Shown piece by piece: positions 1 through 64,000 of a DNA stretch of 64,000 nucleotides. The stretch covers positions 25,125,584-25,189,583 of the forward strand of contig JAJEKV010000005.1 of assembly GCA_021234155.1 (NCBI GenBank), read 5' to 3'. Position numbers and translations under genes: made by a program. The notes under the pieces are model-generated. The model made no database searches. It worked only from the letters and a program-made list of their open reading frames with translations, and was not told where the DNA came from. The stretch comes from Isoetes taiwanensis. Taxonomy: Eukaryota > Streptophyta > Lycopodiopsida > Isoetales > Isoetaceae. Numbering within the stretch: position 1 is the stretch's first letter; the number at the start of each line of letters is the position of its first letter.

Positions 1-560
1 TCATTTATAGAAGAAAAGTGCATGCCGAGTTGATGGTTAAACCATTGATCTATTGAAGTTTAAATCTGTAAAGGGGAACCATTGGAACATTTATATTTCA
101 AGTAAGTTGACCTATTACAATAACGGTCCAATAGGAGAAAGCCAGTCCATGCTCGACCAAATGATCGGTCGAATGGTGATCTACAAAGTCGATCATAGTA
201 GCTCGGTGGTTGCCCCAACCGCCGGGCCAAACAATGTAAATACAAGAAGAATCAAATGCAAAAAATACAGTGGAGATTTCATTTGAGACTGGTGTCGGTA
301 AGTGCATGATAGTTTTTGAACTATTTGAATAGTGACATGGTCGGCCATGAGATGTGAATATTAAGGAAATTGCATTGGTCTTTTAAACTACTTAAGTGAA
401 AGGAGAAACATTGAGCTTGATTGGCATTGAAATTGAATAGTTATTATGTCTTAAATACTATATGATCTTTGACATCAATTTGATCTAATGGTGTGAAGTA
501 AATATAGTGGTTGAATTCAAATCTCTCATTGCTATCAGTTCATAATTTTATTGAGATACT
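1..560. other. Left edge, no gene recognised
   Basis: Short overlapping frames occur on both strands, but none has a recognisable domain, codon structure or splice pattern. The stretch ends where a truncated copy of the 1.13-kb repeat unit begins. It is probably unannotated repeat flank. Confidence 0.5.
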
Positions 561-914
561 AACACGTAGGGCGTAAGTGTTTCTTTCTTTTGCAAAACTG
601 ACCGTGCAACTTGGTCTCTAGGGTAATTTCGGCATCCCGGACGATGTGGCGAAGTTGAATCGCCATTCCGGAGCCTCCACAATGTCCGAATGACTAAACA
701 CTTTGGTTTCTACACGGTCGACCGCAGAACGCTTCGCGGTTTGATACGTTCTCCCGGACGGATGTTGGATTTTTTTGGACCTTATCGAGCCAGGGCCCTT
801 GAACAAAGGATTCAATGGTCGGATAGAGGAACCGAGATCCGGGAGTGTGGTCTTTAGCGTACGGCCCCCCCGGGGGAGCGCTGCCAGGAAAGGCTACCTC
901 GGGAAATTTTTTGG
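561..914 (+). repeat. Truncated copy of the 1.13-kb tandem unit
   Basis: From the junction 'cgtagggcgtaagtg' the sequence follows the first ~350 bp of the array units found at 3101, 4219, 5348, 6491 and 7629, with few differences. It breaks off at the 'gaaattttttgggg' segment, where SINE-like sequence takes over. It is separated from the main array by about 1.2 kb of other repeats, so it is either an edge remnant of a longer array or a dispersed copy. Confidence 0.85.
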
Positions 915-939
915 GGCCCGTGCCCTTGAACAAGCCACT

Positions 940-1047
940 ATAATTTTATTTTAAACCTAAAAAATAACAAGTGGCTGTGGACTTGAACCCGGGTACGTGG
1001 CCCTCTCCACTCTAGGTGGAGCCGGCCGTGCCCTTGAACAAGCCACT
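940..1047 (-). mobile_element. tRNA-derived SINE-like copy 2 with third head
   Basis: This is the second tandem copy of the same minus-strand module, with the same A-box-like TTGTTCAAGGG and a B-box-like GGTTCAAGTCC that has lost its CG. It ends in A/T-rich sequence. The head of a third copy (921-939) follows and joins the truncated 1.13-kb unit. The unit itself contains a related 'gcccttgaacgaagg' stretch, which hints that part of the unit came from the same kind of sequence. Confidence 0.55.
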
Positions 1048-1154
1048 CCTTAACCTAGGAAAAATATATGATCGTAGTGAAGTGGACTTCGAACCCGGGT
1101 ACATGGTCCTCCCCACTCTAGGTGGAGCCGACCCGTGCCCTTGAACAAGCCACT
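1048..1154 (-). mobile_element. tRNA-derived SINE-like copy 1
   Basis: Read on the minus strand, this copy starts AGTGGCTTG and contains TTGTTCAAGGG, which matches the Pol III A-box consensus at 10 of 11 positions. About 42 nt downstream lies GGTTCGAAGTC, which matches the B-box consensus at 10 of 11. An A/T-rich tail follows. Box order, spacing and strand agree with a tRNA-derived SINE promoter. The same head recurs at 1047 and 939, about 107 nt apart, so SINE heads are arranged in tandem. I cannot name the parent tRNA. Confidence 0.6.
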
Positions 1155-1263
1155 CCATCAATTTTTTTTAACCTACTTAAAATTATAAAAATAAAATGCA
1201 AGCGATCAACTTACCAAAAGAAGGACGTGTGTAACAAGATCCCGACGGGTCCAAATCATTAAA

Positions 1264-1625
1264 TAGAAAGCAACAAAGAGTTAGAAGAATAATAACAAAA
1301 AAAAAAAAAGATCGAATAACAAACAAAAAAAAAAAAAAGAAGATGAAGAAATAGTAAAACAAGAAAGAAAAAAAATGAATGAATCAAAGAAGAAGAGAAG
1401 GGTGGGAGAAAGAAGAGAAGGGGAAAGAGGAGAAAAAAGAAATTAGGGAAAGAAAGAGAAGAATGGAAGAAATAAGAGAATGAAATGGAAGAAGATAGAA
1501 GAATGGAAGAATGAAAGAGTGAAATGAGGAAAGAATCAAGAAAGAAATGAGGAAAGAAGGAAAAAAGAAGAAGAATGAAGAAACAAGAAGAAGAAAAAGA
1601 AGGAAAGAGATAGAAAAAAAAATTT
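1264..1625 (+). repeat. Purine-rich low-complexity tract
   Basis: For about 360 bp the plus strand is almost entirely A and G (runs of gaagaag, gaaag and a-tracts), with only scattered T and C. It has no coding content. Such polypurine tracts can form triplexes and commonly grow by slippage. It sits between the SINE-like copies and an AT/CG-patterned segment. Confidence 0.85.
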
Positions 1626-1739
1626 GAAATCTACACTAAATCATTCAATCCAAAAAACCATTCAATCCAAAAACCATGATCTACTAACCTTAAAAAGAGT
1701 GCTTGCAAGTCGTTCAAGGTCGATGCCAAGATCGCCCAA

Positions 1740-1965
1740 AATAGTCGATAGAAGGAAGCCTAGGAATGGTCCCGGAAAAGACGCCCACGGGATTGTAAAA
1801 CACGGCCGATGCGGACGTCATGACGACCCAGATGCGACGTAATTTTGAAATCGTATATATGTTTAAATCGTGATATAACGATTTCAAAATCGTATATACG
1901 GTTTAACGTCGCATCGCGACGCGGTAGGGCGACGTATTTTGTTATAGCGACGTCTAACACTTTTA
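1740..1965. repeat. CpG-rich patch with AT-core inverted repeat
   Basis: The patch has many CG dinucleotides in repeated acgtcgca/gcgacgt words. Around 1843-1893 lies an inverted repeat, TTTTGAAATCGT facing ACGATTTCAAAA, next to two copies of aaatcgtatata. The same gcgacgt word set recurs at 9585-9820, beyond the array. It may be the end of a non-autonomous DNA element. No ends or target duplication could be fixed. Confidence 0.4.
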
Positions 1966-2142
1966 ATTTTTTGGTGCCTTTTTTTCATCGATGGTCATGA
2001 AAGTTTGTCCTTATGCTAATTTGGACATTCCGAGCCATATATGAATCAAAATCACATTCGATTTAACCAATCTTCTATTGCTACTACTTACGAGATAAGC
2101 GGGATGTTTGAGCCCTGGGGTGGCATGTTTGAGCACAGGGTG

Positions 2143-5100
2143 GCGGTTTGATAAGTTCTCCGGACGGATGTTGGATTTTTGGCCCTTATCAAANCGAGGG
2201 CCCTTGAACGAAGGATTCAACGGTTGGATAGGGGAACCGAGATCCGTGAGTGTGGTCTTTAGCGTATGGCCCCCCGGGGGAGCGCTGCCAGGAAAGGCTG
2301 CCTCGGGAAACTTTTTGGGGCTCGCCTCCTGGGGTTCGAACTCTCCCCTCTAATGAGGCGGCCTTGCAAGGTCCTGGCCTTGTTTGACTTGGGCAAGTGT
2401 GCCAGCTCGGCTGCCCAACAACAGGTTGCCCGGACCGTTCTAATGCAAACACTTTGATCTAAACCTTGTCCAGAAATTTTGAAAACTGGCCTGTATGTTG
2501 GCGATGACTTAGGAAGCCTGCTGACAAAAAATCAGAATTTAATTCCGTACTATGCATTAATTATGAATTTATGAATGTCTTGCTACCGCAAAAGTCGCGC
2601 CCTTTACTTCTAACCGCCACAACGGGAGGAGTACAGATCCAAACTCCATTCCGCCGGGTTCCCTTTGCAAGCGTTCTCAATCGCATCTTATCGCCAAGTC
2701 CCAAGTGTAAAAGACCAAAAACTCGGCACCCAAAACGCAAAACCCCGCTAGAACCTCGGCAACTCATAGGGTCTAGGTTTTGAGGTTTCTATCCTTGTCG
2801 ATTCGACTAGGACCTTTTGCCGTGATCTTGACGTAGAGGGGGGTGTTGACGCTTGAGCATGGACCCTAAAACCATCCGGGCGGCTTGCCCCAAAAGTCCC
2901 TCCCCAAGGCCCGGTGACGGACGGGCAACTTCCCCTCTCCGGAATCATGATCTGCCAATGGACTCGGAACGTCGACATTACCCTGGAGACCAAGTTTCGT
3001 CGCTAGAAGACCACCCCTTCTCGAGGAAGCGTCAAACTATCTCATGTCCAACACACTCGTGAAGTCAATTGGCCTAGGAGGTGGTCATGCAAAACACCGC
3101 AACGTAGGGCGTAAGTGTTTCTTTCTTTTGCAAAACCGACCGCAACTTGGTCTCTAGGGTAATTTCGCCTCCCGGACGATGTGGCGAAAGTTCGAATCGC
3201 CATTCCGGAGCCTCCGCAATGTCCGAATGACAAAACACTTTGGTTTCTACACGGTCGACCGCAGAACGCTTCGCGGTTTGATAAGTTCTTCCGGACGGAT
3301 GTTGGATTTTTTTGGACCTTATCGAGCCAGGGCCCTTGAACGAAGGATTCAACGGTCGGATAGGGGAACCGAGATCCGGGAGTGTGGTCTTTAGCGTACG
3401 GCCCCCCGGGGGAGCGCTGCCAGGAAAGGCTACCTCGGGAAATTTTTTGGGGCTCGCCTCTTGGGGTTCGGACTCTCCCCTCTAATGAGGTGGCCTTGCA
3501 AGGTCCTGGCCTTGTTTGACTTGGGCAAGTGTGCCAGCTCGGCTGCCCAACAACAGGCTGCCCGGACCGTTCTAATGCAAACACTTTGATCTAAACCTTG
3601 TCCGGAAATTTTGAAAACTGGCCTGTATGTTGGCGATGACTTAGGAAGCCTGCTGACAAAAAATCAGAATTTAATTCCGTACTATGCATTAATTACAAAT
3701 TTATGAATGTCTTGCTACTGCAAAAGCTGCCCTTTACTTAACCGCCACAACGGAGGAGTACAGATCCAAACTCCATTCCGTCGGGCCTGTTGCTTCGCGT
3801 TCTCAACTGCATCTTATCGGCCAAGTCCCAAGAGCAAAAGACCAAAACTTCGGATCCAAAACGCAAACCCCGCTAGAACCGGCAACTCATAGGGTTTACG
3901 CCGGAGGCTCTATCCTTGTCGATTCGACTAGGACCTTGCGCCATATCTTGACGTAGAGGGGGGTGTTGACGCGAGCACGGACCCTAAAACCATCCGGGAA
4001 GCGGCTTGCCCCAAAAGTCCTCTCTCGAAGGCCCTCGGCGGACGGGCAACTTCCCCTCTCCGAATCGCGGATTCGCTCTGCCAATGGACTCGAACGCCGA
4101 CATTGCCCCCGGGGACCAAGTTTCGGGGCGAAGACCACCCCTTCTCGAGGAAGCGCCAAACTATCTCATGTCCAACACACGTAGTCAATTGACCTAGGAG
4201 GTGGCCGCCGAATACCGCAACGTAGGGCGTAAGTGTTTTTTCTTTTGCAAAAACCGACCGCAACTTGGTCTCTAGGGTAATTCGGTCTCCCGGACGATGT
4301 GGCGAAGTTGAATCGCCATTCCGAGCCTCCACAATGTCCGAATGACTAAACACTTTGGTTTCTACACCTGGCCGACCGCAGAACGCTTCGCGGTTTGATC
4401 GTTCTCCGGACGGATGTTGGATTTTTGGACCTTATCGAGCGTGGCCCTTGAACAAAGGATTCAATGGTCGGATAGAGGGAACCGAGATCCCGGGAGTGTG
4501 GTCTTTAGCGCACGGCCCCCGGGAGCGCCGCCAGAAAGGCTACCTCGGGAAATTTTTGGGGGGCCTCTTGGGGTTCGGACTCTCCCTCTAATGAGGCTGA
4601 CCTTGCAAGGTCCTGGCCTTGTTTGACTTGGGCAAGTGTGCCTACTCGGCTGCCCAACAACAGTTGCCCGGACCGTTCTAATGCAAACACTTTGATCTAA
4701 ACCTTGTCCGGAAATTTTGAAAACTGGCCTCAGATGTTGGCGTATGACTTAGGAAGCCACGACAAAAAATCAGAATTTAATTCCGTACTATACATTAATT
4801 ACAAATTTATGAATGTCTTGCTACCGCAAAAGTCGCCCTTTACTTCTAACCGCCACAACGGGAGGAGTACAGATCCAAACTCCATTCCGCCGGGTTCCGT
4901 TGTTTCGCGTTCTCAACTGCGCATCTTATCGGCCAAGTCCCAAGTGCAAAAGACCAAAAACTTCGGCACCCAAAACGCAAAACCCCGCTAGAACCACGGC
5001 AACTCATAGGGTTTACGTTTGAGGTTTCTATCCTTGTCGATTCGACTAGGACCTTTGCGCCGTATCTTGACGTAGAGGGGGTGTTGACGCCTTGAGCATG

Positions 5101-8100
5101 GACCCTAAAACCATCCGGAAGCAGCTTTGCCCCAAAAGTCCCTCTCCCCGAAGGCCCCGGGTGACGGACGGGCAACTTCCCTCTCCGGAATCATGATTCG
5201 CTCGCCAATGGACTCGGAACGCCGACATTGCCCACGGAGACCAAGTTTCGTGGCCAGAAGACCATCTTTTCTCGAGGAAGCGTCAAACTATCTCATGTCC
5301 AACACACTCGTAGTCAATTGGCCTAGGAGGTCGCTGTCGAATACTGCAACGTAGGGCGTAAGTGTTTCTTTCTTTTGCAAAACTGACCGTGCAACTTGGT
5401 CTCTAGGGTAATTTCGGCATCCCGGACGATGTGGCGAAGTTGAATCGCCATTCCGGAGCCTCCACAATGTCCGAATGACAAAACACTTTGGTTTCTACAC
5501 GGTCGACCGCAGAACGCTTCGCGGTTTGATAAGTTCTCCCGGACGGATGTTGGATTTTTTTGGACCTTATCGAGCCAGGGCCCTTGAACGAAGGATTCAA
5601 CGGTCGGATAGGGGAACCGAGATCCGGGAGTGTGGTCTTTAGCGTACGGCCCCCCGGGGGAGCGCTGCCAGGAAAGGCTACCTCGGGAAATTTTTTGGGG
5701 CTCGCCTCTTGGGGTTCGGACTCTCCCCTCCAATGAGGTGGCCTTGCAAGGTCCCGGCCTTGTTTGACTTGGGCAAGTGTGCCAGCTTCGGCTGCCGCCA
5801 ACAACAGTGCCCGGACCGTTCTAATGCAAACACTTTGATCTAAACCTTGTCCGAAATTTTGAAAACCGGCTCGTATGTTGGCGATGACTTAGGAAGCCTC
5901 GGGCCGACAAAAAATCAGAATTTAATTCCGTACTATACATTAATTACAAATTTATGAATGTCTTGCTCTTTGCAAAAGCGCCCTTTACTTCTAACGCCAC
6001 AACGGGAGGAGGGAGTACAGATCCAAACTCCATTCCGCCGGGTTCCGTTGCCAGCGTTCTCAATCGCATCTTATCGGCCAAGTCCCAAGTGCAAAAGACC
6101 AAAACTTCGGCATCCAAAACGCAAAACCCCGCTAGAACCCGGCAACTCATAGGGTTTACGTTCGGAGGGCTCTATCCTTGTCGATTCGACTAGGACCTTG
6201 GCGCCCGTATCTTGACGTAGAGGGGGTGTTGACGCCAGAGCATGGACCCTAAAAACCACCCGGAAGCAGCTTGCCCCAAAAGTCCTCTCCCGAAGGCCCT
6301 GGCGACGGACGGGCAACTTCCCCTCTCCGGAATCATGATTCGGCTCTGCCAATGGACTCGGAACGTCGACATTGCCCTGGGGACCAAGTTTCGTGGCCAG
6401 AAGACCACCCCTTCTCGAGGAAGCGTCAAACTATCTCATGTCCAACACACTCGTAGTCAATTGGCCTAGGAGGTAGCTGTCGAATACTGCAACGTAGGGC
6501 GTAAGTGTTTCTTTCTTTTGCAAAACTGACCGTGCAACTTGGTCTCTAGGGTAATTTCGGCATCCCGGACGATGTGGCGAAGTTGAATCGCCATTCCGGA
6601 GCCTCCACAATGTCCGAATGACAAAACACTTTGGTTTCTACACGGCCGACCGCTTGAACGCCAGGGTTTGATAAGTTCTCCGGACGGATGTTGGATTTTT
6701 TGGACCTTATCGAGCCAGGGCCCTTGAACGAAGGATTCAACGGTCGGATAGGGGAACCGAGATCCGGGAGTGTGGTCTTTAGCGTACGGCCCCCCGGGGG
6801 AGCGCTGCCAGGAAAGGCTACCTCGGGAAATTTTTTGGGGCTCGCCTCTTGGGGTTCGGACTCTCCCCTCTAATGAGGTGGCCTTGCAAGGTCCTGGCCT
6901 TGTTTGACTTGGGCAAGTGTGCCAGCTCGGCTGCCCAACAACAGGCTGCCCGGACCGTTCTAATGCAAACACTTTGATCTAAACCTTGTCCGGAAATTTT
7001 GAAAACTGGCCTGTATGTTGGCGATGACTTAGGAAGCCTGCTGACAAAAAATCAGAATTTAATTCCGTACTATACATTAATTACAAATTTATGAATGTCT
7101 TGCTACTGCAAAAGCTGCCCTTTACTTCTAACTGCCACAACGGGAGGAGTACAGATCCAAACTCCATTCCGCGGTTCCGTTGTTGCCCCGGCGTTCTCTC
7201 AATCGCATCTTATCGGCCAAGTCCCAAGTGCAAAAGACCAAAACTCGGCACCCAAAACGCAAACCCTGCTAGAACCTGGCAACTCATAGGGTTTACGTTT
7301 CGGAGGCTCTATCCTTGTCAGATTCGACTAGGACCTTGCGCCGTATCTTGACGTAGAGGGGGGGTGTTGACGCCAGAGCATGGACCCTAAAAACCACCCG
7401 GAAGCAGCTTGCCCCAAAAGTCCTCTCCCGAAGGCCCTGGTGACGGACGGGCAACTTCCCCTCTCCGGAATCATGATTCGGCTCTGCCAATGGACTCGGA
7501 ACGTCGACATTACCCTGGAGACCAAGTTTCGTGGCCAGAAGACCATCCCTTCTCGAGGAAGCGTCAAACTATCTCATGTCCAACACACTCGTAGTCAATT
7601 GGCCTAGGAGGTAGCTGTCGAATACTGCAACGTAGGGCGTAAGTGTTTCTTTCTTTTGCAAAACTGACCGTGCAACTTGGTCTCTAGGGTAATTTCGGCC
7701 TCCCGGACGATGTGGCGAAGTCGAATCGCCATTCCGGAGCCTCCGCAATGTCCGAATGACAAAACACTTTGGTTTCTACACGGTCGACCGCAGAACGCTT
7801 CGCGGTTTGATAAGTTCTCCCGGACGGATGTTGGATTTTTTTGGACCTTATCGAGCCAGGGCCTTTGAACGAAGGATTCAACGGTCGGATAGGGGAACCG
7901 AGATCCGGGAGTGTGGTCTTTAGCGTACGGCCCCCCGGGGGAGCGCTGCCAGGAAAGGCTACCTCGGGAAATTTTTTGGGGCTCGCCTCTTGGGGTTCGG
8001 ACTCTCCCCTCTAATGAGGCGGCCTTGCAAGGTCCTGGCCTTGTTTGACTTGGGCAAGTGTGCCAGCTCGGCTGCCCAACAACAAAGCTGCCGGACCGTT

Positions 8101-8764
8101 CTAATGCAAACACTTTGATCTAAACCTTGTCAGGAAAATTTTGAAACTGGCTCAGTATGTTGGCGATGACTTAGGAAGCCTGCTGACAAAAAATCAGAAT
8201 TTAATTCCGTACTATGCATTAATTACAAATTTATGAATGTCTTGCTACTGCAAAAGCTGCCCTTTACTTCTAACTGCCACAACGGGAGGAGTACAGATCC
8301 AAACTCCATTCCGTCAGTTCCGTTGCGGCGTTCTCAATCGCATCTTATCGCCAAGTCCCAAGTGCAAAAGACCAAAACTTCGGCACCCAAAAGCGCAAAC
8401 CCCCGCTAGAACACGGCAACTCATAGGGTTTTACGTTTGAGGCTCTATCCTTGTCGATTCAACTAGGACCTTTGCCAGGTGTCTTGGCGTAGAGGGGGTG
8501 TTGACGCCGTGAGCACGCAGACCCTAAAAACCATCCGGAAGCAGCTTGCCCCAAAAGTCCTCTCCCGAAGGCCCTGGCGACGGACGGGCAACTTCCCCTC
8601 TCCGGAATCGTGATTCGGCTCTGCCAATGGACTCGGAACGTCGACATTGCCCTGGGGACCAAGTTTCGTGGCCAGAAGACCACCCCTTCTCGAGGAAGCG
8701 TCAAACTATCTCATGTCCAACACACTCGTAGTCAATTGGCCTAGGAGGTGGCTGTCGAATACTG
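2143..8764 (+). repeat. Tandem array of ~1.13-kb units
   Basis: Five complete head-to-tail units start at 3101, 4219, 5348, 6491 and 7629 (periods 1118, 1129, 1143, 1138 and ~1136). A partial unit (2143-3100) precedes them. Units are highly similar and GC-rich; variation is mostly small indels. Each contains a segment with GGTTCGGACTC or GGTTCGAACTC resembling a Pol III B-box, and an rRNA/tRNA search by eye finds nothing complete. Numerous overlapping frames recur in every unit, but they shift between units, so I call none coding. One N at 2191 lies in the first partial unit, suggesting assembly difficulty here. Confidence 0.92.
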
Positions 8765-8816
8765 CTATGCATTAATTAATTCCTTACTATGCATTAATTC
8801 CGAATTTATGAATGTC

Positions 8817-9068
8817 CAGGATCTTACCATCCAAGAACTGATCGAGGCACAATGAGCAATACAGTTCTACATCTGAAACTGCTAATCTATGTCTAGTCAT
8901 AATAATTTTGAATTTTGGATAGATCAGACTTAGATCTGGCTGATAGCACAACTCCTATTATTAGGAATGTGCAAATTTTATTATATGTATGCCATCTATG
9001 GTATACCCTGTATGTATTTAAGACTTTAGTATGAATATAAATCTCACCTTGACTCAAAAAAAAAAAAA
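8817..9068 (+). mobile_element. Retroposed insert with poly(A) and 15-bp duplication
   Basis: A 252-bp AT-rich sequence ends in 13 A (9056-9068) and is bounded by the perfect 15-bp direct repeat GAATTTATGAATGTC (8802-8816 and 9069-9083). That repeat is part of the array unit and occurs once in an intact unit, so it is a target-site duplication. Poly(A) plus a 15-bp duplication indicates L1-type target-primed insertion. The body is unlike the 3' end of the LINE at 40.8 kb, so it is another LINE tail, a SINE or a processed transcript fragment. Confidence 0.8.
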
Positions 9069-9083
9069 GAATTTATGAATGTC

Positions 9084-9270
9084 TTGCTACTGCCCAACAA
9101 CAGGCTGCCTAGACCGTTCCAATGCTACCTATTTGATCAGAACTTTATCCGGAAATTCTAAAAATTTGCCTGTATGATGGGGATGACCTAGGAAGCCAGC
9201 TGACAAAAAATCAGAATTTAATTCCATACCATGCATTAATTACGAATTTATGAAGCAGAATGCAAAAGAA
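9084..9270 (+). repeat. Diverged fragment of the array unit
   Basis: After the retroposed insert the sequence resumes array-like motifs: cccaacaacaggctgcc, a variant of 'atgacttaggaagcc', and the 'aaaaaatcagaatttaattcc' block. It is more diverged than units in the main array. A second diverged piece, matching the 'gacgggcaacttcccctctcc' segment of the unit, lies at about 9419-9560. Together they mark the decayed right edge of the array. Confidence 0.75.
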
Positions 9271-9418
9271 CGCATAACTAAAAAATTCTGCATCGAAAAA
9301 AGGTGGAATTTTGACAAGCGGTGCAACGTGCCGGTGCGGACATGAGAAAAACATTTCACTAGGATATGCAGTGTTGGTGCACGATGAAATAGCTCCGAGT
9401 CTTCCAGAGCTCACATGC

Positions 9419-9560
9419 TGCCACAAAAGTTCTCTTACGAAGGCCACGGGCGATGGATCGAGCAATTTCCCCTCTCAAAACCATGATTTGGCTCTTCCAA
9501 TGGACTCGAATATCGACATTACCACGGGACCAACTTTTCGTGGCGAGAAGACCACCCTTG
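9419..9560 (+). repeat. Second diverged fragment of the array unit
   Basis: This segment parallels unit positions carrying 'ccaatggactcggaacgtcgac' and 'gaagaccacccc', with many substitutions. It is separated from the previous fragment by about 150 bp of unrelated sequence. It is non-coding. Confidence 0.65.
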
Positions 9561-9584
9561 TTCTCCAAAAGAACAAAGTACACT

Positions 9585-9820
9585 AGGCGTCCGGCGAGGC
9601 GTCCGCGGACGGCGATCACGTCTCACGCGGCGTCCACGCCGCACGCGTGACTTTTGCGTCCACTGGCAAAGCGTCCACTGGCGTGGACGGATGCGCCCGC
9701 GTCCGCGGTGTCAAACGTCGCCCGCTGGCGGCGTGTGCGGCGACGACGCGTCGCATTGACGTCGCATGGTCACGTTAATTGCGACGTCACGTGACTCAGA
9801 CGTCGCAAGCCCACGTCGCT
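9585..9820. other. CpG-dense island-like patch
   Basis: Over about 235 bp CG dinucleotides are extremely dense (gcgtccgcggacg, gacgacgcgtcgc, gcgacgtcacgtgac). ACGT-core words typical of bZIP/bHLH sites (TGACGT, CACGTG) are repeated. Heavily methylated plant repeats usually lose CG, so this is either young, unmethylated or actively kept. It precedes no clear gene start. A related word set is at 1740-1965. Confidence 0.6.
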
Positions 9821-10109
9821 AAATGTCCATTCTCTTGTTGTGCCTAGCCGCCTGCATCTGCCAAAAGCTCTGCACAGAGAAAAGAAGAGCGCACGTGCTC
9901 GTCGCCATAGCCGGATCATGCATCCTCTTCTTTTTTTTTTCACCATCTAAAACCAATCGATGGTTGGGCCTAAAAAAAAAACCTTCCCTAAATACAGGAG
10001 TTGGTAAAGATTCCTTTTTGCCATATTTTCATACTCTTTCTTATACAATACAGCCCTCAAACTATCTAAACCTTATGTTATAAATATACCGTTTCATGAA
10101 CTAGCACAC
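9821..10109. other. No feature recognised
   Basis: One 86-codon frame on the plus strand has a hydrophobic start and a Phe-rich low-complexity stretch, but no recognisable domain. Nothing else is supported. Confidence 0.4.
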
Positions 10110-10680
10110 CTTATCTGATAATGGCTTGGTTAATATATCTGCCAGTTGCTCATCTGTTTTAACGTATTGCATCTGAATGAAATTCTTACTTACCAAGTCC
10201 CAGATAAAATGCATTTCCAGATCCACATGCTTTATCCTTCATGTAGTATGGGTTTCTTTGTCATAGCAATGCAGCTGGTACCATCAGACTGTAGAATCAG
10301 TGGATCTTTTTGCTTCATACCCAGTTCATTGAGTAACCTTCTACTTCAAACTAACTCCTTAAAAGCTAGAGTAGTGGTAGGATATTCTGTCTCTACAGAT
10401 GACATTGCTATTGAGTGTTGTTTCTTATGTTTCCACGAGATAGGTCCAACTCCTAACATCAGAATAAAGTCAGAGGTGGATCTTCTTTCATCAAGATCTC
10501 CTTCCCAATCTGCGTCACAAAATGATTGTAATTCCAAGATGTGTGAACAAAACACTATGCCGAAATCTATAGTTCCGCTAAGAATTCTTTACACCCTTTT
10601 AGCAGCCTGCAAGTGTCCTGTATTTGGATTATTGCAGCTTACAAAAGCATATATTTCATGCATTTGCTAGCAAGTAATAG
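10110..10680 (-). pseudogene. Ty1/copia RNase H relic
   Basis: The minus strand encodes the 3' end of a copia polyprotein. The segment 10346-10555 shows DADWEGDLDERRSTS, then SWKHKKQ and SSVETEY, the conserved blocks of copia RNase H with its catalytic Asp and Glu. Lower coordinates continue with the C-terminal tail (RLLNELGMKQKDP, and an ILHEGK block), broken by stops. No LTR or upstream integrase/reverse transcriptase was found nearby. It is a truncated, dead fragment. Confidence 0.88.
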
Positions 10681-11893
10681 ATTGATTCAAGTTTATCTTA
10701 GTCGTCTCTTGAGAATTTTTACAATTTGAACTCAAAGAAGACCGATTTCAAGTAAGGTCGGGATAAACACAACATTTTAGTTTAAGGTATAGATGCTATT
10801 TAGATTTCTTTCTCAAAGTTTGCTTTGTATAAGGGGGCTCCCTAAACCAATTGTGATATAATTGCAGGTTACGCAAAGTTGAGATTACGTATTCCACTGC
10901 AGTATTCAACTGCAGTAAAACAGTAAATTAGAGAAAGCTGGTAAAGAGGGAAAGACAAGTGGAGTGTCAATTTGGAGAGCCAAACTCATATCCCAAGAGG
11001 TTAGTAATTTGATAATACGTCACTAAATTGATAATTCCAAGAGGTCAATAAATAGTTATTCATTGCTCGGCATGTAGAAATCATTGTAGCAATGAAAATG
11101 ACGAAAACATTGTTCGTATGGAAATGATCTTATTACTGTAGCATAAAGCTTTAGAACATTTTCCATAGCAAGTTAATAGTCATTGTGTGGTTAAAAGAGT
11201 GGTTGATATTTTGTGCATTTGATTCTTGATTTCACACGTCCTCTAAAGGGACCTATGCATTCATTATTTCAATCAAAAATCAAGTGCGCATCCTTAAAAT
11301 GAACTCAAGGGGAAATTTGATGCATGTGCAGCATGAGATGTTGCAAATAGTATTTATGGACACATGCAGAAGACAAAGTTGGGATGTGCCTCCAGCCACC
11401 CAGCCACCTTTCTTTTGTGTCACACGTGGCTCAGGCATAATGAAACAACCCGTTAGTGGTTCAAAACACTCTTCCAACCTTTGATGTTCCCAGCCCCTAT
11501 AACAAACCTGTTCATGGCCTTGATGTGTACTGGCCACTTCCGGTCCTGGCCTGGCTGCTCTGATTGATGCTATTCCGAAATTCTTTGGTTCTATGTTTGT
11601 TTAAACTGAAATACGATGTTCCATCTACGCAGCACTATGGACTCCTTTTTAAGGTTGTGACCTTATGACCAAGGCCACATTTCATGTTAAGAACAAGATT
11701 AATGTGCTAAATAAAATTGCTGCAAATTGACAAGAACTATGCAATCAAATTCCCAACAAGACAAGAATCCTCAGTTCATTATTACCTCTACAGGAAAATT
11801 GATACTATTCAGAAATCAGAATATCAAAACTTCCTACGCATGATATGTCATAGATATGTTCCAAATAGAATTGTCAATATGTTAAAACCATCC
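10681..11893. other. Intergenic, 3' flank of the host gene
   Basis: No gene was recognised. The 11894-side ~200 bp probably holds the 3' UTR of the minus-strand host gene. Short frames near 11280-11540 lie on both strands of the same DNA without family resemblance. Confidence 0.4.
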
Positions 11894-14800
11894 TTATTTT
11901 GGGCGTCGACGATCTGGATAAAATATACTGTCGATGCCAGACTTGACAGAACCTGCTACTCTAGACAGATTATGCCCCACAGCGGTTGCTATGAGACCCG
12001 CGGTCCGTACAAACCTGCCAAGCAGGATTAGTCTAAAGGGAACAACATTAACGTATGAAAGCATCTTCTGCCTACAAGTGTATAAAGCCTACCTTGCAGC
12101 AAACTCATCGCCTCTGATCCCACTAATTGTCCTAGGATGCGCAGGTTGAGGTTGAGGAACTATCTCAGATGTACCTGAAAAGTTTGAAGTTACGTTGAAG
12201 TTACCAGATGGGCACCCAACGATATCCTAAACATACATGACTTGACAAAGAAGAGAGTTCCTCTGCTTAACAACCTTGTTTTATAGCCTTTTAAGCATAG
12301 AGCTTTTGTAACGTTGCCTATAAATTTATTACTGCTTGTGTGTTAAGAACACATCCTCTCGAGAGCCAATCAGAGCAACGTGCCCATTATGCTGTTGACC
12401 TATCGCAATTGCATGGCAGATAAGGTAACTCCTCTATCAAGCATATTACTGTGTGAACAGGGTATGTCCTTTGCAAAATGAAGAAAAGCCTGTTCAAACG
12501 AAGAGAAGCTTCCTTGTCATTGTAAAATTTTCCACCAAATAATTCCTCCATAAATATCAAAATAGATATGACCACATTCTGGCTAAACAAACAATTGTGC
12601 TTCTATATCTTCCCAACTTTTCAAATCTCATAATACCAAAGCTCAGAATTTCTCCTTCCTAAATCCTGGTTCTCTTGTCCAATGATAATTGTTTCCTGAA
12701 GAGACCACCTAGATGGCCCAGTATGGTTGGAAACAAATTCTAGACCCTAAGTTTCATCTGCTTCATGCAAGATTGTAGGAGAGGGCCTAGGATGGGGTTA
12801 TCTCATTTCTGAACCTTTCAATCCCTCACTGCGAGATTTCTAGATTTACTATATCTATTTTATAATTATAACTCCAATTTCCCTTGGCCATTTACAAACA
12901 TGAACAAAAAGGAAGAGTACTTGTCTTTGCAAAAATAGCACTGATTCATACTGCAACCTTGGCAGTTAATTAATGACTGCCATTTATATTCGAAGACAGA
13001 ATTAAGAACATACCAGCAATTTCATCACCATTTTCATTCTGTTGCAGAGTAGATTGCTCAAGAGTAGACTGCTCCACAGGAGAGGACTCATGAGGAGCTT
13101 TCCTCACACCCAAGAACTGTAAAAGAAACAAATGACTGAAATGCAGAGATGGCTAGATTTAATGCCAATAAACCCTCATTCAATACAATGAACTGTGCAA
13201 GTGAAAAATGTTCCTTTACAATGAAATCGAAAAAAAGAAACTACTCAAAATACTCCTGTTGCAAGCACATTCCATGTGTGTTAATTTTTATTAGGGCATA
13301 ACCTTTTTATGGCAATGAATACCAACCAGAAAAGAATAATCAAAGTGGGAAATAATCGTCACAAGGAAATTTCCATTTTCAATGTTCAGACTTGGTTGTA
13401 AGGCTAGATACACCAAACCAGAACCTAGAACTATAGCACTTACACCTACAAAAGATTAGAGCCATTCAGATATTATACATCAGGGAATGTAGACAAGTTG
13501 GGACGTGTAAACCCAATGTGAGGACAATGAATAACAGACTGAAGTGAACAGGAATGCTTGGCCAAGGGATCATTACACTCCTTGTATACCTTCTCCTTTT
13601 GTTGTGTGCCAAATGAAAGTGTTCTATTGGATTTCTTTTAAAACCTTTTTGTCCTGATAATATTAAAGCAGGAATCACGATTTCATGATTCCTGCAGATG
13701 ATAATCATACTTCCTGAACTCAGTATACAACAGCCAGCAAGATTCAAACTAGTAATAAATTTCAATAGAAAAAAATCTGGAATTAACAAGGAAGGCATTA
13801 CCTCTATTCCTATACAAGGAGGTAACTCAACATGCCCACTTTCAGCACTCTCAGATGCATTTTTTTTGTACATTGAATACCCCAAGCATGCATATTTGAA
13901 GCCTAGCAACCTTCTACCATCCTTCAAAGCATCCCTTTCTGAATCTCCTGATAGAGAATACACTGTTTTTGTATGTTAGCAAATGCAATGAACGTGCCAT
14001 GCTGGGTAGTTAAAAGTTCGCCACAAAATCCACAAAACAAAAAAAATGTTCAAACTACTTAAAAAAGGCAACATGCTTGTTCTTCCAATTCATTTACATA
14101 TATTCCACTAGAAGTGAGCTTAATCTGCTTGAACATTTCAAATCTGAATATTATGTGCGATGGCAATTTGGGCAGAATATTATTCAAATGTTCGCCATAA
14201 GAAAAATTGGCATCCATACACTAATATCAACTGCTTATCTAAAATCTGACAAAGATCAACAAATATCATTGCCCAAAATATGTAGATCAGTATGCTAGTT
14301 TGTTAATTGACTGCTTGATTCAATATACGAATCGAAGATCAGTTTAACACTTACGAAACGAAGGCTTGATGATAATATATTCTAATGTGTCAGTCAAGAA
14401 AACTATGAAGACGTCGACATTGAAGAGTTTTGATTCTGATATTTAATGCTCCTAGACGAAGAAATGTTGTTGAGGAATGCCAGATTTAAATCTGAAACTG
14501 AGGGACAATTTTTGCTCAGAAGCAGAATTGGTGGCTGTTGGGTGTGGTAGCGTTTTGACGTTTTGTATTGTCCTTAAATGCACGTACCTAATTATTGCAT
14601 TATGTACCCAGCTTTAACATATTACAGGCGTGAAACTCTTTATCAGTTGTGCTAAAATAGCAGTTCCCCCATTAATATTGTCTGCTTGTTGTTCAACATA
14701 TAAGAGCATCATATGTAAGTTTCATTATCAAGGCTACCACATAGGAATGCAAATTATTGAAGATGCACACGGGGATTATAACGTTTATAATTACCTTGAT

Positions 14801-14969
14801 CTTCTTGGCGAGAGATGCCAACGCATATAGGGTTATCGCCTCTGCTTCTTCTTTCGCTAGAATAATAAAGACAACCAGTGCAGCTACGAACTTGAAAAGG
14901 CTTGTTGTCTTTCAGCAAGCTCTCTTCTTGAGCAGACGTACTTGGACTGTCCGGTGGCGCGTTTGACAT
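11894..14969 (-). CDS. Five-exon plant gene, conserved family of unknown function (DUF8204-like)
   Basis: I assembled five minus-strand exons: 14969-14795, 13962-13802, 13116-13014, 12174-12093 and 12014-11894. All four introns (832, 685, 839 and 78 nt) have GT-AG ends and the phases agree across every junction. The 642-nt CDS gives 213 residues. The start is MSNAPPDSPSTSAQ. Exon 1 holds a Cys-rich block (RSCTGCLYYSS, NPICVGISR), exon 2 GFKYACLGYSMY and LPPCIGIE, and exon 5 the basic end SIFYPDRRRPK. This order matches, from memory, a land-plant family of unknown function recently called DUF8204. The paired Cys could bind metal, which is inference. No membrane segment or lesion is visible. 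It is the only host gene here that looks intact. Confidence 0.85.
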
Positions 14970-15162
14970 TTTAATAAAACTTAGTCACTCCGCCAATTAG
15001 CGTCGGAGACGATATCATGGCCGGCGGCTACTCCATCGGAGGGGACTCCAATCCCAATGGTTCTACGAGGCCACGTCACCTGTATAATCTGCTAATTCAA
15101 TTCTTTACGAGGCGAGATTCTCAGCAGAACGTCGCATTTTATTTGGGAAAGAGCTTTCACAA
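14970..15162 (-). promoter_or_regulatory. Likely promoter region of the host gene
   Basis: The ~190 bp upstream of the start codon of the minus-strand gene are GC-richer than the introns and hold no frame of interest. The transcription start cannot be placed, and no clear TATA box is seen on the minus strand. Confidence 0.3.
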
Positions 15163-15565
15163 CATATATAAGCCAGTTCCATCTTTTGTTTGATGTAATA
15201 TTTCCGTATAAGGGAAAGCCCCCCGCCCTGTTTTCTGCCCGGGAAAGCGGGCCTCCGTGCGGAGGGAAAGCCCCCCTGGCCTGTTTTCTACCCGGGAAAG
15301 CGGGCCGACGTGCGGAGCGCGGAGGCCTGCTTGATCGGGCAGAAAACAGGCCAGGGGGCCTTTGCCCTAACTAAAGATCGGCTGGGGCCAATCCAGGCGT
15401 GCCACGTGGCGACAATAGAACGTCGAGTAAAAAAAGCAGGAAGTCGAGTAAAATTCTTGGGCACTTTCAGACTTAGAAAGACTGCCACGTGTCATGTTAT
15501 GAATGGTGGGGACGGCTGGATTGGGCCCAGCCGTTCTTTACGTTCGAGGAAAAAGCTTGAGAGCG
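15163..15565 (+). repeat. Copy A of a direct repeat, split by a GC-rich insert
   Basis: Positions 15163-15205 ('catatataagccagttcc' onward to 'gtaatatttcc') match 18190-18232, and 15541-15565 ('aggaaaaagcttgagagcg') match 18234-18262. In copy A the two halves are separated by ~335 bp of GC-rich sequence; in copy B they are contiguous. Copy A is therefore a duplicated segment interrupted by an insertion. The two copies flank the chimeric locus 15.6-18.2 kb. Confidence 0.7.
15206..15540. repeat. GC-rich insert with tandem and inverted repeats
   Basis: Two ~53-bp direct copies (15211-15262, 15263-15316) share gggaaagccccc, cctgttttctgcccg-like and gggaaagcgggcc blocks. A third copy of the first ~32 bp lies inverted at 15337-15368. 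The arms can pair into a long GC-rich hairpin. The insert interrupts a duplicated host segment, so it behaves like a foldback-type non-autonomous element. No clean target duplication was found. Confidence 0.55.
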
Positions 15566-15868
15566 ACGCGTGCCCCTAGAAAATAATAATTGGAACTTAC
15601 AAAAGAGTGACATCGTAGTGCAGAGCCTACTCACCTTTCTTGCCCCGCAAGCATCGCGGCTCTGCTCGGCTCTGGATCCACGAGCTCCAATGCTCATGCC
15701 TTTCGTTCTCTGCAAGCAAGCTCCGGCTTATTAATCTCGAGCGCCAAGGAAGCCCCAAATTGCCCAAGGTATGGCTATGGCAGCCCCTTTCTTTATTTTT
15801 CCCTTTGTTTTTTCATCTGTGTTTTTAGAAATGAAGGTCTGAGATATGGCGGATTTGCAAGGTGCAAT

Positions 15869-16547
15869 ATGTATGGACCCATAAACCCAGGGTGCCAAAT
15901 GCTTACAGACATGATTGCAGGTTACATTGATCATGCTGATGGATGTCTTGCCCTGGAGTGCTTTGAAGACATGCAAGCTGAAGACATGAAGCCTGTCATA
16001 AAAGAGAATGATAAAATTTCAGATGAGTTAAAGGGAGAAAAAAATACATTATCAAGCTTTCCGACAAATGTTGCTAAACAAAATGAAGTATATGCATCTC
16101 ACGAGATGGTTGGAGGTCAAAATGTAGAATGGCGTGAGGCCCAAGTTGCGGCATGTGAGACCTGCCTTGAAGTAAATTTGAGCAAGCTTGGTGAAACATT
16201 CTATGTCGGGGAAGTTGCTGAAATATTCGGAGACTTTCTCAGCATTCTCCAAAAGGGGATTACTATTGAAGTGATGACAGGCATGATCTCAAATGTTCAT
16301 AAACTTAGAGACGAGATTAATGGTGCAATGGCTTCTCTAAGGCTTTCCTGTGCAAAACTGAGAGAAGACCTTGGTCTGCATGACGAGAGAAAACAATGTA
16401 CTGAGTCAATGAGGGACGCAGCTGTCCAATTACTTGAATTGAGTGGTTCTAGGATTAATGATGGCAAGGAAATCGAGATGGATGATACAAATGTTTCATA
16501 TTGTTATACATATGAAGCTGCTGCTATAAAAGCGAAAATTTCTTAAA
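15869..16547 (+). pseudogene. Chimeric frame: PPR piece fused to coiled-coil-like sequence
   Basis: This 225-codon frame begins with a PPR-type repeat (MIAGYIDHADGCLALECFEDM, ending MKPV), characteristic of plant PLS-class PPR proteins. From about codon 43 it changes to Lys/Glu-rich, probably helical sequence without family resemblance (LRDEINGAMASLRLS block), closed by TAA. Downstream (16550-16860) similar sequence continues with stops. A second PPR fragment lies at 18240-18735. The unrelated segment thus appears inserted into, or exon-shuffled with, a PPR gene. I find no convincing start or complete gene, so it is listed as a pseudogene. Confidence 0.5.
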
Positions 16548-16873
16548 CACAGTCAGTTGCGAAGGACTTAATAGCAGCGGTTTCTGAAAAAAACATATGT
16601 ATTGAAGCTCTACAATTGGAAGTACAATAAAGCAGCCAAAGATCCCAAGAAGCTGAAGAGTCGTGTCTATCAGTTCTACAATATTTAGAGATCACGAGCA
16701 CAGACAACAGAGGAAAAATAATGGGGAGATTAGCTTAGACATCAATAGCAGATTGATCCAGTCACTTAAAAGGTGTTTGAATATTAGAGAAGCAGCTTCT
16801 AAGCTTCTAGACACAATTTCTAGAAAAACTTTCAGAGAGGTAAAAATGCTGAATCTAATAAGTCTTTTTTACT

Positions 16874-17957
16874 TAATGTTAAGGGGCGGCGGGTCAGCTC
16901 GCCCTAACGAGCTCGCTGGGCCCCTTACCCCGCGTAATGTTCACTAGGGAAACATTTCCCTATGTAAAGGGCAAGGAGGGAGGGGAGGATTTTTGGCCGA
17001 TGTGGCGCTGACGTGGTGCCATTCTTTTACGTTTCTTTCTTTCTACAGAAGAATGCGGTCTACATAAGGATACGACGGCCCTGAACTCCGTCCCTGCGAC
17101 TTGGTAAGCGTCTATGCTACTGCTGCATCGATTTTGTAGCTTGCTAAGCACTGGCTTGCTACTGTTGCAAAGATCTTTTAGCAGTATCTTGGAGTAACAA
17201 TTTTGGAGCAATCTTCTTCAACGATTTTGGAGTAATTTGCCAGATTTTGGAGTCATCTACTGCCAATTTTGGAGTAAACTTCTTCTCTGTAACTTTCTTG
17301 CACTCTCTCTTTACCGTTCTTGCGTATTTAAGTTTTTTCTCCTTATCTAAGTTGTTTTCTTGTTTGCAGGCTTTCTTTCTTGGATTTTAGGTAATGATTC
17401 AATTGTAGCCTAGGTTTTTTAATATAATCGATAATTTTATCCCTTTTCTTGTTGATTTCAGGTCTGGCGGTTTGTTTTTAAATGTTTTCTATGTGTCTTT
17501 GCATTTTGTAGGCTGAACATGCATGTTCTTGCAAGCTCATTTGTGATAAATATCATCTTTCTTGCTGTATTTCGAAATATCAACCAAGAGTGAGGTCATC
17601 TTATGAAATTTTTTAGTTCTCTTGCATTTTTTGTATGTAATTGTATTTCATATGTGTAACAGATTGAAACTTCTGGAAACTTTTTGAAAACTTCTGATGC
17701 AAACAGTGAACAGCTTTTGATATCTTGTTAATTTGTTGTTAATCTGTTAATTTGATGTCTTATTAATCCGTTAATCTGTTGTGATTTCATGTTTGACTCC
17801 ACATTTTGCTAGACATTTCATTTCACATTTCACATCTCACTGCACATTTCACAAAGCATTACAAACACACAGGAAATTATAAAAAATAAACTGGGTCTGA
17901 AACCCAGTGAAAATCCGCGCCCCTCCCCCTCTTCCCCCGGGCGGCCCTTTCATATAA
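16874..17957. mobile_element. Candidate terminal-inverted-repeat element
   Basis: The left edge (ATGTTAAGGGGCGGCGGG, or the alternative TATGTAAAGGGC at 16960) resembles the reverse complement of the right edge (ATGTTATATGAAAGGGCCG), followed on both sides by G-rich then GGATTTT sequence. The ~1 kb interior has T-rich, intron-like sequence and no transposase. The left end is ambiguous and I see no clean target duplication, so the call is tentative. Confidence 0.35.
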
Positions 17958-18002
17958 CATAATTTTTGTGAATGCTGTTAATAGGATGAAACGATGTCTT
18001 TA

Positions 18003-18168
18003 AAGGATGAAAACGTTCAAGGAGAAACCATGGATTTCTCAGAGGCAGAATTGCATGGTGTTATAAATGGCTTGAAGTCAATGGTAAGTTTCTTATCATC
18101 TTATTCTTATTGCTATAAACCTAATACTTAAAATCCTACATGATGCTGACAGAATACAGAAGAAACCA
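18003..18168 (+). pseudogene. Two exon-like coiled-coil segments
   Basis: An open segment ending in a good donor site (TCAATG|GTAAGT near 18084) reads SLKDENVQGETMDF and ELHGVINGLKSM. After a short interval, an acceptor at ~18153 leads into NTEETKQEMLEAKHIYK. Both are charged and helical, similar in style to the second half of the 15869 frame. They may be exons of the same captured gene, now decayed. I do not recognise the family. Confidence 0.4.
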
Positions 18169-18189
18169 AGCAGGAAATGTTGGAGGCGA

Positions 18190-18262
18190 AGCACATATAT
18201 AAGTCAGTTTTATCTTCTGTTTGATGTAATATTTTCGTTCCAGGAAAAATCTTGAGAGCGAT
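18190..18262 (+). repeat. Copy B of the direct repeat, uninterrupted
   Basis: This is the contiguous partner of the split copy at 15163-15565. It runs directly into PPR coding sequence ('atgccaaatgacaatgtg'), so the repeat probably belonged to the PPR gene and was duplicated. Confidence 0.65.
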
Positions 18263-18735
18263 GCCAAATGACAATGTGGTCCTACGGGGAGCAATGGTTG
18301 CAGGATATGCCCAGTTAGAGGAAAACTAAGCAGGCGATGCAATGTTTTAAGAACATGCCAGCTTTTAGTGCCAAACTTGATGATATAGCATTTAGCAGTA
18401 TCCTTACTACATTTAGTCATGCAGGCATGGTTGATGAGGTCCTTTGGTATTTCAAGACCATCGGAGAATGCCACAGAATGACTTGTGGAAAATGCCATAT
18501 TACTTGCATAATTGACCTTCTTGGTCATGCAAGTTGTTTCTATGAAGCACATAATTTGGTTGTAGCAGTTTCAAGCATTGATATTTGTCTATGGATGACT
18601 TTGCTTAATGCCTGCAGAACACACAAAAATGTGGAGCTTTGAAGGCAATGCTTTGACAGAATTAATCATTTAGATGTTTTTGTGATGCAGCATATGTGCT
18701 TTTGTCGTATATTTATGCCAATGTAATGCATGTGA
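18240..18735 (+). pseudogene. PPR (PLS-class) gene fragment
   Basis: The plus strand reads through several PPR motifs: MPNDNVVLRGAMVAGYAQ, FSSILTTFSHAGMVDEVL, CIIDLLGHASCFYEAHNL, and the diagnostic tail WMTLLNACRTHKNVEL. Stops and a frameshift near 18330-18340 break the frame and there is no E/DYW extension in frame. In plants these proteins bind organellar RNA. Together with the PPR piece at 15.87 kb this is a dead, split gene. Confidence 0.8.
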
Positions 18736-20027
18736 AATTAAAATGCTGAGATAAAGTCAGGTATGTCCAAGAAATTTGCAAAGACTTTGATGGACGATGA
18801 TTATGATAATGATCATTATGAGATTTGTGTTGTGCTAGCAAAATAAAAGGACAAACTCGTGATCTTTAATAGCAGATAATGTTGGGAAAGAACCTCTTAT
18901 CAAGGGAGGGGGGAATCGTGAAAGCATATTTTATAGTTATTTTCATATGATGTCCAATACCCTTGTATCGATAAAGCTAGCTAATAAAGCTAGCTACAAT
19001 CATGTCCTTTAATGCCATGGACAACATTGAATTATACGTAGCATTGGATTATACGTATGGACTAACTTGACCAAGCCTTGATCTATCAACGAAAGTATAT
19101 CAGCTTTATTGAAGAACTCATCTTCATTTTAGCTGAGTTAATAGATAATTATATTGCTATGTAATTGCTTTGTTTCTCAAGTTGGTATTACGATTAGAAT
19201 CATTTAATTACAAAGTTTTGAGATGCCTAACTTTTCCCATGTTAGTTCTCGTCTCGACCCAACACCAGCATCGCCGGAACCCATAGCTACATTGCGCCAG
19301 ATAACTTTTTTTTTCTCTTTTTCTTTTAATCTACCTGTTTCTTCATCGATAGGAAGGCACAGACAGAATTCTGCTTTTTCCAAAGTCCACTGGACTCCCA
19401 CGACTCTGCCTTTGCTACCCTTGAGGATAGCTCAAAAACTCTTTTCAGTTATTTCGCAGATCATTCAGTCGATACTTTAAGAATAAAACATTCAACCGAT
19501 ACTTTAAGAATAAAACATGGGAAAAGTCTGTGGGAAAGAGATATTCCAAATGCTTTTCAAAGCAAGATTGAAAAGGAAGAAAAGGATATGTTATTAAGGC
19601 ACTCAACTTTACACCACTTCTCAAGCAAAGCCTCAACACAAAAATGATTGGAGAATGATTCATGGTTCCATTTATTGGTTTGCTAATATATGTTCCAATG
19701 GCTTCGCACATTGCATATAGACCACCTACTCTCATCTTCCATTTTAGACACAACTAAAACCGCTCAACTTTGGAACGTATGCCAACATTTATTTTCAGTT
19801 CACAAAACCGTAAGGACGTTAAATATAATATGCCAAGAGGAACACCAAATGACTTTTGAATATTGAACAAAACTATGAATGACCTGTATAGATCTTGCAT
19901 CATATATGAACTATAGTCTATTGATTGCTAAGAAGTCCACCAAAAAGAGGGAAGCATAGATTTTTGCAATGGAACAAAAGCATCACAAACAAAAAGCACA
20001 ATTAACTTTTGATGAATTGGTTGTCCT
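18736..20027. other. No gene recognised
   Basis: AT-rich sequence. An 85-codon frame at 19223 and a 102-codon minus-strand frame at 19445-19753 have no family resemblance. A short direct duplication ('ttaagaataaaacat') occurs near 19478-19518. Confidence 0.45.
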
Positions 20028-20226
20028 CTGATGAATTTGCGCATTGTGGGTGTGCCAGAGGCAAATCCCGCCTTGGACGTAGAACAGGCAGCTAATTTCT
20101 TCACAGATGTTATGAACATTCAGAGGCCCGCCATTGTTCCAGCGCGCAGGGTTGGGGCTCAGAGGCCAGACCGACCCCGCCATATCGTCGTGCAGTTCAA
20201 TAGCCCACAGGACAGGCTGTATGTCC
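20028..20226 (+). pseudogene. LINE ORF1-like protein, left part
   Basis: The frame from 20031 reads NLRIVGVPE, then a helical stretch, PARRVG, and RPRHIVVQF. This is the order seen in the C-terminal (transposase_22-type) RNA-binding region of L1 ORF1 proteins. It is cut by the LTR element at 20227 and resumes in frame after the second target-duplication copy at 33587. The 5' end is truncated at about 20028, as is usual for LINE copies. Plant L1 elements usually have a different ORF1, so the family is notable. Confidence 0.7.
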
Positions 20227-22734
20227 TGCTGCCATGCCATGGCAGCATGGAAGAGCCAAGCACATGTTTGCACTAATCCTCTCAGCTTGATTTGGTTTGC
20301 AAGACAATAGGGAAATGCTTCACTAGCATACATCAAAGTTTCAAGAGTAAAGGAAGGACAATTGACTCAAGTCACTCAAGAGATACAAAAGGTCAAACAA
20401 GCAAAGGAAGTGAAGAGAAAAGGAGAAAGAAGACCCCTTGAAGAATATTCCATGGTATGTAGCTATTTGTGATCTTGGCATCTTTGGCATTTTGATCCCC
20501 TCCCCATTTACTCCACCATCCTAAAATACCATTGAACTTTGACTCCTTGCTCATATACCTCCCAAAGTCAAACTTGACCTTGAAAGTTCTTTCTAGTCAA
20601 AATACACCTTCATGAAACACCCACTTGCTTCATCATCCACTAGTTCTAAAGTGACTTGACTTGGTCATAATCTTGCTCACGAAGTCAACTTCCCATGCAA
20701 CTCGAGCAAAGTTAAAAGAAGGTTGCAAAAATTCCTAAGGGAAGTGCTCAAAATTCAAATGTGCCCAAGGAGATGCTCTAAAGTTGCTCCATAAAAATTT
20801 TTGGCTCCTAAATGGGCACTTGATGTGCCAAGTCACTTTACACCTCACTTCACATGCCAAGTCATCATACCCATCATCATTCTAGCCATTTTATGTCAAA
20901 CTCTCACATTCAAATCAAAATTCATATCAAAGCATCAACTAGCATCATTGTTGCCACATCACCATTGACACCTCATCACTCACACACATCATCTCCACAT
21001 CATTCAAAAATTTTGACTAGAAAGAATTTTCAAACTCAAGTTGGCTAACACGTCATCATTCCTATTGGCCACATCATACCACCTAGCCTTGTCATCATTT
21101 CCAAATGCCACTTCATCCACTCCTTAGCTCATTTTTTGCCAAATTCCTAAGGGCACCATTGTGAGAAGAGATTCCAGAATCTTATAGGGTACAAAAAAAG
21201 ATTCCCTTAGGAAAAAAGAAATTTGAAAAAAGGCTTTGTTTTGGGCATTATATGTGCTTCCTAGGGAATCGTGCCTTAGGGCTTAGGGGTGCAAAAAAAA
21301 TTTCCTATCTACCCCCCCCCAGCCTAATTTCTCTTTCCAGCCAGTCTCCCCATGCCGCGTGGAACATCCGGGCGTGTGGGGCGGTGGAGGTACCGGATCC
21401 CACGTGGACATTGCACGCAATAATCAGAAATAATTGATTTTCTTCTCCTTATATACCTTGGTCGTCAATTCCTATTCGAGCCTGTGGGATATTTCACCTA
21501 AACCCATATGAACCCTAAATGATATGTTTAATTCGGCCCAACAAACCAGTAAATCATGACTAAAACTGGCAGTATCACCATGTTTAATGCCGAGAATGCT
21601 TATGATGCACTAAAAGACAGAAGATTAAAAGGAAATGATCAAGATCTCAACGGAACAGAGCAGATTGAAAAAGGGGTTTTTTCACACAGAAGATTTTCGA
21701 GGGCTTAGAGGCAAAGAAGATTTTCTAGCTTTGAAAGAAGGATCGGCTTGATGATCCTGAGCTTGTTTCTGACCTCCAATGTTTACCTATGATCCAGATT
21801 ATTGACTCAATTCTTTGGATTATCTGAATGTATACCTATTTGATTCTGTGCCCAAGACCACGAGCTTGGGATATTACTTTGTATCTTGAGTGTTTGATTT
21901 AATTGAAAATCCGACCTTTGTAGTAACCTGTTTGTGTTGCATTGAAGTTCATTCCCATAAGCAAGCAATTATCAGAGGCTAGGCGTCTTGTGTCTGTCTA
22001 GACTGTCAGATATGAGTGGTCTGCCTATGTATCATCTCTTTGGAAAGGGCAAGAGCAAATTCCTATCAAGACAAAAGTAAAATACCATTTTGAGCCAAGA
22101 TCTTTAGATCCAATTGTATTGCACAACAGGCATTGAGCATAGAAGAACAGTTGATCGAGCATCAATCCTGCCAAGCTAAATATTGTGATCAAGGCAATGC
22201 TGGACACACGTGCAATCCTTCATTAGAAAGTATCCTCTTTCAAATATTGTTCATTTCTTATAGTGCTAGGCAAAAAATCATCAAAAGAAAAAGTTAGGCT
22301 CCCTTTTGGCTAAAGGAAAATTTGGCCCCTATTGTGCAGACAAATCTGAGCAGAATAGAGTTGATAGCTCCAGAAAATTCCTTGTCAATATCGAGTTTCA
22401 AATTTTAGCTCTCTGCCAGGGATATTGACCAAAAATTGACTGGATCAGTGATCTAATTTTGGCCTATCTAACCTAGTCAGACCTCACTGAGCTTTTGCAG
22501 TCTGTTAGCATCAAGTGTTGAGCATCTTGAGGCGAGATATCCATATCCACAGCTTTATAGATCATGTTCTGCAAGTTATTTTGTGGAGCAGACTTTTTGG
22601 CCTTCAGGGAAACATACTCCCAGTGAATCTTTGTGCATCATTTCTGGAATCTTTGCATTCAGAGTGGTTGCCTCAAGTAACCTGGAGGTTCTAAACCACT
22701 GAGGTTGAAGGTTTTGCCAGGAACACCTTCAACA
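20227..22734 (+). repeat. 5' LTR of the Tat-like element
   Basis: A 2508-bp LTR. It opens with a near-perfect palindrome (TGCTGCCATG, then CATGGCAGCA) and has a CACGTG-type box upstream of a TATATA box at 21450-21455, the likely Pol II promoter. It ends TTCAACA. Three bases later lies TGGAGGTTCTACCGAGA (22738), which is in the primer-binding position; I cannot match it confidently to a tRNA. Confidence 0.9.
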
Positions 22735-22777
22735 TTTTGGAGGTTCTACCGAGATCATTTTCCTGGAATCTGAACTC

Positions 22778-23577
22778 ATGGCACCCAGAAGAACTAATGA
22801 GGCATCTGAGCCTACTGAAGCACAGGATAATCATGAAGCTACTGCAACACCTACTGTCACTATACAAGCAAATGCAGGTTTGCCTTATCAATACTTTGAG
22901 CTAAATGTGCCTATTCCAGTCCCTGTTTTTGATCCGAGCATGAATGCCAATAATTTCCTCAAGACTTTTGAAGAATACTATCAAGAATATGGTCACAAAA
23001 AGGGCTGTAAGTTCTCTGAGTTTAAAAAATGTTTCAAGAATGATGAAGTCAGGGCTTGATTAGAGTATGTTGTAAGTTTAGGCACCAATTCTTGGGAAGA
23101 ACTGGTAAAAAAGTTTTTAGCAAGGTTTGGAAGGGTCTTGGACCCCCAAGATTTAATCTTTGAGTTGCAAACTTTTCGCATCAAACATGGTGAGAGTGTG
23201 CACCCGCATGTTGAAAGATTCAATCTCTATCTTGTCAAATGCCAAATCAATCATGTTCCTAACCATACCCTGCATCTAGTGGCTTCTTTTATCAGGGGAT
23301 TAAGCAGCAGACCGAGGATACACAGAAAGCTTTTGAAGATCCAAAAACAAGAGGGATTTGATACAATACACAAGGCTTTCACAAAGGCTACTGAAATTGC
23401 AGACATGATATCTTACTTACCAGATGATGTGCACTCACCAAGTGATCCTTTTTTTCCAGATTATGAGCAAGAGTATATGGGAGCAAACACTGTGCACTGT
23501 TTATCTTTGTCCAAAAAGAGAAGAAAAAGGTTAAGATGGAAGATGATGAGGCTCCTGCAGCAGATGTAAGAGCAGAG
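22778..23577 (+). pseudogene. Gag of the Tat-like element, broken
   Basis: The frame starts MAPRRTNEASEPTEAQ at 22778 just after the LTR. It runs through a capsid-type helical region (WEELVKKFLARFGRV, VERFNLYLVKC) to about 23500. An in-frame TGA sits at 23057-23059, after which the same frame continues. A frameshift near 23500-23540 leads to the nucleocapsid part. Gag packages the element RNA. Length and order fit plant Ty3/gypsy gag; this copy is inactive. Confidence 0.85.
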
Positions 23578-24001
23578 ATTACCAAAGTGTCTGAGGCACT
23601 GGTTGAGGTAACCAAGCAACTTCAAGAGCTGAAAAGCTCAAAATTTGAAAAGAAAACTTACCCTCCATGTGTGCATTGCTTTAGAGATACTCACTCTTCT
23701 CGACTCATTTCTTGGTATAGGCCATGCACTAAGTGTGGAAAGAGAGGTCATTTTGGTAAAGAATGCCCCCGTGGTGTGAATTTTGTAAGGTCAGAGGGCA
23801 TTATGAGGATAGGTGCTGTGTTAAAGAGTATTTTGCCAGACAAGAGAAGTCTAAAGTTAATGAGCCAAATGCATCTATAAGGTTTGTGCAGGAAATTGAG
23901 GAACAAGAAGAGATAATGGCTGTCCACACCAGGAGAATGAATAATGCCAAAGAAAGAGAATCAACACATGAGGAAGCTGACATCTTGAAACATAGGAATC
24001 T
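23536..24001 (+). pseudogene. Nucleocapsid part with two zinc knuckles
   Basis: Two CCHC knuckles are visible: CTKCGKRGHFGKEC (about 23725-23766) and CEFCKVRGHYEDRC (about 23774-23815), both spaced C-X2-C-X4-H-X4-C. They lie in different frames, so a further frameshift separates them. CCHC knuckles bind RNA during packaging. Confidence 0.85.
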
Positions 24002-24850
24002 TTGAGCAAGCGTTGGCGTGCCTCCCCGCTCCCGCCTTTAAATTTGTCAAGAAAGAAAAAAGAGTGTGAGGACTTTGAATATTTGTTGAAGAATTCAAAA
24101 ATCTGTGTAGATTTGCTGACCTTGCTCAAGATAGCCCCTTCTTACAGAAAAAAAGTTCTCAATCTGACTAATGAAGATGAGTTTGCCCTAACAAACCACA
24201 TTGAGGAGCACATGCTCACTCAGGACGATTATGATCCTGGAGCTTTCACTTGTGTTGCCAAAATGGGAGGAAAAATCTTAACCAAGGTTCTGCTAGATGG
24301 AGGATCACCCCTGAATGTAATGCCACACCGTGTTATGAGGCTATATGGTCTAGAAATAGACAAGAAGGCTCCAATGATCTTAAAATCTTTCTCTAACACA
24401 AAAATCAATCCAGTTGGAATAGTTAGTAACGTGCCTATTGATGTTGAAGGAATAATGGTTGCAGCTAACTTTGTTGTGGTTGCTTTTGAAGGAATAGGGG
24501 ACAAATCAGATATATATGACTTACTTTTGGGCAGAAAATGGCTTTCTACAGTTGATGCTAGGCCTGTGTGGTCAAAAGGAGAATGCACTATTTCAAATGG
24601 CAAGAAAAAGGTAACATTGTACAATAAGTTAGGAGAGTTTGAATGCATGAATTTCATTGAAGAAGAAATGCTGTTATCACATCCACGTGGAGAATTTGAG
24701 CTGAATGCAATAGAGTTAGAGTCCAGCATAAAAATCCCAAAAGAATTAGCTTTAGCTAAATCAAGCAAGTTTGCATACTTATGGTTTGATGGTGGTGTTT
24801 CCAAAAGGCTTAATGTGGCATCTTCTGCTGCTATTCTCAAGGATGCCTCC
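24002..24850 (+). pseudogene. Aspartic protease region
   Basis: The frame has the active-site block LLDGGSPLNVMP, a GGS variant of the usual D-[ST]-G that occurs in Tat/Athila-type elements. It is followed by DLLLGRKWLSTV, the second hydrophobic flap-side block. Protease cuts the polyprotein. The frame leads into the first half of an RNase H before shifting at about 24850. Confidence 0.85.
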
Positions 24851-25160
24851 AACAGGTTGCTAAAGTAGGAAGAATTTATCCAAATGTCACTTCTAATATG
24901 GCAGAGTATAAGGCATTGATTGCAGGTCTTCAAGAAGCAAGAAATCTAAACATCAGTGATGTAATCATCTTTGGAGACTCTCAGCTTGTCTGCAGGCAAA
25001 TATCAGGAGAATATCAGGCCAAGAGTGAGGACATGATGCAGCTCAGGGATCAAGCTATGCTGGAACTGAAGAATTTTGAAACCTGGGAACTTTGCCATGT
25101 GCCAAGGGAGCAAAATTGTGAAGCAGACTCGTTGTGCAGGAGTGTGCTACTGGAACACTT
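24765..25160 (+). pseudogene. Additional RNase H placed before reverse transcriptase
   Basis: The region shows YLWFDGGVSK (first Asp), AEYKALIAGL (Glu), IIFGDSQLV (second Asp) and NCEADSL (last Asp): a complete D-E-D-D set of archaeal/plant-type RNase H. A frameshift at ~24850 splits it between two frames. In most Ty3/gypsy elements the only RNase H follows reverse transcriptase. Elements of the Tat clade carry an extra one, usually downstream. The upstream location here is the noteworthy point. Confidence 0.8.
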
Positions 25161-26300
25161 GGCTGAGGGAGCAATTCAAGAAGATGAGCTTGAGAAGAAA
25201 GATCTGCAACAGCTATACCCCATCCTGGTAATCAATGCAAGTGAAGACAAACAGGTAAAGGAAATCAAGATCAACAAGAAGGGTCTAGATAGGGTATTAT
25301 ATGTTGGTGATTTGTTCAAAGAAGAGGACAATGCTTTTGTTACTAAATTCTTTGATGATTGGAAGGATATCTTTGCTTGGGATTATGATGAGTTGGTTGG
25401 TGTTGACAAAAGCATTTGTGAGTTTGAAATCAAGGAAGGTATGAAACCTGTTATACAAAAGCTAAGAAGAATTAATGCTTCTCTATTAGGTTTAATTAAG
25501 GAGGAGTTGTACAAAATGAAAGATGCAGGTGTGATTGCAGAAATTGTGAACCCTGAGTGGCTATCTTGCATTGTTCCTGTTGAAAAGAAAAACAAGACTA
25601 TTAGAATTTGCATAGACTATAGAGATCTGAACAAAGCCACTATCAAAGATTGCTATCCATTGCCATTTCTGGAAGAAGTGCTGCATGCTGTAGCAGGGAA
25701 GGAGATTTACTCATTCTTAGATGGCTTTTCAGGTTTTAATCAGATAAGCATCAAGGAAAGTGATCAACCAAAAACTTCATTTATCACACCTTGGGGGACA
25801 TTTGCCATGAAAAGAATGCCATTTGGATTAATGAATGCATCTGCAACATTCCAAAGAGCTATACAATTTTTAGAGAAATGCCTGCCAATATTTTTCGTGT
25901 ATTTTTGGATGACCTTTGTTTGGGAACTTCTCTGGAAAAACATTTTGATATGCTAACCATGCTGTTTGATTTGTGTAGAAAAGGAGGAGTGAGTTTGAAT
26001 CCCAAAAGATGTGTTTTTTATCCTCGAGAGGAGAGTTGCTTGGGCATGTAGTGTCTACAGCAGGAATTCAATATCTGAAAGTAAAGTTGAAGCTCTAAGG
26101 AAACTAGCACCTCCAAAAACCCTCAAGCAGGTTAAAAGCTTCATGGGGATGACTAGCTTTTTGAGAATGTATGTCCCTCATTTTTCCCACACTATGAGCC
26201 CAATTTCTAACCTCACAAAGGTTGGAAAGTTCTCCAAAAGTGAAAGCAAGCATATCCTAGTAAATTGGAATGAGCAATGCCAAGAATCTTTTGACAAGAT
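25160..26300 (+). pseudogene. Reverse transcriptase region
   Basis: Ordered RT blocks are present: IRICIDYRDLNKAT, YSFLDGFSGFNQI, MPFGLMNASATF, and the catalytic FLDD (VFLDDLCLG), then KQVKSFMGM. A frameshift at ~25895 puts the FLDD block in another frame and a further shift occurs at ~26040. This enzyme copies element RNA to DNA from the primer near 22738. The copy is inactive. Confidence 0.9.
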
Positions 26301-26720
26301 CATTGATGCTATTTGCAAATCTATCCTACTTAAACCTCCTGATCTAGAGAAACCCTTCAAAGCTTATATCAGTGTAACAAAAAAGGCAATTGGTTTGGCA
26401 TTGCTGCAAGAGGACCTTGTAATTGCTTTTGCAAGCAAGATGTGGTCTGACACTAAATTAAGGTATCCCAGGTTGGAGAAAAGTGCAGCAGCTTTGATGT
26501 TTTTGATAGAAAGACAAGGACATCTTCTTCAAAACAATCAGGTGCAAGTATTCATGAGGCAAAATCCTTTCTCACTCCTTTTTGCAAAAAAGCAACCAAA
26601 GGCCAAATTGTGCAGGTGGGCTTGTAAGATCCAAGCTTATGATGTTACTATAAAGGTGGTAAAGTTGATCGAGAATCCCAGCTCTTATCTTCCACATGTG
26701 TTGTTTGAGCATGAAGATCA
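26300..26720 (+). pseudogene. Degenerate canonical RNase H (tether-like)
   Basis: This is the usual post-RT RNase H position. The TDAS block that provides the first catalytic Asp reads ISVTKKAIG, and the expected Glu block reads RYPRLEKSAAAL. The active-site residues are lost although the frame is open here. Loss of catalysis in the original RNase H alongside an extra intact one is a known trend (retroviral-like tether), so this may predate death of the copy. Confidence 0.7.
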
Positions 26721-26949
26721 AGAGGGTTTATGTAATGATGACAATTTAACAAACTTGATTTCTTTTGATGCAGAAAATATTGATTGGCAATTTGACATCA
26801 GGAACTATCTGGAGAACAATGAGTTGCCCAAGAATTTGAGTGGCAGTCAAGAGAGAAGATTCAAGGACAAGTGCAAAAAGTTCAGGCTAATTGAAGGGAT
26901 CCTATGCAAAGTTGACAAGGAAGGAGTCTTGTTGAGATGTGTGGATGAA

Positions 26950-28062
26950 GAAGAGGCCAGAATGATAATTGAAGCATGTCATGAGGGAGTGTGTGGAGGA
27001 CACTTTGCAGCAAATACAACTGCAAAAAAGATTCTAAGGTCATGATACTTTTGGCCCACTCTTTTCAAGGATTGTTATGAGACTATAAAATGCTGCCATA
27101 AATGTCAGATCTTTGGTAAGAAAACTCTGCAACCAGCTGCCCTGACTGCCATAACTTCCCCTGGGCCTTTTCAAATGTGGGGATTGGATTTTATAGGTCC
27201 CATAGACCCACCTTCTTCAGCTCAACACCAGTTCATATTAGTTGCCACTGATTACTTCACCAAATGGGCAGAAGCAGTTCCTTTGAGAGAAGCCAATGCT
27301 CAAGCCACTGCAAGATTTCTGCATGAAAATATTTGTGCCAGATTTGGCATTCCTTTCAAAATAATTTCTGATAGAGGCAGCCAATTCATCAACCATACAA
27401 TTGCATTACTGCTGGCCACCTTGAAAGTCAAACACACCAAAAGTTCATCCTATTACCCTCAGGGAAATGGCCAAGCAGAGTCAACTAATAAGACTCTCAA
27501 ATCCATCCTCAAAAAGACCATCAGTGTTTCAAAAAAGGATTGGCACCTAAAACTCCATGATGCACTTTGGGCATATAGAACTACCATCAAAGTGGCCACA
27601 AAACAAACCCCTTTCAGTTTGGTATATGGGATAGAGTCAGTACTGCCTATAGAATTAGAGCTTCCATCACTCAGACTGGCTTATCAGATTAATTTGGAAA
27701 TTGATGAGGCTCTAAAAGACAGATTTGTGAGATTGATGCAGCTTGAGGAGCATAGATATGAGGCTGAGAATGCAGTGATGAGAAAAAAGGCTAAAGATAT
27801 TGCAGCCTTCAAAGCAGCACACAAAATGCAGGGAGTCTTAAAAACAGGAGAGTTAGTGTTGAAGTGGAACAAAGCAAGGGAAGATATAGCATCCAAATTT
27901 GAGAATCTTTGGGAGGGACCATTTGAAGTGATAGGGACAGCTGGCAAAGATTCATATTGGCTGAAAGATATTGCTGATGGCAGAGAATTGATGAACCCTA
28001 TCAACATTGTGCACCTAAAAAGGTATTGGCAACAACATGTTGCCCTTGCTTTGTTTAACTAA
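26950..28062 (+). pseudogene. Integrase with in-frame stop
   Basis: The zinc-binding block (CHEGVCGGHFA to CCHKCQIF) spans an in-frame TGA at 27043-27045 that replaces a residue in the usual GYYWPT-like motif. The catalytic core follows: GLDFIGPI (D), ISDRGSQF (D) and GQAESTNKTL (E). It ends with a GPF-type C-terminal module (LWEGPFEV to VHLKRYW). Apart from the single stop the integrase frame is continuous, so the copy is not very old. Confidence 0.9.
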
Positions 28063-28795
28063 AATCTTTATGGTAAGATGTAGCTAGGATTAGTTAGTGC
28101 ATTGCTGAAAGAAAATAAGAAAAAAACAGAAAAAGCAAAATATAAGAAAAAAAGCTTCAATAGGATGAAGGCAAAAAAATTAATTAAGCCTATCTTAATT
28201 AGTCTAGTTCTGCTTTGAAGTCATTATTTGTGTACTAATGAGTTTCTAGTGTTGCAAGTACAAAAGGGCTATACAGGTTGTGATCAACTAAGGGAGTGAG
28301 TTAATACTGGTCATAGTTCCATGCAGGTGCATCTGAACATGTCATTCACACATCTCTTTCACTACATTACATTATTCTTCATCATCTGGAGTTGCTGCCA
28401 TTGCCTCCACACCAGCAACTCATTCAAACTAACAAGCTTTATCTTCACATGCAGGTGCATCCTTATATCTGCCTCCATCTGTCATCTGTTCAAGAGTTGA
28501 CCTTATTACATCTGAAAACCCCTCACATCTTCATAAATTTCCCAAGCTGCTGTCATACCACCATCCTGCAGCTTCTCATAACTAAAGAGATTTATTTTCC
28601 ATGCAGGTTCATCTGAAAGGAACATCATTCATATATACATTCATAGTGCCCAATCTATCACTTTCAAATCCATATGCAGGTCATTGAGTTGCCAACCATA
28701 TTCTCACATTGGCAACTGGCTGGAGCTATGTCAAGAAGTACAAACAGCTAGTCAAAGGGGCTGGTAGACCAGCCTTCTCTTTTAGTTTGGCATAA
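28063..28795 (+). other. 3' untranslated spacer with polypurine run
   Basis: No open frame of interest lies between integrase and the right LTR. An A-rich purine stretch occurs near 28107-28160, and caaagggg at 28753-28760 is about 36 bp short of the LTR. Neither abuts the LTR as a typical polypurine tract does. Confidence 0.5.
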
Positions 28796-30629
28796 TGCTG
28801 CCATGCCATGCCAGCATGAAAGAGCCAAGCACATGTTTGCACTAATCCTCTCAGCTTGATTTGGTTTGCAAGACAATAGGGAAATGCTTCACTAGCATAC
28901 ATCAAAGTTTCAAGGGCAAAGGAAGGACAATTGACTCAAGTCACTCAAGAGATACAAAAGGTCAAACAAGCAAAGGACGTGAAGAGAAGAGGAGAAAGAA
29001 GTCCCCTTGAAGAATATTCCATGGTATGTAGCTATTTGTGATCTTGGCATCTTTGGCATTTTGATCTCCTCCCCATTTACTCCACCTTCCTAAAATACCA
29101 TTGAACTTTGACTCCTTGCTCATATACCTCCCAAAGTCAAACTTGACCTTGAAAGTTCTTTCTAGTCAAAATACACCTTCATGAAACACCCACTTGCTTC
29201 ATCATTCACTAGTTCTAAAGTGACTTGACTTGGTCATAATCTTGCTCATGAAGTCAACTTCCCATGCAACTCGAGCAAAGTTAAAAGAATGTTGCAAAAA
29301 TTCCTAAGGGAAGTTGCTCAAAATTCAAATGTGCCCAAGAAGATGCTCTAAAGTTGCTCCATAAAAATTTTTGGCTCCTAAATGGGCACTCGATGTGCCA
29401 AGTCACTTTACACCTCACTTCACACGCCAAGTCATCATACCCATCATCATTCTAGCCATTTCATGTCAAACTCTCACATTCAAATCAAAATTCATATCAA
29501 AGCATCAAACTAGCATCATTGTTGCCACATCACCATTGACACCTCATCACTCACACACATCATCTCCACATCATTCAAAAATTTTGACTAGAAAGAATTT
29601 TCAAACTCAAGTTGGCTAACACGTCATCATTCCTATTGGCCACATCATACCACCTAGCCTTGTCATCATTTCCAAATGCCACTTCATCCACTCCTTAGCT
29701 CATTTTTTTGCCAAATTCCAAAGGGCACCATTGTGAGAAGAGATTCCAGAATCTTACAGGGTACAAAAAAAGATTCCCTTAGGAAAAAAGAATTTTGAAA
29801 AAAGGCTTTGTTTTGGGCATTATATGTGCTTCCTAGGGAATCGTGCCTTAGGGCTTAGGGGTGCAAAAAATTTTTCCTATCTACCCCCCCTAATTTCTCT
29901 TTCCAGCCAGTCTCCCCATGCCGCGTGGAACATCCGGGCGTGTGGGGCGGTGGAGGTACCGGATCCCACGTGGACATTGCACGCAATAATCAGAAATAAT
30001 TGATTTTCTTCTCCTTATATACCTTGGTCGTCAATTCCTATTCGAGCCTGTGGGATATTTCACCTAAACCCATATGAACCCTAAATCCGGTAAACGCCAA
30101 GATCTGTTTAATTCGGCCCAACAAACCAGTAAATCATGACTAAAACTGGCAGTATCACCATGTTTAATGCCGAGAATGCTTATGATGCACTAAAAGACAG
30201 AAGATTAAAAGGAAATGATCAAGATCTCAACGGAACAGAGCAGATTGAAAAAGGGGTTTTTTCGCACAGAAGATTTTCGAGGGCTTAGAGGCAAAGAAGA
30301 TTTTCTGGCTTTGAAAGAAGGACCGGCTTGATGATCCTGAGCTTGTTTCTGACCTCCAATGTTTACCTATGATCCAGATTATTGACTCAATTCTTTGGAT
30401 TGTCTGAATGTATACCTATTTGATCCTGTGCCCAAGACCACGAGCTTGGGATATTACTTTGTATCTCTTGAGTGTTTGATTTAATTGAAAATCCGACCTT
30501 TGTAGTAACCTGTTTGTGTTGCATTGAAGTTCATTCCCATAAGCAAGCAATTATCAGAGGCTAGGCGTCTTGTGTCTGTCTAGACTGTCAGATATGAGTG
30601 GTCTGCCTATGTATCATCTCTTTGGAAAG

Positions 30630-32883
30630 CGTGAAAATATTTTTACCCCAGTTATTGTGATTCCATCGCAAGATATTCCTTGCCGCAGAATCACGAGCCC
30701 AGCGAAACGGGGTCCGTTCCGGAGGCCCCGTTATTCGTACCTGACAATGTCAGGTGTACCTTCTGATGGATCCCAGCCATTCGTCTGTAGGGTCCATCCT
30801 GGCCGTCCGTTTTATACCTTCCGGCGGAATCACATCTGCCAAATACCACCGGACGGAATCACCGCTCTGTTATTCCATGCGACGGAATCACCATCCAGAA
30901 TATTCCAGTAAAAATTCAAATTTTTTGACGTTCTATTTTTATTCTTGTGGGAGGTGTTTCAGGTAGTGCCGGCTATGGCCGGTTGCTCGGCGATGGCTGC
31001 CTTCTGGGGCTGGATCCACGAGAAGATCTCAAGTTCGCATTGTTCTAACTGGGCTGGAGCCTCAAAAGGAAGAATACTCTGCTGGGTTTTTTTAACGGCT
31101 TAAGGAGATATTTCTTGAACAGTTTCTTGGAAATTCTGTGCAGGGCAGATTGAACGGAGGACCGACAGCCACAGCGGTGGCAAGAAGCCCTAACATGGAT
31201 CTGCGGCCCGGAAAAGGCAAGAAGAACTTGGATCGGAAGAGTTAGGTTGGGTTTTTGCGCATCTTCATAAGCCATAGCCGGCCATCTTCACTCGCCATCT
31301 TTTTTTCAAACAAAAGCAGGAAAAGGGTGCTGAAGCAGCACATGATCTTCCGGTTTGCAATCAGCATAAAGTTTGTTTTAGACGTCCTTCCAGAAAACAT
31401 TGTGCTCACAAACCCAATCTCTGTTTGATGCGTCATAGCCTCTGATTCAAGGTTTTTTTTTGTAGCAGATCGCCCAAAATGGAGTCTGCAATGGCCTTAT
31501 TCTTGCGGAGGTAAGGGTTTATTGGCGCAGGATTAACAGAGCCTCCCGGTTTTGCATAAGTATTTGAAGCTCTTTTCTGAAAGAAAAAGAGCCCAAATCA
31601 GCCTCCGCCATATTCATTCAGGCAAGACATTCCTTAAGAAATTGCTCGGCGTAGCCGTTCTAGGAAGGAATTTTGCCATACCTGTTCAAGCCGCCATAGG
31701 CAAAAACTTTTTTGTTCAGCGAACGAAATTTCTCCACCGGCAAAATCTTTTTGCCGGATGCTCAGGCCCCAGGAATTTTACATCAATGGAGCAGAGTCGA
31801 ACTGCTTGGGCTACTAATATCCTTGCTCTCTATCACGAAATTAGTACAACAAATGTGCTGGTTCATAAAAACAAATGTGCTGTTTTAAAATTTCTTGTCG
31901 ATTGCACAGCACAGTATGTGCAACTATGGTGGATTGGTCCATTTGGAGAAGAAATAAACACAAAGTCTGCAGAGGCAGTGGGGAAAGAGTTGCTTATCAG
32001 AGCCATCAGCTTTCATATATCCATTCGACCCTGTTTTTTTTTCTGTTTAAAGCCAATCAAACAACACAGAAACAACCCCAACCGAGAAGCAGATGTTCCA
32101 GACCTGGATTTTTTTTGTTTTTGCTCATATTGGACTCAAAGGGCAGGCCTCACATAGAAAGGGCATTGCCGATATTGGCAAGGGGTTCAAATCCCCAACC
32201 AGAAAAATTCCAGGCAGTTTAGAGCATAACACTGGACATACACAACACAGACAAAATAGAGTGGCCGAGCTTGTGTATTTCCAATGGTTGAGTGTTAATT
32301 TCATTCATGATCTTCAAATAAACATAGGCTTTGCTTAAAGCTCGCTTAACGGAGGAGTGATTCCACGGAGGAGTGATTCCATCTGGTGGAATCACGGAGG
32401 AGTGATTCCACTGGGCAGAATCGCATGGTTGTGATTCCACCGGGCAGAATCGCATGGTTGTGATTCCATCTGGCGGAATAGCAATGTTGTGATTCTGTCT
32501 GGCGGGATACGTAAGTGGTGATTCCATCTCATGGAATCAGACGTTCGTGATTCCATCTGGCGGAATAGCATGGTTGTGATTCCGTCTGGCAGAATAACAC
32601 GATTGTGATTCCGTCTCGCGGAATAAATAATACGGTTGTGATTCCGTCTGGTGGAATACATGAGCGGTGATTCCATCTCGAAGAATCGTAAATTGGTGAT
32701 TCCATCTGGCGGAATAGCAAAGTTGTGATTCCGCCGGAAGGTATAAATGACCTAAAAGCGACCCTGTCAGGTACGGATAACGGGGGCTCTGGTACAAATA
32801 ACGGGGTCTCCGGCCTGGTGATTCCGCGGGTTGGAATTTTTTGCGATGGAATCACAATAACCGGGGTAAAAATATTTTGTTCC
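30630..32883. mobile_element. Mutator-like (MULE) non-autonomous element
   Basis: Relative to the 5' LTR this is a clean 2254-bp insertion flanked by the 10-bp duplication CTTTGGAAAG (30620-30629, 32884-32893), the size made by Mutator-like transposases. Both ends share AAAATATTTTTACCCC followed by GTTATTGTGATTCC as inverted repeats. The interior has no recognisable transposase. A 201-codon frame at 31552-32157 and a short exon-like ATG segment near 31480 with donor GTAAGG could be captured host sequence (Pack-MULE), but I do not recognise it. Confidence 0.85.
32345..32850 (+). repeat. Subterminal ~30-bp repeats of the MULE
   Basis: About 14-15 copies of a ~30-bp unit built on GTGATTCCATCTGGCGGAAT occupy the right subterminal region. 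A few copies in opposite orientation (cggaatcac) are present at 30800-30900 on the left. GATTCC and GGAATC halves make each unit partly palindromic. Such subterminal arrays are plausible transposase-binding sites. Spacing and variation between units exclude a CRISPR array. Confidence 0.85.
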
Positions 32884-33586
32884 CTTTGGAAAGGGCAAGA
32901 GCAAATTCATGTCAAGACAAAAGTAAAATACCATTTTGAGCCAAGATCTTTAGATCCAATTGTATTGCACAACCGGCATTGAGCATAGAAGAACAGTTGA
33001 TCGAGCATCAATCCTGCCAAGCTAAATATTGTGATCAAGGCAATGCTGGACACGCGTGCAATCCTTCATTAGAAAGTATCCTCTTTCAAATATTGTTCAT
33101 TTCTTATAAGTGCTAGGCAAAAAATCATCAAAAGAAAAAGTTAGGCTCCCTTTTGGCTAAAGGAAAATTTGGCCCCTATTGTGCAGACAAATCTGAGCAG
33201 AATAGAGTTGATAGCTCCAGAAAATTCCTTGTCAATATCGAGTTTCAAATTTTAGCTCTCTGCCAGGGATATTGACCAAAAATTGACTGGGTCAGTGATC
33301 TAATTTTGGCCTATCTAACCTAGTCAGACCTCACTGAGCTTTTGCAGTCTGTTAGCATCAAGTGTTGAGCATCTTGAGGCGAGATATCCATATCCACAGC
33401 TTTATAGATCATGTTCTGCAAGTTATTTTGTGGAGCAGACTTTTTGGCCTTCAGGGAAACATACTCCCAGTGAATCTTTGTGCATCATTTCTGGAATCTT
33501 TGCATTCAGAGTGGTTGCCTCAAGCAACCTGGAGGTTCTAAACCACTGAGGTTGAAGGTTTTGCCAGGAACACCTTCAACATGTCC

Positions 33587-33951
33587 TTCAGCACGGAAGT
33601 CATCTGAAAGGCACCCACTTCTCGGTTCAAGAGGATCTTTCTCCGCTCCAGCTGACCAGACGACGACAGGAATTGTGTAAAGTGCGAGAGGCTAGGCTGC
33701 AGCAAAAGTGGGTAGTGTATCGGGGAGGTACAGCAATCATTCGAGACCAGTGGCCTGAGAACCCATGGTTTGGGTACACTTAGCTCATGTGCCCGTGCTT
33801 AGCTACTTATTATTATTTTTGTTGCGTTTTTGTTATCTTGATATTTTTTGTTACTGTCATCGGGCCTACGCCCCATCTTTTGTATTGGGTCCCATAACCC
33901 GATTGGGTTTTCGCGGACGCTCAAATTTCTATCTATCTATCTATCTATCTT
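33587..33951 (+). pseudogene. LINE ORF1-like protein, right part, 3' UTR and tail
   Basis: After the second TGTCC copy the ORF1 frame resumes (LKGTHFSVQEDLSP, RRRQEL) and ends GYT-stop at 33781-33783, in frame with the left part at 20226. About 150 bp of 3' UTR and an ATCT-type microsatellite tail (33930-33950) follow. No reverse transcriptase follows ORF1, so the copy is ORF1-only, like the half-LINE elements known from mammals. Confidence 0.65.
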
Positions 33952-34611
33952 AAGTGCTTGGCTGGCCTTTGATTTGAAACATATTCTTTGATTTTCCCAT
34001 GCAAAAATGGAAAGAACTAGAAATAAATAAGAAAATAAAAAATGGCGCAGTGATACAAATGAGAAAATATTGGAAATCACATGGTCGTTGACCATAGCTT
34101 CCATGTATCTTATGGGCACGGAAACACAAGGCAATGGCGCGAGTTCAAATCCTACATATTCTCAAATTAATACATGATCAAAGCAGAATTTTAGCCTATA
34201 AGTGACAGAGAACATGACTATTGGGAAAGAAAAATGTTTGCGGCGCCCTTGGCCGCCGTGATAAATGTCTTGTAATATAAGGGGTTTAAAAGTTTTTGGG
34301 TTGTCGGAAGGGTAATCCTTGGGGATGGAAGCGAGGAAACAAGAATATTTTCAGAATATCTCAAATAGATGGTAAAGATTTATAGAGAAGTTGGAATATG
34401 TACAAAATATGTTAAATGGACATACAGAGATAAGAGCAAAAAAAAGATGTTTCTGCGGTAGCTTCTAAATCGAGTTGCAATGAATATGTAGCATAATAAC
34501 AGGGGATTTTCTTTGTGTTTTTGTATGCTTTTCACTAAGGTTTTCCTATGATTTCGTGATGTATTCGAATGGATGTACTAATGCGTACATCTAGAGTGCA
34601 CCATTTCTGAG
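33952..34611. other. No feature recognised
   Basis: AT-rich sequence without gene or repeat signature that I can name. Confidence 0.4.
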
Positions 34612-34807
34612 CCATTGATTTTAGCCTTTTTTTTTTCAATGGTCAACAACCAATGGCTCACAACAAAAGCCCTTTTTTTGTGCGTGTGGAGCATAATGGG
34701 CACATGAAGGGCCATTGATTTTAGCCTTTTTTTTCAATGGTCAACAACCAATGGCTCACAAAAAAAGCCCTCTTTTTGTGTGTGTGGTGCATAATAGGCA
34801 CATGAAG
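34612..34807. repeat. Two-copy ~97-bp tandem repeat with inverted arms
   Basis: Two adjacent copies share 'gccattgattttagcc', 'caatggtcaacaaccaatgg' and 'cataatgggcacatgaag'-type blocks. In each copy GAGCCATTG (or GGCCATTG) and CAATGGCTC face each other, so a hairpin can form. They differ at about ten positions. They are possibly a duplicated MITE. Confidence 0.75.
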
Positions 34808-35415
34808 TAGTGCAGTTTCCCCGCCGGCAACACATTTCTTATCATAACTTTTGATCCACAGCTCTGTTTGAGATGATTTTTATTGCTTGGAAAGCTCTCT
34901 CCGAGATCTTTTTGATAGTATATGATATGGATATGTTTGGTTAAGTTATCTATGCTAAAACAGCAATTTTTCGGCCGGGTTTGGTAGGCTTTCACATCCT
35001 ACCAGCTGATTAATACAGGATTGCGCTATTGGATATTGTTTTATGGCTCATTCCGAATGAAGCTTGCAAAAAATTACCATGCGTTTTTAGATTTTGAGGC
35101 AGTTATTAAGCAAAGAAAAGTTTCCCACTTTGCTTTCTCACTCAAGAATCCATGGAGGCCAAAGGCTGCTGTTAAATTCCAGTTGAAAAATGTTCGTGTA
35201 TGGGTTTGGGGCCAAATTTTGTTTTTTGAATTTTTTGCAACACCAACCATTAACATCCAACATATAAAAATTAAATCCCCCAACACATAACAACCAACAC
35301 ATAACAACCATTGACATTAACAACCAACACATAACTACCATTGACATTAATTAACACAACCATTGGGTCCAACACATTTAAATTAAAATCCCCCTTAAAC
35401 CCCCTTTGGTTTGGG
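34808..35415. other. No gene; short AAC-rich satellite at its end
   Basis: 35255-35375 contains irregular repeats of 'aacaccaaccattgacatt' and 'aaccaacacataac' words. The rest shows no recognisable feature. Confidence 0.45.
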
Positions 35416-36727
35416 TGCATATTCACACGGGGGGTGACGTAGCAGCGAGAGCATAGTTACCTGGAACGGGACGGGAACGGGAATGTGGACCTAAAATTTG
35501 GAACGGGAACGGGAACAAATCGGAACGGGAACGGCCAACATTTGAATTTTTAAAATCTAAAAACAGTTTTGGCGTTCCCTTTGCATAATGATCATTGTGG
35601 AACACTTAGAATTTAAAAATTATTCATAGAGGCCGCTTTGTAGATGGAAACATATTAAACCACTCCGTAGATGCTTAATGTTTTATATAACATTATATTC
35701 AAGACTTAAAACATAGTATTACATCTATAATTCTAACACAATAGAAGTCTAAAATAAACAAGATATGGAAGTTAAGCTTAGGCACTGAGGCCTTTGACAA
35801 ACTAAAAAAATACATGTTGCAATATTTCCCTTCCCTTAGAGATAACGTTTCTCAAAATCAATAGTGCCATTTAATCTATTACAATGCAGCACTACAAATC
35901 TCCATCAAAAAATAAAATTCTACAGTTCTGCAACAAGTTTTCTCAACTCTTTAACGCCCCTTAATGCTCTTAAACTTACTCCTCCTTTGCCTCATAGAGT
36001 CTCCCACAAGTCGTTCTTCAAGAACACATGGCTTTCTCCAATGCAAGTCCCTAAATAAATCGAAATTCCCATCATCAAAATGCAAAATAGATAGATTATA
36101 AATGAGATCGCAAATCGAGAGATATAGCAGAGGAGGAACGTAAATTAAACAACAAACAAAAGAGAGATAGTCGTGAAACATTTGTGTAGTCCGCTGCAAA
36201 CCGCTTTATGTGTATGTTTATGAAAAATACTGAGCAAAGAGCCATTGCCAATTGCACTATTCCTTCTTACCAAAAAAGGAAGCAAAGAAAAGAAAAAATG
36301 AACTATAAACCTTTGATTTTCTTACTTTTTTTGGAAACTTACCAAGAGCGTCGTTCCCAAAGATGGGAACGGCAGTCGGAACGGCGTTCCCGGTAACAAA
36401 CCATCGGGAACTGGAACTTGGCGTTCTGGGAACGTAGAAACCTAGGGAACGCGTTCCGGAACGGGAACGCGTTCGGAATGGCGTTCCCGGTAACTATGAG
36501 CGAGAGCCCTCATAATTGTATTTTGCACGTACAAAATCAACACCATATAGTATTACGCTTGAAATCTTATAGTATTTTGCGAATCTTGTTATACAGTATA
36601 GCAAATTTTGTACTTGCATACCCCACAAACGAGGAACTTTACGTACGGTGTAGATTAAGGAATAAGGGGTGAATATGCGTATCCAACAGCTCTCGTTGCC
36701 CGGAGTCACCCCCCGTGTGAATATGCA
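35416..36727. mobile_element. MITE with ~35-bp inverted ends
   Basis: The left end TGCATATTCACACGGGGGG faces an exact inverted copy ending at 36727, and the similarity extends to GTGAC and a GAGAG block. Without the nested hAT the element would be about 257 bp, a typical MITE size. No coding sequence. The target duplication is not certain. Confidence 0.75.
35452..36498. mobile_element. Non-autonomous hAT element nested in the MITE
   Basis: A perfect 8-bp duplication AGCGAGAG (35444-35451, 36499-36506) flanks ends that are inverted copies of CATAGTTACC followed by GGAACG. The 8-bp duplication and the CANNG start are hallmarks of hAT. Subterminal gggaacggg words are repeated on both sides and may bind transposase. 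The 1047-bp interior shows no transposase frame. Confidence 0.88.
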
Positions 36728-37663
36728 ATATATTTTATGAAGTAATAGATTGCATGGAACCACCAGTTTGTGCCCTTCCAACCTGCAAATTCTTCCCATC
36801 CTCTGCTTGGCATCCTTCAAAAATGCATTTTTCTGCACCAACTCTGATCCACTTTTGTCGTTTTAAACAACTCCGAGCTTTTGGGCAGTGGGGATCGGCA
36901 ACAATTTACAGATCCAAGTTTTCATTTGAAAGATTTGTCCCTGTTTTTTCAAATCTGGTACCTCCAGTTGCGGTTCAACAAACTAAGTTGAACAGAACAT
37001 GAAGCCCTAGTTTCAATAACATCAGTCTAAGTTTGGTAGTGGATCATGCAAAGGGCGGGCTCTCTTTGCAAGGGATTAACAACTACTTTGCAGATTTTCC
37101 CTCAGATCCAGGATTTGAGGAAAGAGCTGCAGGAGGAGACTACGTGGGTTTTGTCCCCGTATGCTTGTAATGTTAGGTTCCATTGTATTGTGTCGCAAAT
37201 CGTTGCCTTTGCTACATAATGTTTGTTTAGTTACCTTCACATAGAATTGGTGGTTAATAGGGTTTCAATTTTTTATGTTTTTCAACAGCGAAGGTAGGCC
37301 AAAAGGCTCAGGATTTGAAGGCAGCAGAAGCTGTAAAGCATCCTGGTATTAAAAAAAGGTACATGAAGGTTTGCACTTTTGCTACATTTCACATGCCCAA
37401 AATCTTGATTGTTGCTTGGAACTCTAAGTTCACAGGGAGGAGATTGTCTGGGTTTGTCCTTTCAATTTTTTTCCCTTCATTTCTTCTTGCAAATAACTTC
37501 ATCCTTCTTACTTTCTTACAAGGCAATAAATCTTGGAATCTCAAATCTAAAGTGTTATGGTCAATCAGAGGCTGAGGGATGCTGCTTTGAATGATTCGGC
37601 CCTAGTTTTTGGTGGGAAAAGAGAGTTTGGATCTCCAGGCAGCTTCCTACTCTAATGCAATAA
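36728..37663. other. No gene recognised
   Basis: Several frames of 60-90 codons occur, none with a domain. A Lys/Ala-rich segment near 37305-37370 looks coding-like but is isolated. A degenerate primer-binding-like TGGTATCATATC lies on the minus strand at 37664-37675. Confidence 0.4.
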
Positions 37664-37676
37664 GATATGATACCAG

Positions 37677-38945
37677 ACCAGGCAGGGCTTCCGACTTTGC
37701 TAGATTCATCTTTACAGGTGTTTCCGATACTTCTCATGTGGCGCTCCTTGCGATATATACAATAGTATGTCGTATACATCAAAGGACGTTCCCCATCCAA
37801 CGGCCTCCTCAACGTATAGACCCTCCATCTAACTCACGTCTCAAATGGCCAGACAGACGAGCAGAACACACAGAATTGTCATTTTGCCTCATCCTCTAGG
37901 GATTCCTATATCAGCAGAAGCAAATATATAACATAATGCCTAACAATACAGAATAACAACACTATCTCGAAGGGTAGTCAGACCCATCACAACATATACA
38001 ATACATTGATCATCGACATCAAAACATCAAATGGAAGCCCCTACCCTTGCTCAGACTCAAGGAGGAGTCGATTGATGACTGGGGGTCTCCAAATAGATTA
38101 GTCCGAGTTATGGCAATGACTTGGGCTAGCAATAGATAGTGGCTAGGGTTGGCCACTCCATCTGCCCCTCCTATGCATACTTTACAAATAGGCTAAATTC
38201 GGGCTCTGTCGCGACTGTAACCTGTCGGAGATGCAATCTCATGGCATCATCCAACAAGACTACTCTGGTTTATATCTCCTCGGTCCAATGAGGTAGGAAG
38301 GGTTGCATCTCCCCTTTTCGGAGTGCAGTGGCTCCATGGACAACTAGAGGTTTGTGGCGACACATGTCCTTATCCGATTGAACTCCCCAAAACAAGCGCC
38401 AAGCTGACACTTGCAACTCTTGAGAGTCGGGAGCGGCACCATTGACCCATGAAGTGTCGAACTCACACCCGGTCCACACGAAGTGACCGACTATAAGCCT
38501 AGCCTGCTATGGGACCCTAGTAGCCACACTCAGCAGGGCCCACCCTCCACTTTGCCACTAACTCCATTGTCGGGTGCTCAGTCACTCCATAACCTCCGTA
38601 CCCAGGTGGGCTTTATACACAGGCCGCATAATAATGAGAATTAATAGGTCTAAACTAGGAGTATCATCTAAATAATGGCTACTAGGTCTCTACCCCCTTT
38701 TCCAATACACAAGAGGTGCAAACATAATATCAACTAACATCATATATCAACATAACATGATAAATAACAAGAATAACAACTTATTCTAATCACATGCATC
38801 CAACTTATAGTTAGGCTTCATTGATTAGGGTTCAAGCTCATAACGATAGGTTCTGGAATGGCTCAACTAGTACACAATGTGCTAGCTCAACTGGAATCTA
38901 ATCGAAATACCTGTTCCTAAAGAATTGTCTGCTGCTTTCGGGGGG
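37677..38945 (-). repeat. LTR relic related to the H3-bearing element
   Basis: The reverse complement aligns with the LTR at 50979-52554 over long stretches: gagatgcaaccc, ggaggggc-gatggagtgg, aaccctagcca-like, ggagaccc, gagtctgagc and acccttcgag all occur in the same order and spacing. Divergence is far greater than between the two LTRs of the H3 element. It is cut at 38951 by the next LTR. It shows that the family has older members here. Confidence 0.7.
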
Positions 38946-40947
38946 GGGGTTGTTGAAGGTGTTCCTGGCAAAACCTTCAACTTCAATGGTTTAGGACCTC
39001 CAGGTTGCTTAAGGCAACCACTCTCTGTGAAAAATTCCAAGTAGAAAGCTCAAATTTCAATCCTCAACCACTTTCCCAAAAGAGAAAAAAGTCTGCCTTG
39101 CAAGAAAAGATGCCAAATGCAAACAAGCAAGGATCAGCTTATTATTTTTGGTGCCAAAGCTACTTGAGACCCCGAGGAATGTTGGGCAAAAAGTCAGACA
39201 GATTTTGATCAGTGCAAATCACTCAAATGTGCACTTCTGACCATGTCAAAATTTGGTCAATATCCCTAGCAGAGAGTGGATTTCTGTAACTCCAAAAAGG
39301 TTTCTGGGATTTGAAGCTTGGATCTTTTCTTAGTATGTCTGTACACAATGGTCAAGTACTCTTTTTGCAAAGAAATATGTAAATTATCCTGGAGATTTAA
39401 GTTTAGGTCTGACAGACTATTACAGACTAAGAACAACAGGTTGTCTTTTGGATTAAATCCCAATGCTATCTATGCTTTTGCAGATGAAAGAATGCAAGTT
39501 ACCCTATGGAAATGCAAATATGGATTAGTATGAGCAGATTCTTAGCTTAATTATGCAAGTAGGGATCCCTTATCAGAGGAATATGCAAGCACTTTGATCA
39601 AGATCCACCTATTCTGTTTATGCTTATGTGCAACTATTCTTTGCAATAATTTCTCGACCTAAATCCAAAGGTTAACAGTCAGATTTTTCATGATGCAAAA
39701 CACAATGTCAAAAGAAATCATTCACAAATATTTTTCCAAGGATTGGATTTTCATTCACTTAAAAATCGCGCAGCAAACAAAGATAATCCCAAGCTCTATG
39801 TCTTGGGTACAGGATCAAATCAAGTATTCAATCAGGTAATTCACATAAAATATCACAAATTCGTGCATAATCTGGCATGTGGAAGGCAAATCCAAGCTCA
39901 AACCATCAAAACCGGTTTTTTCTCAAAGAACTTCGATCAGTCTTTCACCTCAAAGCCCTCGAAAAACTCTGAGCATTTTTTTCCCTTTTTAAAATCCTTT
40001 GTTCCGGCCTATCCTTGGCAAATCCGGGCCGGATCTTTGTTTTTTAGTTAGGTTAATGAGTTCTTGGTGCAATGTGGTCCAATTCGAAGTCTCTAGACCA
40101 TGATTAAGCAGTTGGTTCGGGTTGATTTGCCGGATCTTGGCATAGCAGGGCATCTAGGGTTCTTGGCAAAATAGTTCGATGTATCCCATAGGAATATTTC
40201 AAAAAAAGTGGCTAAGGTATATAAGACCCAAAAAATGCATTATTAATAATTCAGACGTGTTATGCCCACGTGGGATTCCATACCTCCACTGTCTCACACG
40301 TCCAGTTGTACCACGTGGCGGGGGATGATTGGACGGGGAAATCTAGGCTGTTGGGTGGGGGGGGTAGATAGGAAATTTTTTTTGCAACCCCATGAAGCCT
40401 GGCGCATTTCCCAAGAAACCCAATATGAAGGCTTAAATGGACACTTTTTTGAAAAATCTTTTTTGCAAAAGAAATCCTTTTTTATGTTCTCCAGGGTGGT
40501 GGAATTTTTTTGGCAAAACTAGATTTTCCATTTTTTGGCTCAAAGAGGGTATGGAAATAGTGAGGTGGCAAGTAAGCAAGATGATGCTGACATGGCAAAA
40601 GGGGTGATGAGGTGTCAAAGAACTTGGCAAGGTATATTTTTTCTAGTCAAAACATGTGATGAGGTGGAGGTGATGAAAGTGACACGTGTATGATGATGTG
40701 GATGTGATGGTGATGATGTGGCAAGACAACATGTCACCTTTATGATCTTAAACACCTTGTTTTGAAGAATTTTGAAAAAAAGGAATTTCCAATGGGGATG
40801 ACAAATTTTTTTTTTTTTTTGAAGGACGACAAGCTTTATTCACCAACTAAAAACTAGAGCAACATAACATGCAAAGACAGGATTATAACCCTAGTGGACA
40901 AACCGATCCAACTGAGCACAACAACCTGCCTATGCAAAAGAATGAAT

Positions 40948-43900
40948 CTAAAGGTAAGTATGCCAGATCAGTACTTTCTTCTCTTGATCAAGAGAAGAAC
41001 AATTGTAAGCCATAACAATTTTATTTTGCGCCCACTGAAGAACAATCTCATATGCAGTATCTACGCCCTTAAAGATAAACAACCTCCTTCTCTTCCAGAT
41101 TGACCATAAAAGCCAGCCACATGCGAGATGAAAAGCTCGTCTCCGTAGTTTGGGCCAAGCATCAGGATAGATAGCAAGCAAAATTTGCTGGCTAGATCGA
41201 GACGTGCCAAATATGCCTGCCGAAGCCGCTCACACAAGAAGAAACAATGCTCAATACTCTCAACCCTTTGCTGGCATAAAGGAAAAGAGCTCTGAAATCC
41301 AGTTATCCATTTTATGGACTAACCTGTTGACTCTGAGGCATCTATGTATGGATCACTTGCCACCACAAAACTACTTGAAGCAGCTTATCCCATACCCATA
41401 TCCAAACACTTTTCCATTGTGGCTGAGGGGCCTGAAGATGCCACCTATTAGATGGAGGCAGACAGAAGACACAAACCGCCCTGGCTGGATATCCACCCCA
41501 TACGACTACCTCAATCTGTGAACCAGAATCCTGTGGCAACAATGCAGCAATATGATTCCAGATTACTCTGTCCCATCTGTACAACAAGAACTTTGTTCTA
41601 AATGCTTCCCATGGCATGAGATGATCAGACTCATACCAAGCTGCAATAGTGCTTATACCAGCTGCTATCCATCGTCGTTGTGTATTTGGATGAACAACCA
41701 CACTTAGAGGCACATTCTTTGGAGTGTCCTGCAAAGGAATCCACCAGCATGGAGTGGACAACTGAAGACATGCCTCAGGATTAATATGGAAAAGAGACCT
41801 GACAGTGTCCCAAGCAGCAAGCAACCCCTTTAGAAAGGGGGAAGCATTAGGATACGGATGCATATGATAAAGCAAAGCCCAAGGAAGGAGGGGCTTAATG
41901 GTGGCCTTATGAAATGGGAGACAATGCTGAATCGACTGCACCAACAACCTCAGGCCAGGAGAATCATCCTTACCAATGAAAATTCTCCAAATAAACTTTG
42001 ATATCATCACCTTGCTTTGGAGGTGAAAATCCAACATACCAAGACCACCAGCTGCCTTAGGTCTAATGCATTTCGCCCAAGCTACCTTGACCACCGCTCC
42101 TAACTCATTTCCACCCCAAATAAAATTTCTGACGATACCTGCGGAGCTAATAGAGCAGACGCCATGTAGACATGAGTATTACTAATAACACATTTAGCCA
42201 CAGTGATTCTACTGGGCATGGACAGTTTAGCTGTATTCCACCAGAACAAGTGCTTTTGCAACCCACTAATGATTTCATCCCAAGCATCTGAAGCAGGCGT
42301 GAATTCCAACTGGGATACCAAGCAACTTTGTGGTATTGCCATGCAGAAGAATCTTCCATGGATAGTCCAAAATACAGGGAGGGATGGGACTGTCCAACGT
42401 CCACAAAGCTGTACATTTTTGCCACCCTACAAGAACACCTGATGCTAAGGAGAATGTGTCTAACAATAGCTTAGCATTACGAAGATTCTCAGCCTCGGCA
42501 ATTAGGAACAAAAAAGTGTCATCGGCATATTGGTTACATACCTCTTGAGAACCATCGTCCATTGGGAGGCCTTGAATAACGCCATCTTGGGTAGCCACGG
42601 AGAAGAGCTGGGATAATACTTAGAACTCCCACAATTGTGAAAAGCAAGGGTGCTAAGGGACAACCTTGCCGAATTCCTCTACCCACTACAAAAATATCAG
42701 ATGGCTCGCCCTGGAAAAGGACAGTAGATCTGGCTGATGTATGGAGCTTCATGACATTCCTTGTGAATGACTCCCCAAACCCAAGTGCAAGAAGACACTT
42801 CTCCAAGAAACCCCAATCAACACTATCGTAAGCTTTAGCAAAATCAAGCTTAAGATACATTGCTCTATGACCCTGTAACCGGGCCCAATATATTCCTTCA
42901 TATGCAACAGCCACGTTGTTGAGAATACAACGACGAGGGAGAAAGCCAGATTGTGTTGACGAGATAGCGCCAGCCAAGATGTCTCAGACTCTTTCTGCCA
43001 ATGTCTTAGCAAAGATCTCGTATACAGAGGAAAGCAATGTAATAGGTCGCCAGTCAGAAATAGTATTGGGTTCCTTGCTCTTTGGAAAACCTGTATTCAA
43101 AATCTTGTCAAGGCTCCTAAATCTCTGAAACTCACAAAAGGCATCATATATGTCATCCTCCAACCAGTCCCAGCAAATCTGAAAGAATTCAATAGGAAAG
43201 CCATCAAGACCAGGGCATTTGTCCCTTTTCAAGAGAGCCACAGCTGCTTTTAGATCCTCCTTCACGATATTGGACTCAAGAAGCAACCTCTGCTCTTCAG
43301 AAACAATGCGACGCACCTTAGTCAACACGGCCAATTGCATGTCCTTCTGAAAGGGCAATGGGTGTCGTGCAAAGAATGAAGAAAAGTGATGATGAAGATA
43401 CTGCTTAAGATTCACCGGATCGGAGATAAGAGCGCCATCTGGCAACACCAAAGAATGTATAGAAGTGGCGAGTTTCCTTCTTCTTGCAGCCGCAAAAAAG
43501 AACCTGGTACATATATCTCCGTCCTTGAACCACTGCAACCCTGCCTTCACCTTGGCTTCAGTAACTTTTACAGTTTCCATAGCCTTGATCTGAGATAATA
43601 ACTCCTTTTCTCGACTCCACTAGTATGGCCACGGCCTTGAGTACTTCTAATTCCCGGTACAATGCGGTCAATAGTCCTCTAGCTTCAGCAACTTTCGGAC
43701 TCTCCCATATTCTTTTGCAAATGACTTCACCTGCAGAACAACCATTTGCGACAACCCTGAACATGCCCCCCTACGAGGTGAGAAGGCCCGAGACCAAGTC
43801 CGACTACATCCAAGTTTGAACTCATCATCCTCCAAGTACTTGCAATTAAGCTTAAAGTAGGTCCTGGTAGGTCGATGACAATTAGCCACATCATTAGTTA

Positions 43901-44612
43901 GGAGTTGTGGATTATGATCGCACACCTGAGCTATCCGTAAGATTTGAGCGATTTAAAAATCCGCCAGCCTGAACAAATTTGCACAAGTATTAAAGTATCA
44001 TCTATCATGCCTTGCATAAGCTCTGCCAGCTCCTGTCCAACCATTACACCACGTAAAGGACTGATCACCATCCATCTCTATAAGCTGACCATCATGTAGA
44101 AGGCGTAGCCATTGTTCTCGCTCGAATCCTTGCACCACTTCAGAGCCGCGACCACTTCTATCTCTTTCCAACTCGACCATATTAAAGTCACCAACGAGCA
44201 ACCATGCAACATTCTGCCCAAGCTGAAGAACTTTACTCTTCAGAGTTGCCCATAAAGCACCACGTTGACGAGGTCTATTATGAGCATATACATTTATCAA
44301 ACCCCATTCTTGGCCCTTATCTTTCTATTTGATTATTATCCACCGCCCGAACCTATCTGCTTGAGTAAAAGTGACATCCACATAAGACATCCAAGCAGTA
44401 AGCACATCAGCCTTAGATGCATCAGCAGCAGACACCAAGACATTATAGTCACGTCCAAATACATTAGCTACTTTATGTACATCACCTCGGCGGCATTTAT
44501 GCTCTTGAAGGCAACAAAAGGTCGTAGAAAACTTAGACAGGTAAAGAGACAACCTGCTTCTTTTACTTGGGGAAGAAGCCACTCCCTTCACATTCCAAGA
44601 TAACAGGTTCAT
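40948..44612 (-). pseudogene. LINE ORF2 (endonuclease, reverse transcriptase)
   Basis: It opens MNLLSWNVKGVASS at 44612, the APE-type endonuclease start. LLVGDFNMVELERDRSG and SFTWCNGW follow in the 43998-44300 piece. RT blocks follow: KCPGLDGFPIEFFQ, YLKLDFAKAYDSVDW, GIRQGCPLAPLLF and NQYADDTFLFL, with the catalytic YADD at 42518-42529. The C-terminal part (41342-42094, 40948-41181) has the W-rich zinc-binding region (CGWLLWSIWKRR). At least three frame changes break it. ORF2p nicks the target and copies the RNA in place. Confidence 0.9.
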
Positions 44613-44698
44613 GTGGCCAAAATATTATGTTCCACCTCCATACCAATAGAGCCAGCATCAACCATGTCCATCTCGCTTGGTTCTGAAGGGAGGTTAGT

Positions 44699-46314
44699 TC
44701 ACCTCGTCCTGGAAATTGGCAAGGGGGAGCCTTCTCTCTGTTCCACCCTTCCATTATTTTGTTCAGCAGTTGGTGAGGGAGAGCCTCCTCTCTGCTCTAC
44801 CCCCCCATTATTTTTTTGGGTAACTGGCAAGGGAGAGCCTCCTCTCGGCTCCACCCTTCCATGCAAATTATCAGAATCGCTCATGACATGAGACACATGT
44901 TGACTAGCCTTATTGCGTGCAGCTCTTTTCCAAGTAACATTTGTCCATCCCTCTTGGGCATTTTCATGATGCTCTTGAACATTTTCATGCCGCTCTTGCA
45001 ATTCCTGGATCTTCTGTAACTTAGCCCTAGCATCCTCTTCAAAAGCGGGAGTATGCACAATCTTCTGTGGGATAGTGGTTCTAGCAGCAGATGGAGTAGC
45101 AACAACAGAGGTAGCAGTAGCATTGGCAGAAGGGACAACAGATGGTAAAGGGGACTCAACAAAGGTAGGAGGCATAGAGGAAGAAGGGACCATTGCAGGA
45201 CGATCTCTCTTAGCACGAAAATTTGCAAATAAAGCAAGTCGAGGAAATAAATCACAAGCTGAGGGCCATTGAGCAATTGCAAAGCATACTTCAGAAAGAT
45301 AGGGCCACTTTTCACAACCACACAGTCATGAAGACCGCGACCAGAAGGAAGAGAGGCACAAATTTTAGCACCATCAACAATAGAATGGGCCAGATGAGTA
45401 CCCAGACCATTAGCAATACTGATAAGAAACTCCGGCACCAAGAGATCGGGAGGAAGATTAGGAATAGAAAATCAACATGGCATCCTAAGAGCACGAGTCG
45501 TACCAGGAGAAAATCCAGGCGAGTAAGGCTGGTACAAAATATAATCACTCCACATTGGGTTCACACCACGTGCCACCAGTTGCTCCACAGCCACAGCATC
45601 ATAAAAAACGATAAAAAAGAACTTCTTATCCAGCATCTTTAAAGTACGATAAGGTGGCAACCCTAATCTCCAAAGATGACCAGTCAACCAATAGCCAAGC
45701 TTTCTAGTGTCAAGAAATGCTCCAGTATATTGACCAACCACACTAAACGACAACAAGTTACTAATACACTTCTTGTGTAGGTCATGATCAATCTCGACCA
45801 CATTGTACTGAGACGCTTGAAGAGTATTCTTACACATTTCAGACTGATAGAAAACTTCAACAGGAGGTAACTGAAGCTCCAATTGAGTCTCCTTTGCTCG
45901 CAACTCACCTAAAAGGTTACTGAGATCTCTTTTATTATCCTGAATCATCACATCAATAGCTGTAGCAATACGCACAGCAGACGTAGTTGATGACAAGTCC
46001 TTCTTGATCCAATCACTAAAGCGCTCCCTGCTAGCATTTACTCCTTTAGTTGAGGACCTTCAAGGAAGTGGACGGGACTGATCTTTGTTAGAATTGGCAC
46101 CAGCTGGCGCCGAGGCACCATCCACAGAAGCATTACCGCTATTCAAAGCACTTGTACTCTTCGGTGCACCAGCCGAGTGTGCCAATGCAGGAATATCACC
46201 GTCTTGAAAGACATTCTCACTATAATCCAGAGGGTTAACATGCAATGCCAAATTTGCCCCCTGCACCAGCATGGATACAGGAGGTTTTGCAGGCAGCTTG
46301 GAAGTTGACGCCAT
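44699..46314 (-). pseudogene. LINE ORF1
   Basis: The start is MASTSKLPAKPPVSMLVQG at 46314, about 200 nt from the element's 5' end. The middle (45472-45996) has a helical region followed by FFFIVFYDAVAVEQLVA, resembling the DUF4283-type RNA-binding domain of plant L1 ORF1 proteins. The end (44699-45193) is Ser/Pro-rich with three repeats of RVEPRGGSPLP-like sequence. Frames change between the pieces. ORF1p coats the LINE RNA. Confidence 0.75.
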
Positions 46315-47200
46315 AGAGCCGAAACTGTCAGGGCCGAAAAGGCTATCAGCCGGAACCTAAAACCTGTGATACACCCTTAGAAAGAGCTCTAAATCAGCTT
46401 TCCAACGAGCCAAAAAACACCGTAATCCGAGGTCTGTACAAACGTAAAGCAGCCTCCGGCAGAAACCCTAGGGCGCATCCATCATCTCCGCAAAAACCGC
46501 AAATACTTGAGCTCCAATGGGGATGACATGTGTATGGTGTGACATGGCAATGGTGATGATGTGTATGATGACTTGGCCATTTTCAAGTGATGACATGGGT
46601 CAATTTAATGCTAATTCATATACATTGCATTCTTTAGGCAAATCTTTGACTTTTGTTGCTTCCCTTAGGAATTTTGCACTTTCTCTCACCATTTGACTTC
46701 TAGAGAGAGAATTTGACCCTAGATCATGGGTATGGCCAAATCAAGTGAAAATTTTGCTTTTACAAAATGATAATGGTGTGGTGGGTATGTGAGGTGTGAA
46801 TGACATATGAAAGAGAAGTTTTGACTAGAAAAAATTTGCTTTTAGGAAATGAAAGCTAGGCATGGAATTTGAGGTCATATGGGTATGTTTTCATGGAAAA
46901 GGATATGGAAGGCTTGAGATTGGGATCATAGGAGATAGTTATGCGAAGAACTCAAATGGAAACATCACATAACACTTCAAGGGGTCTTCAAATCTTCAAA
47001 CTTGTCTTGCTTGAATCACCTTCACTGGCATGCTTGTGTGATCTCTCATGAATGTCTTCACCTTGGTCTTCAAGTGTCCACTTCATAATGTGCAACGATG
47101 TATTCTTTTCAAATGAATCATGCTTGTGTAATTGTGTTCAAATCTAAGTATAAGCATGAGTAAATCACAATGTGTCTTGCTCTTCTATCTTTGCCATAGC

Positions 47201-47970
47201 ATAGCGTATGGGAGGGGGGCTCTATCACTTGCAAAAGCGGTTTGGAGTAGATGCTCCTCCCATTGATGCGCATGTGCTCCTGGGGCTGCTGCTCCAAGCT
47301 ATGCTGCCGAAGATGATCCTTGAATCACAGCTATGAACTGGTATTAGAAGCTGGTGGATCCAAAAGTGGCCTATGTGATGATCATATAGGTATTATATTT
47401 ATGTACAATATGGTCGTCACACGGATTACATGCATGCACGACACTTGACATGATCTAATTTATGGGAGTGGCGCAATCCAGGCCTTTGGCCTAGATAGAA
47501 ATAGAGGAGCTTCATTCTTGTCGAACCATTCCAGTCCAACGCCAGTCTTGAGCCTTCTAGGTGCATGTCTTGTGTTCTTGCTTGCTGTCGGGCTATTGTA
47601 TTCTTGATTCTCCATTGTATATCAGATTCTTTGCCGATCTTGACATAGTTATTGCATATTTTCTATGTATTTTTCTTGTTTTCGGCGTAGGTTCATGACA
47701 GTTTGAACCGGAATCCTTACCAATTTTTGTGTGCTCAGAGTCTAAATATTTATTTATATTCCTAATGGTTCGACGACTCTGGAAGATCACGATCATCTTA
47801 AGCATTTCTTTGTCCATTTTTTGGTATTTTTCTGTCCCTATGAAGGAGATTTCATCCTTACTATAGCAAGTGTGACATCTTGTTCAAGTATATCATCAAC
47901 TGCAGCTAGACAATAAGGAGCTCAACAAATGAGTAGCATCTCATAAATCAGCCTCTACTCTAGAAGAAGA
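47201..47970. other. Uncertain; possibly the 5' LTR of the next gypsy relic
   Basis: AT-rich sequence containing TGTGATGATCATATAGG (47372), which could open an LTR. A promoter-like and primer-site-like arrangement cannot be confirmed. No gene recognised. Confidence 0.3.
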
Positions 47971-47973
47971 CCA

Positions 47974-49895
47974 TCAAAGCCTAAGATTAGTTTGCCGGAG
48001 AAATTTGATGGTACTAGGTCCAATTTTTGGGGTTTTTTGAATCAAATTCGGCTTGTTATTCGGCTCCACCCTCATAGGTATCCCACGAATCATGAACATG
48101 TTGGACTAGTTGGCTCCCTACTTTCTAGACCATCTTTGAGTTGGTTTGCCCCTTTGCTGGAGAGGGAGGTCCCCGAAGTTGTAGAATTTTGTTGCGTTCA
48201 CTGTTGAACTTGAGGCGTGTTTTGGAGACACCGATCGGCAGCATACAACAATTACCAAGCTTGGCAACCTCAGGCAAGGTTCTCGTCCGGTTTTAGTTTA
48301 TGCCTCTGAGTTTCGATAGACTTCCATAGATACGGCCTGGAATGATGCAACCCTTCGAGATTGTTTCATCCCTTTGAGATTGTTTCCGAAGAGGGCTCCG
48401 CGAGGATGTGAAAGATATACTGCTGATCATGGAGGATCCCAGAACTCTGGATAAAGCTATCAGGTTTGCATAATTTTGCAAGCTCCAGTAGTCACAGCAG
48501 TTTCTGCACTGCCCACGCCCCCTAAATCAGATGGCCCGGTACCTATGCAGATTGACCGCTTGGTTCGAGGGCACTTGTCTGTGGCCAAGAAGCAGCATGG
48601 AAGATAGGCTAACCTTTGCCTCTACTATGGTGGGGTTGTCCATATCACTCGTGAATGTCCTGTTAAGCGCCCAAATCAGTCAGAAAACTCCACGGGCCCG
48701 TCCGAGTAGTTGGAGTCTCTCGATGACTGGCCATCGTTCCTCATACTTCCCCTACTTTTAGTGAAGTGTTTATTCCTTCTGACAAGGCCTGTAAGGATAT
48801 TTTTGATCTCTATATCATTGGAGTCAAAGGTTGGGACGTTAAAAGCATTTGCGCAACTTGATAGTAGTGCAAATGCTTGCTTTATGGATAGTGCATTTGC
48901 TTCTAAGCACGCCATCCCTAGAAGCATGATTGAGCACTCCAGTTATGTCGAGGTGATTGATGGATGTGAGATCTCCTTGGGCGTAGTCAGAGAATGTACT
49001 GCACCTCTTCAGGTTCTGTTCGAGGGAGCATCTTGTAGCATTTCCTTCAATCTCATCATTAGCCTGCATGCAATAGTAGTCTTGGGTCTTCCTTGGCTCG
49101 AGTTGCATAATCCACACATTGATTGGCGCTCTAATATCATTTCAATTGTTGACTCTGGCCCCAATCCTGATTCATCCACAATTCTTGCCTCCGCCTCCGC
49201 GTTTGCGTCTACTCCAGCACGTAAAGAATCGTGGGCTCCAGATTCTGCTCTTATTCATGCTCAAGTTCCTATTTCTGCTTCTGTCTTGATCCAGTTCCTA
49301 TCACTACCTCAGTCCATGTTCTAGACGATGTCCTAGCTCCTGCCCCTATCCCAGTTCCTATTTCTGCTCATGTTCCCGTTCTTGCTCCCATTTCTGTTCT
49401 TGATCCTGCTCTTGTCCATTCCCCTGTTTCAGTGAAATCTTCTTCACGTCCTTAATTTCGTATCTCGAAGATCCTTCTTCACGAGTTTATTAAATTTGGA
49501 AGACAAGATTTAAGCTCAGTATTTGCAATTCAAGTTCATCGTCGACTAGCTCTGCTCCAATAAAGTTTGCTCCAATGCTCCCAGATAAATATGGCGACTT
49601 TTATGATGTTTTTGACAAAGTCAAAGCCAACAAGTTCTTAGAGCACCATCCATGTGATTGTCCTATTGATCTATATATATAGCCTGAGACGCCGCCACCA
49701 TTTGGACCCATATATGGTTTCTCTCCCTCGAAGTTGAAGATTTTGTGGAGTATATTGAAAAAAATCTAGCTATGGGCTTCATTTGACATTCTCAGTCCCC
49801 TGGTGGGTCATATATCTTCTTCGTCAAAAAGAAGGATGATTCCTTGCATTTAGTCATTGATTATCGTGGCCTCAATAAAATCATTAGTAGCATAA
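47974..49895 (+). pseudogene. Decayed Ty3/gypsy gag-protease-RT fragment
   Basis: The gag piece reads LPEKFDGTRSNFWGFLNQ and VGLVGSLLSRPSLSWFAPL, the capsid signature of Sushi-type Ty3/gypsy elements. A damaged zinc knuckle (second Cys replaced) lies near 48620. The protease piece AQLDSSANACFMDS with VVLGLPWLELHNP follows at 48840-49120. The RT start FFVKKKDDSLHLVIDYRGLN is at 49820-49880, where the element is cut off. Many stops. The active-site DSG is DSS. Confidence 0.8.
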
Positions 49896-49900
49896 GTGGT

Positions 49901-50157
49901 GAATCCATGCCAAAAACACACAGAGGAATAGAGCAGAAAAACACGTTTTTAGATGATCATCTGATATATGCCAAGGACGTGGCAAAAGGCTTTAGGACTT
50001 TTCGGGCCTTTGGACCTTTGGGCTTTTGTCCAAAGGAGGCTTTGGTCCAAAGAGGGACCAAAGGGGCTGCTATATAGTTGCTCGGGGGAGAGCTCTGGGG
50101 CAGCTGTGTCTTGGCTGATGCTCGTGGTTTGAGATAGCGTGCCACGTCAAGAGTCCA
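49901..50157 (+). repeat. Probable short LTR of a second gypsy relic
   Basis: A ~257-bp segment starting near TGGTGAATCCATG and ending ...GTCCA lies between the RT fragment and a primer binding site. It contains ctatatag and repeated ctttgg/ccaaag words. The start is inferred from the break in RT homology only. Confidence 0.45.
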
Positions 50158-50163
50158 TTTTAG

Positions 50164-50175
50164 TGGTATCAGAGC
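50164..50175 (+). other. Primer binding site, initiator-Met tRNA type
   Basis: TGGTATCAGAGC is the complement of the 3' end of plant initiator methionine tRNA and is the usual minus-strand primer site of plant LTR elements. It precedes the gag-like frame at 50187. Confidence 0.8.
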
Positions 50176-50186
50176 AACAAGTTTCG

Positions 50187-50978
50187 ATGGTCGGTTCTCC
50201 TGTCAATGTTAACTTTGAAGATGAGGACTCAAGGAAAAACTTTTTGAGTTAGAGCATGATAATTCGATCATGAGAGAAAAACTTGTAGCTGCCGAGGCTC
50301 GATTTGCTGAGCTGCAAGAACTAGATTCTCTGCGAGTGCAGGTGGCGCAGTTGCAGCAAGCTGCAGGGCATCCGCATAGTGGCATCAAAATGGGTGCCAA
50401 TGTCAAAATTGTATTCCGCTGCTACTAGCGATGCAGATGAACTTTTCGCATGGCTACGTGATTTGAATTCATATTTTGCTAAAACTAAGGATGACGAAGA
50501 CACTCAGTTATATTTTGCTGAACGTCATCTAGATGGATTGCAAAGGACTGGTGGCTGGATATCCAGAAGAATCAGCCAGTCGATCAACCCATTGCTACCT
50601 TTGCGAAATTTGAAAAGCAAATAAAAAATCGTTTTTTGGGTCATAATTGAGAGTGAGATCTTATCGTTGAATGGAATAAGTTGACCGAATAAAACGTGGA
50701 AACTGTTCAAGCCTTCGCCGCACGAGTTTTAAAGAAAGGACTTCAGCTTAGTAAAAATGATACTGAGAAGTCTGAAAAACTCATGGGTGGGGTTCATCGT
50801 TGGGTACGGGTGAAGCTCGATCTGCAAGTTGCCAATCTTTCTTTTAGTGAGCTCTGTAAGATGGCAGAGACAGTAGAGGAGGAAGATGGCCCTCACGGAA
50901 GCCATTAATGCTCAACGTGGCCTCAAGGTATCTATGAAAGAGGCGAGTGATTTTTGGGAGAAATCAATGGGATCTACT
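50187..50978 (+). pseudogene. Gag fragment of the second gypsy relic, cut by the H3 element
   Basis: Frames from 50187 (VGSPVNVNFEDEDS), 50379 (SDADELFAWLRDLNSYFAK) and 50696 (VQAFAARVLKKGLQLSK, LSFSELCKMAETVEEED) together read as a plant gypsy capsid with a coiled-coil start, with stops and frameshifts between them. The sequence ends abruptly at 50978 where the next element's LTR starts, so the H3-bearing element inserted into this gag. Confidence 0.75.
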
Positions 50979-52554
50979 GTGACGTTCCAGCACAGTATAC
51001 GGTCCCAGGACGTATACTGTACTGCCTCGTCACGCGTACACGCCACTCCGACTGACGTGTACGCCGACGTGTAGCCAGGTTAGTAGCCCCTAGGGGGCAA
51101 CTTGCAAGGTATGCGCATTTATTATTAATGTGCACATTTACCAATGTGCACATTTATTAAGGTGCACACCTTTCCATGTAGATGCATTTATGCCACCTAG
51201 CCATTAAAGGCAAGTGGTCCATTCCCAATTATCCCACATCCTTAAAGGGATAATTGGAAACCCTAGCTCTAACCCCTTGTCTATTTAGGTAGGAGGAAAC
51301 CCTAACTTGCCATTTTCGTCCATAGGGTTCTAGAGCTCTGTTTTGGCTGCCCCAGGAGTCAAAACCGCCTCCCAGACTCTGTCTAAGCGAATTGCACCAT
51401 TAGTTTTCCTTGATTCGAGCAGTTCAGCAGGATGGTCGAATTCAGAGCAGGAGGAGCGAGCCAAGGATAAGGTATTTAGTCAATTTAATAGCCTAAACCG
51501 TCTTTCAGTCATTGAGTCAGTAGGTTTAGCCTATTAAATTGCCCATAGCAGCTATCTAGATCTCTAGATACCAGACTCTAACTAAAGAACCTAACTCTAT
51601 GATATAGATTAGATCTAGTTCTTTAGTTCTTCTGTGATGTATATGGATGATGTATCTCTGTGAACTCCTTGTATCGGGAAGGAGGGTAGAGACCCCAAGC
51701 CTAGTAGTTGATGCTCCTAGTTAGCCTCTCTAGCACACTATAGATTCGGCCTGTGCACAAGAGCCACACCTGGTTGTGGGTGACGGGGCCAGACTGGCTT
51801 ATAAAGAGGTTCGTGTTCTGACTCTTGAACGATCCCTCTGGTGTGTAAAGTCTATTGGGGATCATTGTGGACTAGGTCTAATGGCTTGCCACTGCGTGTG
51901 GGCAAGGCATGGGCTCGACACCCGTGGAGTGATGCGTCACTCTCCAGTGGGTTAAGCCGAATAAGGGCAGTGGCCCTCTAGTCACCTTGAGTCAGCATGT
52001 AGATCTCTGGAGGGAATGATCCCTACCTGCCCCATCGAAACTGGGGAGATGCAACCCAGGAATAGCCCCTTTGGCTATGCATCCGACGGGCTACAGTCAG
52101 GTCCCAACACTTTTCAGCCTATTCTGCAAAGTGTGCACAGGAGGGGCGGATGGAGTGGACAACCCTAAGCCATGTTCTTATGCCAGCCAAATCCATTGCC
52201 ATGAATTCTGTCTGCAATGACCTGGAGACCCAAGCCGTCAGTCATTCCTTCGAGTCTGAGCCTTGGGTAGGAACCCATATGCATTGTGCTGATCCTTGTC
52301 TATGCAGATGTTGATGTACCACCCTTCGAGGTAGATATGTGATTATGTTGTATACTGACATGTATGTTTACGCTTCCGCAGCTAGGTAGGTCCTGAGGGA
52401 GACGGGGTAAAATGACCCCTTCACTCTTCCCACTGGGGACCCAGTGCGGTCACAGTGATATGTGGAGGGCCCTGTATCAGTATGGAGCTGGTATGGGGGA
52501 TGAACTCCTGTTTGCATACGGTGAGTGCACCGTATACGAGTAGGGGACATCACA
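50979..52554 (+). repeat. 5' LTR of the H3-bearing element
   Basis: A 1576-bp LTR starting TGTGACG and ending CACA. Near its start are inverted words ACAGTATAC and GTATACTGT, and repeated gtgcacattta words follow at about 51118-51170. The first 623 bp can be compared with the 3' LTR: I count about ten substitutions and one indel, several being CG to TG or CA changes. A 64-codon frame at 51343 recurs in the other LTR and is not a gene. Confidence 0.95.
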
Positions 52555-52555
52555 G

Positions 52556-52567
52556 TGGTATCAGAGC
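52556..52567 (+). other. Primer binding site, initiator-Met tRNA type
   Basis: TGGTATCAGAGC begins two bases after the LTR end and matches the complement of plant initiator Met-tRNA 3' end. It fixes the LTR boundary and the element's orientation. Confidence 0.95.
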
Positions 52568-52760
52568 AATGTTCTTAGAGACCAAGAGCAAAGCACTGAC
52601 CATGCTCCCAGTAGTACTAACTTGATAGGACTCTCAAACCTCGAAAAATGGGGAAATTTTTTTCTCATTTTTGTAGTATATGCTAAGCTAGTAACAGTTA
52701 AAGTGAATGAGAACATAAAAAGACTAAAATTAGTGAGCCAAACCTCAAAAAAGTAGGATG

Positions 52761-52827
52761 GTCTCACACGTCGCGCCAGGACAGATAATGAAAATCTCAT
52801 TTTCGGGCTGGGCGCAACGTGTGAGAC
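52761..52827 (+). promoter_or_regulatory. 67-nt inverted repeat, copy 1
   Basis: The arms are GTCTCACACGT-C-GCGCC-AG and its complement CTGGGCGCAACGTGTGAGAC. The centre, with AATGAAAA and CATTTTC words, is itself partly self-complementary, so the whole can fold into one long hairpin. The same element occurs at 52976, 54763 and 54963. Copy 1 and copy 2 precede the histone-like gene. Confidence 0.85.
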
Positions 52828-52975
52828 ATTGAGCCCAAAACACACTAAAAAGTCATGAATTTCAGAAAAATAATTTGGTAATTCTAATTTTAAGCTAAGA
52901 ATTAGCTAGAATTAGTATGTTACATTCTTAAAAACATGCTTAGAATGTATAAGATTTAGCATTGGAATCCACCAT

Positions 52976-53042
52976 GTCTCGCACGTCGCGCCAGGACCAA
53001 AAATGAAACTCTCATTTTCAGTCTGGGCGCAATGTGTGAGAC
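52976..53042 (+). promoter_or_regulatory. 67-nt inverted repeat, copy 2
   Basis: Same structure as copy 1 with a few changes (GTCTCGCACGT, GCAATGTGTGAGAC). It lies 215 nt after copy 1 and about 90 nt before the TATAAATA box of the histone-like gene. Each arm holds an ACGT core, so protein binding as DNA is as plausible as an RNA hairpin. Confidence 0.85.
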
Positions 53043-53132
53043 CATGAGGGTAGAAATGCTTAAATTTAGGAGTTTTAGGTGTCTTAAGTGACCCAAAAGG
53101 GTAGTTTGAAATTTGACCTAAAATGGCCCGTC

Positions 53133-53140
53133 TATAAATA
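53133..53140 (+). promoter_or_regulatory. TATA box of the histone-like gene
   Basis: TATAAATA in the context tctataaatagatg lies 102 nt upstream of the ATG at 53242. An equivalent box with the same octamer precedes the second extra gene at 55221, at a similar distance from its ATG (114 nt). The repetition argues for a real internal promoter. Confidence 0.7.
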
Positions 53141-53241
53141 GATGTAGAACCCCCCTCATTTCCACGTTCTTCCTTAGAAATCTGCTCTCGTTTGCCAAGG
53201 CGATCTTCTGGCGCACAGCTCGGACCAACGATCTGTCAAAT

Positions 53242-54618
53242 ATGGCCCGGACGAAGCAGACCGCTAGAGTCCCTCCAGGTGTTACTTCTCCCAGCGCCCT
53301 AGCCCAAGACATGCTTCGACAGCGTGCCGCTCAGCAAGGAGGTCAACCTTCGACAAGCGAGGGAGAGTTATCCAAGGAGCACTCCAGCAACATCAACGAC
53401 CAAGAAGGGGGTGACACAGAGGTAGAGGAGGATGCCCACTCCGACGCCGGAACAGAAGTCCAGGATGAAGAGCAGCCGGACGTTATGCAAGAAATCCTTG
53501 AAGAAGTGGCAAGGAAGGAGAAAGAAGAAGAAGAGCGGGCCGAGGAGGAAAAGAAGAAGAAAAAAGAACAAGATCGGGCGGCCGAGCAACGCGAAGAGCA
53601 GAGGTAGCCGACTCCCGAGCCAACAATCGAGGAGCAAGTCGAAGCTTGGGTTCGAGAGAAGGAGGCCGAGGAGCGAGAGGAACAGAGGGAGCCGGGGCTC
53701 GAACCAGCTGAGGAAGAAGACCTCGCGGCGTTTATCAAGAAGTATGAAGCCAAAGAGCGCCGTCGAGAAAAGAAGAGGAAGAGGGAACAGGAGGAGCCGA
53801 ACACAGCCGAGGAGCCGAGCAAGAAGAAGGCGAAGGCAAAGGGTAAGACGGTGGGCAAAAGAAGAGTCATTCAGGTTAAGCGGGTAAAGGGTTTAGTCAT
53901 TAACGAACCCTCAGCTGACCAGTCCCCACCCTCCACCGACGATTCCGATGAAGATTACGTCCCCAACACCGAAGGGGTAAGCTCCTCAAAACCCCCAGCT
54001 GATGAGCAGGCAGTACCCCACCAGGAGCCGACAATCCCCAACCCGGAGCAACCCGATCAAGTGCAGAAGCCTCCACCTTACCCGACGTGGGATAGGGTCA
54101 AAGCACCGCGGCCACAGCGAGAGGCGTACGTGATAGACCCCGTCAAGGTCTATCAGAAGAAGCTAAGAGAGCACAACGCCCTCATGGTGAAGTGGGAGGC
54201 GTACAACGCGTATTATCATGAGCACAGAGTGAGGGCTATCGAAGGTGGAGTGCCCCCCAAACAGACTCTGAAGCCGCCACCACCGAAGCCCAAGCCTCCT
54301 AGAGCACCAGGGAAGAAGAGGACCGGCAGGAAGGAGACGGAGAGGAGGGCCCTGAAGGAGATCAGGCACTTCCAGCGTAGCTACGGGTTTTTGATCCCCC
54401 GTGCACCGTTCGCCCACCTAGTCCGAGAGGTCATCCAAGAGTACAACACAGATATGAGGGTGACCGACGAGATGTTGCTGGCCCTGCAAGAGGCAACGGA
54501 GCAAAAACTGGTGCAGCATTTTGAAGATTCGACAGCCTGCACAGTTCATGCGAAGAGGGTCACACTCGTGAGGCAAGACATGCATCTTGCTAGCCACATC
54601 AAGGGAGAGCGCCCTTAA
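53242..54618 (+). CDS. Histone H3-like protein encoded by the retrotransposon
   Basis: The frame runs 458 codons, with a single in-frame TAG at 53605-53607. The start MARTKQTAR equals the first residues of histone H3; then VPPG replaces the K9-S10 part. A middle of ~350 residues follows: Glu/Lys-rich coiled coil (about codons 85-190), basic nuclear-signal-like clusters (RRREKKRKR, KKKAKAKGK), an acidic DDSDEDY block, and Pro-rich stretches. The last ~93 codons are a full H3 fold: ALKEIRHFQRS (alphaN), PFAHLVREV (alpha1), LALQEATE and FED (alpha2), HAKRVT, and IKGERP. By hand about 44 of 89 positions equal canonical plant H3, without gaps. Loop 1 has canonical length, arguing against a centromeric H3. 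No introns. This copy is broken only by the TAG. Confidence 0.93.
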
Positions 54619-54762
54619 GATTTTGTAAATAATAGAAAATTTTTGTTAATATAAACAGTTTTTGGCGAAGCAATAGGTGTAATCTTGCTTAATTAGGTTA
54701 AGATATCGAATTCTGGCTTTTGTTTTAGTTAAAATGGACACTTTGAGCAAATTTGAGATGAT
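54619..54762 (+). terminator. Probable 3' end region of the histone-like gene
   Basis: The stop codon is followed within 15 nt by AT-rich 'gtaaataatagaaaa' and 'gttaatataaac' words, which suit a plant polyadenylation region. The next pair of inverted repeats begins at 54763. No histone-type 3' stem-loop is visible. This is inference from composition and spacing. Confidence 0.4.
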
Positions 54763-54829
54763 GTCTCACACGTCGCGCCAGGACAGAAAATGAACTTTTC
54801 ATTTTCGGGCTGGGCGCAACGTGTGAGAC
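54763..54829 (+). promoter_or_regulatory. 67-nt inverted repeat, copy 3
   Basis: Arms GTCTCACACGTCGCGCCAG and CTGGGCGCAACGTGTGAGAC are identical in pattern to copy 1; the centre reads AAAATGAA-CTT-TTCATTTT, a perfect inner hairpin. It is first of the pair upstream of the second extra gene. Confidence 0.85.
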
Positions 54830-54962
54830 CATGCCCCAAAAATGCCCAAAACTGCTCCAAATTGACCAAATAAGGGGTCAATTCTGCCTAACTCGATAAG
54901 TCCAGTAGAATTAGACCCTTACATCAGCCAAATTGGACAAGTTTAACCCATTTAGAGCCAAT

Positions 54963-55029
54963 GTCTCACACGTTGCGCCAGGGCAGAAAATGAACTTTTC
55001 ATTATCGGTCTGGGCGCAACGTGTGAGAC
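54963..55029 (+). promoter_or_regulatory. 67-nt inverted repeat, copy 4
   Basis: GTCTCACACGTTGCGCCAG faces CTGGGCGCAACGTGTGAGAC, so the arms pair even better than in the other copies. It lies 200 nt after copy 3 and 190 nt before the second TATAAATA box. Confidence 0.85.
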
Positions 55030-55220
55030 CTCTCAGCATTTTCTCCACCATGCCATATCCAAATGACCTCCAGCTTGTTGCAATAGGGTCATTAGCTGAT
55101 CTTAGCATGCTCCAACCCTAAAAGTAGTCTTCAAATCCTCATTTTGGCCTCCTAATAGGTCAGAATTGCCCAACTCCAGTTAAATTCTAGGTCATCCAAA
55201 AATTAGGGTTTTCACTTTTC

Positions 55221-55228
55221 TATAAATA
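55221..55228 (+). promoter_or_regulatory. TATA box of the second extra gene
   Basis: TATAAATA in 'ttctataaataggtcc' lies 114 nt before the ATG at 55342. Sequence and distance mirror the box before the histone-like gene. Confidence 0.65.
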
Positions 55229-55341
55229 GGTCCCCATTTCTCACTTAGCACCCTACAAGTTTGCTCTTGACTGTTTAGGCGATTTTCCAGCTCCCTGAGG
55301 CGCTTTTGCATCTGTTTGTTAGTCTCATCTTCTCTAGATCA

Positions 55342-56804
55342 ATGGCCACTGCTGACTTCAGGCGATGGTACAGCGCCAGTGCCCATGCTGCCAAGGCTGA
55401 TGTCAACGACATCTTCCGAGTCTTTAGGAAAGAGGTAGATATCCAAGCAACTCTGCATGCAACCCCAGCATATAGGCAAGTCTTAGCCGAGTTCCAAGCT
55501 AGAGTAGGAGCCTCCCTAGTGCAGCTACCCCCTTGCACAGGCTATTTTGTTCCTCGCCCATCCCTTCAAGCAGCCCTGGGCGATGTTCCAAACATTGCCA
55601 AGTACTTGACCAACAAGGCACAGAGGCTGCCAGATTACATGGTCCTGACAGTTGACAGGACCAAGTATTTTTCCTACACCGCCGCCTTAGCCATTTTCCT
55701 TTCCCACCGTGCTGAAAACCCAATGGGGGGAACCTCTATTCCTCCCATGGAAGTAGACCCCATAGCAGCCTCAGCAGCAGAGCAGATGCTTTTGCAGTAC
55801 CAGCAAGAGCAAGAAGGAAGAGCATAAGAAGAAGAATCGGACGGGCAAGAGTACTCGGAGCTTGACCCAGAGGAAGAACGGCGACAAGCAGAAGAGGAGC
55901 TAACCAGCTTCGAGCGGAGCCGGCAGACCCTCAGAGTCACTCCCCCACTTGGGCTAGGCATCACAAGCCTAGCCCCCATCATCATCGACGGTGAGGAATA
56001 TCTGCTCCTCAGCGACATCCAGAATCTCCCCAAATGCAGGGAGAGGGAGCTCCGGCTTGATGAGTTGCTGCACCAACTATGGCAGCAACCAGACTTGGAC
56101 GACTTCATCGTCCGGGGAGTCTCAGACTTCCCGCTTCAAGTGCGAGAAGCCGACACCTATATAGGGGAGTTGACTTCCGACATCCAGGCCTACAGCAACG
56201 TCAGACAAGTAATGGAAGCTCGAGAGCTGCCATCGGAGGAGGAGTTCTACGCCATCCAGGAACGGATGGGGATCCGCGGCAAGACAACGAGCATTTTGAT
56301 GCCGAGTCCCTCAACACCACCTCCCGCAAGAGGAGCAGGAATCGACATCAGGCGAGTCGACTCGACAATTGCAGACTACCGAGAACTGACAGAGGTAGAG
56401 GTCGACGAATACGTCGGGCGGCATAGAGCTGGAGGCCAAGCAAGTGGAGAATCATCGGCGACACACAATGACAGGTCGCTGAGGTACTATCTCCCCCTGC
56501 TGCTGGATGGGAGAATAGCGGTGATACACCGCAAATTCAGTCTCCGTGGTGAAGAAGGAGTGTTCATGCTCATTGCAAAGCGATGGCACTCGACCTCTTC
56601 GACTTCGCCGTGGCCTACCGACGGCAGGGAAGATTGGCAGTGACCGCGGCTTACACCTCCGACCGCAGGGTAGAGGAGTTGGTGACAGCCTTGCAGGGCG
56701 GGTCATCAACAAACGTCCTCAGGAACTTGGGACGCTCGGTAGGAACGGCCCAAGTTAAGAAGTTCCTCGAGGATAACCCATCCTACCCGCGATTTCAAGA
56801 ATAG
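55342..56804 (+). CDS. Second extra protein of the element, unrecognised
   Basis: The frame starts MATADFRRWYSASAHAAKA at 55342; an earlier in-frame ATG at 55306 is possible but lies closer to the TATA box. It stops at TAA (55825-55827), continues in the same frame to about 56575, then shifts by one base near 56575-56582 and ends at 56804. It therefore represents a ~485-residue protein with two lesions. Visible parts are a helical N-terminal domain with DYMVLTVDRTKYFSY, an acidic Gln/Glu linker after the TAA, a domain with IIIDGEEYLLLSDIQ, and a C-terminal LFDFAVAYRRQGRLAV region. I recognise no family. It is neither gag-like nor clearly a histone. Its shared promoter design suggests it works with the H3-like protein, which is inference. 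Confidence 0.6.
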
Positions 56805-57083
56805 TTAGACTCTTGATCCCGGGGGTTTTGTACTAAGATATTATATAATATAAATATAATTTATTTTGCACTTTAAATGTTTTGTTGATGTATTTTGTTC
56901 CACAACTATACCAACGGACATATAATGCAAGAGAATAAATAAAACTAACCATATAGTCATGACCTACTTGTGTATGCAGCTAGAGGCCCAGGCTCAGGGG
57001 AACGACAACGCCGAGACCTTAGGGAAGAATAGACTCCGCCCAGGCCATCCCCGGCAAGGAGCCTGTATGAGGCATTTGGACCC
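56805..57083 (+). other. Untranslated spacer between second gene and gag
   Basis: An AT-rich stretch (56840-56880, repeated 'atataatataa') may serve as polyadenylation region for the second gene. 'acttgtgtatgcag' at 56968-56981 looks like a 3' splice site ahead of gag-like sequence, so gag could be expressed from a spliced transcript. No pair of 67-nt repeats or TATAAATA box is seen here. Confidence 0.4.
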
Positions 57084-58713
57084 ATGACCCCAGAGGAGGA
57101 AATGTCACAGATGAGGACGGACCTTGAGCAGATAAAGGCTTTCATGGCCGCACAAGCAGGAGTGGGTTCAGAGGGCAACGCTCAGTTGCCACAAGCATCA
57201 GCTCGGAAAACAGGAAAGGACAAGAGGAGGAGCAAGAGGAGGAGGTCCCCTAGCAGGAATCCTCCGACTCAAGCTCGGACTCAGACTCCGACTCCGAGGA
57301 AGATGAAGAGCAGGCACCGGACCGTAGGGATGGAAGGCAGAGGGACACCACAGATGGAAGGCAGAGGGATACCACAGATGGACGACAAAGGGACACAAGA
57401 GCCTCTGACTACCAGAAGAAGGTAGACTCTGCATTGGGAAACGTTTGGAAGGCCAGGAAGCTCGAGCAATTCTCAGGCGAGAACAGGTCAGGCATGGAGG
57501 CAGAGGCTTGGCTCGATGAGATGAGTGCGTATGGTAACGCCTATGGCATGAAGGACAAGGATAAAGGCAGAGTGGCAACAGCCAACCTGAAGGGGGCAGC
57601 ACGCATTTGGTGGAAGGGGTACGCCAAGGCCCATGGCTTAAGCAGGGATGCTTGCAGGTTCAGGAAGTTTGCTAAAGCTTTCAAGCGCCACTACGTCCCA
57701 AGAGAGCATAAGTCCAGCATGATGCAGCAGTTCTACAGATTGCAACAGGGAAACAAATCAGTCCAGAAATATACAGAGGAATTCATGAGGCTAAGACTTT
57801 ATGTGCCAAAGTTGGGTGAAAAGCATGTAGTGGAGAGCTATATTGAAGGGCTGAACGACGAGATCCGCAAGCTTGTAAGGGCAATAAACCCTAAAACAGT
57901 ATCAGAAGCAGAATCCAAGGCAATAAGCTTGCAAGGGACGGGGCCTCAGAATAGCGGGCAGAGGCAGCAGTATTACCAGGATAAAGGCAAGGCAACAGGG
58001 AGTTATAGCCCTAGAGCAGCCAGCCCAGGTCCAGCTAGAGCCCCATATGGTGGCAATCAAGGGAAGCAGCAGGAGAAGAAGCAGGTGTCCTTCAAGGACA
58101 AGCAGGAGGAATCAAACTACTCCAAAGCAGTGCGGTCCTTCTTGCAGGCAATGCCCAAGGAAAAGAGGCAGGAGTGCATAGAAAAACAGCTTTGCTTCAG
58201 ATGCTTCCAGCCGGGCCACAGGACAGCGAACTGCCCCTACGTCATGAGTGCAGCGCTAGCGGAGTTGGGAGATTGGGACACTCTGTCTGACGACGACGGC
58301 GAGGCAGCCCGCGACTATATTCAGGGTGAGTGTCATATCTTTGCCGCAATAGACACAGAACAAGCAGAGAACCAGTATAAGGTAATTTCCACAGTAGGGA
58401 AGGCCAAGGCCAAGTCCTTCATAGTCCTGATAGACTCGGGAAGTAGCCATAAATTTGCATCCCCCAGAATGGTTGAAATGTTGAAGTTGAAACCACTAAA
58501 GTCGAAGCTGAGGCCCGTTGTCTTAGCAAGTGGAGCAGTAAGGCAGACGGCAGGCAAGAGAATTAACTTCGACATCGACTTGCCAGGGATTAATATCCAG
58601 ATGGGGGCAGAAGTAATGGGCATTGGCAAGTATGACTTGATCATAGGAATGAAGTATCTTGGACCAGCAGGGGCCATCATTGATTGTGGAAAGCGGAAGG
58701 TGACCTTCCCAAC
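57084..58713 (+). pseudogene. Gag and protease of the H3-bearing element
   Basis: The start region (TPEEEMSQMRTDLEQIKAF, 57084) is in another frame than the main part. That main part is open from 57254, just after a TAG at 57251-57253, through three DGRQRDTT repeats, the capsid (AEAWLDEMSAYGNAYG, GAARIWWKGYAKAHG, YTEEFMRLRLYVP), a CCHC knuckle CFRCFQPGHRTANC (58194-58235) and the protease active site VLIDSGSSHKFAS. The frame is then diverted by the hAT insert at 58714. Gag packages the RNA and protease matures the polyprotein. Confidence 0.9.
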
Positions 58714-59390
58714 CAGGGTTGCCCTTAAGGATAAATTTGTCTAAGCATAATTTAGAAGGTCGGGCGAATAATAGAGTTGCAAGATTAGTTATGCTGGCGA
58801 ATGTTTTCTAGACATGAATTTTTTTTATAGAAATATAGGCGAATCAGATTTAAGTGTCTTTATTTTCCAAGTGCAATTTCTGTGGTGAAATTTGATTCAC
58901 CGGCAATCAAGGACACAAACACATTATAACTATAGTTGCATGATGCAAAACCACAACTTAACCTTTGGAAATGAGAACGTGGCTTATCCTTGTAGATAAA
59001 ACGAATCTATTAAAAGGGGGTTTGTAAAAAAATGCTCTCCGATGCATCCTTAGAAGTATTTGAAAGACAATAGCTACAAAAATAAGTCTTAAAATTATCA
59101 TATGTACCTAGATGGATATGGAGACTAGATTGGATTACGAAGAAAGCCTAGAATATTAGGCGATTCCTTAAGAAATCTTCGAAAATGAGGGTAGAGAATA
59201 AGGCGAATCCATAATTATGACGCTTAGTGGATGTGGCGAATTTTCAAGTGGAGTGAGCTTTGTTTGTAGAAAAGTTGGCTAATTTTATTTTTCTCATCTA
59301 TAACGGATCCTACTAAACCATAGCGTCAAAATTTCTCGATACCCTTAAATATAGCCTTTTGGCGAACTTTCGTCCTTAAGGGCTACCCTG
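58714..59390. mobile_element. hAT-type non-autonomous element inside pol
   Basis: The 677-bp insert is bounded by the 8-bp duplication TTCCCAAC (58706-58713, 59391-59398). Its ends are inverted copies: CAGGGTTGCCCTTAAGGA on the left, and CAGGGTAGCCCTTAAGGA read inward from the right. The 8-bp duplication and CAGGG start are hAT hallmarks. The interior has several ggcgaat/attcgcc words and no transposase frame. Without it and one duplication copy, the protease and reverse transcriptase frames are continuous, which proves it is an insertion. Confidence 0.93.
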
Positions 59391-60960
59391 TTCCCAACGC
59401 CCGACGGCAAGATCATCGAGATCACAGGTAAAGAAGTTGTTCCCATCATGCAGTGTATGTCTTCTAAGCAGTTGTTCAAGTGCATCAAGAGCGAGCAAGT
59501 AGCATACATCTTCAAGCTTGAGATTGAAGAGCCGGAGTCAGAAGAAAGCAAAGAAGACAAGGTGCTCAGCAAGTTGCCGAAGCAAATAGCTAAGTTGATC
59601 ACGGAATTCCATGATCTCTTTCCAGACGAGATCGAGCACCTCCCTCCTTACAGGGGAGTCGAGTGTGAGAGAGCACTCGAACCGGGAACGAAGCCGACAA
59701 GCAAGGCTCCATACAGAATGATGACGCAGGAGCTGACGGAGCTAAAGAAGCAATTGCAGGAGTTGCTCGACCTAGGATTCATTAGACCTAGTGTCTCGCC
59801 ATTTGGAGCGCCCATTCTTTTTGTCAAGAAGAAGGATGGCAGTTTGAGGATGTGCATAGACTATAGGCAGTTGAACAAGCACACCATTAAGAACAAGTAT
59901 GCGCTCCCCAGATCAGATGACTTGATGGATCAGCTCCAAGGGGCAAAGGTCTTCTCCAAAATCGACTCAAGGTCAGGTTATCACCAGATCCGGATAAAGG
60001 AAGACATCCATAAAACCGCCTTCAGAACGCGGTATGGGCATTATGAGTTCACGGTAATGCCTTTCGGCTTATCGAACGTCCCCGCGACGTTCATGAGGCT
60101 CATGAACGACATCTTCAGGGAGTTCTTAGACACCTTTGTGATTGTATTCTTTGACGACATTTTGGTATATAGCAGATCCCTTGAAGAGCACGTACAACAC
60201 TTAAGGAGAGTGCTGGAGAAATTGAAGAGGCACCAGTTGTACGCCAAGTTGTCGAAGTGCCACTTCGCAACGGAGAAGGTGGAATACCTGGATCATGTGA
60301 TCTCAGCAGAAGGAATCTCGACGGATCCCGCCAAGATTGAAGCAGTGATTCAGTGGCCGGCACCGAAGAATGTCCATGAGGTCAGGAGTTTCCTCGGCCT
60401 AGCAGGGTACTACAGGAAGTTCGTGAAGAACTTTGCTAAGATAGCGGCCCCACTAATAGACTTGACGAGGGCGGAGAAGGCGAAAGATTGGGCAGAGCAT
60501 TGGCACAAGAAAGCCCAAGCAGGGTTTGAATTGTTGAAAGAAGCTTTAACAACCGCCCCAGTCTTAACCCTGCCAGACCCAGAGAAAGATAAGCTTGTAG
60601 CCACAGATGCGAGTAAGATAGCTACAGGCGCAGTGCTCATGCAAGAAGAGCGTATGGTAGCGTATGATTCCAGGAAGATGAACGACGCCGAAACGCGCTA
60701 CCCGACGCACGATCAGGAATTGCTTGCAGTTGTCAGGGCATTAAGAATCTGGAGGCACTATCTCTTAGGAAGGAAGTTCCAACTGGATACAGATCATCAG
60801 AGCCTCCAGTATATATTCACACAACCACACCTTAACCTGAGGCAGAGAAGGTGGATGGAGTTCCTTGAAGAGTATGACTTTGATATAGTCTACAAGTCGG
60901 GGAAGCTCAATGTGGTAGCGGATGCGCTTTCAAGGCACCCCCTGACAACTAGAGTGCATT
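59391..60960 (+). pseudogene. Reverse transcriptase and RNase H
   Basis: From the second duplication copy the pol frame is open: [15 protein letters not shown], then RT blocks [41 protein letters not shown], the catalytic FFDD ([10 protein letters not shown], about 60148), and [15 protein letters not shown]. RNase H follows with [14 protein letters not shown] (D), [12 protein letters not shown] (E), [11 protein letters not shown] (D) and [11 protein letters not shown] (D), all present. Domain order and spacing match chromoviral Ty3/gypsy pol. FFDD replaces the more usual F/YIDD or YVDD. This part shows no internal lesion. Confidence 0.95.
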
Positions 60961-62269
60961 GCAATGCAATTTCGACGCTCTTCAGCGACTTCGGGAAGAA
61001 GATTGAAGAGTCCTTGCCAACGGATGTGGACTTCAAGGAAGTATGGGCAAGCTTATATAGGGAAGCAAGAACAGATAAGGAGCGGGAAGCCTTCAAACAT
61101 TATAAGAAGGAAGGCAACCTGTTATACCATAAGAACAAGTTGTGCGTGCCGGAATCATCAGGTGTAAGGAAGTTGATTCTCCACGACACCCACAACAGCA
61201 CAATAGCTGGCCATGCGGGATTCATGAAGACATATTTCAAAGTGCGCAGCAGCTATTATTGGCCAGGAATGAAGAAGCAGGTAGCTCGCTACATCAAAGA
61301 ATGTCAGCTATGCCAGCAGATAAAGGCGGAGCAGCTTCGAATTCCAGGGGCATTGGAACCTTTAGCGGTGCCAAACGCTAAGTGGGAGATCATCAGCATG
61401 GACTTCATCACAGGGCTTCCAAGGACAGTAAGAGGGAAGGATGCCTTGATGGTAGTGGTTGACAAGTTGTCGAAGATGGCACATTTTGTGCCTTGCAGGA
61501 CCACAGATACGGCTATGGATACAACGAAGCTCTTCACCAAAGAAATCTTCAGGCTTCATGGCATGCCAAGGGAGATTATCTCCGACAGGGATCCGAAGTT
61601 CATGAGTGCCTTTTGGCAAGACCTATTTGCGACAATTCAGACGAAGCTATCCATGGGCACGGCATATCATCCTCAGACGGATGGCCAAACGGAGCAGACC
61701 AACAGGATTTTAGAGGATATGCTAGAAACTATGTCTGGAACAAGCAAGGTATGTGGGAAGAATTTATTCACTTGGTGGAGTTTGCGTACAATAGCACCAA
61801 GCAGGAATCATCCCAAATGTCGCCGTTTATGATCAATTATGGCTATCAATGCCTAACTCCAGACACTTGGCACAATCCCGTGTCAAAAGTAGAGGTTTCG
61901 CAGCAGATGTCCGACATGCAGCAGCTCGTGGAAGAAGTTCGAGGGTATCTTCTGGCAGCAAGGAGTCGACAAAAGAGCATCGCCGACAAGCATCGGACAG
62001 TCAGAGAGTTCCAAGTTGGCGAAGACGTATGGCTCAAGATCAAAGTGAAGCAGGCGAAGCTCCGCATCGGAAATTGTAAGAAGCTTGCTCCAAGGTGGGC
62101 TGGACCTTTCAGAATAGTCCAGAGAGTAGGTAATCAATCCTACAGGTTAGACTTGCCAGCACACCTAAAGATTCATAAAGTCTTCCACGTGAGTTTATTG
62201 AAGAAGCATACTCCAAATCCAGACGAGGTCTTGGACACTTCAACGTTGTTAGAAATGACGGAGGAGTAG
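60961..62269 (+). pseudogene. Integrase with a one-base frameshift
   Basis: The zinc-binding H-H-C-C runs from [14 protein letters not shown] to CQLCQQI. The catalytic triad is visible as SMDFITGLP (D), IISDRDPKF (D) and [13 protein letters not shown] (E). At about 61722-61723 one base is missing and the protein continues in the next frame ([14 protein letters not shown]). It then runs through the GPF module (PRWAGPFRIVQRVGN, HKVFHVSLLKKH) to a TAG at 62267-62269. Integrase inserts the element DNA into the host. Confidence 0.92.
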
Positions 62270-62491
62270 CTGGAAATAGTTCCAGAATTGATTCTTGATA
62301 AAGCCTTCAAGAAAACGAGGAGATCGGAGTTTCTCCAATATTTGGTCAAGTGGAAACACTTGCCAGTGGAAGACGCAACATGGGTACTTAAGAAAGATCT
62401 AGTAAAGCAGTACCCACAGTTTCTGGAGCAATGGGACGGCAAGGTCATCTCCGAAGAAATCGGCTCAGGCATGTCGATTTGTGTAGATTAA
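62270..62491 (+). pseudogene. Chromodomain tail of integrase
   Basis: Directly after the TAG at 62267, in the same frame, lies PELILDKAFKKTRRSEFLQY, then LVKWKHLPVEDATW and LVKQYPQFLEQWDG. This is a chromodomain of the type fused to integrase in chromoviruses. In that group it guides integration by contact with histone marks, classically H3K9 methylation. The conserved W of VKW and of DATW are present. The single TAG separates it from integrase in this copy. Confidence 0.88.
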
Positions 62492-63377
62492 TTCTATGTG
62501 TAGTTAAGATTAATCTACGCATGCAACCTATGCTAGGTATGGGTTGCATGCATTTTTACCGATGATGAGACCACTACGGTGATCTCTAGGGCGTGGTGTA
62601 ATGTCAATGTAGGCATGACCACGTTTCCACTTGGACGAGTGGAAGGTAGATTAGAAAGTCTACTTCTGTTCCACGGAAGTAGACGAACTCGAGAGAAAGG
62701 AGGTCATTGAGGAATGCATTGTTAGGAAAAGCACCTCTAGCCCCATATATGCTTTGATAGGAGGAATCTGGCCTTCACGCCCCATATACGGGAAGGACCT
62801 ATCCTCCACGCTGGGCAACTAAAGGTGTAGGCATGAGCGGCATATAGGCATATAGGCGATGTCTCCACGGCCACGATGGAAGAATCACCCTCTTCCTACG
62901 CCGGGAGATTAACCATGCATCCATGTAGATAGGTGGGGTGGTCACCATATAACCAAAATTTTATTAATAATTAAATGGTACTAACGTAGTGTCGACCTGC
63001 AGGTCAATAGAGCGCTCCGGAGGGCAAGGAGGTCGAGCTACGAAGACTTGCAACACAAATTTTGTTGGAATGTGTTGCAAGGAATGAAGAGTACCTCGAA
63101 CGTTAAGTATATATATGAAATATTAAGATTTTGATAAACTAAATTGTCGTAAGTGAAATTATTGAGTAACTTGTTTTAATGATATTACGAATTGATAAGT
63201 TAATTCATAAGATAAGGGCGTAATAATGATTTAAAAATATTACCTTCAGGTAATCTTAATAAATGTGTAAGTATTATAGTAGTATGTTGTATGCATCAGG
63301 TTGATTGCAGGTTAGGAAGATTCCAAGGTGGGGAGACCCACGATGCTGTGGACAGCATCATTTCAAGGTGGGGAGAA
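62492..63377 (+). other. 3' untranslated region and polypurine tract
   Basis: No open frame of interest. 62745-62800 holds repeated 'gccccatata' words. Just before the 3' LTR the purine run AAGGTGGGGAGAA (63365-63377) is the plus-strand primer site; a near-identical run AAGGTGGGGAGA occurs at 63329-63340, so the tract is duplicated. Confidence 0.75.
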
Positions 63378-64000
63378 TGTGACGTTCCAGCACAGTATAC
63401 GGTCCCAGGACGTATACTGTACTGTCTCGTCACGTGTACACACCACTCCGACTGACGTGTACGCCGACGTGTAGCCAGGTTAGTAGCCCCTAGGGGGCAA
63501 CTTGCAAGGTATGCGCATTTATTATTAATGTGCACATTTACCAATGTGCACATTTATTAAGGTGCACACCTTTCCATGTAGATGCATTTATGCCACCTAG
63601 ACATTAAAGGCAAGTGGGCCATTCCCAATTATCCCACATGCTTAAAGGGATAATTGGAAACCCTAGCCCTAACCCCTTGTCTATTTAGGTAGGAGGAAAC
63701 CCTAACTTGCCATTTTCGTCCATAGGTTCTAGAGCTCTGTTTTGGCTGCCCCAGGAGTCAAAACCGCCTCCCAGACTCTGTCTAAGCGAATTGCACCATT
63801 AGTTTTCCTTGATTCGAGCAGTTCAGCAGGATGGTCGAACTCAGAGCAGGAGGAGCGAGCCAAGGATCATGTATTTAGTCAATTTAATAGCCTAAACCGT
63901 CTTTCAGTCATTGAGTCAGTAGGTTTAGCCTATTAAATTGCCCATAGCAGCTATCTAGATCTCTAGATACCAGACTCTAACTAAAGAACCTAACTCTATG
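63378..64000 (+). repeat. 3' LTR of the H3-bearing element, cut by the window end
   Basis: It starts TGTGACG, directly after the polypurine tract, and matches the first 623 bp of the 5' LTR with about eleven differences by hand count. The remaining ~950 bp and the target duplication lie outside the window. The element's target sequence on the left ends gatctact. Confidence 0.95.

Follow-up and report, generated by a model that had tools for sequence, protein, structure and literature searches.

A histone H3-like gene between the primer binding site and gag of Ty3/gypsy chromoviruses in Isoetes taiwanensis

The window analyzed in this study is a 64,000-nucleotide stretch of the Isoetes taiwanensis genome (contig JAJEKV010000005.1; C1056:25125584-25189583 in the 1,658,258,908 bases and 1110 contigs that were searched). 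From position 50978 onward, its plus strand contains an LTR retrotransposon with direct LTRs, TG...CA ends, and a 5-bp target duplication, both copies of which were present. Aligned over 1579 columns, the 5' LTR (50978-52554, 1577 bp, TG...CA) and the 3' LTR were 96.9% identical; the latter starts at 63378 and runs past the window end at 64000 to position 64944 (locus L021). The target duplication TCTAC was located at 50973-50977, ahead of the 5' LTR, and was repeated directly after the 3' LTR. Just 3' of the 5' LTR we found the primer binding site TGGTATCAGAGC (52556-52567), which we take to be of the plant tRNA-iMet type. Pfam matches ran in the order gag-PR-RT-RH-IN, and the reading frames were broken in the window copy. 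These matches comprised gag (capsid) and aspartic protease (57434-58744; PF03732 6.7e-18, PF19259 5.5e-16, PF08284 2.2e-9), reverse transcriptase, RNase H, and part of the integrase (59448-61832; PF00078 7.1e-36, PF17917 2.6e-34, PF17921 1e-19, PF00665 1.9e-9), and the integrase C-terminal part in another frame that overlaps the preceding ORF (61493-62269; PF24626 1.3e-21). A chromodomain (62270-62479; PF00385 1.1e-11) followed an in-frame TAG at 62267. The LTRs, the TCTAC duplication, TGGTATCAGAGC, the gag-PR, RT-RH, and IN matches, and the chromodomain together identify the window element as a Ty3/gypsy chromovirus.

Between the primer binding site and gag, the plus-strand frame at 53242-54618 encodes an H3-like protein that starts with MARTKQTAR and continues through a long, charged arm to an H3 fold without gaps, ending in GERP-TAA. 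A sequence-only reading of the window had given these coordinates and this placement within one LTR element, and both proved right. The same reading described a full H3-like gene; tail and fold are indeed both there, but the frame is not open in the window copy, in which a TAG at 53605 (codon 122) breaks it. The fold itself (90 aa, RALKEIRHFQ...GERP, 54346-54615, from a 27-copy position table) lies inside the stretch matching the Pfam Histone profile PF00125. In the profile search that the reading had proposed, the 255-aa piece after the stop matched with an E-value of 4.8e-24 and 85 bits (cut-off 26.4), and PDB H3 chains matched the same piece at about 1e-25. Its AlphaFold model had helices at the places of aN, a1, a2, and a3, with a pLDDT of about 62-85 in this region against a mean of 63 for the whole model, and one more long helix within the arm. 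Of 331 Foldseek matches with E <= 0.001, the 50 listed were all histone or nucleosome entries. These results from Pfam, PDB, and AlphaFold/Foldseek indicate that an H3-type histone fold is present in the window-type protein. The estimate that about half of its positions match plant H3 was also borne out, as two copies (L029 and L037) showed 56-58% identity to host H3 over 90 ungapped positions.

The H3 gene and a second gene ahead of gag, ORF2 (55342-56643, plus strand, interrupted by TAA at 55825; 507 aa in the open copy of locus L024), shared one layout consisting of a palindrome pair about 200 bp apart, the TATA box CTATAAATAG, and the ATG. Upstream of the H3 gene, the palindromes of about 68 bp were located at 52761-52828 and 52975-53043 and the TATA box at 53132-53141, 110 bp ahead of the ATG; 18 of the 19 other loci have the identical motif. 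Also on the plus strand, the palindromes recur as a pair at 54762-54830 and 54962-55030, followed by the box at 55220-55229, which lies 122 bp ahead of the ORF2 ATG and is present in 15 of the 19 loci. We infer that the CTATAAATAG boxes drive transcription, and the window-lineage H3 gene probably has its own promoter. Among 76 palindrome instances from the window and the 19 loci, the sequence is conserved and no compensatory changes of the kind expected for an RNA structure were found, which makes a protein-binding DNA site likelier than an RNA hairpin, possibly for an element- or host-encoded factor. The 507-aa ORF2 had no Pfam match and a structure model too poor to use (pLDDT 31), and its only relative in the protein search was P0134 (a Logan contig; 46% identity over 99%).

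No histone match was found in the other ORFs of the element, and hence no H4, H2A, or H2B partner was seen. This bears on the possibility that the H3-like protein packages the nucleic acid of the element itself, in a particle or as unintegrated cDNA, in place of host chromatin. The arm is basic, the H3 fold is kept, and the giant-virus histones provide a precedent for a core histone encoded by a genetic parasite, as far as PMC9145170 and PMC11222145 were accessible. The giant viruses covered there are, however, DNA viruses with several core histones, often as doublets, whereas the Isoetes retroelement encodes a lone H3; with no partner histone among its ORFs, we consider packaging quite improbable.

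The H3 piece had at least 149 matches in the genome at 73-100% identity among the best scored of 11,553 first-look candidates, a lower bound because the best candidates alone were scored. We analyzed 10-kb stretches around 19 matches together with seven shorter loci and the window, giving 27 copies that were all chosen through H3 similarity. The H3 frame occurred at the same place in the 19 further loci, as the sequence-only reading would predict for a family trait, with the fold in 19 of 19, an LTR and the exact primer motif upstream in 18, and ORF2 downstream in 18. A gag match lay within reach in 15, among which the weak cases were L026 (38-42% match), L022 (28 residues only), and L028 (gag about 4 kb further on). 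This shared placement is incompatible with a chance retrocopy in a single element and, taken together with the selection described below, led us to reject a single chance insertion or a passive retrocopy. The 10-kb locus L023 contains two copies in tandem or nested arrangement, as the first LTR-tail-fold stretch is followed downstream by another. A search of IMG/VR found no relatives.

The MARTKQTAR sequence was exact in 17 of the 27 copies, matched at 8/9 residues in five and at 6/9 in one, and reached 4 or 5 matches, the chance level, in four; the best match in 135 shuffled stretches of 1,750 nt was 5/9. Judged against this control, the nine-residue tail is not a chance occurrence. Among the 22 tails with at least 8/9 matches, residue 9 was V in nine and K in 13, and residue 10 was P in 21 and T in one, so that S10 was never kept. 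In the fold, 44 of 90 positions were identical to host H3 in 90% or more of the copies (27-copy table). The retained residues include C110, H113, R116, D123, L126, I130, R72, R83, K115, V117, and T118, which are presumably H3-H3', H4, and DNA contacts. The changes K56R, K79N, K122Q, and R63P each occurred in at least 25 of 27 copies and A135P in all 25 readable ones; further changes were R129H and F84V-Q85T-S86D. We take R63P, R129H, and F84V-Q85T-S86D to fall at positions near DNA.

That both ends of H3 were kept under selection while the middle was replaced had been proposed from the window copy, and the substitution rates agree, with purifying selection on both tail and fold by dN/dS. In the 13 of 27 copies with an open tail-to-fold frame, pooled NG86 estimates gave an omega of 0.025 for MARTKQTAR (pS 0.614, pN 0.032), a value biased because these frames had to match the tail in 8/9 residues and obtained with synonymous sites near saturation (pS 0.61). 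In the same 13 frames, the fold had an omega of 0.087, and two arm segments had values of 0.27 and 0.17. When no demand was placed on tail or frame, the fold omega was 0.106 in 20 copies. In the 12 copies reaching gag and RT, compared using a local identity filter against misaligned stretches, omega was 0.112 for the fold, 0.225 for gag, and 0.234 for RT, and 0.204 for part of the arm and 0.213 and 0.230 for ORF2. Among the parts measured, the H3 fold shows the strongest constraint, about twice that on gag and RT, although a low H3 omega was favored because every copy was found through H3 similarity.

These values can be set against the idea that the element carries a captured H3 cDNA as passive cargo, which hitch-hikes and decays as in certain fungal hAT elements. 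According to the accessible part of PMC6710886, hAT DNA transposons in Dothideomycete fungi captured plain H3 from a transcript and multiplied this coding sequence to many copies, RIP-inactivated in Pseudocercospora and recent in Pyrenophora. Stops or frameshifts were likewise present in many of our copies, including that of the window, and 14 of 27 were not open from tail to end. The fungal case nevertheless concerns a DNA transposon with no element-level selection reported in the text available, whereas that of Isoetes concerns an LTR element with a rebuilt protein, purifying selection, and a second accessory gene. With tail and fold omega values of 0.025-0.11, below those of gag and RT in the same copies, and a fold omega of 0.046 in a second H3-bearing lineage (lineage B, below), passive carriage seems hardly credible. 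The window element itself was also considered as an H3-bearing hAT transposon, which was rejected since it has direct LTRs and RT-IN, not terminal inverted repeats and a hAT transposase.

A search of the genome with canonical H3 gave at least 15 rows at 96-98% identity, taken as host H3 genes, and at least 135 rows at 71-86% (150 scored of 9,022 candidates). The latter spanned the fold and part of the tail, and many of them were in open frames of 400-500 aa. All 10 loci that we read, eight of the 135 rows and two further loci, contained one other H3 type, which we call lineage B. Its seven full frames (409-425 aa) start with MAITK in five cases and MANTK in two and have a conserved N-terminal domain; the ARTKQTAR start was absent from all seven. 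The lineage B fold is 86-88% identical to host H3 (three compared) and retains K56, K79, and K122. In the seven frames, omega was 0.046 for the fold, 0.10 for the N-terminal domain, 0.23 for the rest of the arm, and 0.15 for the first residues. One copy was followed to its surroundings, where the LTRs were 96.6% identical over 1247 columns and the same primer motif preceded the H3 gene, an ORF2-like gene with one stop, and gag, in this order; TATAAATA was not found upstream of the H3 gene in this copy. Its gag was 60% identical to the window gag over 173 residues, and its ORF2 was homologous to the window ORF2 (hhalign probability 97.1%, E 5.6e-11). An ORF2-type accessory protein is accordingly common to both H3-bearing lineages (window 55342-56643; L042:3796-4971) and P0134. 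Among the host-type rows, we also observed that several of the 15 cluster on the same contigs (e.g., C1025:2980429-3280178 and C445:69967-122473); two rows that were read are presumably H3.1-like (L041) and H3.3-like (L053, with T31 and H87).

A third, large family (P0003-P0133, ENA contigs) was recognized in protein databases by one middle motif, found in 100 of 134 proteins fetched; 50 of these were full length. These full-length proteins, which were selected by the demand for a tail-like start, had the exact MARTKQTAR start in 43 cases, K9 and K14 in 50/50, and S10 in 1/50, the residue being replaced in 49. The middle is about 300 aa long, and the fold is 81-84% identical to host H3 (two compared). 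From the number and divergence of these sequences, we infer that they are element proteins. As another element of the Isoetes genome the family was rejected, since its middle was not detected there: of 95 scored matches of P0010, 94 were confined to residues 333-443, which comprise the fold and its margin, and the remaining match was weak and broken and started at 261.

The near-perfect constraint on MARTKQTAR (omega 0.025) and its exact recurrence in those 43 of 50 database proteins would suit a soluble decoy, in which the H3 N-terminus occupies host tail readers, writers, and erasers and the fold merely titrates H4 or chaperones. The fold constraint, however, is far above that of the arm and more than a tail decoy needs, and lineage B retains the fold without the tail. 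Such a decoy therefore appears unlikely. Because tail and fold are both conserved, a nucleosome protein with an exposed N-terminus fits better than a use of the tail or the fold only.

No homology was detected among the arms of the window type and lineage B and the middle of the database family (hhalign probabilities of at most 0.6%). Of the 13 changed fold positions in lineage B, 10 are changed in the window type too (hypergeometric p 0.015), and Y54F and A135P are identical in lineage B (L042, L043-L048) and the window type, their arms being unrelated. In a tree of 90 columns, lineage B adjoined host H3 (98/75), the database family lay near canonical H3, and the window type stood beside the one CENH3 included (P0001, Quercus; 96/93) on long branches. 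The window type resembles this plant CENH3 in joining an H3 fold to a divergent N-terminal arm, but it differs in its ARTKQTAR start. Loop 1 is longer in CENH3 than in canonical H3, and this was not found in the window-type fold, which is ungapped against host H3 over 90 positions. A host CENH3 was not identified among the 150 matches listed. A clade of the window type and lineage B, when forced, was just rejected (p-AU 0.042), and the H3 of the two lineages may derive from one capture with later divergence or from two captures.

The window element shares LTRs, the iMet-type primer site, gag-PR-RT-RH-IN, and the chromodomain with known chromoviruses and differs from them in having two extra genes, one of them H3-like, between the primer site and gag. 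No such extra genes were mentioned in the accessible text of a plant chromovirus survey (PMC6317226). Plant LTR elements with additional ORFs (PMC7264820) and Gypsy elements of orchids that encode an m6A demethylase domain (PMC9289625) have been described, in the portions of these papers at hand; they have in common with our element an accessory gene retained over many replication rounds in a Gypsy family, whereas the Isoetes product is a core histone that is more constrained than gag and RT. The word "histone" does not occur in PMC7264820, nor in the main text of the genome papers for I. taiwanensis (PMC8566536) and I. sinensis (PMC10541799). Review and survey articles on accessory ORFs and on chromoviruses, as far as accessible, contained no histone-encoding LTR element, and none was described in the titles or abstract openings of the literature searched, which covered only a minor share of subscription papers and preprints. 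Within this literature, the nearest precedent for an H3-bearing LTR element is the capture of H3 by the fungal hAT transposons (PMC6710886).

The chromodomain after the integrase of the same element raises integration targeting as a further explanation, in which the H3-like protein, placed in host nucleosomes or on H3-H4 chaperones, is a landing platform for the integration complex. A variable arm on a conserved fold would suit such an anchor, and chromoviral chromodomains are already tied to histone marks (PMC3350952 and PMC9289625, in the passages available). An anchor would not need an exact ARTKQTAR start, however, and the H3 gene is separate from pol, seemingly with its own promoter. Moreover, as judged by reading, the first and third residues of the aromatic cage are missing from the window chromodomain, which in this resembles group II as defined in the accessible text of PMC3350952; group II has no known partner according to the text available from PMC6317226. 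We regard targeting as plausible but rather unlikely.

The sequences establish where the gene lies, that it occurs throughout the family, that its tail and fold are under purifying selection, and that H3 core residues are retained. Chromoviruses took an H3 gene into their gene set and gave it a fixed place between the primer site and gag. Plants silence LTR elements via histone H3 marks, chiefly H3K9 methylation. The presence of a strongly conserved H3 in two element lineages suggests that they intervene directly in the chromatin by which they are normally silenced. Our preferred explanation, held tentatively and at somewhat under an even chance, is that the H3-like gene is an anti-silencing device working inside the nucleosome. 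In the window lineage, H3 is rebuilt as an H3 N-terminus, a long arm, and an H3 fold. The protein would pair with host H4, host H3-H4 chaperones would deposit it in nucleosomes, and the arm, given its place before aN, would exit between the DNA gyres. Such a nucleosome would display the element-specific arm and an H3 N-terminus in which K4 is kept, S10 and K14 are lost, and K9 is lost in 9 of 22 tails. Chromatin containing the protein, most usefully that of the element itself, could then resist H3K9-type silencing or stay transcribable. Since R63P, R129H, and F84V-Q85T-S86D alter near-DNA positions, incorporation is not certain. Furthermore, K9 is kept in 13 of the 22 tails, and K9 and K14 in 50/50 database proteins, so that the loss of silencing marks does not hold throughout; lineage B, without ARTKQTAR and with K56, K79, and K122 kept, also stands against the anti-silencing explanation.

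In a broader form, which we put forward as possible with the balance against it, retroelements would have made H3 a standard replication gene, perhaps more than once, always as a long element-specific arm on an H3 fold and with the H3 N-terminus in two of three families. Chromatin states would be written or blocked from within host nucleosomes, and part of the H3 pool of the plant would be parasite-encoded. An element-supplied H3, conserved more tightly than the capsid and RT of the same element, would be a direct molecular counter-move to silencing, and the contest between element and host chromatin would become testable at the nucleosome level. Core histones could then be mobile genes as well, and parasites could give rise to H3 variants; anyone annotating histones in such genomes would have to tell host copies from element copies.

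Additionally, other repeats were observed in the window. ORFs at 24002-28062 resemble, by eye, a further Ty3/gypsy element in which an RNase H-like segment precedes RT, and ORFs on the minus strand at 41342-45996 resemble pieces of a LINE-type element, also by eye. Three nearly identical minus-strand ORFs of 168-180 aa, at 3042-3584, 6466-6972, and 7604-8113, form a local repeat.
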